In this document: positions 1 through 35,997 of the stretch, one piece after another
Layout of the letters: each line of letters begins with the position of its first letter
How positions within the stretch are numbered: the first letter of the stretch is position 1
NCBI GenBank assembly: GCA_902793335.1
Contig: CADBCZ010000029.1
Location: forward strand, 1-35,997
Length of the DNA stretch: 35,997 bases
Source of the DNA: an uncultured Lachnospiraceae bacterium
GTDB lineage: Bacteria > Bacillota > Clostridia > Lachnospirales > Lachnospiraceae
Direction: 5' to 3'
Notes under the pieces: model-generated
What the model saw: only the letters and a program-made list of their open reading frames with translations
Told to the model about the DNA's origin: nothing
Database searches by the model: none
Made by a program: the position numbers and the translations under genes

Positions 1-10
1 CTATTATCAT
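1..10 (-). CDS. 5' end of a gene running off the window (partial)
   Basis: An ATG at 10-8 is preceded on the minus strand by AAGGAGGAGCTCATA, a strong ribosome binding site with 8-nt spacing. Only three codons lie inside the window, so no product can be named. The binding site sits in the loop of a hairpin (11-36). The next gene upstream on the same strand is the TnpV-like gene, so this may be the next gene of the same mobile-element remnant. Confidence 0.4.
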
Positions 11-79
11 TATGAGCTCCTCCTTCTTAGCTCATATATCATAACATTTGTACATTTTTATTTAATACTATTTGTACAT
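11..79 (-). promoter_or_regulatory. Leader with SD hairpin and paired direct repeats
   Basis: Arms TATGAGCT (11-18 and, inverted, 29-36) flank a 10-nt loop holding the Shine-Dalgarno sequence of the gene starting at 10. Upstream are two perfect 10-bp direct repeats, ATTTGTACAT at 46-55 and 70-79, 24 bp start to start, about two to two and a half helical turns. They look like operator half-sites, but no regulator gene is visible here. Confidence 0.4.
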
Positions 80-92
80 AAATAAGTATAAC

Positions 93-383
93 TTAATACT
101 GCATTTGATTGTCAGTTTTGAGCTGTTGGGTTACGCCTTCTTTTTCGGCGAGTTGTTTTACTAACCGAAAAAACATTTCCTCTGCCTGCTCGTTAATGTC
201 GGCGAGATAGGTGGTGAGTTTACAGCTCGTCAACAGATTGGTATATCTGATAGGGTGATGTTGCTTAATATATCGCAAATGCCGCTTACCCCAAATGCCG
301 ATTTCAACCTTTGGCTGTTTAGGTAACTTCAAATCGGGAAGTAAATAATCTCCCTGTTGTGTATATGTAATCTTTATATCCAT
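93..383 (-). CDS. TnpV-like protein, C-terminally truncated
   Basis: This is a 96-residue protein resembling TnpV, a small protein of unknown function carried by clostridial integrative elements. It shares the family outline of an N-terminal GDYLLPDL, a central KQHH, and EGVTQQLKTDNQMQ near the end. The complete homologue in this window (27097-27474, 125 residues) continues with WVRRMN and about 25 more residues, whereas this copy stops right after QMQY. No continuation of the domain appears downstream, so it looks truncated rather than simply frameshifted. The stop codon of the upstream 59-residue gene lies 3 nt before its ATG. It is probably a remnant of an element related to the one at 17-35 kb. 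Confidence 0.75.
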   Translation of the reverse strand: MDIKITYTQQGDYLLPDLKLPKQPKVEIGIWGKRHLRYIKQHHPIRYTNLLTSCKLTTYLADINEQAEEMFFRLVKQLAEKEGVTQQLKTDNQMQY

Positions 384-386
384 AAC

Positions 387-566
387 TCAAACCTCCTTGA
401 CCTTAATTCTTTTGACTTTGGCATTCATGAATTTGACAAGCAGTTCATCAATCACATCTGTGTATCTGCCCTCCGAAACAAGGCGATTCCTCAATTCGAT
501 AAGGCTGCCTACTATCATTCTGAGTTCATCTTGTGTCAGATAAAGATGATATTTTGGATTTCTCAC
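387..566 (-). CDS. Small 59-residue mobile-element protein, GTG start
   Basis: The frame reads VRNPKYHLYLTQDELRMI and then an IELRNRLVSEGRYTDVIDELL segment, ending in a Lys/Val-rich tail. I recall this short family from Lachnospiraceae mobile elements, often beside TnpV and DUF6809 genes, but its function is unknown to me. The GTG start at 566-564 overlaps the TGA of the upstream gene as GTGA, and AAGGAGGAG lies 6 nt before it, so translation is coupled. The length, the conserved look and tight spacing on both sides support a real gene. The charged helix-rich sequence has no signal peptide or membrane segment. Confidence 0.75.
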   Translation of the reverse strand: MRNPKYHLYLTQDELRMIVGSLIELRNRLVSEGRYTDVIDELLVKFMNAKVKRIKVKEV

Positions 567-871
567 TCAAACTCCTCCTTCAGAAAGTCACAGTACGGCG
601 AGCTGTTGTCCACAAAGGTATCATAAGCAAATCTCGCTCCAAGCCTGAACCCGACAAGAAAACTGTCAAGCTCCGATTCTCCTAAAACAATGTTTGAGGC
701 ATTGACGAAAGCTAAAAACGCTTTCTTTTCATCGCCTGTCAGCTTGTCGGTTAGCAGAGCTTCATTTTCAGAAATGATAGTCATTTGCTTTTGTAGATAA
801 CTGCCCTTTTGAAATCCGCGAGCCTGCGGATCAATGTTGCCGTAATATAACTCCTTAATAATGTTTTTCAT
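563..871 (-). CDS. DUF6809-like protein
   Basis: A 102-residue soluble protein with the pattern MKNIIKELYYGNIDPQ at the start, a central segment on enzyme-like helices (LTGDEKKAFLAF), and SELDSFLVGFRLGARF near the end. This resembles the DUF6809 family common in Clostridia mobile elements; its function is unknown. CGGAGG sits 8 nt before the ATG at 871. The stop overlaps the next gene's GTG. It is the first of three coupled genes at the left edge and likely belongs to a decayed or partly captured element. Confidence 0.7.
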   Translation of the reverse strand: MKNIIKELYYGNIDPQARGFQKGSYLQKQMTIISENEALLTDKLTGDEKKAFLAFVNASNIVLGESELDSFLVGFRLGARFAYDTFVDNSSPYCDFLKEEFE

Positions 872-971
872 TTGTAATTCCTCCGATTACGTTATTATTG
901 TACGAAGAAATTGAATAAATCACAAATGTGCGAGCGAGAAAAGTGTGTAACTGCCGATAAAACCTATATTT

Positions 972-1295
972 TTATAAATCCGTTATGAACACTCGTACCA
1001 TCAGTATGATGAAATTTAAAACTGCTCCCCACATAAATCCTGCTATCATTCTTCCCGCAAATATGCTTCCTCTGCTATGGCCTGCAAGAAACTCATAATT
1101 AATATTCTTATCTGATGCATCACCTGCAACAAGTCTGCACGCCAGTATCATTATTCCAAAGCAGGTGAACACGAACACTGTCCCCATCATCTGTCCGCCA
1201 AAATATATCGAAGGCGTCATTTTCTGCATCGAATCACCCTCAAACATCCCCTCAAGATATGCAACAAATGCAGGCAGTCCCTCTCTTCTTATCTC
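972..1295 (-). pseudogene. Remnant of an ABC-2 type permease
   Basis: The open frame encodes PSIYFGGQMMGTVFVFTCFGIMI, then NYEFLAGHSRGSIFAGRMIAG and a hydrophobic end. This matches an internal part of BcrB-like ABC-2 permeases, which carry a GQMMG-type segment in a membrane helix followed by a cytosolic loop. A full permease has about six helices and 240 or more residues. Here the N-terminal helix is missing (the frame opens after a stop at 1296-1298 with no normal start or signal) and the C-terminal helices are lost at 972. It directly follows the ABC ATPase gene, its natural partner. Both ends were lost, the 3' side bordering the mobile-element remnant. Confidence 0.7.
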
Positions 1296-1299
1296 TTAA

Positions 1300-2214
1300 T
1301 CAGCTGCTCTGTACCATCTTCATGTAGTAATCTTCAAGATTAACTTCATTTTTTGATAGCTCTATTGGAATGATTCCGTTCTCGTATAATGTTTTCGATA
1401 TATTCCTTATATCATCAAATCCTTGATATATACGAAGACTTCCGTCTTCAAGCACCTCAACTTTATCAATACCGCAATTTCCTGTAAGAATGGCACTTGC
1501 CTTTTCATTATTGTCAGTATCTATGTGATAGTATTCACTGCACGCAGCCTTAAGTTCATCAGCAGTAAAGACTCCCTTAATTTGACCGTGGTTAATAAAT
1601 ATATAATCCGTACACAGAAGTGATAGTTCACTTAAGATATGAGAAGAAATGACCATCGTTATATCTTCTTCCTTATTAAGCTTTCTGAATAATTCTCTTA
1701 TTTCCACAATGCCCTCAGGATCAAGTCCGTTAATCGGTTCATCAAGAACCATAAATTCCGGCTTTCCCATAAGTGCATTTGCAAGACCAAGACGCTGCCG
1801 CATACCAAGCGAGAAATTCTTAACAATCTTTTTCCCTGTATCGGTAAGGTTAACAATCTCTAATACCTCTTCTATTCTTTTCTTATCAGGAATTCCCTTT
1901 TGCAGTCTCTGTTTTTCCAGATTTTCGTAAGCTGTCATTTTATCCTTCTCATACGGTGTCTCGATCATGAAACTCATTCTGGTTCTTGCATGGTCAAGCC
2001 CTTTCTCATCGGATGCACCATACATAGAAAGCTCACCGCTCGTCGGAAACGCAAGGCCCCCCATAATCTTCATTATCGTCGTCTTTCCTGCGCCGTTAGG
2101 TCCGATAAGACCGACAATACTTCCTTTTTTTATCTGAAAACTTACACCGTCTAATGCCATCTGTTTTCCGTATTGTTTTGTTAGATTTTTCACATCTACG
2201 ATTATTTCTGACAT
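1300..2214 (-). CDS. BcrA-like ABC transporter ATP-binding protein
   Basis: A 304-residue ABC ATPase with Walker A GPNGAGKTT (about residues 37-45), the signature segment NFSLGMRQRLGLA, Walker B FMVLDEP and the H-loop ISSHILSEL. The C-terminal 90 residues form the accessory domain of bacitracin/lantibiotic-export ATPases. Family knowledge suggests export of peptides or antibiotic resistance. The start is placed at the ATG at 2214 (MSEII) because GGAGG lies 8 nt before it; an upstream ATG at 2229 overlaps that binding site. The permease gene just downstream is broken, so this ATPase probably lacks its partner unless one is encoded elsewhere. A strong bidirectional terminator lies upstream, between it and the CDF gene. 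Confidence 0.88.
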   Translation of the reverse strand: MSEIIVDVKNLTKQYGKQMALDGVSFQIKKGSIVGLIGPNGAGKTTIMKIMGGLAFPTSGELSMYGASDEKGLDHARTRMSFMIETPYEKDKMTAYENLEKQRLQKGIPDKKRIEEVLEIVNLTDTGKKIVKNFSLGMRQRLGLANALMGKPEFMVLDEPINGLDPEGIVEIRELFRKLNKEEDITMVISSHILSELSLLCTDYIFINHGQIKGVFTADELKAACSEYYHIDTDNNEKASAILTGNCGIDKVEVLEDGSLRIYQGFDDIRNISKTLYENGIIPIELSKNEVNLEDYYMKMVQSS

Positions 2215-2326
2215 AATTGCATCCTCCATTTTATCAACTGATTTTTATATTATATTTAAAATATAAATAATTTCTTAAATCCTTTTATTTTTACATTGCT
2301 TGCCTACATAGATAGGAACAACATGC

Positions 2327-2389
2327 ATAAATAAAAATCAGCCTATCCTTGTACTTTGACCGATTTCGGATAGACTGACTTTTATTTAT
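2327..2389. terminator. Bidirectional terminator hairpin
   Basis: Arms 2327-2348 and 2368-2389 pair at 20 of 22 positions around a 19-nt loop, with AT-rich outer arms that give A and T tracts on either strand. It follows the CDF gene (minus strand) and insulates the ABC ATPase gene. Confidence 0.85.
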
Positions 2390-2404
2390 ATATTGCAAGA
2401 AAAG

Positions 2405-3544
2405 CTAAGCTAACAGCTCACCATAATCCATATCCATGGCAAGTGCGAAATCATAGTCAGGATAGGTTTCTATTAAATCATTTAACACCTCGTTAAATAC
2501 TGCCTGACGGCTTGGTGCATCAAAACTTATCACAACGTCAAATCTGACCTGCTTATCTTTCTTTCCGTAATAAAAACCATGAATCTGCTTAACGTGTTCA
2601 TGAGCGCCGACTCTTTTTCTGATATCCTGACACAGCTTCATGACCTCTTCATCGTGTGTGTTAACGGAGTATATTCCTATTGCTGTTAACAATACCTTTT
2701 TCTCACTATATACCTTGTTCATTATCTCTCTGGAAAGTTCATCTATTCTTGTAAGCGGAACTTTGTCATCGATTTCTATGTGAATTGAACCGTTATATGT
2801 TTCCGGTCCGTAATTATGAAGCACCAGATCATATGCACCTTTTACCTCATCAAAACTGTTGACCGTTTTCTTAATACCCTGTAAAAGTTCAACGTCACCC
2901 GGTTCACCAAGAAGTTTTGATATTGTTTCTGTAAGCATCTCCAAGCCCGCTTTAATAATTACAACTGATATCAAAGCACCAAGATATGCCTCAAGAGACA
3001 AACCTGTAAATATATAGGCGAGTGCTGCAACGAGTGTTGCAGACGAAATAACCGAGTCTAAAAGTGCATCCTTACCTGAATTGACTAAAGAATCGGAATT
3101 AACCTTTTCTCCGGTTGTCTTCACATATAATCCCAGTCCAATCTTAACAAAGATTGCAACGCCCACAATAACAAGTGAAAGCGTATTATAATCAGGTACT
3201 TCAGGATTAATGATCTTCTTGACAGATTCTATAAGCGAAGTCACACCTGCATACAATACGATAATCGAAATGATCAGAGAGCTTAAATACTCTATTCTGC
3301 CGTAACCAAAAGGATGCTTTTTATCAGCCTCCTTTCCTGCAAGCTTTGTTCCGATTATTGTTATTACTGAACTTAACGCATCGGAAAGATTATTCACAGC
3401 ATCAAGTACGATCGCTATAGAATTGCTCAAAAGTCCTACTGCCGCCTTAAACCCTGCAAGAAACACATTTGCAAGTATTCCTATTATACTGGCCCTGACT
3501 ATTATTTTCCCTCTGTTGTTTTCCTCTTCTTTGACGTTATTCAT
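2405..3544 (-). CDS. Cation diffusion facilitator (CDF) metal exporter
   Basis: A 379-residue CDF protein exporting a divalent metal by proton antiport across the cytoplasmic membrane. The N-terminal half carries six hydrophobic segments. The metal-site motifs are DAVNNLSDALSS in helix 2 and a DxxxD (DALLD) in helix 5. The acidic helix-5 pair recalls the iron/manganese branch, but the substrate cannot be fixed from sequence. KKHPFGYGRIEYLSS is a typical CDF loop. The C-terminal half is long and cytosolic; after the usual dimerization domain it has about 80 further residues, a second ferredoxin-like unit. GGAGG lies 11 nt before the ATG. The gene follows a short decayed frame. Confidence 0.9.
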   Translation of the reverse strand: MNNVKEEENNRGKIIVRASIIGILANVFLAGFKAAVGLLSNSIAIVLDAVNNLSDALSSVITIIGTKLAGKEADKKHPFGYGRIEYLSSLIISIIVLYAGVTSLIESVKKIINPEVPDYNTLSLVIVGVAIFVKIGLGLYVKTTGEKVNSDSLVNSGKDALLDSVISSATLVAALAYIFTGLSLEAYLGALISVVIIKAGLEMLTETISKLLGEPGDVELLQGIKKTVNSFDEVKGAYDLVLHNYGPETYNGSIHIEIDDKVPLTRIDELSREIMNKVYSEKKVLLTAIGIYSVNTHDEEVMKLCQDIRKRVGAHEHVKQIHGFYYGKKDKQVRFDVVISFDAPSRQAVFNEVLNDLIETYPDYDFALAMDMDYGELLA

Positions 3545-3550
3545 AACAAA

Positions 3551-3678
3551 CTAGTCCTCCTTCTTGAAATCTATATTGATTTCTAAATTATCTTCTTCAA
3601 TATTTGCTGAGACAACTGCACCCTGTTTTTCTGCCAACAGCTTTACTATGTATCAACTATAAGTATCTCTGCTGACAT
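3551..3678 (-). pseudogene. Small frameshifted reading frame upstream of CDF
   Basis: An ATG at 3678 with GGTGAG upstream opens MSAEILIVDT and stops. A second frame then continues as YIVKLLAEKQG and ends with INIDFKKED at 3551. The 128-nt length is not a multiple of three, and a single-base change would join both parts into one protein of about 42 residues. The two halves have coding-like composition. I do not recognise the family. It lies between the HAD gene and the CDF gene, in the same direction. Confidence 0.35.
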
Positions 3679-3688
3679 TTATCTCACC

Positions 3689-4513
3689 CTATATCAATCC
3701 ATAGTGTTTAAATGCATTTTTAAGTCCGTCTTTATCAACATCCGTTGTAACATAATCTGCCATATCCTTAAGAAGCTGCTTTGCGTTTCCCATCGCTATG
3801 CCAACAGCACATGCTTTAAGCATCTCAACATCATTTTCCCCGTCACCTATTCCAATTGTATCAGACATATCTGCATTAAAATAGTCTATAAGATACTCTA
3901 TTCCTTTTCCCTTGTTAATTCCAAACTCTGAAAGCTCTCCACAATGACATGGAAAATCTATCCCACTACCAACCACTGTAAATTCATCCGACAAGTCATC
4001 CTTTACCTGTTCTATGGGAATATCCTTAGACATATATAGCATCTTATTAATCGGCAATTCATAATAGTCTTCAAGATTATCAACAGTTTTTAACATTTCA
4101 AAAAGCGCTTTATCGTAGGAAACATTGTTATCTATGCACCAGTTTATATATTCATTGACATAAGCATAGCCTACATCATTGGTTATATATTCATCTGTAG
4201 TCTCCACATATAATGCAACCTTCTTTGGCAAAAGATAATCAAACAGTCTCTTATTCATCTGCGGAGTCATTGGACGGCTGTAAATCACTTCTCCATCAAG
4301 CTCAATGTATGCACCTGATGCTCCAACGATTCCGTCAAGCTCTGCTTCCAATATACTGTCATGCATCTCACATTTTGACCTACCTGAACATATGAATACT
4401 TTATGTCCGTTTTTTCTGGCTTTTCTGATTGAAAGAGCAGCACTCTCAGGTATAGACGCATCACTGCCAACCAGAGTTCCATCTATGTCTAAAAAAACAT
4501 ATTTTGTTTTCAT
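3689..4513 (-). CDS. Cof-type HAD phosphatase
   Basis: A 274-residue HAD-superfamily hydrolase of the Cof/YkrA type. Motif I is FLDIDGTLVG (nucleophile Asp and acid/base Asp), motif II is the Ser in ICSGRSK, and motif IV is IGIGDGENDVEML near residue 220. A C2-type cap lies between motifs II and III, as in the family. These cytosolic enzymes dephosphorylate sugar phosphates, flavin precursors or similar small molecules, and the exact substrate cannot be read. GGGGAG lies just before the ATG. Length matches the usual 260-290 residues. Confidence 0.9.
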   Translation of the reverse strand: MKTKYVFLDIDGTLVGSDASIPESAALSIRKARKNGHKVFICSGRSKCEMHDSILEAELDGIVGASGAYIELDGEVIYSRPMTPQMNKRLFDYLLPKKVALYVETTDEYITNDVGYAYVNEYINWCIDNNVSYDKALFEMLKTVDNLEDYYELPINKMLYMSKDIPIEQVKDDLSDEFTVVGSGIDFPCHCGELSEFGINKGKGIEYLIDYFNADMSDTIGIGDGENDVEMLKACAVGIAMGNAKQLLKDMADYVTTDVDKDGLKNAFKHYGLI

Positions 4514-4586
4514 CTTTTCTCCCCTGTCATTCCAATTTTTGTTTTTCCTATTATCTCATCATATTAGAAAAAAGGCAAATACGGCT

Positions 4587-4613
4587 GATATACATTTTTC
4601 TTATTTGTATATC
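4587..4613. promoter_or_regulatory. Inverted repeat between HAD and ABC importer genes
   Basis: Perfect 8-bp arms GATATACA (4587-4594) and TGTATATC (4606-4613) flank 11 nt. It lies after the ABC importer ATPase gene and before the HAD gene on the minus strand, with a T-rich stretch about 10 nt further on. It could be a weak terminator or an operator for the HAD gene. Confidence 0.4.
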
Positions 4614-4666
4614 CTGCCATATCTGCCATTAAATATTCGTATCGTTAAATATACATTTTCTATTAT

Positions 4667-5452
4667 CTATCCCTCAATAAATCTTCCCAGGAATTGTTTT
4701 GTTCTGTCTTCCTTAGGATTATTGAACACCTCATCAGGTGTACCATACTCTAATACGTAACCGTCATCCATGAATATAACTTTATCCGAAACATCCCTTG
4801 CAAATGCCATCTCATGAGTTACTATTATCATCGTCATCTTCTGCTCAGCAAGTTCCTTGATAACACGGAGAACCTCACCCGTAAGCTCAGGATCAAGCGC
4901 TGAGGTTGGCTCATCAAAACATAATATATCAGGTTTCATTGCAAGTGCACGCGCTATAGCAACTCTCTGGCACTGACCACCCGATAATTGATGAGGATAA
5001 TTGTCCATTCTCTCAGACAATCCCATCTGCGAAAGATATCCTTTTGCCTCCTCTTCGATTTCTGCAAATATTTCCTTCTTTCTGGCTTTGAAATCAGGTA
5101 ACTTCTCTGCCTGCAACTGTTTTGCAAGCATTACATTCTGCAGCGCTGTATATTGTGGAAAAAGGTTAAATGACTGAAAGACCATTCCGAAATGCAGCCT
5201 GTTCTTTCTTACAACAGATTCCTTGAGGTATTCCTTATCGTTTGCATCAAATACAACATTACCCGCAACCTTTATAACGCCCGAATCTGCGTGTTCAAGA
5301 AAATTAAGGCATCTAAGCAGTGTAGTTTTACCACTTCCCGATGAACCTATAATAGAAAGCACCTGGCTCTCTTCCATGGAAAAACATATATCCTTTAGCA
5401 CCTCAGTATGCTCGAAGGATTTTCCGATATGTTCTACTTCTAATATATTCAT
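4667..5452 (-). CDS. Polar amino-acid ABC importer, ATPase
   Basis: A 261-residue ATPase of the GlnQ/HisP family. Walker A is GSSGSGKTT, the Q-loop is [11 protein letters not shown], the signature is [15 protein letters not shown], Walker B is [14 protein letters not shown], and the H-loop is IVTHEM. It powers uptake of an amino acid by the permease encoded immediately upstream. The start is taken at the ATG at 5452 with GGAGG five nt upstream; a TTG at 5464 is the alternative. It is the last gene of the binding protein-permease-ATPase operon. Substrate identity is unknown. Confidence 0.93.
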
Positions 5453-5466
5453 TGTATCCTCCAATT

Positions 5467-6153
5467 CTACCTGAAATACTCAAGCTTCTTCTCTAAACCA
5501 CCAAGTAAAAGTGTAAGCAGTCCGTTGCATATAAGGTAGTAAATGGCTGTAAAGAACAACGGCCAGATGGCACCCGATATTCCCTGTGATCCTTTCATAA
5601 ATGCCTGTCCTGCCCAGATAACCTCCTGAAGTGCAATAATTCTTGCAAGAGAAGTATCTTTAACCAGAGTTAATATTTCATTAGACATAGGAGGCAATAT
5701 ACGCTTGATCATCTGTAACAGCTTAATCTTAAAAAATATTTGTGATCTTGTCATACCAAGAACCTTACCGGCTTCATCCTGTCCAACAGGAATACTTATG
5801 ATGCCACCGCGAAATATCTCTGAAAAGTAGCAGGCATAGTTGATAATAAACGCCACAGCCGATGCCACAAATCTACCGACTTCACCTCCGCCCCATATAG
5901 GATTATGCAGTACCAATCCGGGGAAATAATAAATTATAAGGAGCTGTATCATCAAAGGAGTTCCTCTGATTATCCATATAAATAATTTCAATATTATTCT
6001 AATCGGAGTAATCTTTGATTTCGATCCGAAACATATTAGCAGACCTAGCGGAAGCGCTCCAATCAGAGTAACAAAAAACAGCTTTAAAGTTTGTAAAAAA
6101 CCTACATTAAGAGAATGTACAACTATAGGCAGTTGCTCCATAAATATGTCCAT
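5467..6153 (-). CDS. Polar amino-acid ABC importer, permease
   Basis: A 228-residue membrane permease of the HisM/GlnP family with about five helices. The cytoplasmic EAA loop reads [22 protein letters not shown] (residues about 140-160 of the protein), the contact site for the ATPase. The segment [17 protein letters not shown] is typical for this family. The start at 6153 has GAGG six nt upstream; an earlier GTG at 6165 lacks a ribosome binding site. Only one permease gene is present, so it probably acts as a homodimer. It lies between the binding-protein and ATPase genes. Confidence 0.93.
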
Positions 6154-6172
6154 CACATACCTCACATTTTCT

Positions 6173-6202
6173 AAAAAGGGGTGTGTAATAACACACCCTT
6201 TT
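6173..6202 (-). terminator. Intercistronic attenuator hairpin
   Basis: Arms of about 13 nt (6174-6186 and 6191-6202) with core GTGTGT/ACACAC and GG/CC pairs enclose the 4-nt loop AATA. On the minus strand it ends in CCCCTTTTT. It lies 30 nt after the binding-protein gene and before the permease gene, so it can release part of the transcripts or protect the 5' message and set binding protein well above permease and ATPase. Confidence 0.8.
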
Positions 6203-6232
6203 ATAAATACAGTATATTAATTGTTATATAAG

Positions 6233-7093
6233 TTATTGTTCTATAAGTGCAGCCTGTACACCATATGTCTCTGCAGTCTTTAACATTGTTCCGTCATCAT
6301 AGCTGGCTTTAAAGAAATCATTTAATGCCGAAACAAGGTCTGAGCCCTTGCGGAAGCCTACACCATATTCCTCACTGTTGAGTCCAACAGTATATGTAAG
6401 GTCTGCATAACTTGTTCCCTCACCAACCATTGCTGCTGCCATCAATGAGTCAATGATAGCTGCATCAGAAGTTCCTGCCGCAACTTCCATAAGTGCATTA
6501 GCCTGACTGTTAACCTCTGTATAGTTAAGACCATTTGCCTCTGCCTCACTTGCTCCGGCACTTCCAACCTCAACAGCAAAATTGAGTTCCTTAACACTTT
6601 CAACCGTCTGGTAATCATCAGCCTTATCCTTAGGCACGATTACAACCTGAGCGTTATTACAATATGCGTTGGAACAATCCATTGCACTCTTAACCTCATC
6701 TGTAAGAGTCATTCCATTCCATACGCAGTCAATGCTTCCTGATTCAAGCTCAAGAGCTTTGTTATCCCATTCAATCTCAACGAACTGCGCCTCAACACCT
6801 AAACTCTTTGCAAATGCATTAGCCATATCTGCATCAAAACCAATCCAGTTGCCCTCATCATCTTTATAATCCATAGGTTCAAAATCTGTAATACCAACCA
6901 CCAATGTTCCTGCTTCCTGAATCTTTGCCACTTCGCTTTCACCTTCACTGTCACTTTCCGTGCTTTCAGATGTTGTTGCCTCATCTAATGAAGCACTGTC
7001 AGACAGATCCGCTGAAACGTTGTTAGAACCACATGCAGCCAACGAGAAACATAATGTCATCGCCATTATTGAAGCTATTATTTTTTTACGCAT
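6233..7093 (-). CDS. Amino-acid ABC importer, substrate-binding lipoprotein
   Basis: A 286-residue type II periplasmic-binding-fold protein of family 3 (SBP_bac_3). MRKKIIASIMAMTL starts a lipoprotein signal peptide with lipobox LAAC, so the mature protein is anchored on the outer face of the membrane through Cys. An acidic Ser/Glu-rich linker follows, then VGITDFEPMDYKDD and GFDADMANAFAKSLG, both family hallmarks. The start at 7093 has AGGAGG eight nt upstream; an in-frame start 8 codons earlier would spoil the signal peptide. A strong promoter lies just upstream (7142-7170). The ligand is a polar amino acid that cannot be named. Confidence 0.92.
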   Translation of the reverse strand: MRKKIIASIMAMTLCFSLAACGSNNVSADLSDSASLDEATTSESTESDSEGESEVAKIQEAGTLVVGITDFEPMDYKDDEGNWIGFDADMANAFAKSLGVEAQFVEIEWDNKALELESGSIDCVWNGMTLTDEVKSAMDCSNAYCNNAQVVIVPKDKADDYQTVESVKELNFAVEVGSAGASEAEANGLNYTEVNSQANALMEVAAGTSDAAIIDSLMAAAMVGEGTSYADLTYTVGLNSEEYGVGFRKGSDLVSALNDFFKASYDDGTMLKTAETYGVQAALIEQ

Positions 7094-7141
7094 CGTAAAA
7101 TCCTCCTGTTTAAACACATTCTTTTTTAAACAACAGTCTAA

Positions 7142-7170
7142 ATAATATCAACATTTTCATCATCCGTCAA
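7142..7170 (-). promoter_or_regulatory. Sigma-A promoter of the amino-acid importer operon
   Basis: On the minus strand TTGACG (7170-7165), a 17-nt spacer and TATTAT (7147-7142) form a near-consensus promoter. It starts 9 nt after the HAD gene stop and is about 50 nt before the binding-protein start. Confidence 0.8.
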
Positions 7171-7178
7171 TATGCACC

Positions 7179-7835
7179 TCATCCAATAACAGCTAATATA
7201 TCTAAAGGATTTTCTACAATGTAAGTAGCTCCCGCTTCGGTCAGCTCCTCAAGGTTGCCATAACCATATAACACTCCGACAGAGTCCACCTTTGCGCCAT
7301 TTGCCCCCTCTATATCATACTTCCGGTCACCAATCATAATAACCGTTCTTAAGTCATCGATTTCATTTTCAGCTACTGCTCTCTCTATAAGCTGCTTCTT
7401 ATTGGGGCTTTTTTCACTTTTATCCGGACCTATAACCGCAGTGAAATAGTCATCTAAATGAAAATATTCAATTATACGCTTAGCACTCACCTGTGGTTTT
7501 GAGGTTACAACGTATAATTTTTTTCCCTTACTGCTCAAGGTTTTTACCACCTCTTCCATGCCTTCAAAAAGGGGTGCATCAAATATACCTTCAACTTCAT
7601 AATATTCCCTGTAAAGCTTCACTGCTTTATCGGCATCCTCATCGCTCATTCCATAAAATACCGAAAAAGAATGATGTAGCGGAGGACCAATAAACTTCTG
7701 CATATCCTTATCGCTCTCTCCACTAGTATCAATATTCATCTTCAAAAGAGCATGCCTTGCAGAACGGATTATACCAAATTCTGACTGAGTTATCGTTCCA
7801 TCCAAATCAAAAAAAATGTAATCGTAATGTTTCAT
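7179..7835 (-). CDS. HAD-IA phosphatase (phosphoglycolate phosphatase-like)
   Basis: A 218-residue HAD hydrolase with motif I FFDLDGTITQS, a helical cap, motif II VVTSKP, motif III Lys within KSEKSPNKK, and motif IV IMIGDRKYDIEGA. It resembles Gph/PpaX-type phosphatases that remove phosphate from phosphoglycolate, pyrophosphate or a similar small molecule. The specific substrate is not evident. GGAGAG precedes the ATG. It is transcribed divergently from the SulP gene. Confidence 0.88.
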   Translation of the reverse strand: MKHYDYIFFDLDGTITQSEFGIIRSARHALLKMNIDTSGESDKDMQKFIGPPLHHSFSVFYGMSDEDADKAVKLYREYYEVEGIFDAPLFEGMEEVVKTLSSKGKKLYVVTSKPQVSAKRIIEYFHLDDYFTAVIGPDKSEKSPNKKQLIERAVAENEIDDLRTVIMIGDRKYDIEGANGAKVDSVGVLYGYGNLEELTEAGATYIVENPLDILAVIG

Positions 7836-7939
7836 TTCATCTCTCCATCATCAAAATAATTACTTGTCATAATATCACACAAAAGCAAAAAGTTAAACTA
7901 ATATTAATTGTAGAAGTTTTCCAAAATTTCAAAAAAGGC

Positions 7940-7968
7940 TTGATAAAACCAAATGATAGAGATATTAT
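7940..7968 (+). promoter_or_regulatory. Sigma-A promoter of the SulP gene
   Basis: TTGATA (7940-7945), a 17-nt spacer and TATTAT (7963-7968) precede the SulP start by about 37 nt. AAAGGA is the ribosome binding site, 10 nt before the ATG. Confidence 0.75.
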
Positions 7969-8005
7969 TCTTTTGGTAAATTTTTAAGTAAAGGACATAT
8001 ATATA

Positions 8006-9655
8006 ATGAACAAAGACAAATTAAAACCCATGCTTTTTAGCACCTTAAAAAACTACAGTGGAAAACAGTTCGGAACTGACATTGTATCCGGAATCATAGT
8101 AGCAATAATTGCTCTTCCACTATCAATTGCCTTAGCGCTTGCATCAGGTGTAGGTCCGGAAGAAGGTCTTTACACCGCAATTGTAGCCGGTTTCATAATC
8201 TCATTCTTTGGAGGTAGCCGTGTACAGATTGCAGGTCCTACGGCAGCATTTGCAACAATAGTTGCAGGAATAATAGCAACCAGCGGAATGGACGGAATGA
8301 TGCTTGCCACCATAGTAGCAGGTCTGATTCTGATTCTTATGGGTGTATTTCGTTTAGGCGGACTTATCAAGTTCATCCCCTACACCATAACCACCGGTTT
8401 TACCGCAGGAATCGCAGTAACCATAGTCATTGGACAGTTCAAAGATTTCTTCGGCCTTTCATATCCCAAGGGAACAGTAACTATTGAAACTGCCCAGAAA
8501 GTAAAAGCAGTTATTGCAAACATCACCACCTTTTATCCATATGCGTTTCTGGTTGGTATGATAAGTCTTATTATCCTTATTGTGTGGCCAAAGATCAGTG
8601 AAAAGATTCCGGGATCACTCATCGCAATAATAGTAAGTATCCTATTGGTAAAACTTGTTGGATTGAACGTCAATACAATCGGTGACTTATATACTATCAA
8701 CAGTGCATTACCAACATTTCATCTTCCACACTTAACTTTGTCTGCGGTTAAAAATGCTATGTCTGACGGATTCACCATAGCAATACTTGCTGCGATAGAA
8801 TCACTTTTATCATGTGTTGTCGCAGACAGTATGATAAATTCACACCACCGTTCTAACATGGAGCTTATCGCACAGGGTTTAGGTAATATCGGTTCAGCTC
8901 TCTTTGGTGGAATCCCGGCAACAGGAGCAATTGCCCGTACAGCCGCAAACATAAAAAACGGAGGACGTACACCTGTAGCAGGGCTTACTCACTCAATAGT
9001 GCTCATACTTGTACTTGTCGTTTTAATGCCATATGCAGCACTTATTCCTATGCCTACAATAGCTGCGATCCTTTTCGTTGTTGCCTATAACATGTGTCAA
9101 TGGCGTACATTTGTACATTTATGTAAAACAGCACCAAAAAGCGATATACTCGTGTTGGTTCTTACATTTACACTTACAGTTGTATTCGATCTCGTGATTG
9201 CAATAGAAGTTGGTATGCTTCTCTCTGTACTTCTGTTCATGAAACGAATGAGTGATGAATCAGGCGTATCAAACTGGAAATATTATGATCCTGATGAAGA
9301 TCCTGACGGAATGAATCTTAAACCGATTCCACCTCAGGTAAGAGTATATGAAATTTATGGACCGATGTTCTTTGGAAGTTCAGAACAGATTGATTCCATG
9401 AGCTATCGTGATGAGACTAAGATCATCATCATCCGAATGAGAGGTGTGCCTGCACTTGACGCAACAGCAATGCACTCATTAAACAACTTCTATGATCGTT
9501 GCCATGAGAGAGACATTACACTCATTTTCTCACACGTCAATGAACAGCCAATGCACACCATGTTAAAAGATAATTTCGTAGAAAAAGTCGGAAAAGACAA
9601 TTTCCGACCTCATATAGACGATGCAATTGAATGGGCTAACAAGCTCTTAGAGTGA
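8006..9655 (+). CDS. SulP family anion transporter with STAS domain
   Basis: A 549-residue SLC26/SulP transporter. The membrane part (about residues 20-425) has many hydrophobic helices, including ALPLSIALALASGVGPEEGLY and the family segment IAGPTAAFATIVAG. The C-terminal STAS domain (about 440-549) carries MFFGSSEQIDS and the nucleotide-contact-like turn ALDATAMHSL. Such proteins move sulfate, bicarbonate, dicarboxylates or other anions across the cytoplasmic membrane; the substrate is not determined. Length matches the family. It is a single-gene unit with its own promoter. Its stop lies one nt from the stop of the convergent hydrolase gene, with no terminator hairpin between them. Confidence 0.93.
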   Translation: MNKDKLKPMLFSTLKNYSGKQFGTDIVSGIIVAIIALPLSIALALASGVGPEEGLYTAIVAGFIISFFGGSRVQIAGPTAAFATIVAGIIATSGMDGMMLATIVAGLILILMGVFRLGGLIKFIPYTITTGFTAGIAVTIVIGQFKDFFGLSYPKGTVTIETAQKVKAVIANITTFYPYAFLVGMISLIILIVWPKISEKIPGSLIAIIVSILLVKLVGLNVNTIGDLYTINSALPTFHLPHLTLSAVKNAMSDGFTIAILAAIESLLSCVVADSMINSHHRSNMELIAQGLGNIGSALFGGIPATGAIARTAANIKNGGRTPVAGLTHSIVLILVLVVLMPYAALIPMPTIAAILFVVAYNMCQWRTFVHLCKTAPKSDILVLVLTFTLTVVFDLVIAIEVGMLLSVLLFMKRMSDESGVSNWKYYDPDEDPDGMNLKPIPPQVRVYEIYGPMFFGSSEQIDSMSYRDETKIIIIRMRGVPALDATAMHSLNNFYDRCHERDITLIFSHVNEQPMHTMLKDNFVEKVGKDNFRPHIDDAIEWANKLLE

Positions 9656-9656
9656 T

Positions 9657-11855
9657 TTATTCCCAATAACCTATATCGTTTATTATTATCTTACCGTCCT
9701 TTGTACCATCAGTGGTTATCTTCATTGATACCACATCTGCAAAGTCAAAATCGGAAGTTTCAAACATTGACGGTGTAATGTTAATAGTTGCAAGTTGTTT
9801 CTTGTACTCATAACTTCCAAAAATTAAATCTTGTTTATAAAGCTGTACAGCAAGACAAGGGTAGATGAGCTTCGGATTTTTTACAGATGCTTTTCTGCCC
9901 TTTATGTCTGTAAACTCAACAGTATAATCAAGTCCCTCTCTAAGTTCTTCTGTATCAGATCTCATATCGGCCATTCTAAATGATATCGCACCCTCAGATA
10001 TATCAACTTCCGGAAACCTTACATAGATAGAGGGATTCTTATTTTTTCGCCAGTTACATACCAGCACGTCGTCCTCTCCTTCCCCACCATCACCGCGGGA
10101 ATATTTACCGATAGTCCAGGTATCCATATCTGTACAACTGACCTTGACATCACCGTAACTTCTAATATCCGTCGTATCATCAAATGAGCACAGACTCTTA
10201 AAATCCGAATCCTGATAATTCGTTACATAGACCGTATCAGGAAGAAAGCTGCGATAATCCGAAGCGTCTGATAACAACTCCCTATATGTATTATTCAGTC
10301 TAAGAGTTGTGTCTAAAAAAGTACGTATGTATGCTTTTGCAATCAACTTCTGGTCGCTTTCATCGATAAAATTATTGGTGTTTATATATCCGTTAGTTGC
10401 GCCTTCTAAATCATATCTTCCCCAAAGACTGTTAAACTGTCCGTGATTTGCACCAAGAATATATACTGATGATTTTAAGTAATCTCCTTCCCTGTCTCCG
10501 CTAAATGTCACATTGTTATATTGCTTTTCTCCCATGTCAACACTTACATCCTGATCATTTGAGCCATGTAGGAGCAGATAATTGACATCTGATATTCTTA
10601 CAGAATGTCCAACCGGCATATACTGATCAACACATGGAGCAATCGCAACAATGGATGAAATATTAAAATGATAATTAAACTTCACATTACCATCTTCCGG
10701 ATAGACATCAAGGTCGTTAAAAAGATAAGCAGTAGCTGCCATCTCCCCACCTCGTGAATGTCCGCCAATCGCAATCCTATCAGGATCTATGAGATCATAT
10801 ATTAAACTATCTGCTTTCTTATTCTCAGAAAGAATCGTCTTCATATTATCCAGAAAAAGAATTGCACGCTTATCATTTCCTTCTTCCAAACTATTGATTA
10901 TATTTTCATCCACAGATACGACAACATAACCGTTTGAAGCAAGATACTCACCTAAATATTCATAACCAAGATATGATGGTGTTGTTGCAATATGATTACC
11001 GTGCACGAAGAACAGTACAGGGCAATTCTTTTGTCCCAACGGATACCAAATCTTACCCTTTATTGGTGTCTGTGCAAAATCATAATCTTTGATCATTTCA
11101 GTAAACTTTTGAAAAGGATTTCTGTTTTTATAAGAATCAAACTTAGTAAAATCTACTGTTGTGGTTACGATATCCTCCGATGATTCGGGACCATAGGATA
11201 GCGATGCCACTTCATAGCTTCCGTTTTCAAGATATTTGTCGAAGTCCTTCACATTTTCATTATCAGTGTCACTGTCATGTACTGAGTTTGTGACGAGATT
11301 GTAAAAAGCTACTCGGTCTTTGCCAAAGTTATCCATATGAAAAAACACAGCAAAAAAGATAATATAGGTAAATGAAATCGTTAATGCCACATACGCAAAA
11401 ACCTGTTTAAATTTTCTGCATTTAATAAATGCCCACATACACCTTCCTGTAACATCACACGAAAGTGCCAAGGCAAAGGTCATAAGAATCGCAGGCACCA
11501 CATCATTAAACTGATTAGCTATCAGATTATTGGTCAATATCACCGTAAATGCTGTTATAAAATATATATTTGAGCGATTTACGCCACCAAAAACAATCCT
11601 AATTACAAGGCATAATAATTCGACAAACAACAGGACAACCAAAAGTGACAGCATTATAGCAATTACCGCGTGGGTATATATCATATCTTTTATAATCCAT
11701 GATAGAAACTGCACTGAGAGGATGACTGCCGCAATATTGGCACCCATCCGACCTGTTTTCATGAACTCCATAGGACCTTCTGTCTTGCTTTTGATATAGT
11801 TGACAGGCTTTTTTGTTTTATTCCATAGTTTAATAAACACGTTTGAATCTGTCAT
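9657..11855 (-). CDS. Membrane-anchored alpha/beta hydrolase
   Basis: A 732-residue protein with about five transmembrane helices in residues 36-175 and a large outer domain. The hydrolase core starts with VLFFVHGNHIATTPS, has the nucleophile elbow GHSRGG (Ser near residue 367), an acidic residue in HGSNDQDVSV (near 434) and a His in GANHGQF (near 470), giving a complete Ser-Asp-His triad. A C-terminal beta-rich domain of about 200 residues follows. It probably cleaves an ester on the cell surface, though which one is unknown. The ATG overlaps the GNAT stop as ATGA, so the two are co-translated. Confidence 0.8.
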   Translation of the reverse strand: MTDSNVFIKLWNKTKKPVNYIKSKTEGPMEFMKTGRMGANIAAVILSVQFLSWIIKDMIYTHAVIAIMLSLLVVLLFVELLCLVIRIVFGGVNRSNIYFITAFTVILTNNLIANQFNDVVPAILMTFALALSCDVTGRCMWAFIKCRKFKQVFAYVALTISFTYIIFFAVFFHMDNFGKDRVAFYNLVTNSVHDSDTDNENVKDFDKYLENGSYEVASLSYGPESSEDIVTTTVDFTKFDSYKNRNPFQKFTEMIKDYDFAQTPIKGKIWYPLGQKNCPVLFFVHGNHIATTPSYLGYEYLGEYLASNGYVVVSVDENIINSLEEGNDKRAILFLDNMKTILSENKKADSLIYDLIDPDRIAIGGHSRGGEMAATAYLFNDLDVYPEDGNVKFNYHFNISSIVAIAPCVDQYMPVGHSVRISDVNYLLLHGSNDQDVSVDMGEKQYNNVTFSGDREGDYLKSSVYILGANHGQFNSLWGRYDLEGATNGYINTNNFIDESDQKLIAKAYIRTFLDTTLRLNNTYRELLSDASDYRSFLPDTVYVTNYQDSDFKSLCSFDDTTDIRSYGDVKVSCTDMDTWTIGKYSRGDGGEGEDDVLVCNWRKNKNPSIYVRFPEVDISEGAISFRMADMRSDTEELREGLDYTVEFTDIKGRKASVKNPKLIYPCLAVQLYKQDLIFGSYEYKKQLATINITPSMFETSDFDFADVVSMKITTDGTKDGKIIINDIGYWE

Positions 11856-12325
11856 AATATCTGTTCCATTCCTATCTTCTGTGGTTTTAATCCCATCGCT
11901 TCATAGAACTTTATGGCTCCGGGATTGCATGACCATACATTTAACGTGACATTATAAAACCCTTCATCCTTAGCATACTCAATCACATGTTGATAAAGCG
12001 CCTTGCCCACTGATTGATTTCTAAATGCCTCATCCACGCAAATATCATCGATATACAGGGTTTTGATATCAGTCAGCACTGAATCGTCAAGCACCTGTTT
12101 ATGGACACAAAATGCATGCCCCATTATGTTTCCATCCTCATTTTCACACACAAAGACAGGGGTAGTGTCATCATCAATTATGACCTCCAACTCCTGCTCA
12201 TTATATTTTGTTGCAGGTCCCTTGAATATATCGGGCCTGCCATTGTGATGAACCATATCAACCTGAACTAACAGTTCAAGAATTCTTTGTATGTCTGACT
12301 TTTTTGCTCGTCTGACTTTATTCAT
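11852..12325 (-). CDS. GNAT family N-acetyltransferase
   Basis: A 157-residue single-domain GNAT. It shows the acetyl-CoA site as VDEAFRNQSVGKALYQHVIEYAKDEGF, with the Q/RxxGxG/A loop in modified form (NQSVGKA), and ends with NPGAIKFYEAMGLKP, a standard GNAT end. The start at 12325 (MNKVRRAKKSDI) has GAGG eight nt upstream. It begins 19 nt after the oxidoreductase gene and overlaps the hydrolase gene by 4 nt, so it belongs to a three-gene run. The acceptor substrate is unknown. Confidence 0.88.
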   Translation of the reverse strand: MNKVRRAKKSDIQRILELLVQVDMVHHNGRPDIFKGPATKYNEQELEVIIDDDTTPVFVCENEDGNIMGHAFCVHKQVLDDSVLTDIKTLYIDDICVDEAFRNQSVGKALYQHVIEYAKDEGFYNVTLNVWSCNPGAIKFYEAMGLKPQKIGMEQIL

Positions 12326-12344
12326 TTTGTAATCCTCACTTATA

Positions 12345-13358
12345 TCATTTTTCAATAATTCTAATAACTTCAAGGGTCTCATTTTCATAATACTTCGCTG
12401 CCTGTCTGTCATTTCTGTCAATTATCGCCGCAAAATCTTCAAACTCTTTTGTCATTCGATGACAAACCTCCTGTGGAACAAAATGTTCTTCAATAACAGG
12501 ACGAACCGTAGCTCCCGCTGCATCCTTAGTGACTTCATCCGAAATTTCATCTGTGAGCACAATCGTTAAGTTATCTGCAATATTAGGTTTTCCATCTATT
12601 CTCATATAACCCTTCTCACCTTGAATCAAAACATATCCGGGGCTGTCGGAATCCTTTGCCCCTGTACATACGGCACTGAAGCCATCATATTCCATAATCA
12701 TAGTTCCCGATGTATCAATACCATTAAATCCGATATTGGGGTGATAGAAAGTCCTCTTCGGCATTCCAAACAACGCAGCGGCATAATGGATATTATATAC
12801 ATTTATATCACGAAGTGCTCCACCCAAAAAATCAGGATCAAAGGTATGATCTACCACACCTTCAAGATAACGGTCATAGCGGCTGGAATACTGCGAATAG
12901 TTAGCCATCATCATACGGATATTTCCAAGCTTTGGCAGATTTTCCTTCATCTTTTCTATTACATCATTGTGCAAAACAGTGACAGCCTCAAAAACATACA
13001 GATTCTTTTTTCTTGCAAGTTCAACAAGTTCTTTTGCCTCTGAGTATGTTCCAGTAAACGGCTTTTCAAGAATCACGTTCTTGCCTTTTTCAAGTGCTCT
13101 TTTTGCGTATTCATAATGAACGCTGTTGATAAGACCAATGTAAACTGTATCAACATCTGCCTTATCAAGCAACTCATCATAATCAGTATATACTTCAGCA
13201 ATAGAGTACTTCCCTGCAAGTTCCTCACCCTTTCTCCTGCTATGAGGTCTTGCAAAAATCGCATTGCACTCTACCACATTTTTATCACCTGCAAGCGGCT
13301 CTAATGCATAAAGTGCATCAATTACAATCTTTCCTGTTCCTATAATACCAAGTTTCAT
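12345..13358 (-). CDS. Gfo/Idh/MocA family oxidoreductase
   Basis: A 337-residue NAD(P)-dependent dehydrogenase. The N-terminal Rossmann fold has GIIGTGKIV, and the catalytic EKPF motif with its Lys lies near residue 95 (NVILEKPFTG). The C-terminal domain is the usual open beta-sheet. The family oxidizes or reduces sugars, inositols or related compounds. The ATG at 13358 (MKLGIIG) is the family-typical start; the G-rich binding site lies unusually close, and an in-frame TTG four codons earlier cannot be excluded. It leads the run with the GNAT and the membrane hydrolase. Confidence 0.9.
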   Translation of the reverse strand: MKLGIIGTGKIVIDALYALEPLAGDKNVVECNAIFARPHSRRKGEELAGKYSIAEVYTDYDELLDKADVDTVYIGLINSVHYEYAKRALEKGKNVILEKPFTGTYSEAKELVELARKKNLYVFEAVTVLHNDVIEKMKENLPKLGNIRMMMANYSQYSSRYDRYLEGVVDHTFDPDFLGGALRDINVYNIHYAAALFGMPKRTFYHPNIGFNGIDTSGTMIMEYDGFSAVCTGAKDSDSPGYVLIQGEKGYMRIDGKPNIADNLTIVLTDEISDEVTKDAAGATVRPVIEEHFVPQEVCHRMTKEFEDFAAIIDRNDRQAAKYYENETLEVIRIIEK

Positions 13359-13417
13359 AACTCCCCCCAATATCTCACAAACACTTAAAACATACTATTA
13401 AACAAAGCAACTTTCTG

Positions 13418-14092
13418 CTATCTCCACATCCACGCGATCATTTTCTCCGATCGTGACATGCCTAATTTCTTCTGCAAACATAATGACGCATAGTTTTCTT
13501 TCTCTACCTGACCAAATGGAACATAACCTTCTTCCATAGTTTTTGCGATAAGATGCGTCTGAAGCGCACTTCCAAAACCTTTATGTCTATATTTAGGAAA
13601 AACATAAAGGATGCCCATGCTTCCTTCCAAATGTTCCCCGATAAAGCCAACTAACTGATTTTTACTATACCCAAGCAAAATAGATTTTCTTGTCACAACC
13701 TTCTCAAGTTCTTCAGGACTGATCATCCGATAGTTTTCAATCAACATAGGAAGATCGTGTTCATCAGCTATCCTGACAGATATACGTTCATCGGGTGATG
13801 GTTTTTCTCCATAATATGCGACCTGATAACAATCAATTTTTTCTGAAAAATTGTATCTTTTAAATACTTCCTGTCCAAGAGCTTCGTCCGAAACCATCAA
13901 TAAATCAAAATCTTTTCCACCATAAAGATCAAGCAGTCCAAGACCATCCTCTTTATTATTGCAAGCCAACATATAAGCTCCACTTACTTGATCTTTAATA
14001 AAAAGTGTATCATCCTCATCTACGATGACTTCAGCACTACCACGCCTCATCACACGATCAAGTCCCAAATATTCAATTTTATCTATATTCAT
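13418..14092 (-). CDS. GNAT acetyltransferase with extra N-terminal domain
   Basis: A 224-residue protein. The C-terminal half (from about residue 105) is a GNAT domain with ISVRIADEHDLPML, then GILYVFPKYRHKGFGSALQTHLI, which holds the R/QxxGxG/A acetyl-CoA loop as RHKGFGS. The N-terminal 100 residues resemble a degenerate GNAT-like fold without an acetyl-CoA motif, as in two-domain members. AAGGAG precedes the ATG by 12 nt. It follows the ABC permease gene by 25 nt and may be the last gene of that operon. Its acceptor is unknown. Confidence 0.82.
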   Translation of the reverse strand: MNIDKIEYLGLDRVMRRGSAEVIVDEDDTLFIKDQVSGAYMLACNNKEDGLGLLDLYGGKDFDLLMVSDEALGQEVFKRYNFSEKIDCYQVAYYGEKPSPDERISVRIADEHDLPMLIENYRMISPEELEKVVTRKSILLGYSKNQLVGFIGEHLEGSMGILYVFPKYRHKGFGSALQTHLIAKTMEEGYVPFGQVEKENYASLCLQKKLGMSRSEKMIAWMWR

Positions 14093-14117
14093 TATAAATT
14101 ACTGCTCCTTAATATAT

Positions 14118-15944
14118 TTACCGGTGTCTTATCTTTTTCATTAATCCTCTTGCGTAAATATTACACATTCCATATATAAAAATTCCCAACCCTAAACCTA
14201 TTGCTATACATTTATAAACCGCAACGAACTGATAATTGCACGAAATCATATCGATATACGATACTATAATCATCCAAATTAACGATATTGTCAACGGAAA
14301 AATCGATACAACTATCAGTTTTTCCTTTATACATTTTCGTATAAAATCCTGTTCTGCTCCTATTGCCATTAACAGTCTATATTTATAAATATCCTTTTCT
14401 TTCTCGGATTCTATTTTGTAATAAACCGTAATGATAACACATGACAACATTACTATCGAGATATATCCCATCAGAAGATATAATATATCCGAACTCTGAG
14501 AAGCTCTCTTGTATGCTTCATAGTATGATGCAACATCACTTCCGCTTTGTTTTTCAAGACAATCAGCCAGCCCTTCCTGATATCCTTTATTTTCAAAACA
14601 AAATAGCCTCAAGCTTTTCTCGTTAGATAATTTCTTTGATATTCTTTCATAGTCTTCCTGATTTATTAGGACAATACTGTCTGTTAATCCTCCTCCCCTG
14701 CAAAAAAGCATACAGTCAATATCTTCATATAACTTGAAGTTTTTTTCAGCAATATTAATTTCGTCCGGAACAAAGCCTTTCTCGTGAACATATCCATCAT
14801 TTATAGCAACACTTCTCACAAACAAAAAATGACCTTTGGGTACTATGAACGAGTTTCCGGTTACTATGTTGACATCATCTGTTCCAAAGATTGAAAACCC
14901 ATCGATGTAAAAATACGGTACGGTCGATTGAAATCTCACATCAACATCGAACGAATCAAATATTTCATTTATTTTCACATCATCCGCATTCTCTGTCTTG
15001 TCTTGTGTAAATACCATATCATACGGATAATAAACAGCGACATCTTTCTTAAAGTCGCTCTCCATTACCAATGAAACTGTATTTATAAAAAACAGTACAC
15101 CATAAATGGCAATCAGCATTATACATAGTTTTTTGTTCGTCTTGTGATAATACTCATAATCAGAAACAATAAATAACCTTTTTGCCCTCATTTTTTTCAA
15201 AAGAAAATCGATATTGCAACACACAAGTGCTAAACCTATGTATGAAAAAACTATACCTAAAAGCATAATGTTGCCACCGGTTCTCTCGAATAATATAAGG
15301 GATCCAGTTAATGATATAACAAAACATAACAATCCTATAATAAATAAACATTTATGTTCTTTTCCACATTCTGCTTTTCTGCCATCATTTATTATATTGA
15401 ATATCTTTTTTCGAATATTTGTAATTACAATCGTAACAATTGATAGCATATAAACAATTAACAAAAAAGCAATAGTCTGATAGTATGTTACAATATTCTG
15501 CGAAAAAACCACTGTTTGGATTTTGATGATATGTTTAATGATCATAATCAAACCAAACTCTAATGCGACTCCTGTTATCATCCCTAATACAACTGAGATA
15601 ACTATCACCAAAGCATTTTCAACCAGGATACAACTGACAAATTGTCTTTCCGAAAGCCCCACCGACAACAGAACACCATAATTATTTACTATCTGTCTGT
15701 TCAAAAGGATAAGCGTATATGGAATAAAAAAAATCTCAAATAAATGCATAAACAAAGTCGGTGCAAACACATTACTAGAAATCATAGGGTCAACGATATT
15801 CACATTATTTAACGACGTATTATCCAACATCATCCTCAGACTAAATAAGATTCCTATAGAAATCACATTGCATATTATAAACAAACGGTATTTTTTCAAA
15901 TTACCTTTGAATAATGTAATTATTATATCGAGAAGGGTAGTCAT
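14118..15944 (-). CDS. BceB-like FtsX-family ABC permease
   Basis: A 608-residue permease with about ten predicted helices and a large external domain of about 200 residues between helices 7 and 8 (roughly residues 290-490), the layout of BceB-type peptide exporters. The length is close to BceB (about 650). The ATG overlaps the ATPase stop as ATGA, so the two proteins are co-translated. The family removes antimicrobial peptides from their lipid targets and may signal to a sensor kinase. No kinase or response regulator is encoded nearby, so any signalling partner lies elsewhere. Confidence 0.82.
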   Translation of the reverse strand: MTTLLDIIITLFKGNLKKYRLFIICNVISIGILFSLRMMLDNTSLNNVNIVDPMISSNVFAPTLFMHLFEIFFIPYTLILLNRQIVNNYGVLLSVGLSERQFVSCILVENALVIVISVVLGMITGVALEFGLIMIIKHIIKIQTVVFSQNIVTYYQTIAFLLIVYMLSIVTIVITNIRKKIFNIINDGRKAECGKEHKCLFIIGLLCFVISLTGSLILFERTGGNIMLLGIVFSYIGLALVCCNIDFLLKKMRAKRLFIVSDYEYYHKTNKKLCIMLIAIYGVLFFINTVSLVMESDFKKDVAVYYPYDMVFTQDKTENADDVKINEIFDSFDVDVRFQSTVPYFYIDGFSIFGTDDVNIVTGNSFIVPKGHFLFVRSVAINDGYVHEKGFVPDEINIAEKNFKLYEDIDCMLFCRGGGLTDSIVLINQEDYERISKKLSNEKSLRLFCFENKGYQEGLADCLEKQSGSDVASYYEAYKRASQSSDILYLLMGYISIVMLSCVIITVYYKIESEKEKDIYKYRLLMAIGAEQDFIRKCIKEKLIVVSIFPLTISLIWMIIVSYIDMISCNYQFVAVYKCIAIGLGLGIFIYGMCNIYARGLMKKIRHR

Positions 15945-16696
15945 ACTAACACCTCCTTCTGTGTCTCCAAAATAGAATTATAAAAATCTGCAATATCCTT
16001 TGATTTTTTCTCCATTTCCAAAGCTACGCACCCATTTTGTAAAAATATCACTCTGTCACAATGACTGGCTACTTTTGCATCATGCGTAACAATCAGCAGA
16101 CTTGATTCGTTTTCTCTGCACGCATCCTCAAAACAGTTCATTACCTGGTCAGCGGATTTCGCATCTAGATTTCCGGTAGGTTCATCCGCAAATATAATTT
16201 TCGATTTGTTAACAAGCGCTCTACAAATTCCTGCTCTTTGCTGCTGTCCGCCGGATACTTCATATGGATATTTATACAAAATACTTGATATTCCGACTAT
16301 TTGGGCTATATGTAACACTTTTTCGTCAATACCGTCTTGCTTACCATCTATGATCAGTGGAACTCTGATATTTTCGTCTATTGTAAGACTGTCAATAAGA
16401 TTATAATTCTGAAATACAATACCGACATGCTTTCTCCGAAAAGACGCAACCCTTTCACCAGATAAATCAAAAACATTCTCACCATCTATATATACCTGCC
16501 CTTGATCTGCCTCCATAATACCGGTTATGACGTTTATCAATGTTGACTTTCCACTCCCGGATCTCCCCATAACAGCCACCATCTCATTTCTACGTACTAT
16601 AAGATCAAGGTTTTTTATGGCAATCGTGTTGTTCCCATCATTTGTCTCATACGTCTTTGATACTCCTCGTACATCTAATACTATATCTTTGTTCAT
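15941..16696 (-). CDS. BceA/MacB-like ABC ATPase
   Basis: A 251-residue ATPase with Walker A GRSGSGKST, Q-loop VFQNYNLID, signature VSGGQQQRAGICRAL, Walker B IIFADEPTGNLD, and H-loop IVTHD. This is the FtsE/MacB/BceA branch, and 251 residues fits BceA. AGGAGG lies nine nt before the ATG. It partners the following permease through the ATGA overlap. A small membrane protein is encoded 97 nt upstream in the same direction. Function: ATP-driven peptide detoxification, inferred from family. Confidence 0.9.
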   Translation of the reverse strand: MNKDIVLDVRGVSKTYETNDGNNTIAIKNLDLIVRRNEMVAVMGRSGSGKSTLINVITGIMEADQGQVYIDGENVFDLSGERVASFRRKHVGIVFQNYNLIDSLTIDENIRVPLIIDGKQDGIDEKVLHIAQIVGISSILYKYPYEVSGGQQQRAGICRALVNKSKIIFADEPTGNLDAKSADQVMNCFEDACRENESSLLIVTHDAKVASHCDRVIFLQNGCVALEMEKKSKDIADFYNSILETQKEVLV

Positions 16697-16793
16697 ATAT
16701 TATTTCCTCCTGTTTTGCACACTAAAAATACACCAACAGATCACATTGTATGTGTTTCCATTGGCTTAATGAAATATGAATACAGGGGAATCT

Positions 16794-17132
16794 TCAATTA
16801 TTTAGACGCACTGATAGCGTAACAAGAGTATTGGAGAAATTATAATGATATACCAAAACTGTGATAAAAAGAACGCATGACATCATCACACAAGTAATTA
16901 TTCCAGGGATTAGACATGTTGATAAGAGTTTTTTAAACTCATTATTGATTTCAGCTGCTGAAGGCTCAGATATAGAACTCTCCCCAATTAAATGCATTTC
17001 ATGGCGGATATTATCTTCTATATCACCTTTAATATAGCTACCACCCCAAATAGTATAATTTATGTATAGAAAAATTACAGTCAATACAGATATCAATGTA
17101 ATTATTGCTATTTTTTGTCCGTATTTCTGCAT
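16794..17132 (-). CDS. Small two-helix membrane protein
   Basis: A 112-residue protein with one hydrophobic segment near residues 8-26 (IAIITLISVLTVIFLYINYT) and a second near 75-95 (IPGIITCVMMSCVLFITVLVYHY), with a polar outer loop between. I do not recognise a family. The start at 17132 (MQKYGQ) has GGAG nine nt upstream; nearby in-frame ATGs at 17147 and 17138 are less well placed. It leads the ABC exporter operon, so it may be an accessory subunit of the BceAB-like transporter. This role is inferred from position only. Confidence 0.6.
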   Translation of the reverse strand: MQKYGQKIAIITLISVLTVIFLYINYTIWGGSYIKGDIEDNIRHEMHLIGESSISEPSAAEINNEFKKLLSTCLIPGIITCVMMSCVLFITVLVYHYNFSNTLVTLSVRLNN

Positions 17133-17180
17133 TATCATAATCTCCATTCATAAATCTAAGTTTTTTATTCAACATAATAG

Positions 17181-17279
17181 TCATTATATCATGTCGACTG
17201 TCGTCTCTATGTGGACATTCGCAAAATATCCGATTTTGCACACAAGTGTATAAATCGGCTACTTTGCTCATTATATCAT
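17181..17279 (-). promoter_or_regulatory. Twin extended -10 promoters with switchable hairpins
   Basis: The 12-bp block TCATTATATCAT occurs at 17181-17192 and 17268-17279; on the minus strand each gives TGATATAAT, an extended -10 element. Neither has a good -35. Between them hairpin A (arms 17221-17227 and 17233-17239) and hairpin B (arms 17230-17236 and 17252-17258) share bases and cannot form together. They lie in the leader made from the upstream promoter, before the small membrane protein gene. Confidence 0.45.
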
Positions 17280-17310
17280 ATATATACATATTTCAGGAAC
17301 TGTTTTTTAG

Positions 17311-17346
17311 AAATAAAAAGGACTCCGGCAAACCTACCGAAGTCCT
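17311..17346 (-). terminator. Original tRNA-Gln terminator (left of attL)
   Basis: Arms 17319-17328 and 17337-17346 pair at 9 of 10 positions around an 8-nt loop, and the minus strand continues with TTTTTATTT. It lies 3 nt beyond the duplicated tRNA 3' end, exactly where a tRNA terminator is expected. It was probably the terminator of tRNA-Gln before the element inserted. Confidence 0.85.
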
Positions 17347-17349
17347 AAG

Positions 17350-17391
17350 CTGGGGTACAAGGATTCGAACCTTGAAATGACGGAGTCAGAG
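17350..17391 (-). repeat. attL: 42-bp copy of the tRNA-Gln 3' end
   Basis: This segment is identical to 35482-35523. It carries the last 42 nt of the tRNA, from the anticodon loop to discriminator G73, and then diverges into unrelated sequence at 17392. It is the displaced half of the crossover site. Confidence 0.95.
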
Positions 17392-17454
17392 GACATAATC
17401 TTATGCCCCTTTGATCCTTGATTTCAAAGGCTTCCAATCAAACCCGTTGTCAAA

Positions 17455-17482
17455 ATACCATCAAGCATACCATCTAACTTTT
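17455..17482. repeat. Left arm-type motif copy
   Basis: A 28-nt block containing ATACCATCAA and CATACCATCTAACTTTT occurs 64 nt inside attL. It matches the block at 35289-35316 in 27 of 28 positions and has the same orientation. Such matched repeats near both ends fit arm-type binding sites for the integrase N-terminal domain, as known for Tn916-like Int. Confidence 0.75.
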
Positions 17483-17490
17483 TAGATATA

Positions 17491-17700
17491 TTACTTGAAC
17501 ATATTAAGCATTTCCTCTTTGCTCATTTTTTCATCATCAATCTCATACTTTTCCTTTGTATAATCGCCACTGCCACCATTATCAAACTGTTCAAGAAACT
17601 TCAATGTTCCTGTAACACCTAATTTACTTTTTAAAGCCTCTATCCCTATCGCTTGTATTTGGCTTTCCGGCATCACATCCATTTTAACTGCTGTTGTCAT
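17491..17700 (-). CDS. Probable antitoxin of the PIN pair
   Basis: A 69-residue protein beginning MTTAVKMDVMPESQIQ with the core IEALKSKLGVTGTLKFLEQF and the run GGSGDYTKEKYE. I recall this short family (variants read FLQQF...GDYTKER) as lying next to PIN-domain genes, where it would act as antitoxin. This is recollection rather than a search result. GGAGGTGATTTC precedes the ATG at 17700, which overlaps the PIN stop as ATGA, so the toxin gene comes first. An upstream in-frame ATG at 17721 would remove the overlap and lacks a binding site. It is the last gene before attL. Confidence 0.65.
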   Translation of the reverse strand: MTTAVKMDVMPESQIQAIGIEALKSKLGVTGTLKFLEQFDNGGSGDYTKEKYEIDDEKMSKEEMLNMFK

Positions 17701-18137
17701 GAAATCACCTCCAATAACCATTCTGTTGGACTCATTACCTTAACCTTTGCTGGTATTCTATTTGCATTATTCATAAATTTTTTATCTACAGTAAGCAGCA
17801 CATCAACATTAGCATATTCTGCACAAGCAAGATGAATACTATCTTTAGTTCTAATATTACTATATTCTCTAATATCGTATGCTCTTTCAATAATTGACTC
17901 TGTAACTTCAACTTCAGAGGAACAGAGAGAATACATCAATTCTAATCTTTCTCGTTTAAAAGCATCAGGAGTATCAGCTATTTCCTTAACAAGCATTTGA
18001 CTGCCACAAAGTTCAAACACGCCCTTTTCAACCAATTCCAAAACAATCATAACAGAATTACGATCAAAGTAAATAACCGGTTGACTTCTATCATCAAATA
18101 TTCTATTAAAACAACAATTGTCCATATATACTTTCAT
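17697..18137 (-). CDS. PIN-domain ribonuclease toxin (VapC-like)
   Basis: A 146-residue PIN domain. Acidic residues of the Mg site are visible: Asp in KVYMDNCCFNR near the N terminus, Glu in LVKEIAD, Asp in TKDSIHLACAE, and Asp in LLTVDKKF. These suit an RNA-cleaving toxin that acts on tRNA or other RNA, a family-based inference. GGGAG lies six nt before the ATG. The small putative antitoxin follows with a 4-nt overlap. As the unit abuts attL it may stabilize the integrated element or serve as an abortive arm of the defence cargo. Confidence 0.8.
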   Translation of the reverse strand: MKVYMDNCCFNRIFDDRSQPVIYFDRNSVMIVLELVEKGVFELCGSQMLVKEIADTPDAFKRERLELMYSLCSSEVEVTESIIERAYDIREYSNIRTKDSIHLACAEYANVDVLLTVDKKFMNNANRIPAKVKVMSPTEWLLEVIS

Positions 18138-18414
18138 GAAGAACTCCCTTGAAGTCTATTGACTATTGATATAATAATAACACAACATCAAAATAATATC
18201 TATATAATTCACAAGTTTTTTAGCATCACGTCATATTAATATCCCTTACTCTATCATATAAAACTTGACTCAAATCACACATTCCATACGCCTCGCAATC
18301 TTTGCGAAAACTGAAACTTAATGAAGATTAAATCTTATAAATAAAGATTAAATTCGCCAAACACTATTTGACAAATTGGGATTATTCAAAATACAAACAT
18401 AAATAATTATATTA

Positions 18415-18702
18415 TTATAAATTGTTACCACAAAATCGAATATTTCCATTCAATAATATATCTGCCCGATCTTCCGGCGTTTTACTCAAATCTGTTAACA
18501 GATCAAAAAATAATTGTTCTGCACCTTCACCATCATTATAGTAACATTTATTAGCATTACGTAAGAGCACACCATATAATCTATCTAAACCATCAAGATT
18601 TCCGCCAACATGCCCTACTCCAAGCCAATTTTCAAAACCTCTATCCAACTGCTCTATTGCATCTGAAACCTCTATCAACGCTATATAATCTTCCTTTGTC
18701 AC
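18415..18702 (-). CDS. Unknown 95-residue acidic protein
   Basis: The protein reads TKEDYIALIEVSDAIEQLDRG, then GNLDGLDRLYGVLLRNAN, and later FFDLLTDLSKTPEDRADILL. It is acidic, mainly helical and soluble, with no signal peptide. I do not recognise the family. The GTG start at 18702 has AGGGGG eight nt upstream. It follows the cargo XRE gene after a terminator hairpin, so it likely has its own transcription or readthrough. It could be a small regulator or an anti-restriction/immunity-type partner; only position supports a defence link. Confidence 0.6.
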   Translation of the reverse strand: MTKEDYIALIEVSDAIEQLDRGFENWLGVGHVGGNLDGLDRLYGVLLRNANKCYYNDGEGAEQLFFDLLTDLSKTPEDRADILLNGNIRFCGNNL

Positions 18703-18791
18703 ATTTAATCCCCCTAATATATAGTTCTATAAACCGTCATATCATTCTTTAGATATAATCTTAATTCAATAGACCTAAAATATCAAGAGAA

Positions 18792-18827
18792 AAAGAGTAG
18801 ACCATATTCGAATATAGAACTACTCTT
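18792..18827 (-). terminator. Terminator of the cargo XRE gene
   Basis: Arms AAGAGTAG (18793-18800) and CTACTCTT (18820-18827) enclose a loop with the self-complementary ATATTCGAATAT. The minus strand continues in TTTTTCTC. The stop codon of the XRE gene lies in the right arm. Confidence 0.85.
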
Positions 18828-19137
18828 CTACAAATATCCTTACAATATCAATTATTTTCTTCCTGTCTTTTGCCGGAAGCTTTGCAATCATCTCAGCAAA
18901 CTCACCAGGTACACCAACCGAAGAATGATCAACCGAATCTATAAGCAATTCGTCACAAGACACTTCCAATGTATTAGCTATTGCTACAAATGTATCTAAC
19001 TTAGGTACTTTTATACCTCGTTCTATTACACTCACATGAGTGGAACTTAAATCAACCAAAGCAGCTAATTCTTCTTGTGTAAGATTCTTACGTTCCCTAG
19101 CTTCCTTAATACGTTTGCCCACCATACCTATATCCAT
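18820..19137 (-). CDS. XRE-family transcriptional regulator (cargo)
   Basis: A 105-residue protein with an N-terminal helix-turn-helix (GKRIKEARERKNLTQEELA, then LSSTHVSVIERG) and a C-terminal helical tail (EFAEMIAKLPAKDRKKIIDI). The ATG at 19137 has GGAGG 7 nt upstream; an upstream in-frame start would place the operators inside the coding region. It resembles the small controller proteins of restriction-modification systems and phage repressors in size. Two GAAC-N8-GTTC palindromes in its own leader suggest autoregulation. It lies right after the NTPase gene and may set the timing of the cargo. Confidence 0.88.
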   Translation of the reverse strand: MDIGMVGKRIKEARERKNLTQEELAALVDLSSTHVSVIERGIKVPKLDTFVAIANTLEVSCDELLIDSVDHSSVGVPGEFAEMIAKLPAKDRKKIIDIVRIFVEE

Positions 19138-19147
19138 ATATACCTCC

Positions 19148-19228
19148 TTTAGAACTATCATTCGTTCTAAAATAAGTATAAATGGACTATACACTTTATT
19201 ACAGAATTTAAAGAACAACCATTTGTTC
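19148..19228 (-). promoter_or_regulatory. Two GAAC-N8-GTTC operators before the XRE gene
   Basis: Site 1 (19148-19171) has 8-bp arms TTTAGAAC and GTTCTAAA around 8 nt. Site 2 (19213-19228) has GAAC and GTTC around 8 nt. The centres are 61 bp apart, close to six turns. A third degenerate copy lies at 19233-19250. They sit between the KAP gene stop and the XRE start and should bind the XRE protein, which would repress itself. Confidence 0.7.
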
Positions 19229-19346
19229 CGAAGAACCATTCCGCTTCTAAATAACTTTCTCTGAATAAACTTTTTGGACGTATTTCTCTAAGAGCGCTTT
19301 AGTTATTATTATCACTAATCTGTTCTATATCTTGAACATACATTTT

Positions 19347-21242
19347 TCATTCAGTATCTTTTTGAATGCATATTTTTATTAGCTGTTCAATAGTTTGCAT
19401 AAATAATTCCGCATGTTTTTTTGCAATAACCCTACCATTATTATCATAATTTAACTTTAAATCTAAAAGTAATTCACTTAACTTTTTAAAGCCAACAAGA
19501 CTATCCTTAATATCAATATCACTCGATATAATCAATTTTTCCCACATTGATTTAAACCAATATATTCCATTACATTTATCTTCATTACTTGCTTTATCAA
19601 ACGAGTCAGCAGTTACAACAGCCATTTCCTCATCAAAACTATAAAATTGTTTATTATTTAAATAGATAAAACACGTCATAAAACTATTTCTTGTTTTTTT
19701 AATATAAATATCCCTATTATGCCAAAGTACTAACTTATTGCTATTTCTAAAATTACTTATTATTTCGTAAGTCTCCCATTCATCCTTTGTGAATATGTTT
19801 TTCGAATTATCATCTAGAACATTTTCACAAAGATCAACCAAAGAATCATCTTCCAACATTTTTTGAATACAAATATTGACTCCCTTTTTTACCTCATCCC
19901 ATTTTATTGATTCTTTCAACTGATAATCACAATATCTAAGCTGGTAACTATTTATAATTAGTTGAACATAATCATCTAATTCAAGTTTCCCTAAATAAGC
20001 AGCATTAATCACTCCTGACATTCCAATTTTAACAACATCTTCATCAATATATAATAATGAATTACCTTTAACTACTTCAAAAGGATCATCAGCATTTCTT
20101 CTAGAAATAATATCTTCTATTTCTTTCTGCATCAATTCTTCATTCCAAACACCAAAACGAATCCATGTTTTTTCCGCGGGTAAAATATATCCGTTTTCGA
20201 ACTCAGGATACAATTTACCAAATAAACCTGTTGGAAATGGCACTTCTATTTCTTCCCAATCAATTATTCCTGCTCTATATGACAATACACAAGTTACAAA
20301 ACTTTTGAACCAAACTTCAATATCTGTAACATTGTTTTTTTCTAACATCTTATATACTCTATAAAAATCTGCTATCGCACATTTCAAACTTCTAATATTA
20401 TGCGTTCTTTTCTCTTCACTCTTATCAAAAGCTTTTTCTCTGTAAGGTGCAAATAAATCTATCAAGTCTGATTCATTCTTTATTACAAAATCTTTGTACT
20501 CATCATCCTGATATTTAAATGTATTAATAACATTTTCAATTATCTGCGAGTAATTTGGTAAATATTTTACAGTCCTCTTAATAATTTTTTCTTTTATCTC
20601 ATCATAAGTAATATAATTATAATTATCTTTCGGAATAGCAACTGTAACACTTCCCTTTTTCTCAATTACTGATTGTTTATTTTGCTCATCAACAAGTTCT
20701 ATTTTACCCTTTATTATTTGGGAAGCATTAATAGACTTAATTTTCTCTTGATTTGCAACAATAATAACGTGAATTTTTTTGTTTTCACAGTAATCATTTA
20801 TTACACCTAATAGTTCTACGATATTTATTTTGCAACGTTCCAAATCATCAAAAACAAGTATCACTCTCTTTTCATTAATCGTATTACTAACTTCAAGAAA
20901 TGATACCCAATCCGTAGCAGCTACTTCTCTTATTACTTCTGGCAAAAAAGACATACCAGACAATAATTCTTTTGTCTTATGTGCTACATCTGTTTTTTTC
21001 TCGCCTATTTTTTCTTTTGAATATTCTCTCAACCATAAATATTTTATTTCAGAATGAATTTGATCAACATTTGCCATTCCAAACAATGATACTCTTATAA
21101 TAACAAAACCTTCTACAAGTCTCTTACGCAAATCATGTTCAATCAAATATGTTTTTCCACATCCCCATTCGCCTTCTAACATTATCGCACCTATAGGCTC
21201 AGGCTCATTGCAATAATAAACCAATTCATCTATTGTTTTCAT
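19347..21242 (-). CDS. KAP-like P-loop NTPase of the defence cargo
   Basis: A 631-residue protein with Walker A GEWGCGKT (24-31) and Walker B RVILVFDDLERC (126-137), followed by VIIVANQEKIKS, all typical of KAP-family NTPases. Known KAP proteins include QatA of the Qat phage-defence system and other membrane-associated ATPases. No clear transmembrane helix is visible in this copy, so it appears cytosolic. The C-terminal 350 residues are helical and Lys/Asp-rich with no recognised domain. GAGGG lies just before the ATG, and the gene starts 32 nt after the methyltransferase gene, in the same operon. A role in sensing or regulating restriction is inferred. Confidence 0.8.
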   Translation of the reverse strand: MKTIDELVYYCNEPEPIGAIMLEGEWGCGKTYLIEHDLRKRLVEGFVIIRVSLFGMANVDQIHSEIKYLWLREYSKEKIGEKKTDVAHKTKELLSGMSFLPEVIREVAATDWVSFLEVSNTINEKRVILVFDDLERCKINIVELLGVINDYCENKKIHVIIVANQEKIKSINASQIIKGKIELVDEQNKQSVIEKKGSVTVAIPKDNYNYITYDEIKEKIIKRTVKYLPNYSQIIENVINTFKYQDDEYKDFVIKNESDLIDLFAPYREKAFDKSEEKRTHNIRSLKCAIADFYRVYKMLEKNNVTDIEVWFKSFVTCVLSYRAGIIDWEEIEVPFPTGLFGKLYPEFENGYILPAEKTWIRFGVWNEELMQKEIEDIISRRNADDPFEVVKGNSLLYIDEDVVKIGMSGVINAAYLGKLELDDYVQLIINSYQLRYCDYQLKESIKWDEVKKGVNICIQKMLEDDSLVDLCENVLDDNSKNIFTKDEWETYEIISNFRNSNKLVLWHNRDIYIKKTRNSFMTCFIYLNNKQFYSFDEEMAVVTADSFDKASNEDKCNGIYWFKSMWEKLIISSDIDIKDSLVGFKKLSELLLDLKLNYDNNGRVIAKKHAELFMQTIEQLIKICIQKDTE

Positions 21243-21274
21243 ATAACCCTCAAATTATTCAAAGTAAATATTGA

Positions 21275-23134
21275 TTATAACTTAATAATAGTTTCATCTC
21301 CACATATATTCCTCACCTTCAACCTTAACGGTTTTTCTCTGCAACATACTCTACAATCCCAAAATTCGTTTGTTTTATTTCCGTTAACAATCATATACCC
21401 TAACTTGTCAATTTTCACTTCACCATCAGAATGCCACTCCCCACTATCAGATGTGCAATCCAAACTCAAAAATTCAATTAATTCTAAGCCATCTTCACTA
21501 ATTACAATAGGCTTAAACGGTTTCTTTTCTGTCGCATTCATCCTTGATTTGTTATTAAAATCACTTATTTTATTCATAACCCTATCACTAATAAATTTAT
21601 CAATATAAACAGCATAGCCTCCAAATAAATCTTCATGTAATTCTTCAGTATGTGTTTCGATATAATCCTCAATTACGACATCATCCAGTACCACCTTTAA
21701 ATCCCTTAATTCAATTTCAACGGTTGTGCTATCATCTTCTTTTATGAACTTATTAATCTCATTAATGTCGGTAATATCTACATAATAAACAATAACTTTC
21801 TTTATAGTACTATTCAACTCAGGAATTGCTTGATGAATAATTCTATTGATCATTACTTTGTCTAGCAATTTGCTTGAGCTATCCATCAAATTAGGAACAT
21901 ATACTGGAATCATTCCAAGTTTACTATCACTAATTGCCCCCTCCCAAAATGAATCCAACGAATCCTCATTCTTTAGTCCTGGTATCAATTCTTTTATCTT
22001 ATCCATTGTTTGCACAGGATTTCTAAAAAGCTGCACGCCATCCTTAATCTCAATTATATCAAATTCTGCTTCTGTTTTTCTCAATCTATCTCTCGTTGTT
22101 TGAATTGAATTAATACCAATATCACAATGTATAAATTTACGATTTAATCGACTAGCAACAGCGGCAGTAACACCACTCCCCCCAAAAAAATCAGCAACAA
22201 TCATTTTCTCATCACTAGAAGCCCCAATAACTCGTTCCAATAATGACTCAGGTTTTTGGGTTGCATACCCAACCGGTTCTTCTTTATCAGCAGGTTGTAA
22301 CATCGACAATCTCCAAACATTGTCAATTTGTCTTTCTGTACTCATATATGTAATTGCTTTTCCATTTTCATCTTTATCATTTTGTATCTTTCCATCAACA
22401 AAACTATACTTTAACTTTTTTACTGGTTTGTCTCGTTCTTCCGTCAAATGATGAAACGTAAAACCAGAATTTCTATTTTTCACATAATATAAAATCATAT
22501 CAGTTGCTCTTGGAAAAACTTGTTTAGTAGCACCATGCAACTTATTATAATAGTACCAATAAATATCATTTTGATAATTGTCTTCTCCGAATATTTCATC
22601 CATTATAATTTTTACATAATGACCAATATGAAAGTCTAAATGTACATAAATAGATGATGTTTCACTCATTATAGATTTAATAGCCATTAGATTCTCATAA
22701 ATCCAATTGAGATATTTTTCTTTATCCCATACATCTCCATACATTTTTTCTTCAAATGCCTTTAATTCTTCAATATCTAGCTCTTTCTCAGCTTGTTTAA
22801 TGGCTTCTGCCACTTTAGGGTTTCTGCGAATATATACTTTTTTCGCATAATCAGCTCCACTCGCAAAAGGCGGATCGATATAAACTAAATCAACCTGAAT
22901 TCCTCTATTTTTCAAATATGCACAAGCCGAGATACATTCTCCTCTAATTAACATATTACCGTCCAAATTGTCACCTATAATTTCTTGTCTTTCAACTTCA
23001 TATAAAGGCATACCACGTTGTAAAGTCATTGATAATTCATCAACACCTTTATACTTTAAAACTCTATTAAAATTTGATAATACTGCTTGTCCCTCAACTG
23101 GTTCAGGAACAAATGGTACATATTTTATTGGCAT
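21275..23134 (-). CDS. mod: Type III Mod-like adenine-N6 DNA methyltransferase
   Basis: A 619-residue beta-class methyltransferase. Motif IV is VDLVYIDPPFAS (Asp-Pro-Pro-Phe, residues about 83-94, with Phe in place of the more common Tyr), and motif I is ADFFGGSGVTAAVA (about 313-326), after ATQKPESLLERVI. The region between them is the target recognition domain. A C-terminal extension of about 250 residues is as in Mod subunits. It would methylate adenine and also specify Res cleavage. The ATG at 23134 has GGAGG eight nt upstream and lies one nt after the Res stop, so the two are co-translated. The target sequence cannot be read. Confidence 0.88.
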   Translation of the reverse strand: MPIKYVPFVPEPVEGQAVLSNFNRVLKYKGVDELSMTLQRGMPLYEVERQEIIGDNLDGNMLIRGECISACAYLKNRGIQVDLVYIDPPFASGADYAKKVYIRRNPKVAEAIKQAEKELDIEELKAFEEKMYGDVWDKEKYLNWIYENLMAIKSIMSETSSIYVHLDFHIGHYVKIIMDEIFGEDNYQNDIYWYYYNKLHGATKQVFPRATDMILYYVKNRNSGFTFHHLTEERDKPVKKLKYSFVDGKIQNDKDENGKAITYMSTERQIDNVWRLSMLQPADKEEPVGYATQKPESLLERVIGASSDEKMIVADFFGGSGVTAAVASRLNRKFIHCDIGINSIQTTRDRLRKTEAEFDIIEIKDGVQLFRNPVQTMDKIKELIPGLKNEDSLDSFWEGAISDSKLGMIPVYVPNLMDSSSKLLDKVMINRIIHQAIPELNSTIKKVIVYYVDITDINEINKFIKEDDSTTVEIELRDLKVVLDDVVIEDYIETHTEELHEDLFGGYAVYIDKFISDRVMNKISDFNNKSRMNATEKKPFKPIVISEDGLELIEFLSLDCTSDSGEWHSDGEVKIDKLGYMIVNGNKTNEFWDCRVCCREKPLRLKVRNICGDETIIKL

Positions 23135-23135
23135 T

Positions 23136-26000
23136 TTATTCTCCTCCAAAAAACTTTTTTATTGTTTTATGAACAGTTATAATTTGCTCATCTTCAGATT
23201 GACTATCTTCTAAATACAAATATGAAAATCTTTCATAACCATACTTCTTATTATTTTGCTTTATAAAAAATTTCTCCATAAACTTTTTCTTTTCGATAAA
23301 ATTATTATCATTAGCATATATCCCGCCTTTTGTTTCTACGATGACCATTTTTTCTATCTCATTCTCATTTTTTCTCTTAATAATTACAAAATCCGGGAAA
23401 TATGCCCCGACGTATATCCATCCATTGCCTACATTTTTATAACATTTAATATTAAATTCTGTTAGTATATCATCTCCATTATAATACAATTCTAAATTTA
23501 AATTATTTATATCGCTTAAAGACAAAACCTCTTTTATAAATTTTTGTTCAAACTTACTGTCTGTTTTATATGGCAAATAATGAAATGATCTATCCTTGTT
23601 TTTATGTGAATAATATTCTAGTTCTAATTCTATAAGTATTTTTTCATTACCTATTCTCTGTGCATAATCCATAAACTCTTTTGTTTTTTTATCTGGTATC
23701 AACTTTCCATTATCGTCTTTTATAATTTTTTCAACCACTTCAGAATCAGGATAATAATCTTCCGGGTGCTCAGTTTTTACTTCACTTGTAAAATTATTAA
23801 TCTTTAATAATTCCGCTTTTTCAGGCACTAATTCTTCGATAGTATTATATTCCCGCTTATCAAAAAAAGCTTTTCTAATATTACTTTCTACTTTCTTTCT
23901 ATCATATTTTGAAGAAAAATAAGTAATATCATCTTGGTTATATGTAATAATATTAAAAATCACCTTAAGTTTTTCGTCATAATTTTTTAGTTCTTGTAGT
24001 GATGGTGTTCCAAAACCATTTTTACTGATATAATAAAGCCACTTTGTATAATCTGCTATTTCATCCCCATATTCTTTATCATCAACTATTCTTTCCCCAG
24101 CATTAAATGATAAATCCGTAATCCTTTTAATACCATCCTTTTTACCGGTATTTAAAGTTGACTTATTTATACCATTATAAACATCTGCTTGTTCAACAAT
24201 GAGAGTATTATAATTTATTCTTAATTGATAATAATCTATAGCCGGAACATTCAATCTTTTCATTCTATTATATCTTTTAAGTTCCACCATGTCATTTTTA
24301 ATACTTTGAAACTCTTTTAGAGATAAATGTTCGTGCTGAATCAATTGTTTATTTAATTTTTCTGCATTACTTTCATTTAGATATATGAGAGCCGTTTCGA
24401 TCTTATTCTTATCTACTTGCCTTAAACATCTACAAGAAGTTTGTAAAACCATATTATTAGGACAATCCCCTTCTTGAGATAAAATGATCCCTGTTAAACT
24501 TTTACAATCCCACCCCTCTTTTCCAATGTGAACCAATAATACTATTCTAATATCAGAAATATCTTTATCAAGCGTTTCAAATTTCATTTGACTATCTATA
24601 GGCTGAGGATATTTGGGATTACCCCTATGATACTTTAAAATACATTCTAACGGCATATTATATTCTCTCAAAATATTCGCAACAATAGGATAAACCATCT
24701 CCTCTAGTTTTTCTATCGTACTACAGTATATCCCTAGTTTAGCCGTAGTCCCGTCAGAATATTTTTTATCTTTATATTTATCAAGGAATTCCCTTACTCC
24801 ACTTTCAATAATATTTGCTGTTGTTGCATTGGAAATTATTTCAACAGTAGGTTTTTTTAAAAAATTTCCTATACCTTTTATCAAAGAATAATAATATACC
24901 ACATTTGTTATTTCCATTGTTCCAATATTCAAATTATCATAAACACTTATTTTCTCCATTTTATCAATATAAGGAGTACCAGAAAAACCTATTACAGAAT
25001 TAATGATATTATTTTTTGCCCATGAGTTAACTACAGCTCTTAATTTTATTTCATTACTAACAGCATGGTGCATTTCATCAATAAATATGGATAAATATGG
25101 CAGCTTTCCTAATAAATTCCTCAATTCATTCGCTTGTCTATCTCTATCATCGTCCGTTTCTTCAAACAAACATAATTGACCGTCTTTTTCAATTATTCTA
25201 TCAAGAATAACTTTTTCTGCATTTGTAACCGCAACTAATCCAAACAATTCTGACAACGGCTGATGATTAGCTATTTTTTGAACATTTGGATTTTTTGTTT
25301 TATTTGATTTGCTTTTTGTTTTATACTGATCCAATACTTCAAAAATCATATTTCTTTTAATATTACTTGCTGCAGGTTCAGGTATTACCCAATCAGGTTC
25401 AAACCTCTGTATAGTTTTTAAACTAGGTATAACTGATGCTTTTAATCCAGACGGGGCAAAAACAATAAAATTATGTGCAAAAGCCGGATTTAATGGTTCA
25501 TTCATTGCAAAATATAAATCTAGATATATAAAACAAGCCATTAGAAATGTCTTTCCTGCCCCCATAGGAAGACTAAACAAATATTCCGTATAGCTCACAT
25601 TATAAAACATCTCATTAAAAACATTTTTATAGTCAATACTATCAGGCTCTTTTTTAATATGGTTTTCAATTTTTTCAGATACTTGTTCCCCTTTTTCATT
25701 TTTTAACATGGAATATTCTAATAGAGCTACAGCTTCAGAGTGTGTTGTTAAATATGCTCTTGTTGATGTTGATACTTCTAATTCATCTATATCTAATGAA
25801 TTAAAATAGCCTTCTATAAACAATGTGCTTAATGGTTTGCACTGACATTTTATTTTTAAAAATAAATATGTTTTAATTGCCTGTATTTGAACATCTCTTA
25901 ACATGTGTCTATTTTCCATGTATGATATTACATCATTAATAGAACACTCTTCTGATTCATACCACTCATCACACTTTTTTTTAATCATTTTATAAAACAT
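23136..26000 (-). CDS. res: Type III Res-like helicase-nuclease
   Basis: A 954-residue superfamily 2 ATPase with Walker A LPMGAGKT (144-151), DEMH box (about 306), SGTP (about 340), the Res-typical motif GKEGWDC (about 495), and QTSCRCLRQ (about 522). The C-terminal end has YFPDFVII and IVETKGG (about 868-890), the PD-ExK nuclease site. With Mod it would translocate or diffuse on DNA and cut between opposed unmodified sites. GGAGGG precedes the ATG. Res is translated before Mod, the reverse of the usual type III order. It follows the membrane-anchored gene by 41 nt. Confidence 0.9.
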   Translation of the reverse strand: MFYKMIKKKCDEWYESEECSINDVISYMENRHMLRDVQIQAIKTYLFLKIKCQCKPLSTLFIEGYFNSLDIDELEVSTSTRAYLTTHSEAVALLEYSMLKNEKGEQVSEKIENHIKKEPDSIDYKNVFNEMFYNVSYTEYLFSLPMGAGKTFLMACFIYLDLYFAMNEPLNPAFAHNFIVFAPSGLKASVIPSLKTIQRFEPDWVIPEPAASNIKRNMIFEVLDQYKTKSKSNKTKNPNVQKIANHQPLSELFGLVAVTNAEKVILDRIIEKDGQLCLFEETDDDRDRQANELRNLLGKLPYLSIFIDEMHHAVSNEIKLRAVVNSWAKNNIINSVIGFSGTPYIDKMEKISVYDNLNIGTMEITNVVYYYSLIKGIGNFLKKPTVEIISNATTANIIESGVREFLDKYKDKKYSDGTTAKLGIYCSTIEKLEEMVYPIVANILREYNMPLECILKYHRGNPKYPQPIDSQMKFETLDKDISDIRIVLLVHIGKEGWDCKSLTGIILSQEGDCPNNMVLQTSCRCLRQVDKNKIETALIYLNESNAEKLNKQLIQHEHLSLKEFQSIKNDMVELKRYNRMKRLNVPAIDYYQLRINYNTLIVEQADVYNGINKSTLNTGKKDGIKRITDLSFNAGERIVDDKEYGDEIADYTKWLYYISKNGFGTPSLQELKNYDEKLKVIFNIITYNQDDITYFSSKYDRKKVESNIRKAFFDKREYNTIEELVPEKAELLKINNFTSEVKTEHPEDYYPDSEVVEKIIKDDNGKLIPDKKTKEFMDYAQRIGNEKILIELELEYYSHKNKDRSFHYLPYKTDSKFEQKFIKEVLSLSDINNLNLELYYNGDDILTEFNIKCYKNVGNGWIYVGAYFPDFVIIKRKNENEIEKMVIVETKGGIYANDNNFIEKKKFMEKFFIKQNNKKYGYERFSYLYLEDSQSEDEQIITVHKTIKKFFGGE

Positions 26001-26041
26001 ATAATCCCTCCAACTTACACATCAGATTATCACTATTACTA

Positions 26042-26587
26042 CTACCACTTTTCATCAATAAATTTTATCATTCTCCTAACAAGTCTCCACAATTCATCAG
26101 GACTCTTTTCAAATTTCAATATTATTATTTCTCTATATTTACATCCAAGTACACTTTTAATATATATATCTATTGTCACATCTATGAATTTTTGTTTTTT
26201 TTCAGTTTCATTAAGCGGTATTATTATACCATAACATTCATTTTGTTCGATTACGCTTACAAACAAATCGAGCAAATCTTCATTTTCTACAATTCTATTA
26301 TTTACCATTATTTTTCTTTTATTGACGAAAACATCGCTATTACCTCTTAACCAAAATGGTAATGCTCCGTCAAGATCATATAAATATCTAACATGATTAC
26401 AATACTCAACGTCTTTATATTCACTTGATTCAAACATACTTTTTTTCACCAAATTACTATCTTGCAATATAAAGTAACCTCTTTCCTTTTTTTGCGATTG
26501 TTTATCTATTTTGCGTGACAACTTATATTGCATTGCTATCAATATTATTTCTAATGCCGCAAGAATTATATTCCAATTTATTTCCAC
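26042..26587 (-). CDS. Membrane-anchored protein of unknown function
   Basis: A 181-residue protein whose N terminus has one hydrophobic helix (IILAALEIILIAMQ), followed by a basic run (SRKIDKQSQKKER) that predicts an internal C-terminal domain. The rest is globular with YLYDLDGALPFWLRG and WRLVRRMIKFIDEKW at the end. I do not recognise it. The preferred start is the GTG at 26587, six nt after GAGGAG; an upstream GTG at 26605 has no binding site. It is the first gene of the Res-Mod-NTPase operon, so it may be a membrane sensor or anchor of the defence complex. Confidence 0.7.
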   Translation of the reverse strand: MEINWNIILAALEIILIAMQYKLSRKIDKQSQKKERGYFILQDSNLVKKSMFESSEYKDVEYCNHVRYLYDLDGALPFWLRGNSDVFVNKRKIMVNNRIVENEDLLDLFVSVIEQNECYGIIIPLNETEKKQKFIDVTIDIYIKSVLGCKYREIIILKFEKSPDELWRLVRRMIKFIDEKW

Positions 26588-26679
26588 AATACTCTCCTCA
26601 TTCACATCATTATAATAAACATTCCTTTTATATTACACTATTTATTTATAATATTAAAGTATTTATTTTAATCTGCTTA

Positions 26680-27021
26680 TTAATCCATCACCGCAGTACA
26701 AAACACTTCCTCAGCTCCCATCTCAACAAGCTCATTCTCTATCTGCCTTAACATCAAGTATTCAAAATATTCTCCATCTATATCAAAGAATGACGGATAG
26801 ATTCTGTAATTTACACCTTCATATCTGAATACTTCACTTGTTCCCTTGACCGGACAATAAAATGCGTTTTTGTAATAATCCTCTTTATTTTTCTCTGCGT
26901 ACTCTTTCCACTTCGTAAATAATAAATTAAGCTCCTTTGGGATTTCTCCTATGTTCTCACTTGTAATCGTAACAAAATCTCCCTGCAATGCCATATAACC
27001 TGCCTTATAACCCTTACCCAT
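26680..27021 (-). CDS. Unknown 113-residue protein
   Basis: The protein reads GKGYKAGYMALQGDFVTITSEN, KELNLLFTKWKEYAEKNKEDYY, and later FDIDGEYFEYLMLRQIENELVEMG. It looks soluble and acidic with alternating strand and helix character. I do not recognise a family. The ATG at 27021 has AAAGGA ten nt upstream; GTG at 27027 is the other choice. A terminator-like hairpin separates it from TnpV, and a 74-nt AT-rich gap separates it from the operon with the membrane-anchored protein. It may be part of the cargo or a small element protein. Confidence 0.65.
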   Translation of the reverse strand: MGKGYKAGYMALQGDFVTITSENIGEIPKELNLLFTKWKEYAEKNKEDYYKNAFYCPVKGTSEVFRYEGVNYRIYPSFFDIDGEYFEYLMLRQIENELVEMGAEEVFCTAVMD

Positions 27022-27061
27022 AATCACCGCATCCTTTCTTCTTTTATTATTATAATGAAAA

Positions 27062-27088
27062 CGATCTGGAGAAAAGCTCCCCAGACCG
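27062..27088 (-). terminator. Terminator between TnpV and unknown gene
   Basis: CGATCTGGAG (27062-27071) pairs with CTCCCCAGACCG (27077-27088), with one bulge, around a 5-nt loop. The minus strand then reads TTTTCATTAT. It probably ends the element backbone transcript. Confidence 0.7.
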
Positions 27089-27096
27089 TATTACAT

Positions 27097-27474
27097 TTAC
27101 AACTGATATACTATTTCTGAAAATACAATCTCGTCAACACGATTGTTAATAGAATTCATTCTGCGTACCCACTCCATTTGATCGTCAGCTTTCAATTCTT
27201 CCGTAACACCTTCCGCAGCCATCATTTGAGCAGCTATTCTTTCTGCACGTTCTTCTGCCTGCTTCTGTATCTCAAGGCAATGTGATAATAACGTACCCTT
27301 TAACAGCTTTCCGGTATAAATACCCCTATGGTGTTCCTTCAGGAATGTTTCACGAAGCATTCCATACTTTGATAAAAATTGTTCATCATCTCCAGTTTCA
27401 TTTATATCTGTCTGTTCATTATACTCAAGATCAGGAATCAGATAGTCTCCCTCATTGTGATATTTAAGTTCCAT
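27097..27474 (-). CDS. TnpV protein, full length
   Basis: A 125-residue TnpV homologue with GDYLIPDLEYNEQ, LKEHHRGIYT, KQAEERAERIAAQM and an ending QMEWVRRMNSI then RVDEIVFSEI. Its length fits the family. TnpV proteins travel with clostridial integrative elements; the role is unknown. AAAGGAGC lies six nt before the ATG. It is 40 nt downstream of the relaxase gene. A truncated relative is at 93-383, evidence that a related element once lay near the left edge. Confidence 0.85.
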   Translation of the reverse strand: MELKYHNEGDYLIPDLEYNEQTDINETGDDEQFLSKYGMLRETFLKEHHRGIYTGKLLKGTLLSHCLEIQKQAEERAERIAAQMMAAEGVTEELKADDQMEWVRRMNSINNRVDEIVFSEIVYQL

Positions 27475-27514
27475 AGCAGCTCCTTTCTGCCTGTTGACAC
27501 TTATATGCTATTGT

Positions 27515-29071
27515 TTATAGTGACATTCCTCTGTCTCTCTTTCGTTCCTTTGGCAACAATTCACTAATACCATTAGATATTCCGATATGCTTATCCACAT
27601 CATCAGCTATATCGTCAAAACCATGATCTTTTGCTCTTACTGAAACATATTTCGATAAAGCCTCTATGAGATTACTTTGTTTAGTAGTAAGATTTGCTCT
27701 GTAAGAATCTTTGGAATATACAAGCATTCCGGCAGCTTTTACAACACATGCAAGATAACCATACGCCTGCTTCACCGTATCTTTAAGCTCCTCAATCTTT
27801 TTGTTCAAAGGCTCCGTTGCAGCTTTCAACTTTTTATCAAATGCTTTTTTCAGCATTTCAAGTTCCCATTGCACTTCAAGTTTTTCATGCGTAAGTCTAT
27901 CTATTTTAAGTTCCAATTTGTCTATCGTATCTTCTCTAGCTTCGTACTTTTCCTGAAGCTTCTCATATCTTTCATTGAGTTCAAGCTGCTCATTATATTT
28001 TTCAATATAATCTTCCTTGTATCTCTTGACAGCATTACGTTGTATCTCTGCACTTCTTAATATACCCTCTGCCTTGTACTCTGTCAACGAAAGTATCTCT
28101 TCACTTCTGTTTTGTGCAGCAGAAAGACTTTCCTTTGACCTTTCCCTGTTTTGTGCTGCCTCCTCTTTCATTTCTGCTATCTGTTTAAGTTCTTCTTTTC
28201 CCTCCTTAATCAGCTCCTTAGCTGCTTTCTCATGCGCCATAGACAGCCTCGATCTCTTTTCAAGCTTTTCCAATTCGGATTTTTCCACCATAACCTTTGT
28301 TTTGCTAAAAGGGACAGAAGATTCTTCAATCTGTCTTGGCATGCTTTTCACTTCATTATGTATCTGCTCCACAGTTGCTTTATACTGATCTACCGTCATG
28401 TGTTCCCTATGAAGTCCCTTATCTGCAGTGCGCTTAATACCATACCTGCCCATAATGTCCTCAATGACATTCTTCTCTTGCTCCTGCCAGCATTTATTTC
28501 TGTTATTATGCTTATTCACCTTCCCCTCTACCTCAACTCCCATTTCCTTAAGAGCTTTATCAAGACTGTTACGTGCCATCATGCCCTGCTTATACTCTCT
28601 TGCTATGGGTATATAATCTATATGCAGGTGTGGTGTTTTTTCATCAAGGTGCATTACCGCATTAAACACATAAAGGTTTGGATTTCTTTCACTAAATGAA
28701 AGCATATAATCATCAAGTATCTTCTTTGCCACATCCCCAAGCTCAGATCCAACCGAACAGTCCTGCATATTTCCCACCTGAACTACTATCTCATAGAAAT
28801 CCTTTTCCTTATTGCCGGAATGTCTGATCTTCTCAAGATAATCTTTTGCGCTCCCAATTTTTCTGTCCTTGCGTTTCTGCTTTGCATCATACTCCTCAAC
28901 AGCCCTTTCAAAGCACAAATCATAGGCTTCTTCTATCGCCTGCTTTGTGTAGGTTATATTATCCTTAATCCTGTTGGTATCCACGTTCTTTGTTACGAAC
29001 TCCCTGTTATTATGATTAAGACTTCCCCTTCCCTTTGTTACTGATACGCTTAAATATTGCTTTTTCTCCAT
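27515..29071 (-). CDS. mobV: MobV-family relaxase (Pre/Mob)
   Basis: A 518-residue relaxase. Motif I is SLNHNNRE with His20, equivalent to the catalytic His of MobM; motif III is MHLDEKTPHLHIDYIP, the metal-binding histidine cluster. The N-terminal 200 residues form the relaxase domain, and residues about 260-420 are a long coiled coil rich in Glu, Lys and Leu. It would nick the element at oriT and lead the strand into a recipient through a helper conjugation system. GGAGG lies upstream of the ATG. The hairpin-rich region just upstream (29221-29531) is the likely oriT. Confidence 0.93.
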   Translation of the reverse strand: MEKKQYLSVSVTKGRGSLNHNNREFVTKNVDTNRIKDNITYTKQAIEEAYDLCFERAVEEYDAKQKRKDRKIGSAKDYLEKIRHSGNKEKDFYEIVVQVGNMQDCSVGSELGDVAKKILDDYMLSFSERNPNLYVFNAVMHLDEKTPHLHIDYIPIAREYKQGMMARNSLDKALKEMGVEVEGKVNKHNNRNKCWQEQEKNVIEDIMGRYGIKRTADKGLHREHMTVDQYKATVEQIHNEVKSMPRQIEESSVPFSKTKVMVEKSELEKLEKRSRLSMAHEKAAKELIKEGKEELKQIAEMKEEAAQNRERSKESLSAAQNRSEEILSLTEYKAEGILRSAEIQRNAVKRYKEDYIEKYNEQLELNERYEKLQEKYEAREDTIDKLELKIDRLTHEKLEVQWELEMLKKAFDKKLKAATEPLNKKIEELKDTVKQAYGYLACVVKAAGMLVYSKDSYRANLTTKQSNLIEALSKYVSVRAKDHGFDDIADDVDKHIGISNGISELLPKERKRDRGMSL

Positions 29072-29185
29072 AGTATTTTCACCTCCCTTTTTCTGTCCGT
29101 TTAATTCTGCTATTCATGATATTGTTACAAATCAATTTTCAAAATCTGGTCTCTCAGGCTCATACAATACCGCAAGCATTCTAAT

Positions 29186-29467
29186 CTACATTTTAATTTT
29201 AGTTATAAGAACGGGTGCCGGAAACGGCACAAAATCTTCTGTTACTCTTTCCAAGAGTAACGCAATATTAGTTTTGACAGCCATGCCATCAAAACCATTG
29301 CGCTCTCCGAGGGGAAACGTACCCCGTTTCATCGGGTGCATCGTGCCCATGCACGATGTATGCGCCGCCTTCCAATCCCCAAAACATATATATCTATTGC
29401 CATGATACATATAGCTTTGCAGATTGCTTTCACAACATATCACCGGTATGTTGTGAAGTGGTAGCAT
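29186..29467 (-). other. Doubtful 93-codon reading frame in oriT-like region
   Basis: The open frame runs across most of the hairpins in this gap. It has no ribosome binding site, and the ATG is inside the arm of a strong hairpin (29459-29478). The translated peptide includes CMGTMHPMKRGTF and FPLGERNGFDGM and looks well formed, so a real short gene is not excluded. I think the open frame is more likely incidental to conserved structural DNA. Confidence 0.3.
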
Positions 29468-29531
29468 TTATGCTACCATTCAGGCTGCTAATGGACTTTA
29501 AGTGGTAGCAACCTGCTACTACTTAAAATCC
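29221..29531. other. Hairpin cluster upstream of MobV: candidate oriT
   Basis: This 311-nt non-coding stretch holds five separate hairpins: GTTACTCTT with loop TCC (29241-29261, perfect 9 bp); GAAACG/CGTTTC or GGGG/CCCC, mutually exclusive (29311-29330); CATCGTGC/GCACGATG (29339-29358); CACAACATA/TATGTTGTG (29431-29455); TGGTAGCAT/ATGCTACCA (29459-29478). A sixth, with 18-nt arms and a 3-nt loop, is at 29493-29531 at the end of the parR-like gene. Relaxases of the MobV family nick at inverted repeats just before their own gene. The rest of the gap (29072-29220) shows nothing clear beyond the MobV binding site. Confidence 0.6.
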
Positions 29532-29900
29532 ATTCATGAAATCCATCACATCATCCGATATGCTGGATTCCACAGGCTCATTCACAATGCTTTGCGTTTC
29601 CGTTCCTGCATAAGCATAAGAATTATTATCTTTTTGCTTATCATCACTATCACACACACTTGTGAATATCGCCTTATCGCTTAACCTTTCGAGTATTCTG
29701 TCTGCAATCTTATCTGCAATATCCTCACCGTTATTGCAGGATGCGTTGCTGTTCCTCAAATGGTTAAGCTCCCATATCATAAATGCGTTAAGCGATTTCT
29801 GATATGCCATAGCCTCGCTATGCAGCCAGTTCCAAAGCTCCAGTTCTTCCTTATCCGCAAGATTGAAACGCAGGTGTAAGCATTTATTATTCCTATCCAT
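29523..29900 (-). CDS. Small partner of ParM (ParR-like DNA-binding protein)
   Basis: A 125-residue protein with CLHLRFNLADKEELELW at the N terminus, which could form a ribbon-helix-helix, and then a helical region (SLNAFMIWELNHLRN), a variable linker and an acidic C terminus (DDVMDFMNGF). The ATG overlaps the ParM stop by one nt (TAATG). Position after an actin-like ATPase gene matches ParR, which binds the centromere and the ParM filament end through its acidic tail. Homology to ParR itself is not visible, so the call rests on size and context. Confidence 0.6.
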   Translation of the reverse strand: MDRNNKCLHLRFNLADKEELELWNWLHSEAMAYQKSLNAFMIWELNHLRNSNASCNNGEDIADKIADRILERLSDKAIFTSVCDSDDKQKDNNSYAYAGTETQSIVNEPVESSISDDVMDFMNGF

Positions 29901-30826
29901 TACATCAACTCTTTCTGCATATTTGTATAAGCTGCAACCTCATATCCCACAGCAGTTGCACGAATGTCATCAATGTACTCAATCCTAGCTTCAGGAATAT
30001 CAATATACCTCTTAACGATTCCTGCACCACCACCCATAACTACAAGTCTCATTATCTCCGGATTATACTCATACTCCTTTAACCGATTGATGATTTCTGC
30101 CACATACTCCCTTGCGACCTTATCCATGACACTGATATACTTCTCCGGAAGTGCTGCATTACCCTTGATAAGAAACTCCTCACATGATTCATAAGGAATC
30201 TTATACTGCATCTTATTAAGGATTTCAGCCTGCATCTTTCTTATACAGCCCTCAACTCCCATCTGATCCGTATAGGATTTTGATGATACAGGCTTATGAT
30301 CGTAAATGTATATCACATTCATAGTACCGTTGCCTATATCAACAAGAATATTCATCCCGTCATAATCTTTCATCCGACCAGCAACCGCTGCAAAGCCTTG
30401 GGGAAACACATAAGCATTTATGACATTTATCTCATACTGAACATCCTTATATTCAAACTTCAATTCCTTATTCCTCATAAGATAATTTTTGAAGTTCTCC
30501 TTCTGTTCACCAAGCCACATAAGAGGAAGCCCTGCTGCTACCACCACATTCGCATTATCTATCTTTCTCACTCTCAATTCCTTAGCTAAGGCAGCTATTG
30601 TCAGATAGTAATAATCATCACTCAGCACCTTGTCCGGTTCATAAGATTTGTGATCCTCTCCCACAACAAGATACTTGTCCTCATACTTTACAACATCCGT
30701 TGCGATAGATGGCTCAGTATCCTTTACTATCACTCCTGTTCTGAAATGTGTATTGCGAGTTTTGATATTTCCAAAGCCATGATCTATCCCAATGATTTCA
30801 ATTCCTTTATAATTGTATCTCTCCAT
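29900..30826 (-). CDS. ParM-like actin-family ATPase
   Basis: A 308-residue protein of the actin/Hsp70 ATPase fold. Phosphate 1 motif is IGIDHGFGNIKT, phosphate 2 is NILVDIGNGTMNVI (near residue 157), and the adenosine motif is LVVMGGGAGIVKR (near 265). It resembles plasmid segregation ATPases such as ParM and Alp7A, which polymerize and push DNA copies apart. Length is near 320 as usual. The presence in an integrated element suggests a circular, replicating stage. The 82-bp concentric palindrome is just upstream and could be the centromere. Followed by a coupled partner gene. Confidence 0.85.
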   Translation of the reverse strand: MERYNYKGIEIIGIDHGFGNIKTRNTHFRTGVIVKDTEPSIATDVVKYEDKYLVVGEDHKSYEPDKVLSDDYYYLTIAALAKELRVRKIDNANVVVAAGLPLMWLGEQKENFKNYLMRNKELKFEYKDVQYEINVINAYVFPQGFAAVAGRMKDYDGMNILVDIGNGTMNVIYIYDHKPVSSKSYTDQMGVEGCIRKMQAEILNKMQYKIPYESCEEFLIKGNAALPEKYISVMDKVAREYVAEIINRLKEYEYNPEIMRLVVMGGGAGIVKRYIDIPEARIEYIDDIRATAVGYEVAAYTNMQKELM

Positions 30827-30876
30827 AATTGTTCCTTTCCGGCTTATGCCTGTATAATAATAAATTAAATAATTTT

Positions 30877-30958
30877 AAAAGTTTTTTACCCATTGTTTAC
30901 AGTTTATGATTTACAATCTTGTAAACCTTAAACCGTAAACAAACGTATAAAAACTTTT
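30877..30958. repeat. 82-bp concentric palindrome (candidate ori or parC)
   Basis: Three levels share one centre at 30917.5: outer AAAAGTTTTT (30877-30886) with AAAAACTTTT (30949-30958); middle TTGTTTACAGTTT (30893-30905) with AAACCGTAAACAA (30930-30942), one mismatch; inner TTTACAA (30910-30916) with TTGTAAA (30919-30925). GTTTAC-like half-sites occur four times. It fills the gap between the vapE stop and the parM start. The arrangement suits an iteron-type origin near the primase-helicase pair or a ParR-binding centromere near parM. Confidence 0.75.
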
Positions 30959-30964
30959 TTATTT

Positions 30965-32326
30965 TTATTCAAATGCCAGATCATCACGATCACATTTAAC
31001 AAATCCGTCGTCATCGCACTCTTTCCTAAACCAATATTTCTGAATGCCATACTTCTTGAAACGATGAGTTTTATTATCAATTTGTATCCAGTCAGATATA
31101 CATTCTTTCATGATCCTATTGATTTCTTTAACTTCATAATGCTTGGGCTTGCCCTCTCCCCCAAGAGCTTCATTAAAAATCATAAGTGAACAAACATATT
31201 TCTCCGTTGTATCATCGAGCCATGCCCTTATAAGACCAACCGTAGTATCCTCCGGCAAGAAGTTCTCCTGCAATTTTGCAAGATAATTCTCTGTATCTGA
31301 CATAAACTTTAAGCTGTAATCTCCGCTTCTATACACCTGCATAGCTTCCGCCCAAAGCTGATCTATATACTCCCTTGATTCTTTTTCATCCTCAAGGATA
31401 TGCTTCTCAATTCTATCTGCATGGGTAAGTATTGGTGCAAACCGCCTGTTTCCCGTTCTGTCCATTGGAAGAAAATCCATATTATTAGTTGTTCCCACAA
31501 ATACACACTGTCTAGGTCTGTCCTTTGGAAACTTATCATATGGTGTCTTGTATGTTTCCTTCTGTCTGCTAAGGAATGACTTGATTTCCTCAATACTCTT
31601 TGCATTAACTGTTGCAATCATTTCTGACATTTCAATTATCCAATGACCATACAGTTTCCGAAAGACATTATCATCATCAAGGCGTCTCACATCATCGCTA
31701 AACCATTCATCTTTTATTGCAAGCAATCTGAACAATGTTGACTTTCCTATACCTTGTCCTCCCACAAGACATATCATCGTATCGAACTTAATACCGGGAG
31801 AATATATCCGGCTTATCAGTGCCATAAGCAACAGCTTTGTTGCCTCATAAGTATATTCACACTTATCCGCACCAATATACTTTGGTAAAAATTCTCCAAT
31901 CCTGCTTTTGCCATCCCACACAAGCTTTTCAAGGTAATCTTTAATGGGGTGATAACCATTTTCCGTTGCAACAACATTTATTGCCTTGAGCATTTTCTTA
32001 TCATTCATCAGCCCATAGTTGCTTTCCATATACATACAAAGATTATCAATATCATCGTCATTTATACTTTCACCTGCTGAACGTTTCCAAGGAAGTTTTC
32101 CGCATATATCATTACGGTCTGTCATTTCGTTTCTGCATATTTTTTCTTTCAGAAGCGGATCTTTATTCAGGACAATATAGTAATTAGGTATGCTTTGTTT
32201 AACTGCACCATCCTTGCGTTTAAGAAGCTGCTCATAGACATCATCAACAGTAGTCATTTCTCTGTCTATGATCTCCGCCACTTCCTGCCATGAAGCCTGC
32301 TCTGACGTTATCAATTCTCTCGACAA
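30965..32326 (-). CDS. VapE/VirE-type P-loop helicase
   Basis: A 453-residue protein with Walker A CLVGGQGIGKSTLFRLL, a Walker B-like segment GHWIIEMSEM, FVGTTNNMDFL and FRKLYGHW, matching the virulence-associated E family, primase-linked helicases of integrative elements and phage satellites. It would act with the zinc-finger primase in replication of the circle. No ATG fits the start: a TTG at 32326 has AGGGAGG nine nt upstream, while the first ATG is 23 codons later at 32257. The chosen start overlaps the primase gene by 83 nt. Confidence 0.85.
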   Translation of the reverse strand: MSRELITSEQASWQEVAEIIDREMTTVDDVYEQLLKRKDGAVKQSIPNYYIVLNKDPLLKEKICRNEMTDRNDICGKLPWKRSAGESINDDDIDNLCMYMESNYGLMNDKKMLKAINVVATENGYHPIKDYLEKLVWDGKSRIGEFLPKYIGADKCEYTYEATKLLLMALISRIYSPGIKFDTMICLVGGQGIGKSTLFRLLAIKDEWFSDDVRRLDDDNVFRKLYGHWIIEMSEMIATVNAKSIEEIKSFLSRQKETYKTPYDKFPKDRPRQCVFVGTTNNMDFLPMDRTGNRRFAPILTHADRIEKHILEDEKESREYIDQLWAEAMQVYRSGDYSLKFMSDTENYLAKLQENFLPEDTTVGLIRAWLDDTTEKYVCSLMIFNEALGGEGKPKHYEVKEINRIMKECISDWIQIDNKTHRFKKYGIQKYWFRKECDDDGFVKCDRDDLAFE

Positions 32327-32903
32327 TGGTTGACACCTCCCTCCGACCTTTAATGAAGAGTTCCATCTTCTCCTCTTCCGTTCCGGTGCAAAGGATATCA
32401 AGCATATAAGTGATGACAAGCTTATCATGATATAACACCGATATTTCCGGAATATCAAAAACAGCTCCCTGATACCTTGTGCTTAACTGTTCATCAATAT
32501 ATTTAATTGTATCTCTGCATTTACATAGGGAATTAACCGCTGAAAGACACCAGCCTTTGAACTTTGCCTCAATTCTCTGCTGATTCTTCTTTTCTACAAT
32601 CTTGCTTATTGCACTGGGAGATAACACCGAACTCTTTCCATCTTTAATCTGAAGTCCCATATCGGCTATTATCTTTAATGCAGCATCATACTGAGACAAA
32701 TCATATAACCTAGCCACGTAATCTATGGCATCACCCTTAGCACCACATCCAAAGCAGTAATAACGAGAATCTATCTTCATGCTAGGGTGCTTATCATTAT
32801 GAAACGGACAGCAAGCCATTCCATTTTTGCGTACACTAAGGCCGTAATGCTCTGCAACAGCCTTAGCTGTGACATAAGCATTGACCTTTTCAAAAATATT
32901 CAT
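32244..32903 (-). CDS. CHC2 zinc-finger primase
   Basis: A 219-residue protein with the zinc site CCPFHNDKHPSM and YYCFGCGAKGDAIDYV (about residues 31-62), the CHC2 domain of DnaG-type primases. No TOPRIM catalytic domain is visible, so it may supply DNA binding while VapE or another protein provides the rest. The ATG at 32903 has GGAGG 11 nt upstream; a TTG six codons earlier overlaps that site. The final 83 nt overlap the start of the helicase gene in a different frame, which indicates co-expression. Confidence 0.88.
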   Translation of the reverse strand: MNIFEKVNAYVTAKAVAEHYGLSVRKNGMACCPFHNDKHPSMKIDSRYYCFGCGAKGDAIDYVARLYDLSQYDAALKIIADMGLQIKDGKSSVLSPSAISKIVEKKNQQRIEAKFKGWCLSAVNSLCKCRDTIKYIDEQLSTRYQGAVFDIPEISVLYHDKLVITYMLDILCTGTEEEKMELFIKGRREVSTIVERIDNVRAGFMAGSGGDHRQRNDYC

Positions 32904-32938
32904 ATACTTTAACTCCTCCAAAAAATCTCTTTCTTTTT

Positions 32939-32991
32939 TAAGGAGCCTCTGTTATACTTGTGTTGTGAGTACGAGTATGTGAGACTCCTTA
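32939..32991. other. Long hairpin between int and primase genes
   Basis: Outer arms TAAGGAG (32939-32945) and CTCCTTA (32985-32991), followed inward by an ATACTTG/CGAGTAT pair, give a 53-nt structure. On the plus strand it is followed by AGTTTTAC; on the minus strand by A-rich sequence, so it is not a normal terminator for int. It may protect mRNA ends or partly uncouple int from primase. Confidence 0.5.
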
Positions 32992-32997
32992 GTTTTA

Positions 32998-34290
32998 CTA
33001 CTCTTGAATGTCCTTGTTTCCAGCAGGGACATTCTTCTTTTCATTCAAGTCATTGTTCCTTATCTTCGGCATTGGAACAACCTGTGTCACCTCATTTCCC
33101 ATTACCACCTTCTTTCTTACCGCTATGTAATACCGTAATGTTGTAGATTCCAAATCTCCGATATAAGCTGCTATCTCCTTTACCGAAGCACCGTTCTCAT
33201 GCATACGAGTTGCAAATGTTCTTCTAAGTATATGCAGACCACTAACCTCATTAACAAAATCCACATGCTTATAAATTGTACTCATAAGGTGTTCCATCAT
33301 TGTATCGGTGTACTGTCCTCCGGTTTTCGTTCTGCAGATAAGGTCATTCGGCTTACCCGGATTAAGTTCTCTGATATTATTCAAATCATCAATAGCTTCA
33401 GGAAACAACTGAATAATCCTTGCCTTTTGATTCTTTGTTGTACCCTTATTAGAAAGGTACTTTTTTTCAGATTGAGATTTGGATCGGTTTCTTGCAAGTG
33501 ATGTGTTCTTATCAATCGTAAGCAGCCCTTTTTCTTCATTAAAGTCCTTCCATGTTAGACTGATAAGCTCACCAACTCTCATTCCCGTATGAAGTAACAG
33601 CCTGCCATACCAACCGCCTGCATATTTGTATTCACCATTGTTGGCATTTGTCCTTACTGTCTCCTGCAGGAATAGTTCTTCCTCTTCCTCAGACAAAACA
33701 ATTACATCCGCCTCCGCAGCATTCTTGCTCTCCAGCTTAGATAATCGTTTGACTATACTTTTCTTAATCTGAGCAACGGGGTTATAATCAATCTCTGTTC
33801 TCAATACCGCCCACTCATAAGCTGCATTCATTACATCAAGAGATTTCTTAATCGTTGATACTGAAAGATTCTTTTTTATTAGTGTACTAATATGATCTTC
33901 AACATCTGCCGGATTGACTGCTTGTATCTGCATCTTACCTATGGGATATTTTTCTATCTGATTCCTGATGGTATCTTCCCGTCTGTCTATTGATTTAGGC
34001 TTCAACTCATTATTCATTACCTGAAAATCAAGATGTCGCTGACATAACTCCTCAACCATATCGTAATCCTTAACAATAACCCTGCTGTTTCTCTTATTAA
34101 GAGCCTGCTCCTTTTCCTTCATACGTTTAACACATATCGCTTTGGTATCTCCCACCACTGATATGTATTTCCTCTTGCCATTGGGATTGTATCCGGCACT
34201 CTTTCTATATATGAAAGTACCATCTTCTCTTTCAATAAACGTTCCATTCCCTCTGGCATTTCGCTTTTTCTTTTCTTCCAGATGTACCAC
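32998..34290 (-). CDS. int: Tyrosine recombinase (integrase)
   Basis: A 430-residue tyrosine recombinase. The N-terminal part (about residues 10-60) is an arm-binding domain like that of Tn916-type integrases; a core-binding SAM-like domain follows (100-180). The catalytic Arg I is in HTGMRVGELISL, the HxxR segment is HILRRTFATRM, and the nucleophile Tyr is in STTLRYY. The usual His/Trp after the Gly (LGH) is an Asp here (YIGD). The start is uncertain: GTG at 34290 directly abuts AAAGGAGG, and a CTG three codons on would give better spacing. It sits 13 nt after xis. Confidence 0.92.
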   Translation of the reverse strand: MVHLEEKKKRNARGNGTFIEREDGTFIYRKSAGYNPNGKRKYISVVGDTKAICVKRMKEKEQALNKRNSRVIVKDYDMVEELCQRHLDFQVMNNELKPKSIDRREDTIRNQIEKYPIGKMQIQAVNPADVEDHISTLIKKNLSVSTIKKSLDVMNAAYEWAVLRTEIDYNPVAQIKKSIVKRLSKLESKNAAEADVIVLSEEEEELFLQETVRTNANNGEYKYAGGWYGRLLLHTGMRVGELISLTWKDFNEEKGLLTIDKNTSLARNRSKSQSEKKYLSNKGTTKNQKARIIQLFPEAIDDLNNIRELNPGKPNDLICRTKTGGQYTDTMMEHLMSTIYKHVDFVNEVSGLHILRRTFATRMHENGASVKEIAAYIGDLESTTLRYYIAVRKKVVMGNEVTQVVPMPKIRNNDLNEKKNVPAGNKDIQE

Positions 34291-34303
34291 CCTCCTTTAA
34301 GCA

Positions 34304-34516
34304 TTACACAACAAAATGTTTGTGTTCATACTGTTGCAGCCATTCGTTAAGCGCCTTTTCAGTAACAATGTATCTCTTACCGATACATATTGAGGGAAAT
34401 CCTTTTGATCTGATAAGGGCATAGGCTTTATCCCTTCCAATCTTCAATACACTTCCCAGCTCTTTTGCTGTGAGGATTTTAATATCCTCATGTGTTGTTC
34501 TTTCAACCATTTCCAT
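34304..34516 (-). CDS. xis: Excisionase (MerR-like helix-turn-helix)
   Basis: A 70-residue protein with ILTAKELGSVLKIGRDKAY and FPSICIGKRYIVTEKALNEWL, the winged helix-turn-helix of Tn916-type and other small excisionases. It bends attachment DNA and steers the integrase towards excision. GGAGG lies seven nt before the ATG. It heads the minus-strand transcript (xis, int, primase, vapE) from a perfect-consensus promoter carrying TCGTA operators, so the divergent XRE protein likely represses excision. Confidence 0.9.
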   Translation of the reverse strand: MEMVERTTHEDIKILTAKELGSVLKIGRDKAYALIRSKGFPSICIGKRYIVTEKALNEWLQQYEHKHFVV

Positions 34517-34539
34517 ATAAGTTCCTCCTTACTCAATTA

Positions 34540-34685
34540 TTCGTAAAACTATTGTTTCTAGCTTTCGTAATCAATATAACATACTGATTTCTACTTGTCA
34601 ATACTTCGTATCAATATTTTTTACTTCTTTCGTAATGCAATTATTATTTTTGTCTTATTATTGACTGCATCGTACTATTCTCGTA
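34540..34685. promoter_or_regulatory. Array of six TCGTA operator elements
   Basis: TTCGTA occurs at 34540, 34564, 34605 and 34629, with variants ATCGTA at 34669 and CTCGTA at 34680. Distances are 24, 41, 24, 40 and 11 bp. The two central copies flank the xis promoter, and the last two lie within the spacer of the XRE promoter. This fits binding sites of the divergent XRE repressor. Confidence 0.75.
34573..34601 (-). promoter_or_regulatory. Consensus promoter of xis-int operon
   Basis: On the minus strand TTGACA (34601-34596), a 17-nt spacer and TATATT (34578-34573) form a near-perfect sigma-A promoter. TTCGTA copies flank it at 34564 and 34605. Confidence 0.85.
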
Positions 34686-34689
34686 TTTA
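34661..34689 (+). promoter_or_regulatory. Promoter of the element XRE repressor gene
   Basis: TTGACT (34661-34666), a 17-nt spacer with two TCGTA copies, and TATTTA (34684-34689). An alternative extended -10, TGGTATTAT, lies about 20 nt downstream. An 8-bp hairpin ACACACAA/TTGTGTGT (34721-34741) falls in the leader. Confidence 0.55.
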
Positions 34690-34791
34690 TTTATTTTTCA
34701 AAATGTGGTATTATGATAGTACACACAAGAAAGTTGTGTGTTGTATTATTACTGTTTGTTAAACAAAAGCATATATATGGAGGTTATGATA

Positions 34792-35274
34792 ATGGGTGAC
34801 GGAAAAAGATTAAAAGAAATTATTGATGAAAAAGCTACTAATGTTAGAGCTGTTGCAAGAGCTGCTGGAGTAAGTCCCACTACACTATATTCGATAATTA
34901 GTAAGGATACTCATATAAGATTCGACTATGCTATAAGAATTGCTAATGAATTAGATATAGATGTTAATGAAATATGTTCTGCCTCACCATTCTCCGGAGA
35001 GGTATCAGACGAAGAAATATACCCAACATTCCCTGATGGTATGGGCGGTATATTAAAGAGTAATCGGATTGATGTGTATTTGAAGCATTCACTAAAACCA
35101 CTTCTGCTTATGTATGGAATGAACTCTATGCCTGATGTAGATAATCTCTTAACCAGCTTTTATAAACTTGATGATACTGCACGACAAGAAATAATTGGAA
35201 TAATTAGAGTTTTGGAGAAACACAATTCAGATCCGGAAAGAGTTGAACAGGTAAAACAGATTAAAGGGTGGTGA
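34792..35274 (+). CDS. XRE-family repressor of the element
   Basis: A 160-residue protein. The N-terminal helix-turn-helix reads GKRLKEIIDEKATNVRAVARAA, then GVSPTTLYSIISKD, and the C-terminal part has RIDVYLKHSLKPLLLMYGMNS and a helical dimer-like segment. It is like the phage-type regulators next to integrases in such elements. The ATG at 34792 has GGAGG eight nt upstream; three other ATG codons upstream are not preceded by a site. It is divergent to xis with the TCGTA array between, so it should repress excision and probably its own gene. Confidence 0.88.
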   Translation: MGDGKRLKEIIDEKATNVRAVARAAGVSPTTLYSIISKDTHIRFDYAIRIANELDIDVNEICSASPFSGEVSDEEIYPTFPDGMGGILKSNRIDVYLKHSLKPLLLMYGMNSMPDVDNLLTSFYKLDDTARQEIIGIIRVLEKHNSDPERVEQVKQIKGW

Positions 35275-35278
35275 TTTC

Positions 35279-35316
35279 ATACCATCAAATACCATCAATC
35301 ATACCATCTAACTTTT
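35279..35316. repeat. Right arm-type motif copies
   Basis: Three ATACCATC units are found in a row (35279, 35289, 35301). The last two with their flanks form the 28-nt block 35289-35316 that matches 17455-17482 at 27 positions in the same orientation. They lie 166 nt inside the right end and, like the left copy, suit integrase arm-type binding. Confidence 0.75.
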
Positions 35317-35319
35317 CAA

Positions 35320-35344
35320 AAAAATAGGTAACTTTTCTATTTTT
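35320..35344 (+). terminator. Weak terminator after XRE repressor gene
   Basis: AT-rich arms AAAAATAG (35320-35327) and CTATTTTT (35337-35344) flank 9 nt. It lies 45 nt after the repressor stop and is only a weak candidate. Confidence 0.45.
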
Positions 35345-35435
35345 ATATTCTTTTAATACTAATTTGTACGTATTCATTGAATACATTTTGACAAGTTTTA
35401 ATCAGTAAAAAACCTCTGAAACCCTTTATTTTATG

Positions 35436-35472
35436 CGAAAAAATAAGCTCTGGTGATCATTCTCACCAGAGC
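35436..35472 (-). terminator. Element-supplied terminator of tRNA-Gln
   Basis: Perfect 10-bp arms GCTCTGGTGA (35447-35456) and TCACCAGAGC (35463-35472) with a 6-nt loop, followed on the minus strand by TTATTTTTTCG. It is 10 nt past the tRNA 3' end and inside the element. Confidence 0.9.
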
Positions 35473-35481
35473 CATTCTCAA

Positions 35482-35523
35482 CTGGGGTACAAGGATTCGA
35501 ACCTTGAAATGACGGAGTCAGAG
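35482..35523 (-). repeat. attR: 42-bp direct repeat within tRNA-Gln
   Basis: This copy is part of the intact tRNA and is identical to 17350-17391. It spans from the anticodon loop to the discriminator base, so integration re-creates a complete tRNA. Confidence 0.95.
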
Positions 35524-35553
35524 TCCGTTGCCTTACCATTTGGCGATACCCCA
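35482..35553 (-). tRNA. tRNA-Gln (anticodon CUG)
   Basis: The 72-nt minus-strand sequence begins TGGGGTATCG and ends TACCCCAG, giving a 7-bp acceptor stem. The anticodon arm ACGGA/TCCGT has loop CTCTGAC, so the anticodon is CUG for the codon CAG. The T-loop is GGTTCGAATCC. Discriminator G73 fits glutamine tRNAs. The CCA end is not encoded. Confidence 0.95.
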
Positions 35554-35581
35554 ATGTGTATTGTTCAACTCACAAATCATT

Positions 35582-35609
35582 ATTATACACATTTCAGAAA
35601 AAAAATCAA
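35582..35609 (-). promoter_or_regulatory. Promoter of tRNA-Gln
   Basis: On the minus strand TTGATT (35609-35604), a 16-nt spacer and TATAAT (35587-35582). It is about 28 nt before the tRNA start. Confidence 0.7.
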
Positions 35610-35687
35610 GAGAAATTTTAATATTTTTAAAATTTTTTTATTTCTCTCGTGATTTCCCTTGATTTTCCTTGGTTTTTTCCATCATTC

Positions 35688-35897
35688 TTACTCTTCTACT
35701 GTATTCTCATCAACCGAATTGCCGGTCTCATTAAGCTTTTCAACATTCTCGTTATATTCTTCTACTGCATCATCTGCCTGTTCAATATATTTTGTAGGAA
35801 CATTTGGTTCTTCTTTTTCAACAGGTCCACATCCACACACGAGAAATGCAACCGACATAACAGATACCATCATCAACGCAACTTTAAATTTTTTCAT
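35688..35897 (-). CDS. Small lipoprotein of unknown function
   Basis: A 69-residue protein starting MKKFKVALMMVSVMSVAFL with lipobox-like LVCGC, so Cys becomes the lipidated N terminus. The mature part is about 45 residues, very acidic and Glu/Asn-rich (DDAVEEYNENVEKLNE), and probably helical. The ATG at 35897 fits the signal peptide and has GGCGG about nine nt upstream; an in-frame ATG at 35936 adds 13 polar residues that would spoil it. Its role is unknown. Confidence 0.7.
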   Translation of the reverse strand: MKKFKVALMMVSVMSVAFLVCGCGPVEKEEPNVPTKYIEQADDAVEEYNENVEKLNETGNSVDENTVEE

Positions 35898-35908
35898 ATT
35901 TATAAACC

Positions 35909-35930
35909 GCCTTTCTGCGCTGCGAAAGGC
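35909..35930 (-). promoter_or_regulatory. Hairpin at lipoprotein ribosome binding site
   Basis: GCCTTTC (35909-35915) and GAAAGGC (35924-35930) pair perfectly around 8 nt. On the minus strand the second arm, GAAAGGC, continues into GG and makes up the ribosome binding site, so the hairpin may limit translation. Confidence 0.5.
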
Positions 35931-35997
35931 ACCCATGGGGTTATGAAAACTTTTGTTTCCTTTCGCTTTGCTTCTTCTATTATCTATCTTTTTCCTG

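Follow-up and report, generated by a model that had tools for sequence, protein, structure and literature searches.

On the minus strand of a 35,997-nt stretch of DNA from an uncultured Lachnospiraceae bacterium (the window), four co-directional genes encode a single-helix membrane protein (MEM), a helicase-nuclease (Res), a DNA methyltransferase (Mod) and a KAP-family NTPase. The question raised by this locus is whether the four proteins work as one system or whether a restriction-modification (RM) pair stands beside genes of other origin. The first-pass annotation had favoured a composite type III machine in which a membrane-linked ATPase senses or controls restriction. No description of the MEM-Res-Mod-KAP arrangement was recognised in the literature searched, which covered few subscription papers and hardly any bioRxiv preprints.

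Layout of the locus

In the ORF list the genes run in the order MEM, Res, Mod and KAP, separated by 41, 1 and 32 nt (Table 1). The shared direction and these gaps, as first reported, are confirmed by the ORF coordinates; the gaps hold because Mod is taken to start at ATG 23134, the start used by its relatives, the listed ORF beginning at TTG 23149. An alternative start of MEM at GTG 26587 (181 aa) has a better ribosome site (GAGGAG). Gene spacing suggests that the block is co-transcribed. A terminator-like hairpin (27089-27061) precedes the gene of the 115-aa protein, and the transcription unit may accordingly comprise five genes; equally, the hairpin may be a chance occurrence, since the count of such hairpins (3) is near that of shuffled sequences (1.6, sd 1.3). 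Promoter-like sites were at shuffle level (62 against 63.9) and no promoter is claimed.

Table 1. Features of the window, ordered by position.
Feature	Position	Strand	Basis
Attachment repeat, left end, 42 bp exact	17350..17391	+	Repeat search; empty-site-like sequence in L238, L239
PIN-domain protein, element end	17697..18137	-	Pfam PIN 7.2e-8
Cro/CI-type HTH regulator	18820..19239	-	Pfam HTH_3 4.7e-15; likely true start ATG 19137
KAP-family NTPase, 631 aa, slot behind Mod, PADLOC PDC-S49	19347..21242	-	Pfam KAP_NTPase 1.8e-14, PADLOC
Mod, beta-class DNA methyltransferase	21275..23134	-	Pfam N6_N4_Mtase 2.4e-40; profile matches 4zcf and 6k0w first
TRD of Mod (hypervariable specificity segment), residues 193-288 counted from ATG 23134	22271..22558	-	Pairwise identity
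Res, SF2 helicase with C-terminal PD-(D/E)XK motif, 954 aa	23136..26000	-	Motifs, Pfam, fold model
MEM, single-helix membrane protein, 187 aa	26042..26605	-	GTG start; no Pfam family
115-aa protein	26680..27027	-	74 nt before MEM; possible first gene of cargo transcript
TnpV	27097..27474	-	Pfam 1.6e-36
MobV-type relaxase	27515..29071	-	Pfam Mob_Pre 8.7e-9
Actin-like (ALP) protein	29900..30826	-	Pfam ALP_N 8.1e-15
VapE-like protein	30965..32458	-	Pfam VapE-like 2e-68
Phage-type (tyrosine) integrase	32998..34290	-	Pfam Phage_integrase 2.9e-16
Attachment repeat, right end, 42 bp exact	35482..35523	+	3' part of tRNA-Gln gene (35481-35554)

An integrase, a relaxase, a VapE-like protein, an actin-like protein and TnpV are encoded between the repeats at the tRNA-Gln gene, features that predict an 18.1-kb integrative mobilizable element with the block as its cargo. 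The G+C content is 26-32% in the 1-kb windows of 18001-27000 against 34-40% in those of 27001-35000. The right flank was matched in 23 genomes (own included) and the tRNA region was fetched from five congeners. In L238 and L239 the 35 bp that flank the element on its left (89-91% identity) directly abut the tRNA gene, an empty-site-like junction of the kind expected; the remaining left flank is unmatched there, and the left flank has no match in L240 and L242.

A sister element in genome G584 (contigs C23 and C192; L241, L243 and L244) occupies the same tRNA-Gln. Three backbone blocks, from 34478 to 26950, share 94-96% DNA identity with the window, and the encoded proteins are 99% (integrase), 90% (VapE), 98% (actin-like) and 96% (relaxase) identical. 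The likeness ends at window position 26950, inside the 115-aa ORF. Beyond this point G584 encodes a 119-aa hydrophobic protein and then an HTH-like protein whose gene runs off the contig; its cargo was readable to there. Since a near-identical backbone is followed by different cargo, the MEM-Res-Mod-KAP segment is most likely an exchangeable one. An inverted repeat at 19133-19186 (23-nt arms, 83% complementary) overlaps the likely start of the HTH gene at 19137 and is a possible autoregulatory operator.

Res and Mod across genomes

The SF2 and PD-(D/E)XK motifs originally noted in Res are present in an alignment of 35 Res sequences. The helicase motifs are GAGKT (147-151; A148 nearly invariant, the other residues invariant), DE.HH (308-312), SGTP (340-343), GKEGWD (493-498) and QT.CRC (520-525); the nuclease motif, by our own reading, consists of PDF (869-871) and ETKG (889-892). 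Pfam recognises ResIII (1.7e-5) and, below its cut-off, RE_endonuc (0.003). The fold model (pLDDT 85) matches SF2 enzymes of many kinds. RadD is first among the 50 matches listed, the type ISP enzyme LlaBIII ranks 11 and EcoR124I HsdR ranks 46; EcoP15I is not among these 50. The Res profile gave no match to solved structures at E up to 0.01.

The DPPF (87-90) and FFGGSG (316-321) motifs of Mod, numbered from ATG 23134, are likewise found in an alignment of 36 Mod sequences, F317 being nearly invariant. By profile, Mod matches EcoP15I Mod (4zcf) at 7.7e-22, another chain named Mod at 1.9e-21 and the type II enzyme MboIIA at 3.8e-21. Mean pairwise identity among the 36 sequences (630 pairs) is 18% in the TRD vs 66% in the remainder. 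The Mods of two Bacteroides caecigallinarum strains (L027 and L051) have ends that are 98% identical and centres that are 16% identical, and for L053 and L087 the figures are 67% and 88%. Because of these opposed end and centre identities, the TRD appears to have been exchanged between Mods. With its profile relationship and its central variable TRD, Mod resembles a type III Mod.

Scanning genome contigs gave 142 Res relatives, the best 80 of which were kept as loci; their sources are Bacteroidales, Clostridia, Helicobacter, Brachyspira, Gastranaerophilales and others. Gene calls in these loci come from a simple script that takes the longest ORF, so that starts and small genes are rough, and L091 was excluded from gene counts as its Res gene could not be called. 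In 74 of the 79 callable loci Res is followed by a Mod on its own strand, immediately adjacent in 60, and none of the 79 has a Mod within four genes before Res. Among the five loci with no called Mod, L022, L038 and L050 reach the contig end, L088 is interrupted and its Mod cut by the contig end, and L093 has none. Res relatives are present in 4 of 220 genomes of the window's family and in 3 of 348 genomes of a phylum draw, the window's own genome included in both counts.

A four-part composite would imply that KAP and MEM accompany Res and Mod. A tblastn search (1e-4) of the 80 Res loci, all from other genomes, found relatives of the window's KAP in 0/80 and of its MEM in 0/80; several of these loci stop shortly behind mod. 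Within this search, then, KAP and MEM adjoin Res-Mod in this genome only.

The Res-Mod relationship resembles that of the type III systems EcoP1I and EcoP15I, which have the same two adjacent genes and a beta-class Mod with a central variable segment. According to the available part of one source, EcoP1 and EcoP15 mod have conserved ends and a non-homologous central third, and in EcoP1 mod is followed by res after a 2-bp gap (PMC3874151). The order seen here, with res ahead of mod in 74 of 79 loci, is the reverse of that in EcoP1; we treat order as typical of type III systems rather than essential to them. Unlike in the type III comparison for Mod, the window Res has no solved-structure profile match and EcoP15I is absent among the 50 fold matches listed. 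We call the pair type III-like only, since the fold of Res points to SF2 enzymes in general. The data support a stand-alone type III-like RM pair, and make Res-Mod the core of the system, with the TRD and the gene behind Mod as its two variable parts.

The gene behind mod

A co-directional gene within 100 nt follows Mod in 48 of 68 loci. Before Res the figure is 20 of 68, and for the other neighbour pairs in the same loci it is 296 of 645; the 68 loci are those in which that side has a gene of at least 100 aa, and since the Res loci are interrelated, these counts and any tests on them are not independent. Pfam was run on 40 of the 48 slot genes, the other eight being relatives of scanned ones. 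By our sorting, 15 of the 40 are of defence type, 9 look like ordinary chromosomal genes and 16 are DUF-only, weak or unmatched; 12 of the 40 have no Pfam match above its cut-off. The 15 defence-type genes, a few of whose matches are below cut-off, comprise AbiH (3), SIR2 (2), STAND/NACHT (3), AAA_15/21/23 (3), HamA (1), KAP (1), SLATT (1) and Fic (1). Before Res, 18 of the 20 co-directional genes were scanned (two Res fragments were excluded), and several of the 18 are of defence type too (GmrSD, CHAT, Schlafen AlbA, AbiJ). Part of the slot pattern is thus general clustering of defence genes, given the nine ordinary-looking genes among the 40 and the defence types before Res.

L069 and L070 share 85-89% DNA identity through res and mod, starting upstream of res, broken at the TRD and ceasing about 20 nt short of the mod stop. 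Beyond mod, L069 has a SIR2 gene and L070 a KAP gene. Among the 27 pairs in which Res is more than 85% identical and both members have a slot gene, the slot genes are unrelated in 21 and related in 6; four of the 21 involve an ordinary gene. The position behind Mod thus reads as an exchangeable slot among these relatives.

The KAP in the L070 slot matches QatA at 2.4e-86. This QatA-like gene and three further genes lie directly behind Res-Mod (L070:14787-19438), the third gene after KAP begins, by eye, like TatD, and the slot may hold a whole Qat system.

KAP and its neighbourhoods

The KAP-like NTPase proposed for the block was recovered by Pfam (Table 1). It also matches PADLOC PDC-S49 at 1.8e-42, mainly over the ATPase half. 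The 'S' presumably stands for single-gene; the PADLOC library gives no function for the entry and our literature search found no paper naming it. PDC-S49 also matches all five KAP relatives tested, three of which lie beside type I RM genes. In the fold model (pLDDT 79) an ATPase domain can be made out, and the C-terminal half is mostly helical. A fold search returned low-TM matches only (ORC subunits, RdrA), and these were not used to assign a function.

Two further assignments were considered. The first-pass annotation had likened the protein to QatA and described it as a membrane-linked ATPase. The window KAP shares the KAP-type ATPase with QatABCD, but it has no QatA match at E up to 0.1 (PADLOC) and the genes that follow it encode an HTH protein, a protein of no recognised family and a PIN protein, and membership of QatABCD was rejected. 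The measure that finds one hydrophobic stretch in MEM finds none over threshold in KAP, so the NTPase itself has no membrane helix. Tmn, by contrast, has a KAP-type ATPase with two transmembrane domains in the part of the source available (PMC11846954), and membership of Tmn was likewise dismissed.

At E up to 1e-5, 4 of the 348 genomes in the phylum draw carry a KAP relative; at E up to 1e-10, 8 of the 220 genomes of the family do, the window's own genome being counted. Among 12 KAP neighbourhoods outside the window, one of them from its own genome, three contain Pfam-confirmed type I RM genes: L103 (KAP, a 61-aa protein, HsdM, HsdS, HsdR), L106 (HsdM, an AbiJ-like protein, KAP, HsdR) and L125 (HsdM, HsdS, a 124-aa protein, KAP). 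No RM gene was recognised in the other nine, judged from the gene listing with Pfam scanning there confined to a kinase in L122; L122 and L124 are cut on one side. Three of 23 plasmid records with KAP were read, and one of the three (L010) has a small MTase beside the KAP relative. In IMG/VR, where KAP identity is 22-34%, Res/Mod relatives were absent from 80 of 80 viral KAP loci (80 of 82, each covering up to 6 kb on either side). The place of KAP behind this Res-Mod may reflect a single event, since its family was not found behind another Res-Mod.

On one viral contig (L129:6001-11772) KAP is directly followed by genes for an ATPase of the OLD-TOPRIM type and a UvrD helicase. We take this latter pair to be Gabija-like. 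The window's own genome encodes a second, distant KAP (30%; G000:C2:78962-80209, L108), and the 19 kb read there contain no relative of Res or Mod.

MEM

The single-helix membrane protein of the original description stands, MEM having one hydrophobic stretch (residues 6-24). Its sole credible relative is found in G407 (L220:8214-8732, 38-40% identity), 160 nt behind a gene for a DpnII/MboI-like nuclease (Pfam 1.9e-55) and one for a 1072-aa Eco57I-type methylase. PADLOC calls the methylase type IIG and the nuclease 'Aga helical REase', a name that we take to belong to Argonaute systems. In our own reading these RM genes are type II-like. No KAP relative occurs near this MEM relative in the 19.9 kb read. 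Two members beside two types of RM genes are suggestive of an association of MEM with RM.

MEM relatives were found neither in 25 congeners nor in plasmids, phages or IMG/VR, where scans require exact short peptides. The 348-genome phylum draw yielded none apart from two weak matches, dismissed as lying inside proteins that read, by eye, as methionyl-tRNA synthetases. A weak match of 67 residues in G491 was also discarded; its frame has three stops and stands, by eye, among sugar/glycan-like genes.

Discussion

We propose that the locus consists of a stand-alone type III-like Res-Mod core carried as element cargo, an independent defence gene (KAP) in an exchangeable slot and a rare accessory gene (MEM) before res, an account that we consider probable. 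Mod would methylate the site read by its TRD, and Res, using ATP, would cut DNA that lacks the mark; in type III systems such ATP-dependent cleavage requires two sites in inverse orientation. KAP would provide a separate, second layer of defence: as an ATPase it would sense infection and shut down the infected cell, following an Abi-like logic. With its one helix as anchor, MEM would be an effector or regulator on the membrane side. The short gaps between the genes may bring shared expression and some coupling.

Coupling could be closer than this. KAP, and MEM with it, might be linked to the RM pair in the manner of PrrC and EcoprrI, kept silent by an intact Res-Mod and triggered once a phage blocks restriction. 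Its place 32 nt behind mod would suit such a role, as would the type I RM genes that adjoin KAP relatives in three loci and the small MTase in the plasmid locus; that RM systems are coupled to suicide genes has been published as a hypothesis (PMC3506569; for PrrC, PMC12707154). However, an RM gene was recognised in none of the nine other KAP loci (from the listing, two cut on one side), all 80 viral KAP loci are without Res/Mod and slot genes change while Res-Mod stays. We regard this guarding role as unlikely. An extension of it would have MEM as a founding member of an undescribed family of RM companions anchored in the membrane, whose two members so far stand beside different RM types; together with KAP, MEM would guard restriction and strike at the membrane once a phage disarms the nuclease. 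This is rather more speculative.

KAP and MEM might at the other extreme be unrelated element cargo, neighbours by chance, and MEM might have no part in defence. Both the different cargo of the sister element beyond 26950, as far as it is readable, and the great rarity of MEM fit this reading; against it, KAP belongs to a family of defence candidates and the sole MEM relative also lies beside RM-type genes, making chance association improbable. Least credible is the four-part machine originally suggested, in which Res would be controlled by an ATPase that is linked to the membrane and senses infection. The common strand and short gaps agree with it, but the KAP and MEM of this block recur in none of the 80 Res loci, the MEM relative adjoins other RM-type genes with no KAP and KAP has no membrane helix; we give it very little weight. 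Of the first interpretation, the type III-like RM pair is supported, and so is the placing of KAP in a family of defence candidates whose members occur repeatedly next to RM genes; the composite of four parts is not supported.

The separate slot gene that we prefer is of a known kind, as RM systems with companion genes have been described already; the details here are new. Defences embedded in immune systems are reportedly the subject of a preprint by Payne et al. PrrC of EcoprrI and other RM-linked companions are likewise defence or suicide genes linked to an RM locus, in the parts of the sources available (PMC12707154, PMC3506569). Unlike PrrC, the window KAP lies behind and not inside the RM genes and has other domains, and its coupling would be hypothetical. 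The Res-Mod family offers a natural experiment, with a conserved core whose close copies differ in TRD and slot gene. The published hypothesis that RM loci have suicide-type back-ups could be tested here by swapping the slot gene alone, and the slot can also serve as a catalogue of candidate defence genes.

Some relatives carry accessory genes between res and mod. One family starts with DYREKLG (L015, L019, L221), and two sets encode small proteins with a hydrophobic start (L082, L083 and L085; L015 and L075). The intervening genes scanned in L221, L015 and L075 gave no Pfam match. In a distant branch, on plasmids L002-L008 and also in L223, Mod and Res are preceded by the gene of a UvrD-type helicase; L006 has a PD-(D/E)XK gene between helicase and Mod, and L005 two other genes there. 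These plasmid systems were set aside as distant (Res 23-29% identity over all 22 records, 7 of which were read) and as having Mod before Res. On one viral contig a TIR-domain protein (1.4e-19) is encoded behind Res-Mod (L211:5167-5634).
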